Assembly: GCA_017475035.1 (NCBI GenBank)
Contig: JAFVGK010000168.1
Coordinates: forward strand, 1-41,585
Origin: Blautia sp.
GTDB taxonomy: Bacteria > Bacillota > Clostridia > Lachnospirales > Lachnospiraceae
DNA length: 41,585 nt
Reading direction: 5' to 3'
Shown: positions 1 through 41,585 of the stretch, piece by piece
Position numbering within the stretch: position 1 is the stretch's first letter
How the letters are laid out: the number at the start of each line of letters is the position of its first letter
The notes under the pieces: model-generated
Told to the model about the DNA's origin: nothing
The model's database searches: none
What the model saw: only the letters and a program-made list of their open reading frames with translations
Position numbers and translations under genes: made by a program

Positions 1-75
1 GATGTGATGTGCCAGCCATACGTCCAGCCCACGCCGGTAAACGGCTTGGCTGGCCGCATGACAGGCTATCACATC
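1..75. repeat. Large nested inverted repeat at the left edge
   Basis: Bases 1-8 pair perfectly with 68-75, 12-17 with 48-53, and 33-36 with 42-45 around a five-base loop. The three nested stems make a long imperfect hairpin. It may be truncated by the window edge. An origin-of-transfer or a structured RNA are both possible; nothing decides between them. Confidence 0.5.
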
Positions 76-674
76 GCCCTCTCCATGTAAACCCATACAT
101 ATTCCGAGTACTTCACCCACCCATGAAGCAGAAGACCGAAACTTTTCAGTGTAACAACCACATAGGTTGTTACGACAAATGCACCATGACAACTGCATAA
201 CATTCTTCAGACACGACCCTGTGACGAAGAGCGACGTTCACGGCAAATGCCATAATCTCCCACTGCGGGAGGAAGCGGTAGGCCGGTGATAAACGCGGGG
301 CAGCTCCCCGCGCAGCATTGAGGCGTCACAGGATAATGAGACTTCCGCCTGCGGGCGGCTCGGTGAGAACCACGGAGGGGTTAGATTCCCATGGATCCGG
401 TAAGCTGCCGGACGTCTGAATGTATTCCCTTGTTTTCCGGGGGCGTCGGGGACAAATACGGAAAGAGCATATTCGTTGTTAACGAGCAGAGCAGAAATTC
501 AGCCTGAAGCTGATGCGTCGAGTTTACTCGTAAGCAGCAGATTACGGATGAATTTATATTCGGCGACAAGCCGAAATGAGAAATTCCTGAAAGGAATCTC
601 GAATCTGCTCTGCTCTTAAGATAACCAGGGCAGGCTTTGAAAACGGCCTGCCGGTACATAGGAAGGAGGAACAC
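1..674. other. Structured leader region without a convincing gene
   Basis: No convincing coding gene is seen here; the only small open frame (63 codons near the left edge) has no recognisable content and no ribosome binding site. The stretch holds several inverted repeats. Positions 1-75 fold as a three-tier hairpin (GATGTGAT with ATCACATC, CCAGCC with GGCTGG, GCCG with CGGC). Further down, GGCAGGC pairs with GCCTGCC at about 630-655, just before the ribosome binding site of the ParB-like gene. The region sits at the head of an integrative-element operon, so it may be a regulatory leader or part of a transfer or replication origin; this is inference. Confidence 0.5.
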
Positions 675-1685
675 ATGGATCTGAATGATTTAAAGATCGA
701 TCCGGAGTTCGAGGAAAAGATCCCTCCGCTGACAGAGGATGAGTTTTTGCTCCTTGAGCAGAACATCGTCGCAGACGGAGAGGTGCTGGATCCCCTGATT
801 ATCTGGAATAACACGATCCTGGACGGACACAACAGATACCGGATTCTGAAGAAACATCCTGAGATTCCATTCAAAACATTTCCGAAAGAATTTCCGGATA
901 AATATGCAGCGATTGCATGGATCTGCAGAAATCAGCTTGGACGGAGGAATCTGACACCTGAACAGAAACGCTATCTGATTGGTAAGCAGTATGAAGCAGA
1001 AAAGGCGTCACACGGTGGACATTACGTGGAACGAGATTCAGAAACTGGTCAATTCACCGTAAGTCTTCAAAATGAAGACTTACGGATACCCGAACGGACG
1101 AGTGCAAAAATTGCTGAGGAATCTAATACCAGTCGAAGCTTCGTTGAACGGGCTGAAAAATATGCAAAAGGTGTAGATGCGGCAGATGAAGCACTTCCTG
1201 GCATTCGAAAAGAGATTTTATCCGGATCAATAAAACCTACACAAGCCGCAGTTGCCGCTATCGCCCGTGCCGCGCCGGAGGACAGAGCCGAACTTGCAGA
1301 ACAGCTCCGGCAACCAAAAGCAAAACCAGAGAAAACTGAAGAACCGGAAGAAATCGACGAGGAAGACTTTGAAGAACAGGAATCCGAAGTGGATGACACT
1401 CCGGTCCGGATCCCGAAAACAAGCGAGATCCTGGCACTGGCTGAGAGCATGAACCATTCCGAAGGGCAGGCCATCGGCACCGTCGAAGACATGATCTACG
1501 AGATGAACAGCGCGATGCAGGACATGATCTTTCGCTGGAACTTCTGTAAGGAAGCATACGCCGGACCGGTCCGGAGCCGGGACGGAAAACGGCAGATCAA
1601 AGATCTGGCGGCCGAAGGAATTGAGTATCTGAAAGAGATCCGAAAAGGAAAGTTGTGGAAAGGAGAAACCGATGAAAACAAATGA
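675..1685 (+). CDS. ParB/Srx N-terminal domain protein of an integrative element
   Basis: The 336-residue product has an N-terminal ParB-type fold: residues about 25-60 carry the family pattern of a partner-binding loop followed by ILDGHNRY, the equivalent of the ParB GxxRxxA/DGHxR box. Residues 90-200 are helical and basic (NLTPEQKRYLIGKQY), followed by an acidic, low-complexity linker (about 225-245, rich in Glu and Asp) and a C-terminal helical tail. Proteins of this kind sit in the maintenance or regulatory block of Firmicute conjugative elements and act on DNA. An AGGAGGA ribosome binding site lies about seven bases before the ATG. Its last 14 bases overlap the next gene, so the two are probably translationally coupled. 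It lacks the full-length chromosomal ParB architecture, so plasmid-style partitioning is only one possibility. Confidence 0.7.
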   Translation: MDLNDLKIDPEFEEKIPPLTEDEFLLLEQNIVADGEVLDPLIIWNNTILDGHNRYRILKKHPEIPFKTFPKEFPDKYAAIAWICRNQLGRRNLTPEQKRYLIGKQYEAEKASHGGHYVERDSETGQFTVSLQNEDLRIPERTSAKIAEESNTSRSFVERAEKYAKGVDAADEALPGIRKEILSGSIKPTQAAVAAIARAAPEDRAELAEQLRQPKAKPEKTEEPEEIDEEDFEEQESEVDDTPVRIPKTSEILALAESMNHSEGQAIGTVEDMIYEMNSAMQDMIFRWNFCKEAYAGPVRSRDGKRQIKDLAAEGIEYLKEIRKGKLWKGETDENK

Positions 1686-2454
1686 ATTTACTTATAAGGT
1701 CATGGACCTGAATACGGCGCAGCTGGAGATCCCGCGGGAAACCTACCAGAGAGAATTGAGCCCGGACAGGGTGCGGTGCATCGTCAAGGCGTTTGATGAA
1801 CGCATTGCAAACGAGCCGAAGGTCAGCTATCGCGGCGGCCACTATTACGTGTTTGATGGCCAGCACACCATCGCTGCCAGAAAGCTCCGCAATGACAACC
1901 AGGACCTTAAAGTACGCTGCAAAGTGTATTTCGGAATGTCGGATAAAGATGAAGCGCTTCTCTTCGCACAGCAGACCGGCGCTTCTGCAAAACTATCCGC
2001 CGGCGTGAAGATCCGGGCCAGAATCTTTGGAGGTGATCCGGAAGCGATCCAGTTCAAAGATGCGACCGAGGCCGTCGGTCTCCGCCTGGATTACGGGCAG
2101 GACAAAGGCAAGAAACGGCTTCCCTGCATAAGCACTGCTTACACTGCTTTTCAGAAGCTTGGAGCGGAACGCTACATGGAGATGCTGCAGGTCATCCTGG
2201 ATGCCTGGAACGGAGCGCCGGATTCATTCCGAAGAGAGAACGTGCAAGGGATATCCGCTTTCGTAGATCTTTACCATGATGAATATGACCCGAAGCGGCT
2301 GGTAAGCCGGCTGAAGCGATACGATCCGCTTCACATTTACAGAGAAGGCAAGGCAAGTGGCCTGAACCTGGCCGGTTACAAGAAATATCTGAACCAGGTA
2401 TGGCTCATGTACAACGGAAGCAGCCGTAAGAACGCGCTTCCCCAGAAATATTGA
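1672..2454 (+). CDS. DUF6551-like ParB-related protein
   Basis: The 260-residue product begins with a segment typical of ParB/Srx-like folds: a dictated set of interaction residues (YQREL near 25), then YVFDGQHTIAARK at about 60-72, where DGQHT is the expected core motif. It resembles the DUF6551 family found beside integrases and ParB-like genes in Firmicute elements. Its start codon lies inside the end of the preceding gene, overlapping by 14 bases, which suggests coordinated expression. The biochemical role is unknown; binding of nucleotide or DNA by the ParB-like fold is inferred from the family. No membrane segment or signal peptide is present. Confidence 0.6.
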   Translation: MKTNEFTYKVMDLNTAQLEIPRETYQRELSPDRVRCIVKAFDERIANEPKVSYRGGHYYVFDGQHTIAARKLRNDNQDLKVRCKVYFGMSDKDEALLFAQQTGASAKLSAGVKIRARIFGGDPEAIQFKDATEAVGLRLDYGQDKGKKRLPCISTAYTAFQKLGAERYMEMLQVILDAWNGAPDSFRRENVQGISAFVDLYHDEYDPKRLVSRLKRYDPLHIYREGKASGLNLAGYKKYLNQVWLMYNGSSRKNALPQKY

Positions 2455-2469
2455 TCGGAGGAACAGCCC

Positions 2470-2862
2470 ATGAGAACAAGAGAATTAAGACCCGGATGGT
2501 TCTTCCGGAGAGGCGATATTTACCTGGCAAACCTGAATCCATTTACCGGATCGGAGCAGGGAGGCACACGGCCGGTACTGGTCCTGCAGAATAATGATGG
2601 GAACTTCTACTGCCCCACCCTGATCGTGGCGCCGATGACGACGCAGATCAAGAAGCTGAACCAGCCGACCCATTATCTGATCAAAAACAACCGTGCGCTT
2701 GCGGCTCCCTCGATGGTTGAGTTCGAGCAAATCAAGACAATCGACAAGAGCCGGATCAAAGGCTATCTCGGAAAGCTGACGAGGGAACAGCTCAGCGAAA
2801 TCGATGATTACCTGAAGATCAGCCTGGGGATGTATATCCCGGAGACGGTCGAAGCGCCGTAA
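2470..2862 (+). CDS. MazF/PemK-family toxin (endoribonuclease)
   Basis: The 130-residue product shows the PemK/MazF barrel: RRGDIYLANLNPFTGSEQGG at the N-terminus, then RPVLVLQN and PTLIVAPMTT, the strands that form the RNA-binding face. MazF enzymes cut single-stranded RNA at short sequence motifs and are normally neutralised by a small antitoxin encoded just upstream. Here the gene directly upstream is the DUF6551-like gene, 15 bases away, and no short antitoxin reading frame is visible next to it. A GGAGG ribosome binding site precedes the ATG. The downstream gene is a small wHTH protein that could serve as a repressor or unconventional antitoxin; that is inference. Confidence 0.8.
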   Translation: MRTRELRPGWFFRRGDIYLANLNPFTGSEQGGTRPVLVLQNNDGNFYCPTLIVAPMTTQIKKLNQPTHYLIKNNRALAAPSMVEFEQIKTIDKSRIKGYLGKLTREQLSEIDDYLKISLGMYIPETVEAP

Positions 2863-2892
2863 AGACATAAATACCGAAGAGGAGGACGACAA

Positions 2893-3150
2893 ATGAACGA
2901 GATGAGAATAGATGAGAAAGAGATGGAAAAACAGGATAATGCAGATTTTGAAGTAAATGCGGATGAGGCGGGTACCGTTCCGGAAAACCGTTGTTATACA
3001 GTGGAGGATCTGGAGGCTATCCTGATGATCAGCAAGAGAAGCGTTTACAACCTTCTGAAGAAAAAGGAATTCCGATGGATCAGGGTCGGCCGTTCCGGTT
3101 ACCGGATCTCGAGGAAAAGTTTTGATGAATGGCTGAATCATACTGCCTGA
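2893..3150 (+). CDS. Excisionase-like winged helix-turn-helix protein
   Basis: An 85-residue product with an acidic N-terminal tail (about 1-30) and a single MerR/excisionase-type wHTH: YTVEDLEAILMISKRSVYNL forms helices 1 and 2, and RWIRVGRSGYRISRKSFDEW forms the wing and last helix. Such proteins bind DNA and, near a tyrosine integrase, commonly direct excision of the element. The gene follows the MazF-like toxin by 30 bases with an AGAGGAGG ribosome binding site. It is followed by a strong hairpin at 3225-3252 that may end or attenuate the upstream transcript. Confidence 0.72.
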   Translation: MNEMRIDEKEMEKQDNADFEVNADEAGTVPENRCYTVEDLEAILMISKRSVYNLLKKKEFRWIRVGRSGYRISRKSFDEWLNHTA

Positions 3151-3224
3151 AATCTGTCAAGGATCTCGTTTCGGCAAAACAGCGGAATCGACATCCTAAC
3201 AATTCCGAAGAAGGGTTGATAGGT

Positions 3225-3252
3225 TATATCCAGGCCGTGCGGCCTGGATATA
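3225..3252 (+). terminator. Perfect 12-bp hairpin between wHTH genes
   Basis: TATATCCAGGCC pairs perfectly with GGCCTGGATATA around a GTGC loop. Only a weak T-rich tail (TCTTTG) follows, and the ribosome binding site of the next gene begins a few bases later. It could be a terminator, an attenuator, or an RNA-processing or protein-binding site controlling the four-wHTH gene. Confidence 0.5.
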
Positions 3253-3274
3253 TCTTTGAGAGGAGGAGCTGAAA

Positions 3275-4144
3275 ATGCCGGATGAAAAGAAAACCACAAT
3301 GTCTGTCGCAGAGATGGGGAAAATGCTGGGCCTCGGGAAGACGGAACCCTACTGGCTGGTACATAAGAACTGCTTCGAGACGATCATGGTGAATGGAAAG
3401 ATGAGGGTCGTGATCGAAAGCTTTGAGAAATGGTATACCAACCAGACCAAGCGCAAAAAGGTGAACGGACCGCCGCCCGGAGAAGAACTGAGGGCAAATT
3501 CGTATTCCGTGCAGGAGATCGCAGATATGCTTTCCCTTGACAACACGTCCGTGTATTACCTGATCAGGAGGGATCAGATCCCGACTTTCAAGGCTGAGAC
3601 GTGGACGCGGATCCGAAAAACGGATTTTGAAAAATGGTATGCATCCCAGAACAAACACCGGACACAGGAAGACCGTGAGAAGGATGCTGCGCTTGAGGCA
3701 GAGACCCTGACGATGCCGGAAATGGCAAAGGAGCTCTATATCGAGAGGGATGAAGTCTACAACATCCTTGAAAGGAAGGAGAATCGGGATGCGTTTGACT
3801 TTGTGATCATTGCGGATAAGAAAAGGATCACACGTGAGAGCTTCGAGCGGTGGTATGCAGGGCAGTCAAAATACCGGAAGCTGTCGGATCGGACGCCGGA
3901 AGAACTGGAAGAGATTCGGATGGCAGAAAAGAAAAAGGAAGCTCCGCGTCTGGAGGTTGATCCGGACAAGCCCAGCTATAACGTCCGGGAAACGGCAGTT
4001 CTTATGGATCTTACGCCCGATGAGGTCCGGCGGCTGATCCGGGAAGGGAAGCTCGCGGCAAAGAAGTACGGCGCCAGCTACATAATCCGCAGAGAAAATA
4101 TTTCGTGGTGGCTTAAGCAGCAGAAACTCTTTGCGGAATCATAA
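3275..4144 (+). CDS. Protein with four tandem excisionase-like wHTH units
   Basis: The 289-residue product is built of four related units of about 60-75 residues, each with a helix-turn-helix start and a final aromatic helix. Unit 1 (about 8-60) ends SFEKWYTNQTK; unit 2 (about 74-128) has YSVQEIADMLSLDNTSVYYL and ends DFEKWYASQNK; unit 3 (about 145-210) has LTMPEMAKELYIERDEVYNI and ends SFERWYAGQSK; unit 4 (about 232-286) has YNVRETAVLMDLTPDEVRRL and ends ISWWLKQQ. Single units of this kind are excisionases or MerR-type DNA binders. Four in one chain suggests recognition of an extended or repeated site, for example at the element end. It lies 15 bases upstream of the integrase, with an AGAGGAGG ribosome binding site. 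Confidence 0.7.
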   Translation: MPDEKKTTMSVAEMGKMLGLGKTEPYWLVHKNCFETIMVNGKMRVVIESFEKWYTNQTKRKKVNGPPPGEELRANSYSVQEIADMLSLDNTSVYYLIRRDQIPTFKAETWTRIRKTDFEKWYASQNKHRTQEDREKDAALEAETLTMPEMAKELYIERDEVYNILERKENRDAFDFVIIADKKRITRESFERWYAGQSKYRKLSDRTPEELEEIRMAEKKKEAPRLEVDPDKPSYNVRETAVLMDLTPDEVRRLIREGKLAAKKYGASYIIRRENISWWLKQQKLFAES

Positions 4145-4159
4145 GGAGGTGCAGGATAT

Positions 4160-5560
4160 ATGGCATCAATTGTTCAAAAGAAGAATCGGTACTATGTCGT
4201 TTATCTTTACGACTCTGAAGACGGCAGGAGAAAGCAGAAATGGGAGTCTTTTAAGACGAAGGAAGAGGCCAAACGGCGAAAGGCAGAAATCGAATACAGG
4301 CAGCAGCTTGGCAGCCTTGTGATTCCCAAATGCAAAACGGTCGAGGAACTGCTTCGGGAATATGTTTCCCTCTACGGCAAGAATACCTGGTCCATGTCCA
4401 TGTATGAAGGCAGCACCGGTCTGATCAAGAACTATATCAATCCGATCATCGGACCGATGAAGCTTTCCGAAGTGACGCCGAGAGTTCTGGAAAAATACTA
4501 TATGTCTCTTCTGCAGACGAAAGCGGTCATCCGGTGTACGGACAAGCAGTATACCAAACGGGAAACCCCGGGGAAAAGAGACAGCTTTGTAACGCCCGGA
4601 ACCGTGCGGAGAGTACATAAGCTCTTAAATAGTGCTTTTACGCAGGCGATGAAGTGGGAACTGATCGAGAAAAATCCTGCGCAGCTGGCGACGGTCCCAA
4701 AGGTTGAAAAAAAGACACGTGATATCTGGGATGCCGATACGCTGTTTCACGCATTGGAGGTCTGTGAAGATGAACGCCTGAAGCTGGCGATCAATCTGTC
4801 GTTCTCCTGCTCTTTGAGAGTCGGCGAGCTGCTCGGCCTGACCTGGGACTGCGTGGATGTTTCGGAAGAAAGCCTGGCAGAAGGAAAGGCTTCCATCTTT
4901 ATCAATAAAGAGCTGCAGCGGGTCAGAAAGAGTACGATGGAAACATTGGAAAAGAAAGATGTTCTCTGCGTGTTCCCTGAGCAGACAAGCAACGCGGCGA
5001 CGGTGCTTGTCCTCAAAAAGCCGAAGACCCTTACCAGTACAAGGCGCGTCTATCTGCCGAGAACCGTTGCCGAGATGCTGATTGACTGGAAAAAAGATCA
5101 GGAAATCACAAAGGAGGAGCTTGGCAGTGAGTATCATGACTATCAGCTGGTAATTGCCGGTCCTTTTGGAGCACCGATGGAGCATGGAAGGATCAATGAG
5201 CTCTTTAATCAGCTGATTGAGCAGAATAATCTGCCGAAGGTAGTCTTCCACAGTCTTCGCCATTCCAGCATTACCTACAAGCTGAAGCTGAACGGCGGCG
5301 ATGTGAAATCCGTACAGGGCGATTCCGGTCATGCGCAGGCCAAAATGGTCACGGACCAGTACTCTCATATTCTGGATGAAGACCGCAAAAACAACGCCCA
5401 GATCTTTGAGGATGTCTTCTATCAGAAAAAGACACCGGGCCAGATTGCAGCCGAGCAGGCCGGTCAGTCGGCCGGTATCGATGCGGAGCTGCTGATGAAG
5501 GTCCTTACGAACCCAGAAATGGCGAAACTTTTGAAGGCACTGGCGGGAACAATCGAATAA
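4160..5560 (+). CDS. Tyrosine integrase (phage/ICE type)
   Basis: The 466-residue product has an N-terminal arm-binding domain (about 1-50, KKNRYYVVYLYDSEDGRRKQ), a SAM-like core-binding domain (about 60-170), and a C-terminal catalytic domain. Visible catalytic residues are Arg220 (SLRVGELLGL), His364 and Arg367 (HSLRH), His391 (GHAQ) and Tyr401 (DQYSHI). It catalyses site-specific integration and excision of the element. The gene follows the four-wHTH gene closely and is followed by a terminator and then by a tRNA 3' half at 5878-5919, the expected position of an attachment site. A 24-codon fragment of a close relative of this catalytic domain lies at 14525-14596. The reading frame appears complete. 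Confidence 0.93.
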   Translation: MASIVQKKNRYYVVYLYDSEDGRRKQKWESFKTKEEAKRRKAEIEYRQQLGSLVIPKCKTVEELLREYVSLYGKNTWSMSMYEGSTGLIKNYINPIIGPMKLSEVTPRVLEKYYMSLLQTKAVIRCTDKQYTKRETPGKRDSFVTPGTVRRVHKLLNSAFTQAMKWELIEKNPAQLATVPKVEKKTRDIWDADTLFHALEVCEDERLKLAINLSFSCSLRVGELLGLTWDCVDVSEESLAEGKASIFINKELQRVRKSTMETLEKKDVLCVFPEQTSNAATVLVLKKPKTLTSTRRVYLPRTVAEMLIDWKKDQEITKEELGSEYHDYQLVIAGPFGAPMEHGRINELFNQLIEQNNLPKVVFHSLRHSSITYKLKLNGGDVKSVQGDSGHAQAKMVTDQYSHILDEDRKNNAQIFEDVFYQKKTPGQIAAEQAGQSAGIDAELLMKVLTNPEMAKLLKALAGTIE

Positions 5561-5582
5561 AAATCACTGTAAAAAAATGGGC

Positions 5583-5620
5583 TTGCCTGACGTACGTTAA
5601 ATCGTCAGGCAAGTTTTTTT
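5583..5620 (+). terminator. Integrase terminator
   Basis: CTTGCCTGACG pairs with CGTCAGGCAAG and is followed directly by a run of seven or more T. This is a classical rho-independent terminator about 25 bases after the integrase stop codon. Confidence 0.9.
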
Positions 5621-5877
5621 CATCTCAGAAGATAACTGAAACGGCAGAAACAATGCCGTCGGATCCGGTCTAAAAAAGTCCTGTGCTCATAACACAGTAA
5701 ACGGCACTATTAGAAATTTCTAAAAAACGTCTAATTTCACCAGGTGATTACCAATGATTTCGGATGATTTCCGGTGATCACCAGTGCACTCAATAACAAA
5801 AAAATAACTTGCGATTACGGGCCTTCAGGGACTTTGAAAGACTACATATGATCCTCGGTGCATAACACCGACCGTGG

Positions 5878-5919
5878 CTCCTAAGCGAGGGGTCGGAGGT
5901 TCGAATCCTCTCGTGGACG
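5878..5919 (+). other. tRNA 3' half with CCT anticodon loop, probable integrase attachment site
   Basis: The loop CTCCTAA (5878-5884) has the tRNA-Arg(CCU) anticodon pattern. It is followed by a T arm (GGAGG, TTCGAAT, CCTCT at 5895-5911) and a seven-base acceptor strand CGTGGAC plus one base. The sequence upstream of the anticodon loop does not pair as an anticodon stem, and no acceptor 5' strand or D arm is present, so this is only the 3' half. That is what remains at one end when a tyrosine integrase inserts into a tRNA gene. The intact tRNA would lie beyond the left edge. Confidence 0.65.
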
Positions 5920-5929
5920 TCTCGAAAAT

Positions 5930-5966
5930 GAAGCGGATTTGATTAGCTAGCTAATCAGTCCGCTTC
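5930..5966 (+). terminator. Long near-perfect palindrome after the tRNA half
   Basis: GAAGCGGA at the left pairs with TCCGCTTC at the right, and the centre is the perfect palindrome GATTAGCTAGCTAATC. TTCTCTTTCT follows. Probably the terminator of the original tRNA gene; its centre also matches the GCTAAT motif repeated over the next 300 bases. Confidence 0.75.
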
Positions 5967-6240
5967 TTCTCTTTCTATAAGAGAAACCAAACACGCGGAG
6001 AGACTCACAGCTAATCCATTAGCAGAATTCCGGAAATTTCAGCTAATGGAATGTGTGATTGCTAATCGGACAGATGAGGGCTGCAGCTAATAAAAGGGTT
6101 CAGCCCTCGGTAAGGCCCTGTGTGAGGATGTAAATTCAGGTCAAAATGAGTGATTTTGTCCAGAATGGCCCTCCCCGGCAGGCTTTCCAGCTAATCAAAT
6201 TAGCAGTAGACAGTATTCAATTCATTAGCTCCAGCTAATC
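5941..6240. repeat. Cluster of GCTAAT/ATTAGC palindromic motifs
   Basis: Short inverted pairs occur at 5941-5956 (GATTAGCTAGCTAATC), about 6012-6026 (GCTAATCCATTAGC), 6190-6205 (GCTAATCAAATTAGC) and 6222-6239 (ATTAGCTCCAGCTAAT), with single AGCTAAT copies between them. The same core forms the operators at 16130-16170 and 16861-16894 and recurs at 23188-23242, 25335-25370 and 25628-25682. Confidence 0.55.
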
Positions 6241-6260
6241 GAGCGACATTCCCGAAGAAT

Positions 6261-6310
6261 GCCCGCTTGGGCCAGATGGCAATGTAAATCTGGTCTGAGC
6301 GGGCTTATTT
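6261..6310 (+). terminator. Nested hairpin terminator
   Basis: GCCCGCT pairs with AGCGGGC, with an inner CCAGAT/ATCTGG stem, followed by TTATTTTATT. No gene directly upstream explains it, so it may belong to a lost gene. Confidence 0.6.
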
Positions 6311-6386
6311 TATTGCTCCGGTTCAGGCCGACAGGTAAGCAGATGCACAAAACGTGCAGGAAGGAAGGTGTGCTTATGCCGGTTAA

Positions 6387-8231
6387 ATCCGTTTTTATGA
6401 AGAGCGGGCAAAGGGAGGCGCCGGTCTGATCATCACAGAGATCACGCGTGTCAATGATATACACGGTGCAGGTGAATATGACCAGCTTTCTCTTGCCTGC
6501 GATGATACGATTGAAAGTTTTCAGCATCTGGCGGAAGCAGTCCATCGCCATGATTCCCGCATTTTTGTCCAGCTGCATCATCCCGGCAGGGAAAGTCATC
6601 TTGTGTTAAATCCGAAGACGGATCAGCTGGTTTCTTCTATGGCTGTTCCCAGTGATGTGGCGCCGGAACCGACGAGAGCTCTTTCTGCAGCGGAAATAGG
6701 TGATTTTGTAAAAGATTTCGGAAGAGCGGCAGGAAGAGCGAAGAAGGCAGGGATCGACGGAGTTGAGATCCACGCTGCACATGGATATCTGATTCACCAG
6801 TTCCTTTCTCCTTTTGACAATCATCGCGAAGATCAGTACGGTGGTACTCCTGAAAACAGGCGACGTTTCCTGCTGGAGATCATAGAGGAAATCAGACGTG
6901 TATGCGGGGAGGATTATCCAATCAGCGTAAGGCTCAGCAGTTCAGAATTCTTAAGTGATCTGTATGATGAGAGCCTGAAACTGCAGGATACGATTGCCGA
7001 TGCGAAAGCCTGTGAAGCAGCAGGTGTTTCTCTGCTGAATATCTCTTCGGGAACTCATTTTACCGGCAATACAATTGTAGAACCGACAACATATGAACAG
7101 GGGTGGAAAATACCTTTTGCCGCGGCGATTAAGAGAGAAGTCTCAATCCCGGTAGCTGCAACCGGTGTAATCCGGGACCCGGCTTACGCAGAGAAGATCC
7201 TGACAGACGATGATGTGGATTTCGTCGCTATGGGACGCTCCTGGTTGGCCGATCCGCAATGGGGTGAGAAAGCAATCAACGAAAGGGATGAGGATATCAG
7301 GAAGTGCCTGGGATGTATGTACTGCTTTGAGACAGCAGGAAACAATCTGATCAGCGGCGGTTCACATGCATTCTGTTCCGTCAATCCCTGTATGGGCGAA
7401 GAAGCTTCCTGTGATGATTCCGTTGCTGATGGAGAAGGACGTAGTGTTGTGGTGGTCGGCGGAGGACCTGCAGGCCTGGAAGCTTCCATGATCCTTGCAA
7501 AACGGAACTTCCATGTGGTTCTGTTTGAAAAGAGGGAGAGACTGGGCGGTCAGATGTATCTCGCCTCCCTGCCTCCGCACCGGGCAAAGATGGGCAACTT
7601 TATCCTCTATGCCGAAAAACAGCTGAAAGATCTGGGTGTGGAGATTCATCTGAATGAAGAAGCAACGGCGGATAAAATCCGTGCACTCTCCCCTTACGCG
7701 GTATTTCTCACAACAGGCTCCGTGCCGGTGCTGCCTCGAAGCATTCCCGGAATAGACAGACCGAATGTGTATGTTGCGGAAGATGTCCTGACAGAGAGGG
7801 TAAGGTTTTCCGGCCGGAAGATTGCTGTGATCGGCGGCGGTCTGACAGGAATGGAAACAGCGGAATATCTGCAGACCGGAGGAAATGAAGTATTTGAAGT
7901 GGAAATGGTGGATGCAATGGGCGCAGTAGGATTCCCGCTTATGATCATGGATGCGACAAGCTCACTGGCAAAGCTTGGGGTGAGAACCATGCCCGGGCAT
8001 AAACTGCTGGAGATCCGGGAAAACAGTATCCTTCTGGAGGATAATGCCGGATACCGGATTGAAGAGGCTTGTGACGCCGTAATCGTTGCCCTTGGAGCGA
8101 GAGCGCAGAATACGCTTGAAGAGGCCTTAAAACCCGATATGAAAGTATTTACGGCAGGTGATGCAAAAAGAGGAGGAAGACGCATACCGGATGCGATTCA
8201 CGAAGCATTCCAGGTTGCCTTACTGTTGTAA
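6387..8231 (+). pseudogene. NADH:flavin oxidoreductase (old yellow enzyme / dienoyl-CoA reductase type), 5' end damaged
   Basis: The frame encodes about 614 residues that follow the two-part family layout: an FMN TIM barrel (homology begins at FYEERAKGGAGLI; HAAHGYLIHQFLSP and DNHREDQYGG are active-site and flavin loops) and a C-terminal pyridine-nucleotide oxidoreductase half (VVVGGGPAGLEA, then VIGGGLTGMETAEYL). The 4Fe-4S cluster ligands lie in CLGCMYCF and the Cys after VNPCMG. The family normally has about 45-55 further N-terminal residues. In this frame a TAA at 6384 interrupts just before RFYEERAKGG; a single T there would restore Leu. No start codon with a ribosome binding site lies near the break; a GTG at 6603 would delete the start of the barrel. 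The C-terminus is complete. Probably inactive. Confidence 0.75.
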
Positions 8232-8243
8232 AGCCAAAATATC

Positions 8244-8278
8244 AAAGTCCCCACCACTACCGGCGGGGACTTTTTTTC
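8244..8278 (+). terminator. Terminator of the flavin oxidoreductase gene
   Basis: AAAGTCCCC pairs with GGGGACTTT around a 12-base loop, ending in a run of T. Lies 12 bases after the stop codon. Confidence 0.9.
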
Positions 8279-8448
8279 AGCTCCTGATTGGTATTGAGTA
8301 CCACATTCAAGATATGCTTTCCTTAATAAGCATCAAAAACAAGAAAATGTATTTGACCGCTGATTAAAGACGAGATATAATGCAGATGGATATTTTTAAT
8401 CAGCGGCGAAAAGGAAATACAGAAGTTTAACGCTGCTTAAAGGAAAGA

Positions 8449-9885
8449 ATGGCTATGATTGGAAGAGCTTCCGAAGAAAAAACATTAAACCGACTATATA
8501 ACAGTGGGCGTGCTGAATTTGTTGCCATATATGGGAGGAGACGCGTTGGCAAGACGTTTCTTGTCGATGAGACATTCTCCGGCCGTATCACATTCAGACA
8601 TGCAGGCCTCTCTCCGGCAGATGAAGAGGCAAAAGGATTGCTGCAGGCACAGCTGGAACATTTTTACAATTCTCTGGTATTGCAGGGGATGGAACCGTGC
8701 GAAAAACCAGGAAATTGGCTGAACGCTTTCTTTCTGCTGGAAAAACACCTTCAGAAAATAGATGATGGATCCCGGCAGCTGGTCTTTCTGGATGAGCTTC
8801 CGTGGCTGGACAGCCCGAGATCCGGTTTTCTGACAGCCTTTGAGGGCTTTTGGAACACATGGGGATGCCATCGCAAAAATCTTATGGTTGTTGTCTGCGG
8901 CAGTGCCAATTCATGGGTTCTTGATAAGCTGATCAATAATCATGGGGGGCTCTATGGCAGACTGACTCATGAAATCAAGCTTGCTCCATTTACGCTTCGG
9001 GAATGTGAACAGTTCTACCAAAGCAGGCAGATACAGCTCTCGCGGTATGATATTGTACAAAGTTACATGATTTTTGGAGGCATACCATATTATCTGGGGT
9101 ATATTGAGAGCAGCCAGAGCCTTGCCCAAAATGTTGACCGTCTTCTCTTCTATCGCAACGGAGTACTGAAAAATGAATTTGACCGGCTTTTTGATTCTGT
9201 ATTTACGAATCCGGACATAATCAAATCAATCGTCAAAGTACTTTACACAAGAAATGCAGGATATACCAGAAAAGAAATAACCGAGAAGCTGGGAATCTCT
9301 GATGGAGGAACATTAACAAAGCACCTTAATGCATTGCTGGCCAGTGATTTTGTGATCAGATATGTTCCTTTCGGCTTCAGCAAGCGTGAAGAGCACTATA
9401 AACTGGTAGATCAGTTCTGCCTGTTCTACCTTCACTTTATGCAGAGTCAGACGAGAACAAATGAAAAGTTCTGGCAGCAGAATATATCTGCACAACAGGT
9501 GGTAACATGGCGCGGATTTGCTTTTGAAAATGTTTGCTTTAATCATATTGATCAGATAAAGGCGGCTCTGGGCATCACAGGAGTTATTTCATCAAACTCT
9601 GCATGGTCTAAAAAGAGCGATGATGAAGATGGCTTGCAGATCGATCTCTTGATCCATCGAAATGATAACGTGATCAACATGTGCGAGATCAAATTCCTGA
9701 GTGAAGAATTTAAGGTAGATAAAAACTATTACAGAGTTCTTCTCAGCAGGCCGGAACGAATCAGAGAGTTGGTATCGCCAAAGATATCTATATACAGCAC
9801 TTTAATCACAACATTTGGATTAAAGCATAATGAATACAGCGGGGTCTTCACAAACGTGATTACGATGGACGATCTGTTTGAATAA
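8449..9885 (+). CDS. ATP-binding protein, archaeal-type ATPase with DUF234 domain
   Basis: The 478-residue product starts with a P-loop ATPase domain: Walker A GRRRVGKT at residues 29-36, a Walker B-like strand QLVFLDELPWL near 107-117, and VVCGSANSWV in the sensor region. A winged-helix segment (about 265-310) and a C-terminal DUF234 nuclease-like domain (about 330-460, with DGLQIDLLIHR and MCEIKF, a PD-(D/E)XK-like arrangement) follow. This family is common in Firmicutes and archaea as lone genes in variable regions; the function is unknown, though the nuclease-like end suggests DNA-related or defence roles. The ATG at 8449 is preceded by AAAGGAAAGA. It stands alone, with GNAT and fragment genes downstream. 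Confidence 0.85.
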   Translation: MAMIGRASEEKTLNRLYNSGRAEFVAIYGRRRVGKTFLVDETFSGRITFRHAGLSPADEEAKGLLQAQLEHFYNSLVLQGMEPCEKPGNWLNAFFLLEKHLQKIDDGSRQLVFLDELPWLDSPRSGFLTAFEGFWNTWGCHRKNLMVVVCGSANSWVLDKLINNHGGLYGRLTHEIKLAPFTLRECEQFYQSRQIQLSRYDIVQSYMIFGGIPYYLGYIESSQSLAQNVDRLLFYRNGVLKNEFDRLFDSVFTNPDIIKSIVKVLYTRNAGYTRKEITEKLGISDGGTLTKHLNALLASDFVIRYVPFGFSKREEHYKLVDQFCLFYLHFMQSQTRTNEKFWQQNISAQQVVTWRGFAFENVCFNHIDQIKAALGITGVISSNSAWSKKSDDEDGLQIDLLIHRNDNVINMCEIKFLSEEFKVDKNYYRVLLSRPERIRELVSPKISIYSTLITTFGLKHNEYSGVFTNVITMDDLFE

Positions 9886-9901
9886 TAAGCAAGCGGATGA
9901 A

Positions 9902-9976
9902 CATCATTTCCAAACCGAGCTTTGATGAGTGGTTTGATGGAAACACGCCTTCCGGAGATGCTCATCAGGAGCAGTA
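9902..9976 (+). pseudogene. 3' fragment of an excisionase-like wHTH gene
   Basis: The frame reads ISKPSFDEWFDGNTPSG and ends in TAA. It matches the end of the wHTH protein at 2893-3150 (RISRKSFDEW), so it is the tail of a second excisionase-like gene with the rest lost. It supports the idea that other integrative elements once occupied this site. Confidence 0.5.
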
Positions 9977-10061
9977 ACAGGCAAAAAGTATTAGACTTCT
10001 GCACCCTTGCGGTGTATAGTAGATCAGGGGTTTTGCAAATTTACGGAAGGAAACTGATTTT

Positions 10062-10517
10062 ATGAGTATCAAAATTATCAGGGCTGAACGGAGCAATCTG
10101 CAGGAAATATTGGATCTGCAGTATCTGGCATATCAAAGTGAAGCAGCATTGTTCAGGAGTAAAGACATCCCTCCACTGAAACAAACCCTGGATAATCTGA
10201 TGGAAGAGTATGAAAAAGGGATTGTTTTAAAAGCGGTTACGGAAGAGGAAATCATTATCGGATCTGTCCGGGCTTATGAGGATGCAGGGACTGTATATAT
10301 AGGCAAACTCATGGTACATCCTGATTACAGACGCCGGGGCTACGGAAGTAAACTCCTGACAGAAATAGAAAAGTGTTATACCGGGAAACGATATGAACTG
10401 TTTACCAGTACAAAAAGTGAAGACAATATCCGTCTGTATCAGAGAACCGGCTACACCATTTTTGATCAAAAACCGATCAATGAAGATCTTATATTTATTT
10501 TTCTGGAGAAAAGGTAA
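10062..10517 (+). CDS. GNAT family N-acetyltransferase
   Basis: A 151-residue GNAT protein. Motif A, the acetyl-CoA pyrophosphate loop, is visible as VHPDYRRRGYGSKLL (about residues 86-100), preceded by the beta4 strand VYIGKLM and followed by LYQRTGYTIFDQ. The substrate cannot be told from sequence. AAGGAAAC precedes the ATG at 10062. It ends 12 bases before the next open frame, so the two genes may be co-transcribed. Confidence 0.85.
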   Translation: MSIKIIRAERSNLQEILDLQYLAYQSEAALFRSKDIPPLKQTLDNLMEEYEKGIVLKAVTEEEIIIGSVRAYEDAGTVYIGKLMVHPDYRRRGYGSKLLTEIEKCYTGKRYELFTSTKSEDNIRLYQRTGYTIFDQKPINEDLIFIFLEKR

Positions 10518-10561
10518 ATGGAAAACCTTTGCTGCTTGAAGATTGCAGGGCGGAGGATGAA

Positions 10562-11098
10562 ATGAACAGGGTTGTAAGCGTGAATGGTACTGATTATGAG
10601 ATCATAGACCTGTTGGGACACGGAAAAGGCGGATACTCTTATCTTGCTTCGTCAGATGGAAAGAAAGCAGTTTTGAAGCAAATCCATCATGAACCCTGCG
10701 ATTACTACACATTTGGAAATAAGATTGAAGCAGAGAAAAACGATTACCGAAGGCTGAAGGCGGCGGGCATCAGAATACCGGTTATGTTTTCTGTCGATGA
10801 CACTTCTGAGAGAATTGTCAAGGAATACATTGAAGGCCCAACTATTTTTGATATGGTGCGTGATGGTATATCCGTTGAACCATTTATGATTCAGATTCGT
10901 GAAATGGCGGAGCTGGCAAAGAAAGCCGGATTGAACATTGATTATTTCCCTACGAACTTTGTTGTCCGGGATAATCTGATCTACTATGTCGACTATGAAT
11001 GTAATCAGTATATGGACGAATGGAGTTTTGAGAACTGGGGCATAAAGTATTGGAGCAGAACACCGGAGTTCGAGGAATATCTTAGGAACTATACATGA
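10562..11098 (+). CDS. Atypical protein-kinase-like phosphotransferase
   Basis: I place the start at the ATG at 10562 because GGAGG lies seven bases upstream; an earlier in-frame start at 10529 has no such site. The product of about 178 residues is a minimal kinase-like fold: glycine-rich loop HGKGGYSYLAS, the ATP-binding Lys in KKAVLKQIHHE, hinge EYIEGPTIFDM, a catalytic-loop-like IDYFPTNFVV, and the metal-binding YYVDYE in place of DFG. It lacks a canonical HRD, resembling small RIO- or aminoglycoside-phosphotransferase-like enzymes. The substrate is unknown. Flanked by two GNAT genes on the same strand. Confidence 0.6.
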   Translation: MNRVVSVNGTDYEIIDLLGHGKGGYSYLASSDGKKAVLKQIHHEPCDYYTFGNKIEAEKNDYRRLKAAGIRIPVMFSVDDTSERIVKEYIEGPTIFDMVRDGISVEPFMIQIREMAELAKKAGLNIDYFPTNFVVRDNLIYYVDYECNQYMDEWSFENWGIKYWSRTPEFEEYLRNYT

Positions 11099-11114
11099 AA
11101 TGAGGGGATCATTC

Positions 11115-11585
11115 ATGATAAGATATGTTGAGAGCCAGGATAAAACAGCCTGGTATACGTTTGATCACGAACTGCCGGAAACCGGATTTGACGAGAAAGT
11201 CAGAAACAGGCAGGGTTATGTCTGTGTCAGGGACAGGAAAATCATCGGCATCCTTCGTTATAACCTTTTCTGGGACAGCATCCCCTTCTGTACACTTCTG
11301 CGTGTTGACGATGAATATCAAGGCCAGGGATATGGGAAACGGCTTATGGAGCGCTGGGAGCAGGACATGAGATCCGCGGGCTGCGGAATGGTAATGACTT
11401 CTACTCAGGTAAATGAAGAAGCGCAGCATTTTTATCGTAAGCTGGGATATAAGGATGCAGGTGGTTTTGTTGTTGACATTCCGGGCTATGAGCAGCCAAT
11501 GGAAATGATTATGATAAAAGCAATTCCATGTTGTCGGCGACCGTATCTAAGAGCGAAAGTGCTTGACATCCTTAGGTCAATATGA
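11115..11585 (+). CDS. GNAT family N-acetyltransferase with an altered C-terminus
   Basis: A GNAT protein of about 156 residues starting at the ATG at 11115, after GAGGGGATC. The acetyl-CoA loop is DDEYQGQGYGKRLMERW and the closing motif is HFYRKLGYKDAGGFV. Homology-like sequence ends near the residues PMEMIMIKAI. The final 19 residues are translated from DNA that is copied from the non-coding leader of the TetR gene at 21235 onward, so the original C-terminus was replaced when the duplicated segment landed here. The enzyme core is intact and may still work. The substrate is unknown. Confidence 0.8.
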   Translation: MIRYVESQDKTAWYTFDHELPETGFDEKVRNRQGYVCVRDRKIIGILRYNLFWDSIPFCTLLRVDDEYQGQGYGKRLMERWEQDMRSAGCGMVMTSTQVNEEAQHFYRKLGYKDAGGFVVDIPGYEQPMEMIMIKAIPCCRRPYLRAKVLDILRSI

Positions 11586-11854
11586 TTAACTAAAGAGGAT
11601 TAGATGCATCTAACAAGGGGGCTGAGACATGCCAAGAGACAAAACGGCTGCTTATGAGAGGATTATCCGCATGCCGGTCAGCCCTGCATGGGCATTTCCC
11701 GTTGTTGTCATCGTCGGTATAATCTTGTCGGTATGGATTGCAAATATTTCCATGAAGAAGCACAAAGCAGTTGAAAAAGCATCTGGGGATGAAGCATGAT
11801 TGAACGAGGAGAGATAATCTGATAGCTGGAAAACTCATTATCGAAATACTGATC
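11526..11854 (+). repeat. Deleted duplicate of the TetR/MptD-like locus at 21235-22695
   Basis: Bases 11526-11670 match 21235-21379 almost perfectly (leader and first codons of TetR). Bases 11675-11854 match 22516-22695 (end of the MptD-like gene, and start of the small membrane gene). About 1.14 kb present in the intact copy is missing. Differences between the copies are only a few single bases, so the duplication is fairly recent. Confidence 0.9.
11629..11799 (+). CDS. Chimeric 56-residue ORF: TetR N-terminus joined to MptD-like C-terminus
   Basis: The deletion inside the duplicated locus joined the first 14 codons of the TetR gene (MPRDKTAAYERIIR) in frame to the last 42 or so codons of the MptD-like membrane protein (PVSPAWAFPVVVIVGIILSVW). 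The ATG has the original TetR ribosome binding site (AAGGGGG). The product would be a single-span membrane peptide with a basic, His/Lys-rich tail. It is too short for most gene callers. Whether it is made or does anything is unknown; it may simply be deletion debris. Confidence 0.55.
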   Translation: MPRDKTAAYERIIRMPVSPAWAFPVVVIVGIILSVWIANISMKKHKAVEKASGDEA

Positions 11855-12325
11855 CTGTGGATCATATATGCAGGTTATATGGCAGTTCTTGTGCATAAGC
11901 GCGGACCACTCGGCGGCATTTTCTTTTATCCCAAGGTAATGCAGGAAAGAGTGATCGAAATAGGATTGATGACGGAGCAAGAACTAAAAAGACGAAGAAC
12001 CTTTGCCTATATCCTGCTTCTGGCGCTGATGATTCTTGTGCCGGGGTTTATGATCCTGCGCATCAATGGTGCCCAGACTTATTTCAGCTGTTGCTGGCAG
12101 TTTTACGTCCTGTTTCTGGGAGCGGAGTTTTTTGACTGGCTTGTGATTGACACGATCTGGGTGGCCTTGTCTGATTGGTGGATCATCCCTGGGACGGAAG
12201 ATCTGAACGATACATGGCACAGTGTCCATGTAAAAAAGTGGAAGATGCTGCAGTTGATTCCGTTTTCCATACCGATTTCTGCGATTATCGGTGGGTTGTA
12301 TTGGGGAATAAGAGTTCTGAGTTGA
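11822..12325 (+). CDS. Multi-spanning membrane protein, unknown function
   Basis: The safe start is the ATG at 11879 (148 residues). The frame is open further upstream to an ATA at about 11822 that aligns with the ATG of the small membrane gene at 22663 (AGATGGCTGG there, TGATAGCTGG here). Starting there would add 19 residues beginning AGKLIIEILILWI, a membrane segment. Hydrophobic spans are seen around residues 40-60, 65-90 and 125-145 of the shorter form, with a conserved-looking DWLVIDTIWVALSDWW region and a cytoplasmic KHxKR-type basic patch. I do not recognise the family. An ATG-to-ATA change may have weakened expression. Upstream sequence belongs to the duplicated block. Confidence 0.6.
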   Translation: MAGKLIIEILILWIIYAGYMAVLVHKRGPLGGIFFYPKVMQERVIEIGLMTEQELKRRRTFAYILLLALMILVPGFMILRINGAQTYFSCCWQFYVLFLGAEFFDWLVIDTIWVALSDWWIIPGTEDLNDTWHSVHVKKWKMLQLIPFSIPISAIIGGLYWGIRVLS

Positions 12326-12358
12326 TACAGAAAGATTATGAAAAAGAGGTAAATCGAT

Positions 12359-13153
12359 ATGAGAATCCATACCTGTGGTGTGGAAGGCAGGCCGGTTATT
12401 ATCATGCTGCCGGGCTCCTTCTGTAATGCCGACACCATGGCAAACATTATCACAAGGCTGAAACCGGAATTTCATATTCTGGCTGTGGACTACAGCGGAC
12501 AATATGCAGGCAGCGAAATGCCCTTTACCTCCCGCGCCGGAGAGGCGGAGAAGATTATCCGCTATTTACGGGAACAAGCTATTCGTTCTGTCGCTCTGGT
12601 ATACGGCCAGTCCATGGGTGGTGAAATAGGGATGGAACTGCTTTCCCAACTGAAGAAGAGCAACATTGCGGTAGGCGCGGCCTTCTTTGACGGCGGACCG
12701 TTCCTGCATTTCCCCAGGTTTGTCTCCAGGCTGCTCGGAAACAAATTCAAAACCATCGTCGGAAATCTGCGGGGCAAAACTCTGACCGAGGCGCTGCAGG
12801 AACCGACAATCTTGAAATTCTCCGGCGGAAAGCCTGAACGCTACAGCAACATGCTGGGGCCTATCTGTCAGAACGCTGCTTTCATGAGTGACGAAACGCT
12901 GGAACGAGAGGCGGACGCCTGTGTGACCTTTGATTATCCGGCCATGGACAGGGATTTCCAGAAGCGCTTGACCTTCTTCTATTCCAAAGAGGAATCTGCC
13001 TGGCGCTTCTGTCATAGGAAACTGCAAAAATCTTATCCCTTTGCGCATTACAAACTGGTCAGCGGCTACGGCCATGTGGGATACCCCGGGGAGCATCTTG
13101 CAGAATACTGTGCCTGGCTTTCTGCGGCGGCACGGGGCGATAACATGATATGA
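12359..13153 (+). CDS. Alpha/beta hydrolase
   Basis: A 264-residue alpha/beta-hydrolase-fold protein. The nucleophile elbow is GQSMGG (Ser at about residue 83), the oxyanion region is PGSFCNADT near 19-27, and the catalytic His is probably in SGYGHVGYPGEH near the C-terminus. No signal peptide. A cap segment (about 110-200) separates the core halves. It probably hydrolyses a small ester or similar substrate, unidentified. GAGGTAAATCGAT lies upstream of the ATG, and the gene follows the membrane protein by 33 bases on the same strand. Confidence 0.8.
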   Translation: MRIHTCGVEGRPVIIMLPGSFCNADTMANIITRLKPEFHILAVDYSGQYAGSEMPFTSRAGEAEKIIRYLREQAIRSVALVYGQSMGGEIGMELLSQLKKSNIAVGAAFFDGGPFLHFPRFVSRLLGNKFKTIVGNLRGKTLTEALQEPTILKFSGGKPERYSNMLGPICQNAAFMSDETLEREADACVTFDYPAMDRDFQKRLTFFYSKEESAWRFCHRKLQKSYPFAHYKLVSGYGHVGYPGEHLAEYCAWLSAAARGDNMI

Positions 13154-13240
13154 ACCTTCAAGAGAACACAAGAATTGAAAGAAGGATCAGTAAATCTGCG
13201 TTCCCGTTTTTTCTTGCACTTCCGCAGATCCCGATGACTT

Positions 13241-13888
13241 TCATCCTGATACCATCCTTCGCATCGCAGATTGCTTCTTCCAATGCTCTCGAATAATCCC
13301 GGCAGGAACGCCTCCCACAATTGCATTTGCCGGTAAATCATCATGAATGACTGAGCTTGCCGCTACCACAGCTCCGTCGCCGATTGTCACGCCAGGCAGA
13401 ATTGTGGCGTTGGAGCCGATCCAGACGTTTTTACCTATGTGGATCGGTGCATAGTGATTTTTCCGAGACTGGGGATCCAGATTATGGTTAATGGTGGCCA
13501 GCACCACATTGTGACCGATCAATGTGCCATCGCCGATATAGATGCCTCCCTGGTCCTGAAAATGGCACCCGGAATTTAAGAACACATTTCGGCCGATGTA
13601 GAGGTTTGGCCCGAAGTTTGCGTAGAAGGGCGGGAACATTCGAAAACCCTCGCCGACAGAACCGTGGGTGATTTGATCCATCAGGACCGCGATCTCTTCC
13701 TGAGTGTGATACTTGTTATTTAGTTCCATGGTATACCGGACCGTTTCATGGCAGATATCCCAGATCTCGTCATTCATCTCTAAGGGAAGTCGGATCCAGG
13801 GAATCGGCCAGGGAAAAGCTTGATTCTCTGGCAAAGGAAACTGCGGCATAAACTCCAGATTCGATAGTATTCCAAAGCCAGTTATCAA
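13241..13888 (-). CDS. Hexapeptide-repeat acetyltransferase, maltose O-acetyltransferase-like
   Basis: A 215-residue left-handed beta-helix acyltransferase. The N-terminal maltose/galactoside acetyltransferase helical segment is seen as NNKYHTQEEIAVLMDQITHG, followed by hexapeptide turns (IYIGDGTLIGHNVVLATINH, IHIGKNVWIGSNATILPGVT, IGDGAVVAASSVI). The catalytic His is in ATINHNLDP. Such enzymes acetylate sugars or other small hydroxyl compounds with acetyl-CoA. It is the only minus-strand gene in this part of the island and faces the alpha/beta hydrolase; the next gene is divergent. Confidence 0.85.
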   Translation of the reverse strand: MITGFGILSNLEFMPQFPLPENQAFPWPIPWIRLPLEMNDEIWDICHETVRYTMELNNKYHTQEEIAVLMDQITHGSVGEGFRMFPPFYANFGPNLYIGRNVFLNSGCHFQDQGGIYIGDGTLIGHNVVLATINHNLDPQSRKNHYAPIHIGKNVWIGSNATILPGVTIGDGAVVAASSVIHDDLPANAIVGGVPAGIIREHWKKQSAMRRMVSG

Positions 13889-13986
13889 AGCTATAGTGTT
13901 TATTTTATTGTTTGCTGTTGCTGCGATGATAAGAGTGTTTATATCTAAATTATCTGGATAATATCAATCTGGTGAGGTGATTAATC

Positions 13987-14520
13987 ATGGTAGAACCGCA
14001 CAATAAAACGATTGAGCTTCATACTGAAAACCTTGTACTGAAACCACTGGGACTGAAGTATCTGGAAACAGTAAACGAATATGCTTTGGATTATGAAAAC
14101 ACGAAGTATATGTGCCGTTTACCAAACATGAATACGGAAGAGACTGTTGAGTTTTTAAAGATAGTTGATGAGGAATGGGGAAAAGATGAACCAGCATTTT
14201 ATGAGTTTGCTGTTTTGTATCATGGAAGACAGATCGGCGCCGTGAGTGTTTACTTTGAAGATAAGATTGGCGAACTTGGCTGGATCATAAACCGGAATTT
14301 CTGGGGAAAAGGTTTTGCGACAGAAGCTGCGAAGGTGGTCATTACGCATTTCTCAAAACAGGGTTTCCGACATTTTATTGCACATTGCGATACAGAGAAT
14401 ACAGCATCTCGTCGGGTTATGGAAAAACTGGGTATGACCAGAACCGGCATCCATGGTGGAAGAAAAAACCGATCTGCAGAGACAGAGAGTTTTGAATACC
14501 AATATGAGTTGATAGTGTGA
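13987..14520 (+). CDS. GNAT family N-acetyltransferase, RimJ/RimL-like
   Basis: A 177-residue GNAT protein of the ribosomal-protein-alanine or antibiotic-acetylating type: N-terminal TENLVLKPLGLKYLE, then IGELGWIINRNFWGKGFATEAAK as the acetyl-CoA loop, and HCDTENTASRRVMEKLGMTRTG as the closing motif, all hallmarks of RimJ-like enzymes. The substrate is unknown. GGTGATTAATC lies before the ATG. The stop codon is followed directly by an integrase fragment, so it may be cargo of a lost element. Confidence 0.85.
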   Translation: MVEPHNKTIELHTENLVLKPLGLKYLETVNEYALDYENTKYMCRLPNMNTEETVEFLKIVDEEWGKDEPAFYEFAVLYHGRQIGAVSVYFEDKIGELGWIINRNFWGKGFATEAAKVVITHFSKQGFRHFIAHCDTENTASRRVMEKLGMTRTGIHGGRKNRSAETESFEYQYELIV

Positions 14521-14524
14521 TGGT

Positions 14525-14596
14525 CATGTGGTCTTCCACAGCCTGCGCCACACCAGCGTCACCTATAAGCTGAAGCTGAACGGTGGTGATGTGAAA
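14525..14596 (+). pseudogene. Integrase catalytic-domain fragment
   Basis: Twenty-four codons encode VVFHSLRHTSVTYKLKLNGG and DVK, which match residues 361-383 of the integrase at 4160-5560 with only Ser-to-Thr and Ile-to-Val changes. The Box II His and Arg are present, but nothing else of the gene survives. It marks the former end of another, closely related integrative element. Confidence 0.8.
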
Positions 14597-14618
14597 GCTC
14601 ATACAGATAAGTTACCTT

Positions 14619-15131
14619 ATGAGTGTAAGCGTTGAGTATCTGGTTAAAGATCAGGATTGTGCAGTGAATATTAAACAACAGCCATATACAGAGCCTGATG
14701 AACTGATAGCTTTCAGATTGGAAGCAAATATTAATACGTATGCAGCGCTTATGAATGAGGTTGATGCAACCAGGCCTGCATCTCATGATTTCCAGTATAG
14801 GAACGGCGAGTATGTGTATTACGATACATATGTCGGTGGAGAAGAATTTGCCGGAGAAGAAGCGATATGGAAGGATGGACAGGGCGTCTATGCCATGAAT
14901 TATATGGGACGGGTATTGGCTGCAGGGTTTAGTGGTAACTTCTTGAAAGAAGCATTGAGAGCAGCAGATAAGAAGATGCCATATAGGGGACCGGAATTAT
15001 ATCAATCAGGAGAATACACATATAGATGTAAAGTAACTGGTGATTTTACCTGGTTTCAAGGATATGAAGAAATCTATCAGGGTGATCTCAAAGTATATGA
15101 ATGCGTATTCCATGGTGGATTGCTGAAATAA
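14619..15131 (+). CDS. DUF5680 domain protein
   Basis: The 170-residue frame contains a DUF5680 domain from about residue 30: NTYAALMNEVDATRPASHDF, then YVYYDTYVGGEEFAGEEAIW, AMNYMGRV, FSGNFLKEAL, and MPYRGPELY, ending WFQGYEEIY and ECVFHGG. The domain occurs alone or behind helix-turn-helix domains in Firmicutes; its function is unknown. The first 25 or so residues do not look like the domain and no strong ribosome binding site precedes the ATG at 14619, so the N-terminus may be altered by the integrase remnant just upstream; an original start could have been lost. Confidence 0.7.
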   Translation: MSVSVEYLVKDQDCAVNIKQQPYTEPDELIAFRLEANINTYAALMNEVDATRPASHDFQYRNGEYVYYDTYVGGEEFAGEEAIWKDGQGVYAMNYMGRVLAAGFSGNFLKEALRAADKKMPYRGPELYQSGEYTYRCKVTGDFTWFQGYEEIYQGDLKVYECVFHGGLLK

Positions 15132-15157
15132 CATAGAACTATTTAGTATTTGATATA

Positions 15158-15182
15158 GCTCGGAGAAATCCGGGCTTTTTTC
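15158..15182 (+). terminator. Terminator of the DUF5680 gene
   Basis: GCTCGGA pairs with TCCGGGC (one G-T pair) around GAAA, followed by six T. Confidence 0.8.
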
Positions 15183-15297
15183 GTGCCCGGAATGAACAAA
15201 ACCGGGAGGTGAGAAATATCTACCGTAATATTCAGCCGGAACAGGATATGCTGGGCGAATTTGGTAATGGATGGAAGGGTGTTTATCGTTGGTGTGA

Positions 15298-15795
15298 AAC
15301 AAACGCGGACTTGAGATCAGATCCCGCAGCGAGCTCGTACCCACCGGGGAAAGGGAAGAAAACATCGCTTGTGATCTGAATGATTTTTCATGGATGGATC
15401 AGATCGATGCCGCAAGCGGAGCTGTTCTTTATGCTGCCGGAGTATTCCATTACTTCACCACGCAGCAGATCAGGGATATGGGCATCGCTATGGCGGATAA
15501 ATTCCCGGGCGGCAGACTGGTCTTTGATGCGGTAGGCAAATTCGGAAGAGATGTGCTGATGAAAGGCACGCTGAAAAACATGGGCATGAATGATGTATCG
15601 GGCCTTTTCTATGTGAATGATGAATCCGGACTTGAGGGCTGGTCCCAGAAGGTGAAGCTTATGACGAAAAAAAGCTACATGCAGGGCTACTATAAGCTCG
15701 ACGATCCGAATATCAAAGGAATCCATCGATTCCTCGCAAGACTCTGTGACAGCCTTGCAAAGATGTATATCTATCAAATAGAATTCACGGTGTGA
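15298..15795 (+). pseudogene. SAM-dependent O-methyltransferase (LCMT-like), 5' truncated and frameshifted
   Basis: The frame carries the C-terminal two thirds of a leucine-carboxyl-methyltransferase-like protein: SELVPTGEREENIACDLNDF, then AVLYAAGVFHYFTTQQI and GGRLVFDAVGKFGRD. The N-terminal SAM-binding glycine motif is missing. Immediately upstream, bases about 15215-15300 read in another frame as a plausible continuation (YRNIQPEQDMLGEFGNGWKG then RWCETNADL), suggesting a one-base frameshift near 15300 plus loss of the first part. A start at 15394 would give only 133 residues. Almost certainly not a working methyltransferase. Confidence 0.65.
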
Positions 15796-15811
15796 AAGGA
15801 GAACGAAAAAT

Positions 15812-15958
15812 GGCACGACCATCATGATCGATGCAGGATACAATTATGAGCGCCTCGGTGAAAAGATGAAGTGGCTGGATATCGACCCGGCACAGGTAAA
15901 GCATATCATGATCACGCATCAGGAAACCGATCACATGGGCGCGCCTGAACGGGATTGA
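15812..15958 (+). pseudogene. MBL-fold metallohydrolase fragment
   Basis: The frame encodes TIMIDAGYNYERLGEKMKWL and later HIMITHQETDHMGAPERD before a stop. This is the start of a metallo-beta-lactamase fold: Asp of strand 2, then the HxExDH-like HQETDHMG motif. Only about 48 codons remain and no start codon is in frame; the neighbouring frame continues briefly (DECKNLYYV). It is a remnant. Confidence 0.6.
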
Positions 15959-15983
15959 CGAATGCAAGAACCTTTACTATGTA

Positions 15984-16013
15984 TGATAACTAAGTTAGCA
16001 TACATAGTTATCA
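15984..16013. promoter_or_regulatory. Inverted repeat, possible operator
   Basis: TGATAACTA pairs with TAGTTATCA around 12 bases, and a CTATGTATG/CATACATAG pair overlaps it. It lies between the MBL fragment and the TetR promoter. A regulator-binding site is plausible but unassigned. Confidence 0.4.
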
Positions 16014-16117
16014 AACATCCGGCAACGAAGCGGGGTGGCGGGAAAATGGCATGTGGGAATTATGACGAAACGCATCAAAAGATTCCTGGATCCTCTGAAC
16101 AAAGGCAAAGAAAAGAC

Positions 16118-16170
16118 TTGACATGATAAGCTAATTGTGTTAGCATAAAGTTAGAATTAGCTAACTGTAA
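16118..16170 (+). promoter_or_regulatory. Promoter and operator of the first TetR gene
   Basis: TTGACA at 16118-16123 and TAGCAT at 16141-16146 are separated by 17 bases, a good sigma-A type spacing. GCTAATTGTGTTAGC overlaps the -10, and AATTAGCTAACT follows at about 16158. The arrangement suggests autoregulation by the TetR protein encoded directly downstream. Confidence 0.65.
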
Positions 16171-16181
16171 GAGGGATGAAT

Positions 16182-16790
16182 ATGCCGCGTGATAAAACTG
16201 CCAACCACATCAAACTCATGGCCGCAGCGCGTCAGGAATTCCTGGAGTTCGGCTATGAAGAAGCCTCCATGAGGTCCATCGGTGAGCGCTGCGGCTTGAC
16301 TGCGGCAGGGATATACCGGCACTGCAGAGGCAAAGCGGATCTGTTTGGCCATTTGGTCGAACCCTATGCCGAGAGGATAGACGATTGGCTTACAGCACAT
16401 GTCGCACGATATGTTGATACCGTTCACAGTGGGTATATGGTGACCTGGCGTGATTCTGAGATCGACATGATGCGGGAAGTCGTTTTTCCAAGCATGGAGG
16501 ACTATCACCTGCTATTGGCCAAATCCCAGGGCACGAAATATGAAAACTATCTGCACGACATAACAGAGCGGCATCAGCGGGAACTGTTAAACTATTTGCC
16601 TATGCTACGCACAGAAGGTTATGCTGTCCGGGATATTGATCCAAAGGAACTGCACCTTCTGCTTACAGCGTATACGACTGCGCTGTTCGAACCGGTAATT
16701 CATAACTACTCACAGGAAGAGGCATCACGCTGTCTGGAAACGGTAGAGGCCTTCTTCCTGCCCGGTTGGAAAAACCTGATGGGGTTTTAA
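16182..16790 (+). CDS. TetR/AcrR family regulator of the ABC exporter
   Basis: I place the start at the ATG at 16182 (MPRDKTA), seven bases after GAGGG, rather than six bases earlier. The product of about 202 residues has an N-terminal HTH (EFLEFGYEEASMRSIGERCG, then LTAAGIYRHCRGKADLF) and a helical ligand-binding C-terminal domain. It is followed by an ABC exporter pair whose promoter carries two perfect GTTAGCTAAC sites. By family behaviour it represses itself and the exporter until an inducer binds. Its first residues are the same as those of the second TetR at 21338, suggesting a common origin. Confidence 0.88.
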   Translation: MPRDKTANHIKLMAAARQEFLEFGYEEASMRSIGERCGLTAAGIYRHCRGKADLFGHLVEPYAERIDDWLTAHVARYVDTVHSGYMVTWRDSEIDMMREVVFPSMEDYHLLLAKSQGTKYENYLHDITERHQRELLNYLPMLRTEGYAVRDIDPKELHLLLTAYTTALFEPVIHNYSQEEASRCLETVEAFFLPGWKNLMGF

Positions 16791-16814
16791 TCCTATATCA
16801 CACCGCCAATCATA

Positions 16815-16845
16815 TCGCCTATCTCTTGTTTTGAGAGATAGGCGA
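16815..16845 (+). terminator. Hairpin after the first TetR gene
   Basis: TCGCCTATCTC pairs with GAGATAGGCGA around a T-rich loop. There is no proper T run after it, so it may be a weak terminator or leader hairpin for the exporter genes. Confidence 0.55.
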
Positions 16846-16860
16846 TGCGTTTGAATAAAG

Positions 16861-16894
16861 GTTAGCTAACACTAACTATAATGTGTTAGCTAAC
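16861..16894 (+). promoter_or_regulatory. Twin TetR operators flanking a -10 box
   Basis: Two identical perfect palindromes, GTTAGCTAAC at 16861-16870 and 16885-16894, flank a consensus TATAAT at 16877-16882. A regulator bound here would block the exporter promoter. The motif also occurs before the TetR gene itself, making the neighbouring TetR the likely binder. Confidence 0.75.
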
Positions 16895-16912
16895 AAAAAG
16901 GAAGGGATGTCA

Positions 16913-18769
16913 ATGAAAGAAAAGAAAAAAAACGACTTATCCGTACTGCTGAACTTTGCAGGCAGCTACAAGGGGCTGACCTTTCTGGGGCTTGGCCTTT
17001 CCGCAGTGGCCATGATCCTGGGGATGCTGCCGTATATATGCATCTGGCTGGTGGCGCGGGATCTGATCGCCGCTGCCCCGGACTGGACGCAGGCGACGGA
17101 TATTACCCGTTACGGCTGGCTGGCATTTGCCTTCGCCTTTGCGGGAATTCTCGTATATTTTGCGGCACTGATGTGTACGCATCTGGCGGCATTCCGTACA
17201 GCAAGCAACATCCGTAAAAAAGGTATGGAGCATCTGATGAAAGCACCGCTTGGTTTTTTCGATTCGAACGCCTCCGGCCTCTTAAGAAACCGGCTGGACG
17301 GAGCCACCGGAGAGACAGAAACCCTGCTTGCTCACAACCTTGCCGACATAGTCGGCAGCATTGCTATGCTCCTTGCGACGATCGTGCTGATGTTCGTGTT
17401 CGACTGGCGAATGGGTGCTGCCTGTCTGCTGGCGGCTGTTGTTTCCGCAGGGGCATTGTTCTCCATGATGGGCGGTAAAAACGCCAAACTCATGGCGGAG
17501 TATCAGGCGGCGCAGGATGTGATGAGCAAAGCCGGTACGGAATATGTGCGCGGAATCCCTGTGGTGAAAGTTTTCCAGCAGACGGTGTATTCTTTCCGGG
17601 CATTTAAGCAGGCGATTGAGGATTACAGCGCCAAAGCGGAACACTATCAGGCAGATGTCTGTCAGGTGCCCCAGGCACTTAACCTTACCGCTACTGAAGG
17701 GGCATTTGTGTTCCTTGTGCCTGTTGCGCTGCTCATCGCTCCGGGCGCCCTGAAAGGCGGCAATTTTGCCGGTTTCCTTACGGATTTTGTATTTTATGCG
17801 GTCTTCTCTGCTGTGATCTCTACAGCGCTGGCTCGTGTCATGTTCGCGGCAAGCGGCATGATGATGGCCAGCACGGCACTGGGCCGTATCAATCAGGTCA
17901 TGAGTGCCCCGACGATGAAGATCACCGACAAACCGAAGACACCGAAGGACAACAGCGTATCGTTTAAGGATGTGAGTTTCACTTATGAAGGCTCGGACCT
18001 TCCGGCACTGGATCATGTTTCCTTCCGTGTCGAACCGGGACAGACGGTCGCTCTGGTCGGTCCCTCCGGCGGCGGTAAGACCACGGCGGCCAGCCTCATC
18101 CCGCGTTTCTGGGATGTGAGTTCCGGTTCGGTTGAAGTCGGATGTGTGGATGTCCGGCAGACCGATCCGCATGTACTGATGGATCAGGTAGCTTTTGTGT
18201 TCCAGAACACTCATCTTTTTAAGGCGTCTATTCTGGAAAATGTGCGGGCATCGAGGCCGGATGCTTCCCGGGAAGAAGTACTGGAAGCTCTCTCCGCCGC
18301 GCAATGCGATGACATTATTGAAAAGCTGCCGAACGGCATTGATACCATGATCGGCACCGAAGGCACATACCTGTCCGGAGGTGAACAGCAGCGTGTGGCA
18401 CTCGCGCGGGCAATTCTGAAGGATGCGCCTATCGTAGTGCTGGACGAGGCAACGGCTTTTGCCGATCCCGAGAACGAGGCGCTGATCCAGAAAGCCTTTG
18501 TGAAACTCACGAAGAGGCGCACGACGTCCAGCGGACGTCGGCTTTGCGCCGACCGGAGCGGCAGCGGAGAACGGACAGTAATTATGATTGCCCACAGACT
18601 CTCTACGGTTGTCGGTGCAGACCGGATCATCGTTCTGGATTCCGGCCATGTGGAAGAGCAGGGCACACATGCTGAACTCCTTGCAGCAAACGGGCTTTAC
18701 GCACGCATGTGGACTGATTACCGGAAGGCTGTGAACTGGAAGATCTCAAGTGAAAGCGAGGTGGGATAA
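16913..18769 (+). CDS. ABC exporter half-transporter (ATPase plus permease), first subunit
   Basis: The start at ATG 16913 follows AAGGAAGGG by six bases. The product of about 618 residues has an N-terminal transmembrane domain with about six spans (residues 10-310) and a C-terminal nucleotide-binding domain: Walker A GPSGGGKTT, Q-loop VFQNTHLF, signature LSGGEQQR, Walker B IVVLDEATAF, H-loop IMIAHRLS. It pairs with the next gene, one base away, as a heterodimeric exporter of unknown cargo. Unusually, about 20 extra residues (GRRLCADRSGSGE in the middle) sit between Walker B and the H-loop, where the partner has LSRLLAGKTVLVIAHR without them. The inserted DNA (about 18514-18571) is GC-rich and made of palindromes. 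The domain may still fold, as this is a surface connection, but activity is uncertain. Confidence 0.9.
   Translation: MKEKKKNDLSVLLNFAGSYKGLTFLGLGLSAVAMILGMLPYICIWLVARDLIAAAPDWTQATDITRYGWLAFAFAFAGILVYFAALMCTHLAAFRTASNIRKKGMEHLMKAPLGFFDSNASGLLRNRLDGATGETETLLAHNLADIVGSIAMLLATIVLMFVFDWRMGAACLLAAVVSAGALFSMMGGKNAKLMAEYQAAQDVMSKAGTEYVRGIPVVKVFQQTVYSFRAFKQAIEDYSAKAEHYQADVCQVPQALNLTATEGAFVFLVPVALLIAPGALKGGNFAGFLTDFVFYAVFSAVISTALARVMFAASGMMMASTALGRINQVMSAPTMKITDKPKTPKDNSVSFKDVSFTYEGSDLPALDHVSFRVEPGQTVALVGPSGGGKTTAASLIPRFWDVSSGSVEVGCVDVRQTDPHVLMDQVAFVFQNTHLFKASILENVRASRPDASREEVLEALSAAQCDDIIEKLPNGIDTMIGTEGTYLSGGEQQRVALARAILKDAPIVVLDEATAFADPENEALIQKAFVKLTKRRTTSSGRRLCADRSGSGERTVIMIAHRLSTVVGADRIIVLDSGHVEEQGTHAELLAANGLYARMWTDYRKAVNWKISSESEVG
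18514..18571 (+). repeat. Small palindromic in-frame insertion in the ABC ATPase gene
   Basis: Contains GACGTCC/GGACGTC (18523-18539) and GTCGG/CCGAC (18537-18553) stems, close together and GC-rich. It adds about 20 codons with no counterpart in the partner subunit and keeps the frame. It behaves like a small mobile palindromic element or a local slippage product. Boundaries are approximate because no uninterrupted copy is available here. Confidence 0.45.
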
Positions 18770-18770
18770 G

Positions 18771-20513
18771 ATGTTCGGGAAGGAATTTCAACGCAAATTC
18801 GCGCTGACGGAGCAGGGCGTTCATAATACGAAAATGGGGACGTTCTGGACGGTGATCGTCAACCTGGTTGTCATGGGCGGAATGGGCATCCTTTATCTCA
18901 TGATGAACGGTTTTATCGGCACTCTGACGGAAGGAAAACCCCTGCCCGGCGTGCTGACCATACTGCTTCTGGTCCTCGGGTTCCTGATCCTTTCTTTCTT
19001 CACACATTTACAGCAGTACAAGGCCACCTACGGTCTTGTTTACCGCGAAGTGAAAAATGTCCGGATATCACTGGCTGAGCGGCTCAGGAAACTCCCTCTC
19101 GGATATTTCGGCAAACGGGATCTTGCGGATCTGACGGAAACGATCATGGGTGATGTCAACCGTCTGGAGCACGTCTGGTCCCACTGCCTGGGGTATCTTT
19201 ACGGCTCATATATTTCAACAGCAATCATTGCCGTGATGCTCTTCGCCTATAACTGGAAGCTGGCGATTGCCTGCCTCTGGGGTGTACCGGCAGCATTCCT
19301 GCTGCTGTTCGGAAGCCGGAAGATGTCCGCACGTAATTCGGAAATCACAAAAGCTGCTGCCGTTCAGGTATCCGACGGTATTCAGGAAACTCTGGAAAAC
19401 ATCCGGGAGATCCGGGCGACTAATCAGGAAGACCGGTTTTTGAAAGCGCTGAATGATAAAATCGATCACCATGAATCGAGAATGATCCATACAGAACTGA
19501 CGAACGGCATTTTTGTCAATGCGGCCAGTGTGATCATGCGCCTTGGTGTTGCGACGACGATCCTTACCGGTACAGGCATGATCCTCTCAGGAGAGATCAG
19601 CTTCATGGTTCTGTTCATGTTCCTGCTGGTCATCACCCGCGTTTATGCGCCTTTTGACCAGGCCCTTGCGCTGATTGCCGAGATGTTCCTGTCACAGGTG
19701 TCTGCAGATCGGCTCATGGAGATACATGATGCAAAGACGGCAGAGGGCAGTGAGAGCTTCTCGCCGGAAGGTCATGACATCGTGTTTGAAAACGTGGGCT
19801 TTGCTTACGACAATGAGCAGGTCTTAAGAGGCGTCAGCTTCACCGCAAAAGAGGGTGAAGTTACTGCGCTGGTCGGCCCTTCCGGCTCCGGCAAGAGCAC
19901 CTGCGCCAGACTGACAGCAAGACTTTGGGACATCGACAGCGGCACCATCCGGGTCGGCGGCGTGAACATAGCTAAAATTGATCCGGAAATGCTGCTTACT
20001 GATTATTCTATGGTATTTCAGGATGTGGTATTGTTTGACGATACCGTGATGGAAAATATCCGTCTGGGCAAGCACGGCGCCTCTGACGAAGAGGTCCTGG
20101 CTGCTGCAAAAGCGGCAAACTGTGACGAGTTCGTAGAGAAGCTTCCACAAGGCTATGCCACACCCATCGGTGAAAACGGAGCAAAGCTTTCCGGAGGAGA
20201 ACGCCAACGGATCTCTATCGCCCGCGCACTCTTAAAGAATGCCCCGATCGTGCTTCTGGACGAGGCGACAGCCTCCCTTGACGTGGAAAATGAGACCAAA
20301 GTGCAGGGCGCTCTGTCGCGTCTTTTGGCAGGTAAGACTGTCCTGGTCATTGCCCATCGGATGCGCACAGTGGAAGCGGCAGACAAGATCGTTGTTCTTA
20401 AAGACGGTAAAGTGGCTGAAGAAGGAAATCCGGAGGAACTCTCTGCCAAAGAAGACGGCATCTTCCACCATATGACTGAGCTGCAGGCTGCCAGTGCAGG
20501 CTGGGCATTATAA
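18771..20513 (+). CDS. ABC exporter half-transporter (ATPase plus permease), second subunit
   Basis: The start at ATG 18771 follows GAGGTGGGATAAG; an earlier in-frame GTG would overlap the first subunit. The product of about 580 residues has six predicted spans (about 20-310) and a complete nucleotide-binding domain: Walker A GPSGSGKST, Q-loop VFQDVVLF, signature LSGGERQR, Walker B IVLLDEATAS, H-loop VIAHRM. With the preceding gene it forms a heterodimeric exporter under TetR control. The substrate is unknown; drug, peptide or siderophore-like export are all possible for this family. Confidence 0.92.
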   Translation: MFGKEFQRKFALTEQGVHNTKMGTFWTVIVNLVVMGGMGILYLMMNGFIGTLTEGKPLPGVLTILLLVLGFLILSFFTHLQQYKATYGLVYREVKNVRISLAERLRKLPLGYFGKRDLADLTETIMGDVNRLEHVWSHCLGYLYGSYISTAIIAVMLFAYNWKLAIACLWGVPAAFLLLFGSRKMSARNSEITKAAAVQVSDGIQETLENIREIRATNQEDRFLKALNDKIDHHESRMIHTELTNGIFVNAASVIMRLGVATTILTGTGMILSGEISFMVLFMFLLVITRVYAPFDQALALIAEMFLSQVSADRLMEIHDAKTAEGSESFSPEGHDIVFENVGFAYDNEQVLRGVSFTAKEGEVTALVGPSGSGKSTCARLTARLWDIDSGTIRVGGVNIAKIDPEMLLTDYSMVFQDVVLFDDTVMENIRLGKHGASDEEVLAAAKAANCDEFVEKLPQGYATPIGENGAKLSGGERQRISIARALLKNAPIVLLDEATASLDVENETKVQGALSRLLAGKTVLVIAHRMRTVEAADKIVVLKDGKVAEEGNPEELSAKEDGIFHHMTELQAASAGWAL

Positions 20514-20530
20514 CAAAAAGGAGAACGGAA

Positions 20531-20770
20531 TTCATAAAAACTGACAATAAACTAAAAGGCCGTGACCTCATCAACATCGGCATTTACGCTGCCCAAATGG
20601 TACTGCGCGTTCAATCTGCTGTTCGGAAAGGCTGTGTTCAACGGGGTTCGTCAACTCGGCAATACGGCGTTGATAAACGGGATCGGGACGTCAAATATGA
20701 GCCTCGGTGCGATCGTCATGTTTACTGCTCTGCTGCTCGTCTGGAGAAATATGTGGGAGATCCATGCGAC
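20531..20770 (+). pseudogene. Remnants of an ECF/MptD-like transport gene
   Basis: Right after the exporter, the frame beginning at about 20534 reads KTDNKLKGRDLINIGIYAA, the typical start of MptD-family ECF substrate-binding membrane subunits, but its start codon position is ATA and the frame soon becomes nonsense-like. From 20590 a different frame encodes a hydrophobic segment (SLGAIVMFTALLLVWRNMWE) that may belong to another part of a transporter. These look like pieces of a lost ECF module joined by deletions. Confidence 0.45.
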
Positions 20771-20774
20771 TTTG

Positions 20775-21133
20775 ATCCGGGAAGGGACGTGTGTAACATC
20801 GGATGAATACATCAGTGAACAGGATGATGCTTTCCTGGAGCAGCATGGATATTCCTCGGTGTGAATACCATTCCGGAATATCGCAGGCGTGGCTACGCTG
20901 GAGAATTGATACAGAGGGCAATTGATGATGCCAGGGCACAGGGGCGTGCGGGTCCTGTGCTGACATGTAAAGACAGGCTGGTGGATTATTGCGCAAAGTT
21001 CGGTAGATTTTTCGTTTTCATGATCCGTCACAACAAAAAGATTTTTCGGTATGTCCCGACGATTCTGTTCAGTCTTGTGGGATATAAGCTATGCCTGCTG
21101 AAAAAGGAAAAGCAGGTACCGCATGGTATCTGA
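20775..21133 (+). pseudogene. GNAT acetyltransferase, frameshifted, with a foreign tail
   Basis: One frame ends DEYISEQDDAFLEQHG then YSSV and stop; the overlapping frame continues with FLGVNTIPEYRRRGYAGELI and AIDDARAQGRAGPVLTCKDR, the acetyl-CoA-binding part of a GNAT. A one-base frameshift near 20850 explains the split. After CAKFG the frame runs into an unrelated hydrophobic basic stretch (FVFMIRHNKKIFRYVPTILF), probably from a different gene. Not functional as a GNAT. Confidence 0.6.
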
Positions 21134-21205
21134 GGAAGAAAGACGAGAAGGAACAGAACCAGGACTGATGATTGATCAAATGAGCTGAAAGGCTCAGGAA
21201 GCGCA

Positions 21206-21232
21206 AGTCCCCGGTTTCGGCCGGGGACTGTT
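21206..21232 (+). terminator. Rho-independent terminator
   Basis: AGTCCCCGG pairs perfectly with CCGGGGACT around TTTCGG; GTTT follows. Confidence 0.7.
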
Positions 21233-21337
21233 TCCCATGTTGTCGGCGACCGTATCTAAGAGCGAAAGTGCATGACATCCTTAGGTCAATATGATTAACT
21301 AAAGAGGATTAGATAGACCTAACAAGGGGACTGAGAC

Positions 21338-21937
21338 ATGCCAAGAGACAAAACGGCTGCTTATGAGAGGATTATCCGCTGCTTGAAGGAAGAGTTTCTG
21401 ACCTTTGGATATGAGAAAGCCTCTTTGAACAGGGTGTCCTCAAAGGTTGGAATAACAACAGCCGGATTGTACAAGCACTTTAAAAACAAAGAAGACATGT
21501 TCTTCTGTCTGGTAAAGGATACGCTGGATGCCTTTCACTCCGTAACGGATGGCAGCATCGATCAGATGGAAACAGAAAAGGAATATAACCCCTTTGATGC
21601 CGACTGGGCAATGTTCTGGGTGGATTTTATCTATGAGCATTATGATGGTGTAAAGCTCCTGATCTGCTGTGCGAAGGGGTCTGCATATGAATCCTTTGAG
21701 GAAGATCTTATCCGGAAAGAAGCAAAGACAAACAGGGAGTATGCGAATATTCTGAGAGGCTCCGGAAAAATGATAAAAGATATTTCTGATATGCAGTGGC
21801 ATATCCTGGCAACGGCATATGTTCATCTGATCTTTGAAGTGGTCCGGCATGACATGACCCGGGAAGAAGCCACCGAACATATGCAGTTTGTGAAAGACCT
21901 GCTGTATCCCGGCTGGAGGCAGATCTACGGATTGTAA
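21338..21937 (+). CDS. TetR/AcrR family regulator (second)
   Basis: A 199-residue TetR protein. The N-terminal HTH is FLTFGYEKASLNRVSSKVGI followed by TTAGLYKHFKNKEDMFF, and the C-terminal domain is helical with a DADWAMFWVDFIYEHYDG segment. AAGGGGAC precedes the ATG. It shares the MPRDKTA start with the first TetR. It probably controls the MptD-like gene downstream through the GGTTAG/CTAACC site at 22004-22021. Confidence 0.88.
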   Translation: MPRDKTAAYERIIRCLKEEFLTFGYEKASLNRVSSKVGITTAGLYKHFKNKEDMFFCLVKDTLDAFHSVTDGSIDQMETEKEYNPFDADWAMFWVDFIYEHYDGVKLLICCAKGSAYESFEEDLIRKEAKTNREYANILRGSGKMIKDISDMQWHILATAYVHLIFEVVRHDMTREEATEHMQFVKDLLYPGWRQIYGL

Positions 21938-21971
21938 AAGAGCATGGATTAAAAAGGAAACAAAAGAGAGA

Positions 21972-21995
21972 TCCCGTATGAGCGGGACTTTCTTT
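21972..21995 (+). terminator. Short terminator after the second TetR gene
   Basis: TCCCG pairs with CGGGA around TATGAG and is followed by CTTTCTTTG. A weak rho-independent terminator. Confidence 0.6.
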
Positions 21996-22003
21996 GTTTA
22001 TAA

Positions 22004-22021
22004 GGTTAGTTAATTCTAACC
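22004..22021 (+). promoter_or_regulatory. Candidate operator before the MptD-like gene
   Basis: GGTTAG and CTAACC arms surround TTAATT. This differs from the GTTAGCTAAC sites of the first TetR by its six-base centre and lies directly before the MptD-like gene, so the second TetR is the likely binder. Confidence 0.5.
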
Positions 22022-22052
22022 CAAAGTATTAACTTATCTGAGGAGGCAAAGT

Positions 22053-22640
22053 ATGATCAACAAATGGAACCGTAAAAATGCTTTGTGGATGCTGCTGTAT
22101 GCAGTCCTGTACGCGATTGTCACGGCAGTTGTCTGTGTAACAGGATCGATCCACCCGATTTTCTTTGTGTGCTATCAGATTACGGCAGGACTGCTGCTGT
22201 CGCCGATTGTGATCCGTGCATTTCGGAGAGTACAGGCGCCCGGGGCGGCCGTCTGCCTGTTTCTGGGAATGCTTCTTCTGCTGCTTATCATAAGAGATGC
22301 GGTCATGTGGCATGTGGTACCGCTGATTGTCATTGCGGTTCTGGCAGAGGCTGTCCGGGGAATGACAAACTACAGTCGGTCAGGAGATGTTGCGGGCACG
22401 GTTCTGATGAGTTTCTCAAGCTTCGGTTATTATGGCCAGATCTGGTTCAACCGTGTATATACTTATGAGTGTGCGGTAGAAGAAATGCCTGCCGGCTATG
22501 GAGATACCCTTATATCGGTCAGCCCTGCATGGGCATTTCCCGTTGTTGTCATAGTCGGTATGATCTTGTCGGTATGGATTGCAAATATTTCCATGAAGAA
22601 GCACAAAGCAGTTGAAAAAGCATCTGGGGATGAAGCATAA
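22053..22640 (+). CDS. MptD-like putative ECF transporter substrate-binding membrane protein
   Basis: The 195-residue product is hydrophobic with about six spans (for example ALWMLLYAVLYAIVTAVVCV, LFLGMLLLLLIIRDAVMW and FPVVVIVGMILSVWIANIS) and a Lys/His-rich C-terminus. Its layout resembles MptD-family S components of ECF transporters, which bind a small vitamin-like or other substrate and work with shared energising subunits. None of those subunits is intact nearby. AGGAGG lies a few bases before the ATG. The last 42 codons are duplicated at 11675-11799. The family call is moderate. Confidence 0.6.
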   Translation: MINKWNRKNALWMLLYAVLYAIVTAVVCVTGSIHPIFFVCYQITAGLLLSPIVIRAFRRVQAPGAAVCLFLGMLLLLLIIRDAVMWHVVPLIVIAVLAEAVRGMTNYSRSGDVAGTVLMSFSSFGYYGQIWFNRVYTYECAVEEMPAGYGDTLISVSPAWAFPVVVIVGMILSVWIANISMKKHKAVEKASGDEA

Positions 22641-22662
22641 TTGAACGAGGAGAGATAATCAG

Positions 22663-22776
22663 ATGGCTGGAAAATTCACCATCGAAATACTGATCGGCTG
22701 CATTTATACGACTTTGATGGCACTGATATTTGGGGGAATTGATTATGCAATACTGTACTTCCTGATGTGGAACTAA
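22663..22776 (+). CDS. Small membrane protein (37 residues)
   Basis: A short frame with a GAGGAGAG ribosome binding site encodes a hydrophobic peptide starting MAGKFTIEILIGCIYTTLMA and ending LYFLMWN, one or two membrane spans. Its first ten codons are shared with the larger membrane protein at 11822-12325, after which the two sequences diverge. It follows the MptD-like gene by 22 bases and may be a partner peptide or a truncated relative. Confidence 0.5.
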   Translation: MAGKFTIEILIGCIYTTLMALIFGGIDYAILYFLMWN

Positions 22777-22843
22777 AAGGAAAGGGGCGGAAACATATAT
22801 GAAAACAGAGACTAAAACGAAGTGAACAGATTAGATGAGTTTC

Positions 22844-23032
22844 ATGAGTACTATAAAAATACTGATGTTGATTGCTGTATTTGGCCATCTGCTTTGCGGC
22901 ATCTGTGACTGTCTTCTGATTTATACGCCTTCCAGGAAGTTTGGATTTCAGCTGATTTCCAGGCCCCTGTTGGAGCAGTTACTTCCTTGGTCAGAAACAT
23001 TACCTGATATATGTTATGCACGGCACCGCTGA
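22844..23032 (+). pseudogene. Truncated membrane protein (DUF6796-like N-terminus)
   Basis: The frame starts MSTIKILMLIAVFGHLLCGI and continues CDCLLIYTPSRKFGF, which resembles the beginning of a family of multi-span membrane proteins (DUF6796-like; moderate to low certainty). After about 35 residues the sequence loses resemblance and stops. The remaining spans are missing, so it is a fragment. Confidence 0.4.
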
Positions 23033-23187
23033 AAGGCGGTGCTCTTTTTATGGCAGGCGTAACGAATGGAAACTTGTCCTTAGTTGGGGAGTGTTACCCC
23101 CATCGGAGACTATAGTGTGACTTCTTCCTTCCCCTACCCTACCGCGGGGGAGCGGATGGTTTTCCGTTTACAGCTGGGAAACGTTCG

Positions 23188-23242
23188 CCAGCTAACAAAA
23201 ATGCCCTCTCAGTTAACATCTCCGGAAGTGCCTTCAGCTAAC
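23188..23242 (+). repeat. 55-bp repeat, copy 1
   Basis: This segment matches 25628-25682 at most positions, including three AGCTAA cores spaced alike and the shared AACATCTCC. It lies upstream of the hairpins of the structured region. Confidence 0.75.
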
Positions 23243-23421
23243 AGAAGGAATGAGGTAAAGGGGTTGTATCCACATGATGTGGATACAAACCGTTCTCGCC
23301 CAGCCCCGAAGGGGATGCCCGACCAAAGGGAGGGTTTCAAACCGCCTTCCTTAGGCGGTCTGAAAGGCATTTGTCAGGGATGTCAAAGAAGGGTAAAGCC
23401 TGGACAAGACGGGAAAGCCCG

Positions 23422-23466
23422 CCTGGATCAGATTACAGAAATGTAATTTGATCCAGGAGGTTTTTT
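23422..23466 (+). terminator. Strong terminator of the structured region
   Basis: CCTGGATCA and ATTACA pair with TGTAAT and TGATCCAGG across one mismatch, followed by AGG and six T. Confidence 0.85.
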
Positions 23467-23684
23467 CTGTTTAAGATACAAGCCTGCCGCATCAACCTAT
23501 AGTGAAAAGTGCCTTTGCGTAAGGATATCAGGTAAATAAATAAGCAAAGTTATTTGTTTATTTGTTTGCTTGTTAGAAAGAGAGTTTGCAAAATCAAAAA
23601 TCCGCAAAGCAATAAGCCGAATTTATCAAAGACTTGATTGAAAATATTAGCCTAATCTGTTATCATTAGCTAAATGAAAGGCAG

Positions 23685-25145
23685 GTGAGCAAAATGCTGC
23701 AAGATGAATTAATTGAATTAGCGAACCAGGTTCGCCATATTAAGGCTGAAGTACAGATCGTGGAGGTAAAAGCTGCTCACGAAGGCTGTCCTAAGAAACT
23801 ATATGATACGTTGTCGAGTTTTTCCAATCAGGATAGTGGAGGGATCCTGCTTTTCGGACTCGATGAGAAACAGAATTTTGCCGTTGTTGGAGTTTATAAT
23901 TTGCAAGATCTGCAGAAAAAAGTAACGGAACAATGTAATCAGATGATGCCGCCTGTCAGAGCTGTATTTACTGCTGCGGAACTGGAAGGCAAAATAATCT
24001 GCTCAGCGGAAATTCCATCGGTCGATTTAGCAGAACGCCCTTGTTACTATTCAGGTGTTGGACGTGTAAAAGGATCATATATCCGAGTGGGCGATGCTGA
24101 TCTTCCGATGACGGATTATGAGATATATACTTATGAGGCCTTTAGAAGTCACGTTCATGATGATGAAAGGGTTGTTGATAGAGCGACAAGTTCTCTTATG
24201 GATCAGAATAAAGTCAATGCATATGTGTCGCGAATGACAGAGGAGCGGCCGGGATTTTCAAAGCTTTCCGATGAACAGGTGAATGAAATGCTGGCTATTA
24301 CCAGGGGAAGTGTTCCGACTCTCGCTGCTATATTGAATTTTGGCTTATACCCACAGGGATATTTTCCTCAGCTTGCAATCACTGCAATTGTTGTCCCCGG
24401 AAAAGAAATTGGTGATACCAGCCAGAGGGGAGAACGATTTCTGAATAACAAACGGATTGAAGGAACTCTGCCGGAAATGCTGACAGAAGCACTTGCTTTC
24501 TGTACTCGTAATATGAAGGTGCGAACAATCATTGACCCAAACACAGGTGAACGAGCTGACAGGACTGAGTATCCGATCGAGGCTATCCGTGAAGCAGTAT
24601 TGAATGCGCTGATTCATAGGGATTACAGTCATTTTACGGAAGGTACACCGGTACAAATAGATTTCTTTGAGAATCGTCTCGAAATACATAGCCCTGGTGG
24701 ATTATATGGCAGAATGACTATTGAAGATTTAGGAAAGGCCAGACCGGATCTTAGAAATCCTGCACTTGCAACAATGTCGGAATTTCTTCTAAAGACGGAA
24801 AACCGGTATTCAGGAATTCCAACTATCCGACGTGAAATGCGTGAAGCGCGTTTGCCTGAGCCTGTGTTTCAAAATCACAGAAATGAATTTGTGGTGATTT
24901 TATATAATGACAGGTTAAATGAGGAATCCGACACCATGGCTGAACAGAAGAACAAGGACTTGCTTCTTTTCTGCAGTATTCCGAGGTCACGACAAGAGAT
25001 CACAGAGTACTTGGGAATAGGCACCGTGTTCTATGCGATGAAGCATTATGTTCAACCATTACTCGAAAGTGGAGATCTCATAATGACGATTCCGGATAAA
25101 CCTAAAAGCCGGAATCAGAAATTCGTTTCTGCCAGAAAAGAATAA
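23685..25145 (+). CDS. AlbA_2 (Schlafen-like) and HATPase_c_4 putative regulator
   Basis: The 486-residue product has an N-terminal AlbA_2/Schlafen-type domain (about 15-125: EVKAAHEGCPKKLYDTLSSF then GGILLFGLDE), a middle linker, and a C-terminal GHKL-like domain (about 285-400: IEAIREAVLNALIHRDYSH, NRLEIHSPGGLYGRMT, RNPALATMSEFL), followed by a winged-helix-like end. These proteins are described as divergent AAA or RNA/DNA-binding regulators and are common in mobile regions. A start at GTG 23685 or ATG 23694 is possible; GGCAGGTGAGC lies before the latter. Role unknown; defence or regulation are possible. Confidence 0.8.
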   Translation: MSKMLQDELIELANQVRHIKAEVQIVEVKAAHEGCPKKLYDTLSSFSNQDSGGILLFGLDEKQNFAVVGVYNLQDLQKKVTEQCNQMMPPVRAVFTAAELEGKIICSAEIPSVDLAERPCYYSGVGRVKGSYIRVGDADLPMTDYEIYTYEAFRSHVHDDERVVDRATSSLMDQNKVNAYVSRMTEERPGFSKLSDEQVNEMLAITRGSVPTLAAILNFGLYPQGYFPQLAITAIVVPGKEIGDTSQRGERFLNNKRIEGTLPEMLTEALAFCTRNMKVRTIIDPNTGERADRTEYPIEAIREAVLNALIHRDYSHFTEGTPVQIDFFENRLEIHSPGGLYGRMTIEDLGKARPDLRNPALATMSEFLLKTENRYSGIPTIRREMREARLPEPVFQNHRNEFVVILYNDRLNEESDTMAEQKNKDLLLFCSIPRSRQEITEYLGIGTVFYAMKHYVQPLLESGDLIMTIPDKPKSRNQKFVSARKE

Positions 25146-25491
25146 GATACCAGATTGAATGGTGATTGCCCGATTAAAATTGTAGCCAAACCACTGGACA
25201 AAAACCAGCAGAGCGATAAGATAAACCCGTAATCTGATCAATCAATATTCCAGGTCATTCCCACTGCTGATCAGGCTGTTTTCGGGAATGGTGACCGATG
25301 ATGTGATCCGCGACTTTACGTATTGCCTGATCCCATTTGTTAGCTCAGCTAACAGCCAGCTAACAAAAATCGCTTGACAATACTTTACAGCAGCATACAT
25401 CAGATTGACCAGATTTGATAATGAACCCCGTGTTTTTGTTAGATTTCCTGACCTGGCATGACTCCGGTTGACTGTATTTTACCGCGTTTCA

Positions 25492-25540
25492 GCCGCCTCC
25501 TAAGCGGTAGGTCGGGTGTTCGATCTCGTCTCCCGACTCG
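25492..25540 (+). other. Second tRNA-like fragment with CCT anticodon loop, probable old attachment site
   Basis: GCCGC-CTCCTAA-GCGGT (25492-25508) forms a full anticodon arm with a CCT anticodon, followed by GGTCGGGTGTTCGATC, reminiscent of a T arm but not pairing well. There is no D arm or acceptor 5' strand. It aligns with the fragment at 5878-5919 over the anticodon loop and the GGTCGG..GTTCGA stretch. It looks like a degraded attachment site for a tRNA-targeting integrase. Confidence 0.5.
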
Positions 25541-25543
25541 GTC

Positions 25544-25576
25544 GGCGCTAAACGCGTGCCACTGGCACGCAGCGCC
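25544..25576. repeat. GC-rich two-step hairpin
   Basis: GGCGCT pairs with AGCGCC, and inside it GCGTGCCA pairs perfectly with TGGCACGC around a single base, with a four-base bulge on one side. No T run follows. It lies directly after the tRNA-like fragment and may be a recombination or replication structure. Confidence 0.55.
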
Positions 25577-25627
25577 ACCTTGCGGACGTGACTTTTGAGT
25601 GGGAATGTGTTAGCAGGGAGATGTTCT

Positions 25628-25682
25628 CCAGCTAATAAAAATGCCCTTCCAGCTAACATCTCCAGAAGTACCTCCAGCTAAA
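25628..25682 (+). repeat. 55-bp repeat, copy 2
   Basis: Matches 23188-23242 at most positions, with the AGCTAA cores at the same spacing. The copies lie about 2.4 kb apart on either side of the AlbA_2 gene, in the same orientation. Confidence 0.75.
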
Positions 25683-25697
25683 AAAACTAAGAGCTGA

Positions 25698-25892
25698 AGC
25701 AGCAGGGAACTGAACACTCCGCTGTTTCTGCTGCGGTGTCTGGAGATCGGGCTGTCGATCAGGGATCCGGATCCGTTGACTGTGGGAATGGTGCTTGATC
25801 TGTGGACGGAGAAGGCGAATGATACGGTAGTCACCTCCAGGGACGGGGGAATGACTTTGATTGCGGGGCAAAAAGAATATGATTCCTTCTGA
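25698..25892 (+). pseudogene. Phage tail-gene fragment (tail assembly chaperone-like)
   Basis: The frame carries ELNTPLFLLRCLEIGLSIRD, then PLTVGMVLDLWTEKAND and a C-terminal KEYDSF. The pattern resembles the short tail-assembly proteins encoded just before the tape measure gene in siphophages. No start codon is present. A fragment of a tape measure gene lies at 26714, supporting a degraded prophage. The exact family is uncertain. Confidence 0.35.
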
Positions 25893-26092
25893 CTGAAGTG
25901 GTAGCTTTTCCCGTTTGTTTGTGGTATGTTTTGAACATCAGTAAAAGAAAGCGGGAAGCAGCCCTCCCGGCTTTATTTTCCAATGTGTTTATTGTCATAG
26001 ATGTGGTTGACTGTGCTGCTATTATTGTTCTGTTAAATACTGTTTGCAGGAGATAGAAAAGAACGCCAGCCAGGCGTGGTAGGATAGAGGTA

Positions 26093-26641
26093 TTGTGGAG
26101 GCGGCTTATGTTGGGAACCATACAACTGAAAACGGAAAGACTGGTATTAAGAAAGCACCTTCCTGAAGATGCTGCGATCCTGTACAGAGATTTTGGAAGT
26201 GATGAGGCGATGTATCGATATTCTGGATGGAATCCTTACGCGTCATTGGAGATGGCTGAAAGTACAGTCAGGAATTTCATGGAACAGTACACGGATGCCA
26301 ACTTCTACGGATGGGCGATTGAAAAAGACGGACAGCTGATTGGTACGATCGGCGCGTATGATTATGATCCGGTAAGAAACTGTATAGAAACAGGCATGAG
26401 CATCGCGCGTCCTTTCTGGGGGCATGGTTATGCAGGAGAAGCTTTAGGAGTGGTATTGGAATACCTTACGGAAAAGGAAAAGATCCAGGTGGTAACAGCA
26501 TGGTGTGCCTCCGATAATATCGGCTCAATCAAGGCTATGGAAAAGGCAGGGATGAAACTGATTGGCAAAGAGCATTGTGCGTTGAAAATCTGTGGAAGGA
26601 CCTATGATAAGCTTTTCTATGAATATAGAAGCGGGCACTGA
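26093..26641 (+). CDS. GNAT family N-acetyltransferase, RimJ/RimL-like
   Basis: A GNAT protein of up to 182 residues. The better start is ATG 26108 after GGAGGCGGCTT, giving about 177 residues. The N-terminus TERLVLRKHLPEDA, the acetyl-CoA loop SIARPFWGHGYAGEALG, and the closing motif SDNIGSIKAMEKAGMKLIGK are typical of RimJ-like enzymes. The substrate is unknown. It is placed between two prophage tail-gene fragments, so it is probably a cargo gene. Confidence 0.85.
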   Translation: MWRRLMLGTIQLKTERLVLRKHLPEDAAILYRDFGSDEAMYRYSGWNPYASLEMAESTVRNFMEQYTDANFYGWAIEKDGQLIGTIGAYDYDPVRNCIETGMSIARPFWGHGYAGEALGVVLEYLTEKEKIQVVTAWCASDNIGSIKAMEKAGMKLIGKEHCALKICGRTYDKLFYEYRSGH

Positions 26642-26713
26642 ATTGGGATCTGTAAACGGCACTGGGTTTAGGATTGCCGGATATGCAGTATTCAAGAAGA
26701 ATGATGCAGGTAA

Positions 26714-26899
26714 ATGAGGACAGAAAACCTGTACACGCCTACGGATAAGGCGGCGGATGCCATGCTGTCCCTGGGACTGGAGACCAGTGACGCGGAAGGC
26801 AACATGAAGCCTCTGAATGAGGTGCTGAAGGATCTGGATGCCTCATTGGGAGGGATGAGTGACGCTGACCGGGCAAAAATTCTGGCGGAGATGCGTTGA
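26714..26899 (+). pseudogene. Phage tail tape measure fragment
   Basis: The 61-codon frame reads LYTPTDKAADAMLSLGLETS, then DAEGNMKPLNEVLKDL and GGMSDADRAKILAEM. This is the conserved TP901-type tape measure pattern (a domain about a third of the way along a protein normally of several hundred to over a thousand residues). Only this piece remains, with no ribosome binding site. Confidence 0.6.
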
Positions 26900-26962
26900 G
26901 CGCATTGTTAAGGTCTTTGATATTGATAATCATTTCGTCTTACCGTCCCGGTACTTTTTCAG

Positions 26963-27910
26963 CTAAACTCTGACCACAATCTTCCCGTTGACCTTTCCCT
27001 CATCCTGGGCGGCAACGGCGTCGCGTATGTTTTCAAAATTGTATACCTTTCCACAGACCGGAACAAGATTCTTTTTGTTCAGGAAAGCGAAGATTTCATC
27101 CATGATCTGCTGTGTCGGATAGTTGGAGAAAAAGCCTGTCAGATAGATTCCGTTGGGGATATCCTTGATGGGATCAAAGCCGTTTAGCGCATACACCCCG
27201 CCGAGGATGCCCGTCTGGCATACAATGCCGCCTTTCTCCACAGCGGTCAGCGTATCCTTCAGATTTCTTGGCCCGATGAGATCAAGCGCCTTTGTCACGC
27301 CATGAATCCTGCCAGTCAGCTTGCCGTCATCCAGCACCGCTTCATTCACGTCCGCAATCAGGGCCAGCTTGGTTTCTCGATGCGTTGTGGCAATCACCCT
27401 GCATCCGAGCGTATTGGCGATCTGCATGGCGGTGTAGCCCAGCGCACAGGTCGCACCGCGAATCAACAGCGTATCATCTGCGGTCAGGTGGAGACATTCA
27501 AACAGCGATCCCCATGCCGTGAAGTAGGTTTCCGGTACAGCGCCCAGCGCCTCCCATGGCAGGTCGCTGTCCACAGCGAAAACAATTCGCTCCGGCAGCA
27601 GAGCATATTCGGTATAACTTCCGTTGAATGAACGTCCCATCCCGCCCATCAGCGCCACAACCTTCTGTCCGAAGGCAAAACCGCTGTCGGAAGGATCGAC
27701 GATTTCTCCCACGCATTCAATACCGGGGATAATCGGTTTCTGAATATACGGAGCCTTGATCTCGTTCAGCCGGAGTATCTGCTCAGAGTGGTTCAGTCCA
27801 AAAGCCTTAACCTTTACCAGAACCCAGCCGGGTCGTACAGTCGGGATTGGACATTCGGACAGGATAATATCCTTTGCTTCCGTTGTTCTGTCAAGCACTA
27901 TAGCTTTCAT
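26963..27910 (-). CDS. Zinc-less MDR oxidoreductase (quinone oxidoreductase-like)
   Basis: The 315-residue product is a medium-chain dehydrogenase/reductase: N-terminal GroES-like part (GLNHSEQILR, IPGIECVGEIVD), then a Rossmann fold (LIRGATCALGYTAMQIANTL) for NADPH. The Cys and His ligands of zinc alcohol dehydrogenases are not in place, which fits the quinone-oxidoreductase branch. Its ATG lies inside the end of the radical SAM gene (20-base overlap), so the two are translationally coupled. MDR reductases are often next to HxlR regulators; here a RiPP precursor and maturase sit between them. It may simply be a redox-stress gene, or may act on the modified peptide. Confidence 0.85.
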   Translation of the reverse strand: MKAIVLDRTTEAKDIILSECPIPTVRPGWVLVKVKAFGLNHSEQILRLNEIKAPYIQKPIIPGIECVGEIVDPSDSGFAFGQKVVALMGGMGRSFNGSYTEYALLPERIVFAVDSDLPWEALGAVPETYFTAWGSLFECLHLTADDTLLIRGATCALGYTAMQIANTLGCRVIATTHRETKLALIADVNEAVLDDGKLTGRIHGVTKALDLIGPRNLKDTLTAVEKGGIVCQTGILGGVYALNGFDPIKDIPNGIYLTGFFSNYPTQQIMDEIFAFLNKKNLVPVCGKVYNFENIRDAVAAQDEGKVNGKIVVRV

Positions 27911-28979
27911 TTTGATTCGCCTCCGTATTTGGCATCAAAAGTCCATTTTCCTCACTTGCCCAGCACTGAGGATCGTCGCCGTAGAAATCACCAGTATATC
28001 CCTTTGCAACGGCAGGGCATCCACGGCAGAACTGCTTCAGTTTGCACAGTGAGCATTTGGAAAACCCGTCGTAATTCCTGTAGGCTTCCATGCTTGTGAT
28101 CCACACATCGGCCAGGCGGTCCTCAAAGATGTTTCCAACCTTGCTGTCAGCCACGCGGCGGCAGGCGTAGATGTCACCGGTGGGAAGAATCGTGATATGG
28201 CAGTTGCCGCAATTGCAGCCGCCGTAGATCAGGCCGTCACAGGCGGAGGAGGGAATCTGGAATGCTCCCGTTTCGTATTCGTACAGCGTCCAGAGGTGGT
28301 CCTTCTTGTTAAAATAGGTTTCACAGCCCTCCGCTTCATATTCCTTGAACTTTCTGTCGCATATTGCGAGGAGTTCCCGGTATTCCTTCGGCGTCATGCT
28401 CGTGTCCAGTTCACCGCCGGAGGGAACATAGCGGGAAAAAGCAAAGATATTCGCACCGGCTTTCACGGCTGCGTCGATGATGCCGGGAACCTCCATGCGG
28501 TTTTGCTTTGAAACTGTGGCCATGATGACGCTGCGAATGCCCGCCCGATTGATGCAGCCGATTTTTTCAAGGGTGCAGTCAAACGAGCCCGGCTTGCGGA
28601 ACCAGTCATGGGTCTCCCGCAGTCCATCCAGGGAAAGCTGATATTTCTGACAGCCGAACGTCTTCAGTTCCCGGCAGATCTGGTCATTCAGGTGAAAGGG
28701 GTTTCCCATGATTGTGAATGGGACATGGTGTTCATGAAACAGTTCCAGCAGCCGCCAGAAGTCCGGATGCAGGATAGGATCGCCGCCGGTCAGATAGAAA
28801 TACGGAAGTCTACCGTAAACTTCGCAGAAATCAAGACAGTTATAGAATGTGTCCTCCATCTGCTTCCAGGTCATGCTGTCGAGCTTTCGGCATGGATCGC
28901 CGGAGAAAATATAGCAATGCTTGCACCGCTGATCGCATTCATCCGTGATGTGCCACTGAAAAGAAAAATACTGCTTCAT
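27891..28979 (-). CDS. Radical SAM/SPASM peptide maturase, ACGX system
   Basis: I start at the ATG at 28979 (MKQYFSFQWHITDECD), with AAGGTGACGAC before it; a longer frame upstream runs through the precursor region out of frame and is not real. The 362-residue product has the radical SAM CxxxCxxC motif (CDQRCKHC), the GGDP glycine motif (LTGGDPILHPDF), and a C-terminal SPASM domain rich in Cys (CDGLIYGGCNCGNC, CSLCKLKQFCRGC, CW near the end) binding auxiliary 4Fe-4S clusters. It belongs with the peptide-modifying enzymes paired with ACGX-repeat peptides. Chemistry in such systems is usually a thioether or other crosslink on Cys; the exact product here is unknown. The precursor gene lies 103 bases upstream. 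Confidence 0.88.
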   Translation of the reverse strand: MKQYFSFQWHITDECDQRCKHCYIFSGDPCRKLDSMTWKQMEDTFYNCLDFCEVYGRLPYFYLTGGDPILHPDFWRLLELFHEHHVPFTIMGNPFHLNDQICRELKTFGCQKYQLSLDGLRETHDWFRKPGSFDCTLEKIGCINRAGIRSVIMATVSKQNRMEVPGIIDAAVKAGANIFAFSRYVPSGGELDTSMTPKEYRELLAICDRKFKEYEAEGCETYFNKKDHLWTLYEYETGAFQIPSSACDGLIYGGCNCGNCHITILPTGDIYACRRVADSKVGNIFEDRLADVWITSMEAYRNYDGFSKCSLCKLKQFCRGCPAVAKGYTGDFYGDDPQCWASEENGLLMPNTEANQNESYSA

Positions 28980-29082
28980 GTCGTCACCTTGAGTTTCTAT
29001 GGTTATCGGAATGTCCGAGTAATAATCGAGGTTCCCGGTAAGACGCTTCCCACCGGGAACATTGTCGAGTAAGAAGCAGAGT

Positions 29083-29286
29083 TTACTTGTCACCAGCACC
29101 GCAAGCCGAGCCGCAGGCCGCAGGCTTTTCTTCCGGCTTGTCAGCCGCACCACAGGCAGCGGGAGCCTCGGCAGCGCCGCAGGCGGAACCGCAGGCAGCG
29201 GGCTTCTCCTCCGGCTTGTCGGCAGCACCGCAGGCCGAAGCGGGAGACTCCATTTTGTTCCATCCGAACAGATTAGAAAGTGCCAT
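29083..29286 (-). CDS. ACGX-repeat RiPP precursor peptide
   Basis: A 67-residue peptide with AAAGGAGGATGCGATC before its ATG. The leader (about residues 1-17, MALSNLFGWNKMESPAS) is followed by a core of two nearly identical 26-residue units. All six Cys (19, 32, 36, 45, 58, 62) lie in ACG contexts, with ACGSACGA twice and PEEKP spacers between. Residues 18-38 and 44-64 are identical. The family is known as ACGX-repeat peptides modified by a radical SAM/SPASM enzyme, which is encoded next. No protease or exporter is adjacent. The product would be a Cys-modified, Ala/Gly/Pro-rich peptide. Confidence 0.85.
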   Translation of the reverse strand: MALSNLFGWNKMESPASACGAADKPEEKPAACGSACGAAEAPAACGAADKPEEKPAACGSACGAGDK

Positions 29287-29496
29287 GATCGCATCCTCCT
29301 TTGTGTTTGTCAGAAGGCTGTTTACCCTCTGCGTTTTTTATTATACGGATGATTGAAGTCCATACAAGTACGCACCTTTTTATTACATGGTCACCTTTTT
29401 GTAACCCATCGACAAGCAGCCGATGTTCTGCTATATTATACTCGAATTTGGTTATAACATTTATTTCAGAATGTTGCATCAATCTGGAGGTGAACC
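29287..29496. promoter_or_regulatory. Divergent promoter region between HxlR and the RiPP operon
   Basis: The 210 bases between the two divergent genes must contain both promoters. T- and A-rich stretches (TTTTTATTATACGGATG, and CTATATTATACTCG) are present, and TATTAT/TATATTATA -10-like boxes can be seen on each side. HxlR proteins usually bind such divergent regions. Confidence 0.45.
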
Positions 29497-29823
29497 ATGA
29501 AGACAAAAGACGAACTGCCTGATTGCCCGGTAGCCACCACGGTCCAACTAATCGGAAGCAAGTGGAAACTTCTGATCCTTCGGAATCTTCTCGCAAGGCC
29601 CTGGCGTTTCAATGAGCTGAGAAAAAGCCTTGATGGCATCAGCCAGAAAGTGCTTACCGACAGCCTTCGGTCGATGGAGGAGGACGGCATCATTACAAGA
29701 ACGGTTTATCCTGAAGTTCCGCCGCGTGTAGAGTATGCGCTGAGTGGATTGGGTGAATCCATGCGCCCCATCATTACCGCGATGGAGGAATTCGGAGCCG
29801 GCTATAAAAAGCAAAAAGAATAG
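29497..29823 (+). CDS. HxlR family transcriptional regulator
   Basis: A 108-residue HxlR protein: DELPDCPVATTVQLIGSKWK contains the conserved near-N-terminal Cys and the GSKWK motif, followed by LILRNLLARPWRFNELRKSL and GISQKVLTDSLRSMEEDGII, the wHTH. GGAGGTGAACC precedes the ATG. HxlR regulators often sense reactive electrophiles or disulfide stress through the Cys and control a divergent oxidoreductase gene; here the divergent operon starts with the RiPP precursor. This suggests redox or electrophile control of the ACGX system; not proven. Confidence 0.9.
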   Translation: MKTKDELPDCPVATTVQLIGSKWKLLILRNLLARPWRFNELRKSLDGISQKVLTDSLRSMEEDGIITRTVYPEVPPRVEYALSGLGESMRPIITAMEEFGAGYKKQKE

Positions 29824-29990
29824 GGTATCACCAACGCCGACCCTTTCATCCTGCCTTCATCGTCCAGCAGTCCGCCGGCGCAGATGATCTGCCTGCCCAG
29901 GGCCTTCATGCCCTCCAGGTGACGCGGACGTACTTCCATGCGCTTTTCCAGCATACCGTCCCCGTCATAAGCTTTCACTAAGAATTGCAT
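29802..29990 (-). pseudogene. Truncated YciI-like protein
   Basis: The frame starts MQFLVKAYDGDGMLEKRMEV and continues HLEGMKALGRQIICAGGLLD and MKGSALVI, a typical YciI/YCII beginning. A normal member has about 90-100 residues. Here, after SALVI, the frame runs into PYSFCFL and stops, overlapping the end of the HxlR gene on the other strand. The C-terminal half is lost. It lies just downstream of the DUF3795 gene. Confidence 0.7.
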
Positions 29991-29996
29991 TTCGAC

Positions 29997-30410
29997 TTAC
30001 TCCTTTACTCTTTTTCCACAATGCGGGCAATGTCTGTCGTGGACTGAAAACGGCTTACCGCACTCTGGGCATGTCCACAACTCTCTCTCATGCTCCAGGT
30101 AAGCATCCATCCCGCTTTCCCGAATCATCCGCAGATTCTCCAGCGGGGATTCCCGATGCGGATACTGCGTAGTGTAGCGGTTTTCCTTCTCCATGACATC
30201 CTCGCAGGGATAATCCGGACATTCGTCGCAGTATTTATAGCCATTTTCTCTCCGCTTCCGACAGAGGATTATGCCACAATGCATCGCACAAAACTCCGGC
30301 TTGTGATCATTCGGTCCATTGCACCCCTGACAAGGATCATCCTCAATCAAAGCCTGAGAACAGATATTACAGTCCAGTCCACATGGAGCTACCATTTCCG
30401 CTTTGAACAT
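29997..30410 (-). CDS. DUF3795 protein with C-terminal zinc ribbon
   Basis: The 137-residue product begins VAPCGLDCNICSQALIEDDP with CQGCNGP after it, the Cys-rich start of DUF3795 proteins. A middle part, CDECPDYPCEDVMEKENRY, is also typical. The C-terminal CPECGKPFSVHDRHCPHCGK is a zinc ribbon. Probably binds zinc or another metal; the role is unknown. AGGAGAAAAG precedes the ATG. The truncated YciI gene follows within six bases. Confidence 0.8.
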   Translation of the reverse strand: MFKAEMVAPCGLDCNICSQALIEDDPCQGCNGPNDHKPEFCAMHCGIILCRKRRENGYKYCDECPDYPCEDVMEKENRYTTQYPHRESPLENLRMIRESGMDAYLEHERELWTCPECGKPFSVHDRHCPHCGKRVKE

Positions 30411-30756
30411 CTTTTCTCCTCCAGCGCTTAAAGCGTTATGACCTCTAAATAATGTACATTTGAAAAACGCTAGTATGATCGTGCTTTACGTATTGCTGGA
30501 AAAGAAAATGACTGATCATCGAGAAGGTTTTATGCGACCTTTAAACGACTTGTTCGTTTTTGTATGAAAGTATAATTCACCGTATCAATTGTTCACAAAG
30601 ATTTCACAGAAATATTGGCACTCACTATTGACGAGTGCTAACAATAGTGATATAACATAGTCAGAACAAAGGAAAAAGAGATGGCCGGAAGGCCAGAACC
30701 CTCCATCCCTTTGCGATTCGATAAAAAACCATGGATGGCAAAAGGAGGTAACGATT
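30411..30756. other. Intergenic region with the Hsp20 promoter
   Basis: About 345 bases between divergent DUF3795 and Hsp20 genes. It contains the CIRCE-overlapped promoter (30615-30656) and a roughly 100-base leader before the Hsp20 ribosome binding site. Nothing else is evident between 30430 and 30600. Confidence 0.7.
30615..30656 (+). promoter_or_regulatory. CIRCE operator overlapping a sigma-A promoter
   Basis: TTGGCACTC, nine bases, GAGTGCTAA at 30615-30641 matches the CIRCE consensus with a single mismatch in the left arm. TTGACG (30628-30633) and TATAAC (30651-30656), 17 bases apart, form a good promoter, and the right CIRCE arm covers its spacer. HrcA bound here would block transcription at normal temperature and release on heat shock. 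Confidence 0.93.
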
Positions 30757-31197
30757 ATGTTAATGCCCAGTATTTTTGGTGATAGTTTATTTGATGACTG
30801 GTTTGATTTCCCGGATTTCCGTGACCTGGACAAAGCAGAGAGAAAGCTTTATGGCCGTCATGCAGACCGGCTGATGAAGACGGATGTTCATGAAGCGGAT
30901 GACCATTATGAAGTAGATATTGATCTTCCTGGCTTCAAGAAGGATGACCTGCATCTGGAATTGAAGGACGGCTATCTGACAGTATCAGCTGCTAAAGAAC
31001 AGGAGACGGAGAAGAAAGGCAAAGCTCTTCGTAAGGAACGTTTTGAAGGAGCAATGCAGCGGACATATTTCGTGGGCAAGGAGCTGACAGAGGAGGATAT
31101 CAAAGCAAAATTTGAACATGGTGTTCTTAGCCTGACGATTCCGAAGAAGGAAGCCCCGAAGGTTCCGGAGAAGAAGTATATTGCTATTGAGGGGTAG
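30757..31197 (+). CDS. Hsp20/alpha-crystallin small heat-shock protein
   Basis: A 146-residue small heat-shock protein: short N-terminal arm (SIFGDSLFDDWFDFPDF), then the alpha-crystallin domain (TDVHEADDHYEVDIDLPGFK, DLHLELKDGYLTVSA, GVLSLTIPKKE) and a C-terminal extension. It acts as an ATP-independent holdase preventing aggregation. AAAGGAGGTAACG precedes the ATG. A perfect promoter with a CIRCE site upstream places it under HrcA control, which is less common for hsp20 than for the groESL and dnaK operons. Confidence 0.93.
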   Translation: MLMPSIFGDSLFDDWFDFPDFRDLDKAERKLYGRHADRLMKTDVHEADDHYEVDIDLPGFKKDDLHLELKDGYLTVSAAKEQETEKKGKALRKERFEGAMQRTYFVGKELTEEDIKAKFEHGVLSLTIPKKEAPKVPEKKYIAIEG

Positions 31198-31229
31198 GCG
31201 GTAATACAATTGAAATAGCTGAATAGGTT

Positions 31230-31268
31230 GAGCCGCAGTGGAAAGAAGTATTCCGCTGCGGCTCTTTG
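31230..31268 (+). terminator. Hsp20 terminator
   Basis: GAGCCGCAG pairs perfectly with CTGCGGCTC; the inner TGGAA/TTCCG lies at the loop. Only TTTGC follows, so termination may be moderate. It also separates Hsp20 from the opposing minus-strand cluster. Confidence 0.65.
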
Positions 31269-31543
31269 CAAGTGTGATTGTTTTATAAGTGATTACCTCA
31301 TGGATCGCCTGTTACTACGGCAGCCGCGCCATTTTCGTACCGTATTCCTCATCCGGCGCGTCCAGCAACAGGATGCTTCCCGGTCATAGCCTGGTACCTC
31401 GTATCCCTTGTCTTCCAGTGTTTTTCTCTTCTCATGATCATAAATATCGTATAAACGCGTTTGGGGAACCTCCATTATTTATTCCTTTGTATGGTAACCT
31501 CTTCCGTAAGGGTTGTCAACGATTCCTTCCAGCTCCTCAATGA
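31269..31543. other. Degraded end of the minus-strand cluster
   Basis: Short minus-strand frames are present (one reads MEVPQTRLYDIYDHEKRKTL, another ILLLDAPDEEYGTKMARLP) but none is convincing alone. Together they may be a frameshifted remnant of a small gene. I do not recognise it. Confidence 0.35.
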
Positions 31544-31636
31544 TCACAGTTTTTCCATATTCTCACAGATGAGGGCAGTCCGCTCATCATCCTTCCGTGC
31601 CTGCATCGCCTCGTTGTCGGTTCTGGTCCTATTCAT
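31544..31636 (-). pseudogene. 30-codon duplicate of the adenylation-gene start
   Basis: This frame encodes MNRTRTDNEAMQARKDDERT then ALICENMEKL and a stop. It is a diverged copy of the first residues of the adenylation gene at 32522-33451 (MNKTRTVNEVMQAWKDDERT). The bases upstream of both starts are also alike (TGTCAGGAACATG..GCGT.ACG). It shows that the [condensation end plus adenylation start] unit was once tandemly duplicated. Confidence 0.75.
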
Positions 31637-32582
31637 CGTCACGCCGCATGTTCCTGACAAGTCTGTTCACAAAGGATATGACTGTCTCATTCCCGAATCT
31701 CCTGCTCTCATACATGCAGACGATGCGGATCCTGTCCCCTGTCATCACACACACCCTGGCTTCCTTGGAACTGCGCCTGATGATTTTTGCTGTCTCTGCC
31801 TCGGCGAAGGGGGTCAGATCTGTCACGATCAAATCGGTCCCGGCGACCTGCGGCGGCTGGATATCCAGAACAAAACCGCCTTCCGTTCGTTCAGGATACC
31901 GGTAAGCCCATCCATATTCCCGGCTCCTGGCCAGCTGCAGCTGGATCCGGGACAGTTCCGTATCTTTTTCATAGATAAAGGGAAAGCCGCAGGCAAACAT
32001 TCCGAAAAGCTCGTTATCTGCCGTCAGAATGTCCGGTCTGCCGTCAGCCGTAGTAAAAAAGCAGGCTCTGTCTTTTCGCGTAAATTCACAGATGACCCGT
32101 CCGAATGCCGCATGGATATATGTGGCAACCGTAACCTTGCTTCTGCGGCAGTACGCCAGGATCTTTCCGGTGTCGGCTTTGGAGATCCATGTCGTGTGGA
32201 CCATGAGGCCTTCGCCCGATGGCAGTTCCTCCGTACGGCCCGGTCTGAAAAGCGTTTTCTCCACGCCTGTCATACAGGCCCAATATCGATCAGCCTCAGC
32301 CCGCAGCCGTTCCATGGTACCGTAACAGGATCTGACGGCGATACTGTCATCCGTCAGGCAGCCGTCATCGAACAGTTCTCGCTTTAAACGGCCAAGGGAT
32401 AAGGCATCCATGATGAGATGCGACCACATGATAAAGAGCATATACTCCTCATCCTTTGTCCTGATCAGACCGCCGGCGATAAGGGCGCGGCCTTCTTCAA
32501 AGCCCTTCGCTGCCCACAGGTTTACCAGCGTCCGTAAATAATTCTCCTTCTTTGCCATAGACCTGCTGTCCACATAGAACAT
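31629..32582 (-). pseudogene. Condensation-domain protein lacking its N-terminal part
   Basis: The 317-residue frame starts MFYVDSRSMAKKENYL, which aligns with the middle of the N-lobe of the other condensation domains here (MFYADIRG, LFYADLRE). About 100 N-terminal residues are missing. The active-site motif is present as SHLIMDA (usual form HxxxDG, here the Gly is Ala). The C-lobe is complete (VTVATYIHAAFGRVICEF, NELFGMFACGFPFIYE). The frame also runs on upstream as RDPQAQ directly into the truncated adenylation gene, showing that a deletion joined the two. It overlaps the 30-codon adenylation copy by 8 bases. Probably non-functional or altered. Confidence 0.65.
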
Positions 32583-33451
32583 CTGCGCCTGCGGATCTCT
32601 GACGATCCATATCCGGCGATCAGCTGTCCGCGGGTCCTGCCTGTTATGATGGCTGCCGCCTGTTCTGTAAGCTTCTCACCTGAGGTGCATATCCTTTTGA
32701 GCTGCCGGAGAGCATCAGCAAACGTCTCATCCTCAATGTATCTGAGGAGCATGGACGGCGTAGCTGAAAGGGCATCTGCTTTATTCCGCATTATGCATTC
32801 CCCTAAACGCGCAGGCGACTGCCTTTCTTCCTGAGAAGCGATGATCAGCGTCAATCCGTTTCTGACAGACGAGATCATGTCATACAAAGAAAAGGAATAC
32901 GCATAATTCAGCAGGCTGACAACCCTGCGGCAGTTTTTCAACGTATAGCTGATCATGACATTTTCTTCAAAAGGCGATGTATAATTGAACAATACCTCAT
33001 GAGCCACAGATAAGCCTTTCGGCCTGCCGGTGCTGCCGGAAGTGTAATACACACAGCATTCATCCTCTCCCGAAACGACCGGGAGTTCCACGGAGCCCGT
33101 CCCGTCTGCCGTCAGTCTTCTGTATACCTCCGGCTTTATGGTCAATACCGCTCTGCAGTCCGAACAGATGCATTCTATCCTTTCCTCCGGCCACGAAGAA
33201 TCCACCGGGACACAGACACCGCCGGCATACAGCACCCCGAACATGGCCGTCACAAATTCGATCCCGGGATCAAGACACAGCACGATTCTTTCGCCCTTTG
33301 AAATGCCTCCGGAAACGAGCGCGCCCGCGATCCTTTGTGAGAGACGGATCAGGCCGGCAAAGGACAGTTCCTTATCCTCACAGATGAGAGCCGTCCTCTC
33401 ATCGTCCTTCCATGCCTGCATCACCTCGTTGACAGTTCTGGTCTTATTCAT
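32522..33451 (-). pseudogene. Adenylation (AMP-binding) gene truncated after motif A5
   Basis: The frame encodes the first 285 or so residues of an adenylation domain: A2-like region YAGGVCVPVDSSWPEERI, A3 YYTSGSTGRPKGLSVAH, A4 region SLLNYAYSFSLYDMIS, and A5-like IAGYGSSEI. Immediately after, the sequence becomes out-of-frame with the following condensation gene (RRRRCSMWTAG..). The second half with motifs A6-A10, including the catalytic Lys, is missing. The deletion breakpoint is near 32590. The gene starts 39 bases after the C-PCP-C gene. A working enzyme is unlikely. Confidence 0.75.
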
Positions 33452-33492
33452 CGTTACGCCTCATGTTCCTGACACGTCTGTCCATTTTTCGC

Positions 33493-36435
33493 TTATCCTT
33501 CCAGATCCTCCAGGATCACCGCTTTCCATCGGTCAAAAATGCGTTCTACGACGTCTCTGTCGATCTTATCGGAATCATAGGCATAATTGACCGTGAACTG
33601 TCCGGATGGGTTTATGAAGATCATCAGGCCGTCGATCTGGTGCTTTGCTATCTCCTTCGTTTGGAGAATCGTCGTCAGTCTCGCATTGACTGCACCTTCC
33701 CTGACCCAGGGCCCGTCTTCCTTAATAAAATTGGTCATGTCGACAATGATCTCGTGGCCGCTGCACTTTTTGAACGCTTCGCCTTCCATATGCAGAACCC
33801 AGTCATATTCCATACCCCGGCAGATCTTCTGCAGGCTGTCGCTCAGCGAATCTCCGCGTGTATAGACAAACGGGAACCGGTTCATGAAGTTTCCCGTAAG
33901 CTGATCATCTGTCGTGACAACGCTGCTTCGCCCGCTTTCGATCGTCAGTACACAGATGTTTTCTGTATCAAGTACCGCGCACAGAGCCTGTCCGAGAGTG
34001 TTATGCAGATAGGCCGATAAGGTCACTCCCTGACGGCTGCAGTACATTTTCAGCATGTCGCCTCTGACTTTGCCGAGCCACCGGTTACGGTAGATCATTC
34101 CCTGTCCCGATCCTGCCGGGGGCGTAAGCCTCGTCAGATCTCCGACGGTTCTCATCACTTCCTTCCAGTAGCCCATCTCCGAAGAGCCGTCTCTTTGTGT
34201 GATGTTCCTGAAATAGGCCTGGATCAGTTCCGCATCCCCGGTCAGCTTCTCATCGGAAAGCAGTTCTTCGCTGATCCGTTTCACTCCGATGCCGTCCAAT
34301 ATACCATGGCTGTAGCGCAGGAAGAGATAGAATTTTTCGTCATCCGCCCGAATCAGTCCGGCCTCCATCAGGGGGGCTCCCTCTTTCCTGCCTTTTTCTG
34401 CCATCATGCGCATCAACTGGCGTAGATAATCTTCCTGCGCCTGCGACAATGCATCCTGCTGCGGCGAACGGTCCCTCAGCCCGCGTATATCCGCATAAAA
34501 CATGCGTTCCGGGTTCTTTCTGGTCACGACGAGCAAGGGCTTTCCTTCGTCCGTGTAAACCACAGCGGTCCTCAGCATCTGCCTGGCCGCGCAGAGCTTG
34601 TCATATCTTTCTCTGATTTTCTGCGGATCCAGCTTTCCATTGAACAGTTGAAGTTCAGGAAGCGCATACGTACAGCCGTTATATCGTTCGTAGAATCTGC
34701 GGTTATCGTAGGTCACGGGATAGACGGCCTCCACGTTATCCCATCCGATCTTCTTCTCAACAGCCGCCCGATCGGACATCGTCAGACTGTATTCCCAGCC
34801 CGGCACATGCCCGTCTCCACGGGACTCATCTTCACAGGACTCCAGTACCTGCGCCAGCTGTCTGATCTCCGGCAGCACAAAGATCCATTTGATTTTCAGT
34901 TCCATTCCCCTGGACTGAAGCTCAGTGATAACCCTCATCGCCAGGATCGAGTCTCCCCCCAGATCAAAGAAGCTGTCGTTCCTGCCCACAGGCCGGCCTG
35001 GCTTAAGCACGTCTTCAAACACCTGGCATAACAGCGTTTCCTGAACAGTCTCAGGGGCTTCATAGACCCTGGTCTGGTCTTCGCCGACCTCGGGCAGCGC
35101 CTGCCGGTCGGGCTTCGTTTCTGTCACCATATGGATTATCCTCTCTGCCGCCTCTCTGAACCGTCCGGAGAGCGTATCGATCACGGTCGGGTCACAGGCT
35201 TCTGTGTTGAAATAGCTGGAGATATTATAGTTACCGCCCGGTGTGATCAGGAAGGTCACGTCATTTTCATGCTGGTGAAACGATGTCTCATCCACCACGC
35301 CGTCCATATAATACGTTTCAATACGGCCTGTCACCTCAGGCTCATCCGGACCGCTGAAATTCATGACGTCCATGATCACTGTCCGTCTTCGCTTGTCCGG
35401 GTCACGGAAGCCCTCCCCAAGCCAGTCCAGGTCAATATGTTCATGATCCAGACCCGAAAGCAGCTGCGACTGGCAGTCGGCCGGACTCTCTCCGGCTCTG
35501 TACAGTATGGGGAACCTGGTCATATACATCCCCGTAAGATCCGGATCATCCGTCAGTTCGTTTCCCCGGCCTTTTCCAGTCATAAGAAAACAGACTTCAT
35601 TCGTATCGCACAGTTCCGTCATCGCTGTTCCGATCATGGCTGTAAAAAAGGCGGTCATGGTGACACGTCGTTCCCTGCAGTATGCCCGGATCCTTTCCCC
35701 CAGCTTATGTCCCAGCCATTTTCTGCGGATCACCGCATACCACGATGGCCGGAAGCTGTCCGTGACCGGCAGCTGTGTAAGGCTCTTTATATTTCCCAGT
35801 GTCTTTTTCCAGAAGGATAACGAAGGATCCCCCACTGAACGCAGGCGCCTGTAACAGGCCCGTACCGTTTCATCATCGGCGCTGACCGCCTCGTCGCTCT
35901 CCAGTTCGCGGACGATGCGGTACAGGCCTGTGCCGTCCAAAACATAATGGGAACAGATCATCCATCTGACATACTGCCTGTCAGACACTCTGATATACCC
36001 CAGGTGGATCAGCGGCCCGCCCTCCGTGAGGCCTGCGTCAAGACGCTTTTGTGTAAGTGTTCTCAGATACTCCTTCTGCCCGTCTGACAGGCCGTTTTTA
36101 CCGGCAGCTTCCCCGTCAGCCATCTCCCTGAGATCTGCATAAAACAGCTCATTGTCCGTTTTCCGGAGCACAGCCAGTACAGGATCCTTGTATTCCGGAA
36201 TAAACATCGTCATACGAAGCGCCTGCCTTTTTGAAGCAAGCTCTTTGAATCTTTCCTTCAACCGGGTAATATCAAGAGCGGTATCTGTGTCAATGATCTG
36301 AATATTGACATTGTACCAGGTTTTATCCCCGGTATACCGGTGATGATCTCTGGATGACGGTATCATTTCGTAAATATCGGTGATCTCTCCGGCATCTGTG
36401 CGTTTTTTTATTTCTTCAAGCTTTCCCTGTATCAT
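33493..36435 (-). CDS. C-PCP-C non-ribosomal peptide synthetase-like protein
   Basis: A 980-residue protein with a condensation-like domain (about 35-435; active site SHYVLDG, His163), a peptidyl carrier protein (about 462-535; DLGGDSI, phosphopantetheine Ser496), and a second condensation-like domain (about 565-975; SHGILDG, His710). Both active sites have Ser in place of the first His of HHxxxDG and keep the second catalytic His. There is no adenylation domain in the chain, so a stand-alone adenylation enzyme must load the carrier. The ATG overlaps the glycosyltransferase stop (ATGA), so translation is coupled. It ends LEDLEG; a neighbouring frame shows a further short tail like that of the other condensation protein. 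No thioesterase follows. Confidence 0.88.
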   Translation of the reverse strand: MIQGKLEEIKKRTDAGEITDIYEMIPSSRDHHRYTGDKTWYNVNIQIIDTDTALDITRLKERFKELASKRQALRMTMFIPEYKDPVLAVLRKTDNELFYADLREMADGEAAGKNGLSDGQKEYLRTLTQKRLDAGLTEGGPLIHLGYIRVSDRQYVRWMICSHYVLDGTGLYRIVRELESDEAVSADDETVRACYRRLRSVGDPSLSFWKKTLGNIKSLTQLPVTDSFRPSWYAVIRRKWLGHKLGERIRAYCRERRVTMTAFFTAMIGTAMTELCDTNEVCFLMTGKGRGNELTDDPDLTGMYMTRFPILYRAGESPADCQSQLLSGLDHEHIDLDWLGEGFRDPDKRRRTVIMDVMNFSGPDEPEVTGRIETYYMDGVVDETSFHQHENDVTFLITPGGNYNISSYFNTEACDPTVIDTLSGRFREAAERIIHMVTETKPDRQALPEVGEDQTRVYEAPETVQETLLCQVFEDVLKPGRPVGRNDSFFDLGGDSILAMRVITELQSRGMELKIKWIFVLPEIRQLAQVLESCEDESRGDGHVPGWEYSLTMSDRAAVEKKIGWDNVEAVYPVTYDNRRFYERYNGCTYALPELQLFNGKLDPQKIRERYDKLCAARQMLRTAVVYTDEGKPLLVVTRKNPERMFYADIRGLRDRSPQQDALSQAQEDYLRQLMRMMAEKGRKEGAPLMEAGLIRADDEKFYLFLRYSHGILDGIGVKRISEELLSDEKLTGDAELIQAYFRNITQRDGSSEMGYWKEVMRTVGDLTRLTPPAGSGQGMIYRNRWLGKVRGDMLKMYCSRQGVTLSAYLHNTLGQALCAVLDTENICVLTIESGRSSVVTTDDQLTGNFMNRFPFVYTRGDSLSDSLQKICRGMEYDWVLHMEGEAFKKCSGHEIIVDMTNFIKEDGPWVREGAVNARLTTILQTKEIAKHQIDGLMIFINPSGQFTVNYAYDSDKIDRDVVERIFDRWKAVILEDLEG

Positions 36436-37823
36436 CTGAATAACCTTGTTTTAAGCCAGCTGACCGCACTGTCAGAAAGAAAATGTCCATCCCAGGAGAT
36501 CAGGATCGTGGTGTCTTTCCCGGTATCGAACAGGGTAATGCGGTACCTGACTTCGTCGGCGCCAAATCCTCTGAGCTCCTCCACCATTATATATCCGTCC
36601 ACGGTCTTTGACATCCTGTCCTCATCATACCCTGAAATACTTACGCTGAGGACCTCCGGCGACGCGTCTTTGGTGACGATCCCTCTGAAACAGTTATCAG
36701 GATCCGGAAGCAGCCGTAATCCGCTGTATTCCGATGCGGTATTCTTCACCTTCTCCTGAATGAGTGCCTTGTCTGTCCTCCCGGAATGGATCTTCATATG
36801 CTTCCACTCAGGCTCTCCGAAGGCTTCGGCTTCATCAGGAAAAGCCGCAAGCACCGCCGCGGCCAGAGAAACCCCTTCACCGCCGTCAAACCGGCGATCC
36901 GACCTCATGACCTGCATATCCCTCAGTCCGGATGATATATAGTGAGCGATCTCCATACGCAGCGCAGCGCTCACATCGGTGACGCGCATCATGATCGACA
37001 TGGCCTGGCTGATCTGGATCCACATCCAGTTATTTATATCCGGAAAATCCGTGTTTCTGAAGGAACTCAGTCTGTCCATGAAACGCTTCAGTCCTGTCCA
37101 GTACCTTCCGGGATCCCGTGCCCTGGACTGAAAAACACTGTCCTCCCTGATGTAATAGACATAGCCCTTCGTTTTCGGCAATAAAAGGATCTGCCTGGCC
37201 CGTGAAGCTGCCTCAAAGACATAATTTCCGTCGCAGAATGAGGCGCCCGGTGTCTGATCAAATTCGACGCCGCAGGATCTGATAAAGGAGGCTTTGTAGC
37301 CCCAGCTCCATACGTTTATAAAAAGTCCTTCAAGGGCGTCGCAGATCCTTATGTCGCCATGATCCAGGATCTCCTGTGAATCGCAGGGGAGCTTCGCTTC
37401 AAAAAAAGCCCGCTTTTGACGGGCATTGCAAAGTCCTTCGGCGACGCAGGGAAAAACTGCCATGTCCGCGCCGGTCTTTTTCAGCTGATCCGCGACCTTG
37501 ACAGTAAATCCGGGCGTGAGTTCGTCATCGCCATCCAGCCAGAAGATATAGTCGCCCCCCGCTGTTTTAAGCAGGATATTGCGCACTGCGCCAAGACAGC
37601 GTGCAGGTTCTTTTACATCCAGTACCCTGGCAAAAGCAGTTCCCTGTGTTATGTCAGTGATCGTTTTGAGATACGCCTCAGGCATATTGTGAACCGCTAT
37701 GAGCCATTCCAGCTCATAGCGGGGAGATTCCTGGGCCTTCACAGAATGAAGCGCCCGTTCGACATATTCCGGCGCCATCTCATAAAGCGGCGTCAATATT
37801 GATATTTTTTCTCTGGCTTCCAT
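36432..37823 (-). CDS. Family 2 glycosyltransferase with an additional C-terminal region
   Basis: A 463-residue protein. The N-terminal 230 residues are a GT-A fold: ISILTPLYEMAPEYVERALH, then AVRNILLKTAGGDYIFWLDGDD, with the DGDD (D-x-D-like) sugar-nucleotide/metal motif near residue 98. Residues about 235-340 are helical. The last 120 residues (SEYSGLRLLPDPDNCFRG, VRYRITLFDTGKDTTILISW, LSDSAVSWLKTRLF) look like the C-terminal strand-helix end of the cluster's condensation domains, though this is only a resemblance. It lies inside the NRPS-like operon with a nine-base gap before and a four-base overlap after, so it is very probably part of the pathway, glycosylating the product or a carrier-bound intermediate. 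Confidence 0.85.
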   Translation of the reverse strand: MEAREKISILTPLYEMAPEYVERALHSVKAQESPRYELEWLIAVHNMPEAYLKTITDITQGTAFARVLDVKEPARCLGAVRNILLKTAGGDYIFWLDGDDELTPGFTVKVADQLKKTGADMAVFPCVAEGLCNARQKRAFFEAKLPCDSQEILDHGDIRICDALEGLFINVWSWGYKASFIRSCGVEFDQTPGASFCDGNYVFEAASRARQILLLPKTKGYVYYIREDSVFQSRARDPGRYWTGLKRFMDRLSSFRNTDFPDINNWMWIQISQAMSIMMRVTDVSAALRMEIAHYISSGLRDMQVMRSDRRFDGGEGVSLAAAVLAAFPDEAEAFGEPEWKHMKIHSGRTDKALIQEKVKNTASEYSGLRLLPDPDNCFRGIVTKDASPEVLSVSISGYDEDRMSKTVDGYIMVEELRGFGADEVRYRITLFDTGKDTTILISWDGHFLSDSAVSWLKTRLFR

Positions 37824-37832
37824 ACCTTCCCA

Positions 37833-39320
37833 TCAGATTTCTATTTCCTTCAGCGCGCTTCGCTGAAGTTTGCCGCTGACATTTACGGGCATTTCCGGAA
37901 TGCGCCGGATAAAAGCCGGTATCATATAGTACGGCAGATTTTCAGCGATATGTGTGCGGATCAGTACTTCCGGAATATCTCCGTCTGCCGTATAAAAACC
38001 GCAGAGAACCTGTTTTCCCCTGACTTCTCTCACAGTCACTGCCGCCTGGAGGATTCCAGGCGTGCCGCCCATCACATTTTCGATCTCCTCCGGGGCCATC
38101 CTGAGGCCGTGTATCTTGATCATATTATCCATCCGGCCGGCCAGCCGAAAGGTTCCGTCCGCAGTCTTTATCGCCGCGTCTCCCGTACGGTACAGTCTGC
38201 CCAATGTCTCATGAACCATATATCTTTCATCTGTAAGCTGACTGTCCGCCAGATAATATCCGTCTTCAGGTGATATGCCTCCCAGCATCAGTTCGCCTGT
38301 TTCCCCTGCCGGAAGCTCGTTCATGTCCTCGTCCATGATATAGATCGCGGTCGTAGGCCATATCTTCCAGTCAGGCTCCTGTGGACCGGTAAAGATGCGC
38401 TGGGCCACCCCGAACATCTCGGTCGCCCCGTAGGTATCAAAGATCCTGATCCCGGGGATCTTTTTCCTGAGCTCCTCCGCCATGATCGGCGTTACGGCTT
38501 CACCGCTCAGGCACACACCTGTGATCCCTTTCGAAGCCTGGGCAAACACAGGGTTTTCCATGTAGCGGATCATACCTGATATGGTAAAGCTGATCCACTC
38601 CACTTTGTCCCGGATGATCCTGGCTGCGATCGCGTCTATAGACGTCAGCTCCTTTTCAGAAAGAATGACCGATGTCCTGCCGATAAGTAAGTTCGCAAAC
38701 ATCATCCCCGACGTCGCCGCGAAGGACATATTGTACATCAGCATATACCTTTCGTACGTATCATTCAGCTGAAGCACCTCCACATTCTCCCGCGAGAATA
38801 CCATGCCCAGCACCATACGATGGGACAGCACGGCGCCTTTAGGAGTTCCGGTACTTCCGGAGGTGTACAGATACGCACAGGGATCAGTCTCTGCAGGAAC
38901 AGGCCCGGAAAACGCAGCTTCACAGCCATCCTCAGGCTGTTCCAGAAGCGCCTTCAGCTTTTCCTCTGTCAGAATGACCGCTGCCCCGCACTCCTCAGCG
39001 ACAGCCCTTATCCGGTCTTCAGGCCAGAGCAGCGTCATCGGCACATAGATGTAATTGCCGAGCATAGCCGCCGCTGCCGCGGTTACATAACCGATCCCCG
39101 GATCCATAAGGACCGCGACAGGAGCGCCAGGCTCTATCCCCTCCTTTCGAAGGCATGAAACGACCTTTGAGGCGTCAGCCAGGAGTTCCCTGAACGAAAT
39201 GCTGTTTTCTAAGGTAATGGCAGCCTCTGTTTCTGAATCTTTCAACAGCATCAGAACTTCACCGACGGTTCCGAGACCGCCGGGAACTGTTTTTTTCCAA
39301 TTATATTCAAATTTTTTCAT
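37833..39320 (-). CDS. Stand-alone amino-acid adenylation (AMP-binding) enzyme
   Basis: I start at ATG 39320 (MKKFEYNWKK), four bases after the stop of the preceding gene; an earlier ATG would overlap that gene. The 495-residue product has the full set of adenylation motifs: A3 YLYTSGSTGTPKGAVLSH, A5 IFDTYGATEMFG, A7 YRTGDAAIKT, A8 FRLAGRMDNMIKIHGLRM, and A10 NVSGKLQRSAL with the catalytic Lys. No carrier domain is attached, so it resembles DltA-like or free-standing NRPS enzymes that activate one acyl acid and pass it to a separate carrier. The pocket region LMYNMSFAATSGMMF lacks the canonical Asp, so the substrate may not be a standard alpha-amino acid; this is tentative. The likely carrier is in the C-PCP-C protein. 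Confidence 0.9.
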   Translation of the reverse strand: MKKFEYNWKKTVPGGLGTVGEVLMLLKDSETEAAITLENSISFRELLADASKVVSCLRKEGIEPGAPVAVLMDPGIGYVTAAAAAMLGNYIYVPMTLLWPEDRIRAVAEECGAAVILTEEKLKALLEQPEDGCEAAFSGPVPAETDPCAYLYTSGSTGTPKGAVLSHRMVLGMVFSRENVEVLQLNDTYERYMLMYNMSFAATSGMMFANLLIGRTSVILSEKELTSIDAIAARIIRDKVEWISFTISGMIRYMENPVFAQASKGITGVCLSGEAVTPIMAEELRKKIPGIRIFDTYGATEMFGVAQRIFTGPQEPDWKIWPTTAIYIMDEDMNELPAGETGELMLGGISPEDGYYLADSQLTDERYMVHETLGRLYRTGDAAIKTADGTFRLAGRMDNMIKIHGLRMAPEEIENVMGGTPGILQAAVTVREVRGKQVLCGFYTADGDIPEVLIRTHIAENLPYYMIPAFIRRIPEMPVNVSGKLQRSALKEIEI

Positions 39321-39324
39321 TTCT

Positions 39325-41433
39325 TTAATAATCCGAATTAACCCAAAGCATCGAGTAGCGTTTGACCAGTTCATGCAGCTCGCGGATCAGGCTGCGCGCA
39401 AACTGCGGCTGTTCATTCATGAATTCGACCACATCCGCTTTCGTGATGTGGACGATCTTTACCTCCTCCGAGATCGCATTGACACCGGAATAGGTCCTTA
39501 CATTATCCAGCGTTCCGGATGCGCCGATGATCCCGCCCGGGCCAACAGCCCTGAGCGTGTTCTGCCATCCGTTGGCGGCTGTTCTGAACTCCTCCACATA
39601 TCCTTCCGCGATGGCATACAGCCCATCCGGAAGGGATCTTTCGCGGATGATCACCTCTCCCCCGGTAAAGCTGAGGATTTTCGCTTTTTCCGCAAGTTTC
39701 CAAAGGCTTGTTTCATCAATGCCCTGAAACAGAGGCATTCCCTTAAAGAGTGACGCCTTCTTTTCTGTCTCCAGCGCTTCATCGTCCTCACTGTCAAGGA
39801 AGCAGGTGAGCGTGGGACATGAGATATCCCCCACCGTAAGGGTTCCTTCCGTGTCCCTGATGACCTGCGTCAGCACCTTCCGGTAGCAATCCATCAGGAC
39901 GCGGATCTTCCGATCACTGAAAGCCCGGCTGTCGTAGGTGAACCGGCAGATCAGATCCTTTCCCGGCATCTGGAAATACAGGCAGAAACCCGTGGACAGG
40001 TTGTCAAAGAAATCCATCTCCAGAATGGAAAAACCCGGCAAGGCAGGCATTCTCTTGTGACTGCCGCCTCCGAAATTATGAAAATTCAGGAGATGGTCAA
40101 ACACAGGTCCCTCCCGGCCAAGCTTCTCTCTGATCTCATCCGGTGTGCAGTGGGCCTTATTCTGCGAAATCAGGATTTGTGTCTGAATCTCTGCCACCAG
40201 CGCCTTAAACGGCTTATCCTCCTCCGCTCTGACGCGGACCGGAAAAGCATTGACAAAGCTGCCGGTCATCATGTCATTGTCGCTGACCTCGGCGCTGCGT
40301 CCGGAAGTGATACAGCCGAAAACCGCGTCGTCCCTTTTGTAGATCTTCTGGAGCATGACACCCCAGGCAGTCTGGACGATGCTGTTCATGGTTGCCTGGT
40401 AGCGCCTCTGCATTCCGCCGATCAGTTCCTTTTCCTCTTCCGAAAAACTGAGTATCCGGGTATTCATCATCGGATCCAGATTGCTTGTCACCCTGCCCGG
40501 AAGTCTGGAAATACGGGCGCCTTTAAGCAGCTCTTCCCAATACTTCAGTTCCGCTTCTTTGTCAATGTTTTCGATCCACTTCGCGTAGCTCTGGTATGAG
40601 CCGGCAGCCATTTCCGGCATCGGGAATTTCCCGCCCAGGGCATAATCAATGAAGATATCCTTCATGATCAGTCCCTCGCTCACACCGTCGTCATTGATGT
40701 GAGGCTGGGACATCACGATGGCGTAGGTATCTTTCTCAGCGGTGCTGAAAACCGTTATCCGAAGCAGCGGATCCTTTTCAAGATCGAAGCCCCTGCGTCT
40801 GTCATTCTCACGGAACAGGCTGATCTCCTCTTCAAGCTCCTCCTCGCTCATATCTGAGCGGTCGATAAAGTTAAGCTCCGGTCTCCGGTTCTTCAACACG
40901 ACCTGATATGGCTTCTTCAGACCCCGATAGGCAAACGCTGTCCGAAGATTTGTTCTCTTAAGACTCACCTCATCGACCTTCTGTCTGAATTCCGAGGGCT
41001 TCAGCTCCATATTGAGCTTCATGTACATCTGGAGAAAGAAAGCATTGGTCACCTTCTTTGCCCTTCCGAACATCCACTCCTGGCCAGGGGCCAGATTAAA
41101 GATATCCTCTATGTCGATCCCGTATTTGGTGATGATGGCGTCCAGGCTCTCCTGTGTCAGATCGCTGGCTGTAAATGTTCCGGGCGTCAGACCTTTTGCC
41201 GTACTCTTCGCGGGCTTTGAAGCAGCATTGGCTGCCGGTTTAAGGGTCTTATTGGCTGCAGGCTGCTGTCCGGGCAAGTGACTGACCGACTGCGGCTGCT
41301 GCCAGTTCTGTATGTTCCGGCCGTAATACTGCTGTCCGCTGTAATTCTGCTGCAGCCAGCTGCTGTAATTCTGCTGCGGCCATGACTGCGCCCACATGCC
41401 GTTCTGCTGCCCGAAAAACTGAGTATTATACAT
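39325..41433 (-). CDS. Condensation-domain protein with Q/W/Y-rich N-terminus and cyclic-nucleotide-binding-like C-terminus
   Basis: A 702-residue three-part protein. Residues 1-55 are low-complexity and rich in Gln, Asn, Tyr and Trp (QQNYSSWLQQNYSGQQYY), followed by an Ala/Lys/Pro linker (55-85). Residues 90-520 are a condensation domain, opening with DLTQESLDAIITKYGIDIED, with the active site PHINDDG (His245; the first His is Pro). Residues about 555-695 match a cyclic-nucleotide-binding fold: FKGMPLFQGIDETSLWKLAE, VIIRERSLPDGLYAIAEGYV and VGPGGIIGASGTLDN. I know no characterised NRPS with this fusion. First gene of the operon; GGTGAAGGC precedes its ATG. The CNB-like end could sense a nucleotide or be structural. 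Confidence 0.85.
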   Translation of the reverse strand: MYNTQFFGQQNGMWAQSWPQQNYSSWLQQNYSGQQYYGRNIQNWQQPQSVSHLPGQQPAANKTLKPAANAASKPAKSTAKGLTPGTFTASDLTQESLDAIITKYGIDIEDIFNLAPGQEWMFGRAKKVTNAFFLQMYMKLNMELKPSEFRQKVDEVSLKRTNLRTAFAYRGLKKPYQVVLKNRRPELNFIDRSDMSEEELEEEISLFRENDRRRGFDLEKDPLLRITVFSTAEKDTYAIVMSQPHINDDGVSEGLIMKDIFIDYALGGKFPMPEMAAGSYQSYAKWIENIDKEAELKYWEELLKGARISRLPGRVTSNLDPMMNTRILSFSEEEKELIGGMQRRYQATMNSIVQTAWGVMLQKIYKRDDAVFGCITSGRSAEVSDNDMMTGSFVNAFPVRVRAEEDKPFKALVAEIQTQILISQNKAHCTPDEIREKLGREGPVFDHLLNFHNFGGGSHKRMPALPGFSILEMDFFDNLSTGFCLYFQMPGKDLICRFTYDSRAFSDRKIRVLMDCYRKVLTQVIRDTEGTLTVGDISCPTLTCFLDSEDDEALETEKKASLFKGMPLFQGIDETSLWKLAEKAKILSFTGGEVIIRERSLPDGLYAIAEGYVEEFRTAANGWQNTLRAVGPGGIIGASGTLDNVRTYSGVNAISEEVKIVHITKADVVEFMNEQPQFARSLIRELHELVKRYSMLWVNSDY

Positions 41434-41585
41434 GCCTTCACCTGTAAATAGTGTCTGCTGAAAAAATCAAGACTCCGCTTGTCATCGCATAAAGTAGCGA
41501 TTTTTATAGGATACTTCTGCAAGGCAATTTCTTTGAAAATCCTTTAAATAGGGTCTTTAATGTAAAATTGCTTTGCACTTCACAC
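41434..41585 (-). promoter_or_regulatory. Upstream region of the NRPS-like operon
   Basis: The 152 bases before the first operon gene hold an AT-rich stretch. TATAAA-like and TTGCAG-like boxes occur but with poor spacing, so I do not assign a promoter. An AGGTGAAGGC ribosome binding site precedes the ATG. The real promoter may lie beyond the right edge. Confidence 0.4.

Follow-up and report, generated by a model that had tools for sequence, protein, structure and literature searches.

The window (the whole stretch of 41,585 nucleotides that was analysed, itself an entire contig) carries on its minus strand a set of NRPS-type genes with a glycosyltransferase among them. We tentatively propose, at close to even chances, that these genes belong to an assembly system of separate, NRPS-derived parts, in which carboxylic acids without an alpha-amino group are linked to sugars. 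The proposal draws on the glycosyltransferases that recur beside the same genes in other genomes, on the signatures of the adenylation (A) and condensation (C) domains, and on two C-domain clades without any control sequence.

Organization of the locus and decay of its 3' end

The genes lie in the order C-CNB, A, GT2, C-PCP-C, truncated A, truncated C and a third-A remnant; up to the truncated C gene, Pfam and the coordinates confirmed the order that a sequence-only reading of this DNA had claimed. The C-CNB gene (39325..41433) encodes a 702-residue protein matching Condensation (8.7e-65) and cNMP_binding (4e-11) in Pfam, with a Q/N-rich N-terminus (residues 1-80), a condensation domain (109-531, PHINDDG) and a C-terminal cyclic-nucleotide-binding-like (CNB) region (588-674). 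It is followed by the stand-alone adenylation domain A1 (37833..39374, likely start at 39320; AMP-binding, 1.6e-50, and AMP-binding_C), by the GT2 glycosyltransferase (36432..37823; Glycos_transf_2, 1.4e-12), whose C-terminal ~124 residues (36435..36806, minus strand, by hhalign) form a C-stub, and by a 980-residue C2-PCP-C3 protein (33493..36435; two Condensation stretches and one PP-binding, with SHYVLDG, GGDS and SHGILDG). When A1 is begun at the internal Met19, the gap between C-CNB and A is 4 bases and that between A and GT2 is 9 bases, while the end of the GT2 gene overlaps the beginning of the C-PCP-C gene by 4 bases (ATGA); the tight spacing reported earlier, gaps of 4 to 9 bases and an ATGA overlap, was thus reproduced given that A1 start. 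Active-site motifs are preserved in all four intact genes, namely the three above in the intact C domains, GGDS with the phosphopantetheine Ser in the carrier and DGDD in GT2, in agreement with the one carrier and three intact C domains counted before. A pattern scan returned 8 promoter-like sites (8.8 in shuffles) and 20 terminator-like sites (8.9 in shuffles).

The 3' end is broken. The truncated adenylation gene A2 (32522..33451, minus strand) covers positions 7-323 of the 384 in the Pfam AMP-binding profile, and near ~32,590 the sequence exits A2 past the A5 motif and enters C4 in a different frame, ~75 residues into the C domain, so that the N-terminal ~75 residues are missing. The truncated condensation gene C4 (31629..32582, minus strand; SHLIMDA) matches Condensation positions 117-298 of 456, and its best blastp match is the window's own C3. 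The start of a third adenylation gene survives as a 30-codon remnant (31544..31636, 93 bases, minus strand), which overlaps the second copy of a direct repeat (31553-31669); the first copy (33368..33484, minus strand) lies across the junction of the C3 end and the A2 start, and the two are 87% identical over 117 bp. Because the window stops 152 bases upstream of C-CNB, the 5' side of the operon is cut off from view. The window copy is probably incomplete, its 3' A-C repeat units decayed and its 5' side cut by the contig end, and it may be non-functional.

No thioesterase or reductase was found by Pfam in the six window proteins, which bears out the earlier statement that a release domain is missing. 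However, the absence of release and phosphopantetheinyl transferase (PPTase) genes from the window is not diagnostic, since an alpha/beta-hydrolase ends a module in one relative, a PPTase stands beside the carrier gene in one relative, the window's own genome has a PPTase on another contig (C111), and the window copy is incomplete.

Relatives of C-CNB and co-occurrence of glycosyltransferases

Close relatives of C-CNB were found at six other loci in four genomes, and the set of C-CNB loci, defined by 34-47% identity to the window's C-CNB, comprises the window, G018:C33, G195:C3, G195:C78, G483:C79, G483:C47+C95 and G713:C188, of which the two in G195 and the two in G483 share a genome and are not independent. 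Related clusters occur in other bacteria, one of them from the rumen of deer. A glycosyltransferase (GT) was present at 6/6 C-CNB loci with more than 9 kb of sequence (window included) versus 0/23 ordinary NRPS loci, the latter being a selection of the NRPS loci returned by searches, with 3.9 to 37 kb each. In five of the six the GT is on the C-CNB contig itself; in the sixth (G483 C47+C95) the C-CNB-bearing contig has none and the GT is on a contig inferred to adjoin it from two halves of a carrier gene. The locus G713:C188, with 4.9 kb of sequence, its CNB part cut off and no GT visible, was left out of this count. Two G018 contigs with NRPS parts and no C-CNB, C70 (which carries a GT2) and C9, are in neither count, and adding them to the controls gives 1/25; adding G713 and the three more distant proteins described below (G301, G134 and G284) to the C-CNB side gives 6/10. 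Our own HMMs were built from the case sequences, and most case domains were found by Pfam as well. The GT2 model recovered 22/23 Pfam GT2 stretches, including all high-scoring ones, but this says little about weak GT2s, since the test genes were chosen from a 12-genome GT2 search with matches listed to about E 5e-19.

Several relatives have GTs fused with NRPS domains, as A-PCP-C-GT2 (G195), GT2-A-PCP-C-hydrolase (G018), GT1-C and GT2-A (both G483), and the fusions into A-PCP-C modules suggest a carrier-bound substrate. Modules are ordered C, A, C-PCP-C in the window and A-PCP-C in relatives, in contrast to the C-A-PCP of most controls. The set of parts recurs in other C-CNB loci, whereas the window's exact gene order was not seen in any locus examined. 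A carrier-linker-carrier (two-carrier) gene, whole or in part, is present in all four other genomes; in an order sample of 392 genomes (E <= 1e-15) G713 alone gave a match, and G713 is also the sole genome of that sample, the window's own aside, whose C-CNB match exceeds 300 bits. Neither the window's assembly nor the 152 bases upstream of C-CNB contain the two-carrier gene, and a profile search for a carrier gene elsewhere in the window's genome gave two weak matches, both known PCPs. MATE protein genes occur in four relative loci and also near three control loci, and relatives have a DUF1919 gene next to one of its paralogues. Among viral contigs, 112 pattern matches yielded no relatives. 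Among plasmids, 24 records matched at E <= 1e-30, none of them reaching 60% identity; the best 10 of the 24 were 27-31% identical, nine being annotated NRPS-type genes and one having no feature.

Signatures of the adenylation, condensation, GT2 and CNB domains

The amino-binding Asp235 is found in 0/15 C-CNB-linked A domains, compared to 58/65 controls (from 19 rows, the duplicate entry of one gene and three C70/C9 rows were dropped; with all rows, 1/19 has Asp). Position 235 is Ala in A1, whose closest matches are A domains from other C-CNB loci, and Ser in A2, which shares 39% identity with an A-PCP-C module from G483. Four of the 15 carry a PLYH segment and, judged from this sequence feature, may simply be acyl ligases. 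A domains that take alpha-hydroxy and keto acids are described as having small or aliphatic residues at position 235 (PMC11253843, PMC10949194). However, McyG is described as activating Phe with Val at 235, and the loss of Asp235 is therefore not decisive for the substrate class.

All 15 C domains of the C-CNB loci have HxxxD and none has HH, compared to HH in 63/70 controls (C70, with HH, and C9, with RH, were dropped from 17 rows; with all rows, HH is 1/17). The intact window domains have PHxxxDG or SHxxxDG, a single-His HxxxD in place of HHxxxDG. In the tree, which like this count left out C matches shorter than 331 residues (window C4, a G018 module and G713), two clades were free of any control: a module-C clade (support 0.991) holding window C2 and C3, and a C-CNB clade (support 1.0) holding the C domain of C-CNB; the GT1-C domain of G483 fell outside both. 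Window A and C domains are closer to other C-CNB loci than to any control NRPS domain compared. Among solved structures, the C-CNB C domain is closest to C domains of bacitracin (synthase 3), tyrocidine (synthase 2) and surfactin.

The window GT2 scores 48.3 bits against PF00535 (cut-off 23.3) with DGDD, and thus a DxD motif, intact. At the first Asp motif (D-G), which serves nucleotide binding, it has HN; HN or HH stands there in 7/8 C-CNB-linked GT2s versus 0/25 controls (one HG, one not aligned there), C70 (HN) having been dropped from nine rows (8/9 with all rows). Since Asp-Gly is mostly replaced by His-Asn, the donor, and even activity, of these GT2s is uncertain. A profile of four GT2s was closest among solved structures to TarS/TarP-type wall teichoic acid transferases, the nearest PDB entries being ones that we take to be TarS and TarP, and TagF was matched too. 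The C-stub, found on 4/8 C-CNB-linked GT2 domains, resembles a condensation domain's N-terminal half but lacks the catalytic His. In hhalign, an alignment of five stubs (two matched by the C-domain HMM alone, the remainder added by alignment) scored 96.3% against module C domains and 77.1% against C-CNB C domains, and no more than 0.2% against four other domain alignments. AlphaFold models of the stub (mean pLDDT 47) and of C-CNB (37) were of low confidence and unusable, and Foldseek with that stub model returned no matches at E <= 0.001.

The CNB domain of the window matches PF00027 with 43.2 bits (cut-off 27.5). Cyclic-nucleotide-binding domains have a phosphate-binding cassette motif, FGE...R-A, which was not present in this domain in an alignment inspected by eye. 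Three more distant proteins of the same C+CNB family (G301, G134 and G284) have no A, PCP, GT or carrier-linker match within 19, 16 and 13 kb, respectively; the catalytic His is absent in two of them, G134 keeping H-xxx-D, and two are near sensor kinases. These distant proteins would be expected if C-CNB were a regulator or scaffold whose link to the GT-NRPS parts is regulatory and not catalytic. However, PHxxxDG is retained in all six full-length close C-CNB proteins, and we judge a regulatory role improbable.

Proposed assembly system and alternative explanations

In the system that we propose, A domains would load hydroxy, keto, aryl or fatty acids onto carriers, and the C domains, which on their single-His HxxxD motif are predicted to act as acyltransferases, would create an ester or amide bond on a sugar or on a chain held by a carrier. 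GT2 would add sugar to the carrier-bound chain, with the half C domain probably docking carriers, and C-CNB would join or release chains, probably on the two-carrier scaffold protein found in relatives, and export of the product would fall to the MATE protein that four relative loci encode. An acyl-glycoconjugate would then be the best-fitting product class; the sequence-only reading had named an acyl- or aminoacyl-glycoconjugate, and the aminoacyl form is unlikely because Asp235 is absent. A more specific version, which we hold to be unlikely, is a separate carrier-protein line in which GTs would serve as chain-building domains like C domains. The chain would be held on a scaffold of two carriers and a Q-x-C-T-P low-complexity linker and would take up sugars in alternation with hydroxy- or other carboxylic acids, while half C domains would dock the carrier to the GT.

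The similarity of the GT2 profile to TarS/TarP-type transferases and TagF, together with the MATE transporters and the DUF1919 gene and its adjacent paralogue, would also suit modification of a surface glycan, in which A, PCP and C acylate a cell-surface polymer that GT2 helps to build, with a purpose like that of teichoic acid D-alanylation or glycosylation. However, GTs are fused into A-PCP-C modules in some relatives, and the cluster genes that were scanned with Pfam gave no match to a polymer polymerase, a polymer ligase or an MBOAT family, so that this explanation appears distinctly unlikely. Less probable still is a glycosylated peptide, made by an NRPS that is split into separate proteins but otherwise normal and tailored by the glycosyltransferase: the solved structures closest to the C domain of C-CNB are peptide synthetase C domains and a McyG-type A domain can take an amino acid without Asp235, but the Asp235 and HH counts make an ordinary glycopeptide unlikely, modules are ordered A-PCP-C, and GTs were absent at 23/23 ordinary NRPS loci within the stretches examined.

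The truncated 3' end with its 117-bp repeat and the lack of a release domain are what the scattered remains of a standard NRPS, with GT2 nearby by chance, would leave. This is very improbable, and was already largely refuted: four genes are intact with their active-site motifs, homologous parts and GTs recur in five other loci, and no control C domain lies inside either clade. The check for such decay that had been suggested was run, and the decay reading fails on the closer match of A and C domains to other C-CNB loci and on the control-free clades, besides the signatures. The module order and the two signatures likewise support the earlier view that this is not a normal assembly line.

The proposed system shares A, PCP and C homology with multimodular NRPSs of the bacitracin, tyrocidine and surfactin type, but differs in its A-PCP-C or split order, the lack of Asp235, single-His HxxxD, fused or adjacent GTs, the CNB domain and the half C domain on GT2. 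In streptothricin synthetase a condensation domain links a carrier-bound acid to an amino sugar with NRPS parts only (PMC4351081), although the donor is an amino acid or peptide, and the portion of that source bearing on it mentions no module-built glycosyltransferase. Lincosamide synthetase (LmbC, LmbN-CP) is described there as linking an acid to a sugar through a stand-alone A domain and a separate carrier; its substrate is an amino acid and it has no C domain, whereas here there are several C domains and a GT2. PtMAC2p, as described in PMC10619693, acylates a glycolipid and structurally resembles PapA5 and NRPS C domains. Such HxxxD acyltransferases have the fold group and single-His logic in common with the system here, in which, by contrast, a carrier presumably bears the acyl donor and the enzyme is accompanied by carriers, A domains and a GT. 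With the TarS/TarP-type GT2s the GT2 here has DxDD in common, but HN replaces the usual Asp motif and a half C domain follows. Lachnospiraceae supply 923 of 5,346 rumen NRPS clusters (PMC8241843), and with that share relatives may be among them; the main text of that source describes no glycosyltransferase-NRPS class as far as it bears on this point, and 'saccharide' has 0 occurrences in it. No description of such a system was found in the open-access literature, in line with the earlier statement that no described pathway is of this type.

If our proposal is right, the family would make products of an undescribed class, their sugars being added by GTs built into NRPS-type modules, it would show condensation domains returning to acyltransferase work, and engineering could draw on its GT-carrier docking parts. 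The family is compact enough for a direct test, with C-CNB, the two-carrier protein, A-PCP-C modules and GT2 (and MATE in four loci) making up one locus.

The window locus and its ends

Gene calls and Pfam matches placed four intact and two truncated genes on the minus strand at 31544..41433, at positions agreeing with those of the sequence-only reading: a condensation domain joined to a cyclic-nucleotide-binding-like domain (C-CNB), an adenylation domain (A1), a glycosyltransferase (GT2), a C2-PCP-C3 protein with one carrier domain (PCP), and the truncated A2 and C4. The window is the entire contig C149 (41,585 bases) of a 5.08 Mb genome that is 93.6% complete with 5.0% contamination. The contig ends 152 bases from the C-CNB start, and no carrier C-terminus was found when these bases were read in three frames. 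The 3' tail of the cluster is decayed: A2 ends after the A5 motif, C4 occupies a different frame from A2 and its domain is ~75 residues short, and a third A start survives as a 30-codon remnant. Since a 117-bp repeat, 87% identical, spans the junction of C end and A start at both sites, the sequence suggests a collapse of tandem A-...-C units. The A2/C4 junction may be an assembly error, and the window copy of the cluster may be dead. Chance or decay is nevertheless a poor account of the cluster, given the distinctive features found together.

An ACGX-repeat peptide (TIGR04341) and a radical SAM/SPASM maturase (TIGR04340, a hypoth_equivalog model) lie at 27891-29294 and 29083-29286 (both minus strand); the pair is RiPP-like, and NCBIfam models for it exist. 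At the opposite contig end, a tyrosine recombinase (XerC-like, below cut-off; 4160-5560, plus strand) together with a gene weakly matching a DNA-phosphorothioation-associated DGQHR protein (1672-2454, plus strand) hint, in the region 1672-5560, at an integrated element. Contig C162 of the same genome carries a separate small NRPS-like locus (L029:8240-11705), in which a stand-alone C domain and an AMP-ligase flank a short carrier protein.

Relatives of C-CNB and their neighbourhoods

C-CNB was found in genome G018 by searching 60 relatives and the window's own genome, and in a roe deer rumen Lachnospiraceae MAG (G483, stretch L026) by a single-protein scan of genome contigs. In a family sample of 397 genomes, 11 had matches at E <= 1e-30, the strong matches beyond the window's own being two, both in G195. 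An order sample (392 genomes) contributed a G713 copy cut by the contig end before its CNB part, and a genus search (64 genomes) gave no further C-CNB. A carrier-protein profile revealed the carrier gene beside the C-CNBs. It also brought up another G483 cluster, which seems to be divided between contigs C47 and C95, both of which end inside the carrier linker. The close relatives, 34-47% identical, thus comprise seven loci in five genomes with the window counted; these loci are few, some come from the same genome, and the assemblies are draft.

The G018 locus encodes a carrier protein (of which the second half was seen), GT2, a fragment of an A domain, a GT1-containing protein of 897 aa, a GT8 that partly matches A, GT2-A-PCP-C-hydrolase and C-CNB. 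Contig C3 of G195 carries a two-carrier protein (carrier-linker-carrier), C-CNB, MATE-HATPase, A-PCP-C-A, GT2 and A-PCP-C-GT2, and contig C78 a two-carrier protein, C-CNB, A, A-PCP-C, A-PCP, a methyltransferase (FkbM), a gene weakly matching STAS, A-PCP-C, GT2 and MATE. In G483, contig C79 carries MATE, A, two paralogous genes (the scanned one a DUF1919), GT1-C, a gene without Pfam match, a two-carrier protein, C-stub-A (the stub resembling half a C domain) and C-CNB; C47/C95 carries MATE-HATPase, GT2-C-stub, GT2-C-stub-A, a carrier half on each contig, C-CNB and two A-PCP-C proteins, with the glycosyltransferases on C47 and C-CNB on C95. Glycosyltransferases were present at 6/6 C-CNB loci with >9 kb of sequence, five of which need no contig join, and at 0/23 ordinary NRPS loci within the stretches examined; the GT2 model recovered 22/23 Pfam GT2 stretches. 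The in-cluster MATE transporters at L044:1986-3776 and L130:4793-6622 have a C-terminal HATPase_c_2 domain.

Three more distant proteins of the window family (L046:17072-18904, L047:12963-14870 and L048:5893-7902) combine C and CNB with no NRPS or GT genes within the stretches examined, so this architecture does not by itself serve as a marker. Two of them lack the catalytic His, L047 retains H-xxx-D, and histidine kinases lie near two of the three. A second mode of CNB joining an NRPS was seen at L073:5948-12400, where an A-PCP-C-A-PCP-reductase protein has a CNB-like domain at its end (0.00012 with PF00027, which is below the cut-off; 5e-15 with a purpose-built CNB model). By eye, the CNB-like domain of C-CNB is without the usual cassette, and for this reason we do not claim cyclic nucleotide control.

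In the carrier-protein linkers of the relatives, Q-x-C-[TDM]-P motifs number between 2 and 11 for 6/7 pieces; the C47 piece, with the linker start only, has none. In the linkers of the two-carrier proteins L043:18822-19937, L045:16218-17261 and L114:2465-3505, Q-x-C-T-P-like motifs occur 5, 11 and 6 times, respectively. The N-terminus of the window C-CNB is 20% Gln over its first 80 residues, and one might guess at a scaffold role for such low-complexity parts.

Signatures of the A, C and GT2 domains

Asp235 of A domains holds the substrate amino group. It was retained in 58/65 control A domains from ordinary NRPS loci compared with 0/15 C-CNB-linked ones (1/19 with all rows kept). A PLYH segment occurs in four of these 15, which from their sequences may be acyl ligases; the others look NRPS-like. 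According to a review, two studied alpha-hydroxy acid A domains have a smaller, aliphatic residue at the Asp235 site and the aryl-acid enzyme DhbE is without the Asp, with McyG, a Phe enzyme, as a warning case (PMC11253843). An aliphatic residue there is described as typical of keto-acid domains in part of a further paper (PMC10949194).

The HH of C domains was found in 63/70 controls compared with 0/15 C-CNB-linked domains, all 15 of which keep the catalytic His and Asp. The PtMAC2p paper sets HxxxD of CoA-dependent acyltransferases against HHxxxD of NRPSs (PMC10619693). In a FastTree tree of 87 C domains, six C-CNB C domains formed one clade (support 1.0), the window's being sister to the second G483 copy (47% identity), and a module-C clade (support 0.991) held nine module C domains, among them C2 and C3 of the window and one of G018 contig C9.

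The window GT2 has an intact DGDD and carries HN at a site where HN or HH occurs in 0/25 control GT2s. The solved structures nearest to the profile of four cluster GT2s are TarS/TarP-type transferases. At a locus on G018 contig C70 (L050:2-10615) that has no C-CNB, a GT2-GH3 fusion and two ATP-grasp proteins come after an NRPS gene, and the GT2 there likewise has HN. When aligned with four similar stretches, the last ~124 residues of the window GT2 (the C-stub) match module C domains over their N-terminal half (96.3% in hhalign, with E 1.4e-9 for one template), compared with 77.1% to C-CNB C domains and <=0.2% to GT2, A, CNB and GT1 alignments. The stub is found on 4/8 C-CNB-linked GT2 domains and ahead of one A domain, and its catalytic His appears by eye to be replaced in the alignment; its predicted structure was too poor for confirming the likeness to half a C domain.

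Class and working of the cluster

The analysis establishes the presence and intactness of the parts, together with their co-occurrence, signatures and homology. The parts are like those of NRPSs, but the cluster departs from NRPSs in its order and in its A and C domains, and because of this we do not class it as an NRPS. Partial parallels are the streptothricin and lincosamide synthetases, as outlined in portions of PMC4351081, and the glycolipid HxxxD acyltransferases, as treated in portions of PMC10619693. The sections of a rumen survey that count NRPS clusters name no such GT-NRPS class (PMC8241843), and no description of C-CNB or of GT-built NRPS lines of this type was found in the open-access library searched, which covers few subscription papers.

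In the scheme that we propose, the substrates of the A domains are putative, glycosylation would take place on the carrier, the C-stub would serve for docking, and release and export would both be part of the pathway. Overall, the cluster probably works in an NRPS-like manner with acyltransferase-type C domains, and C-CNB, present in 2/64 genomes at genus level, is patchily distributed, as for an accessory cluster.
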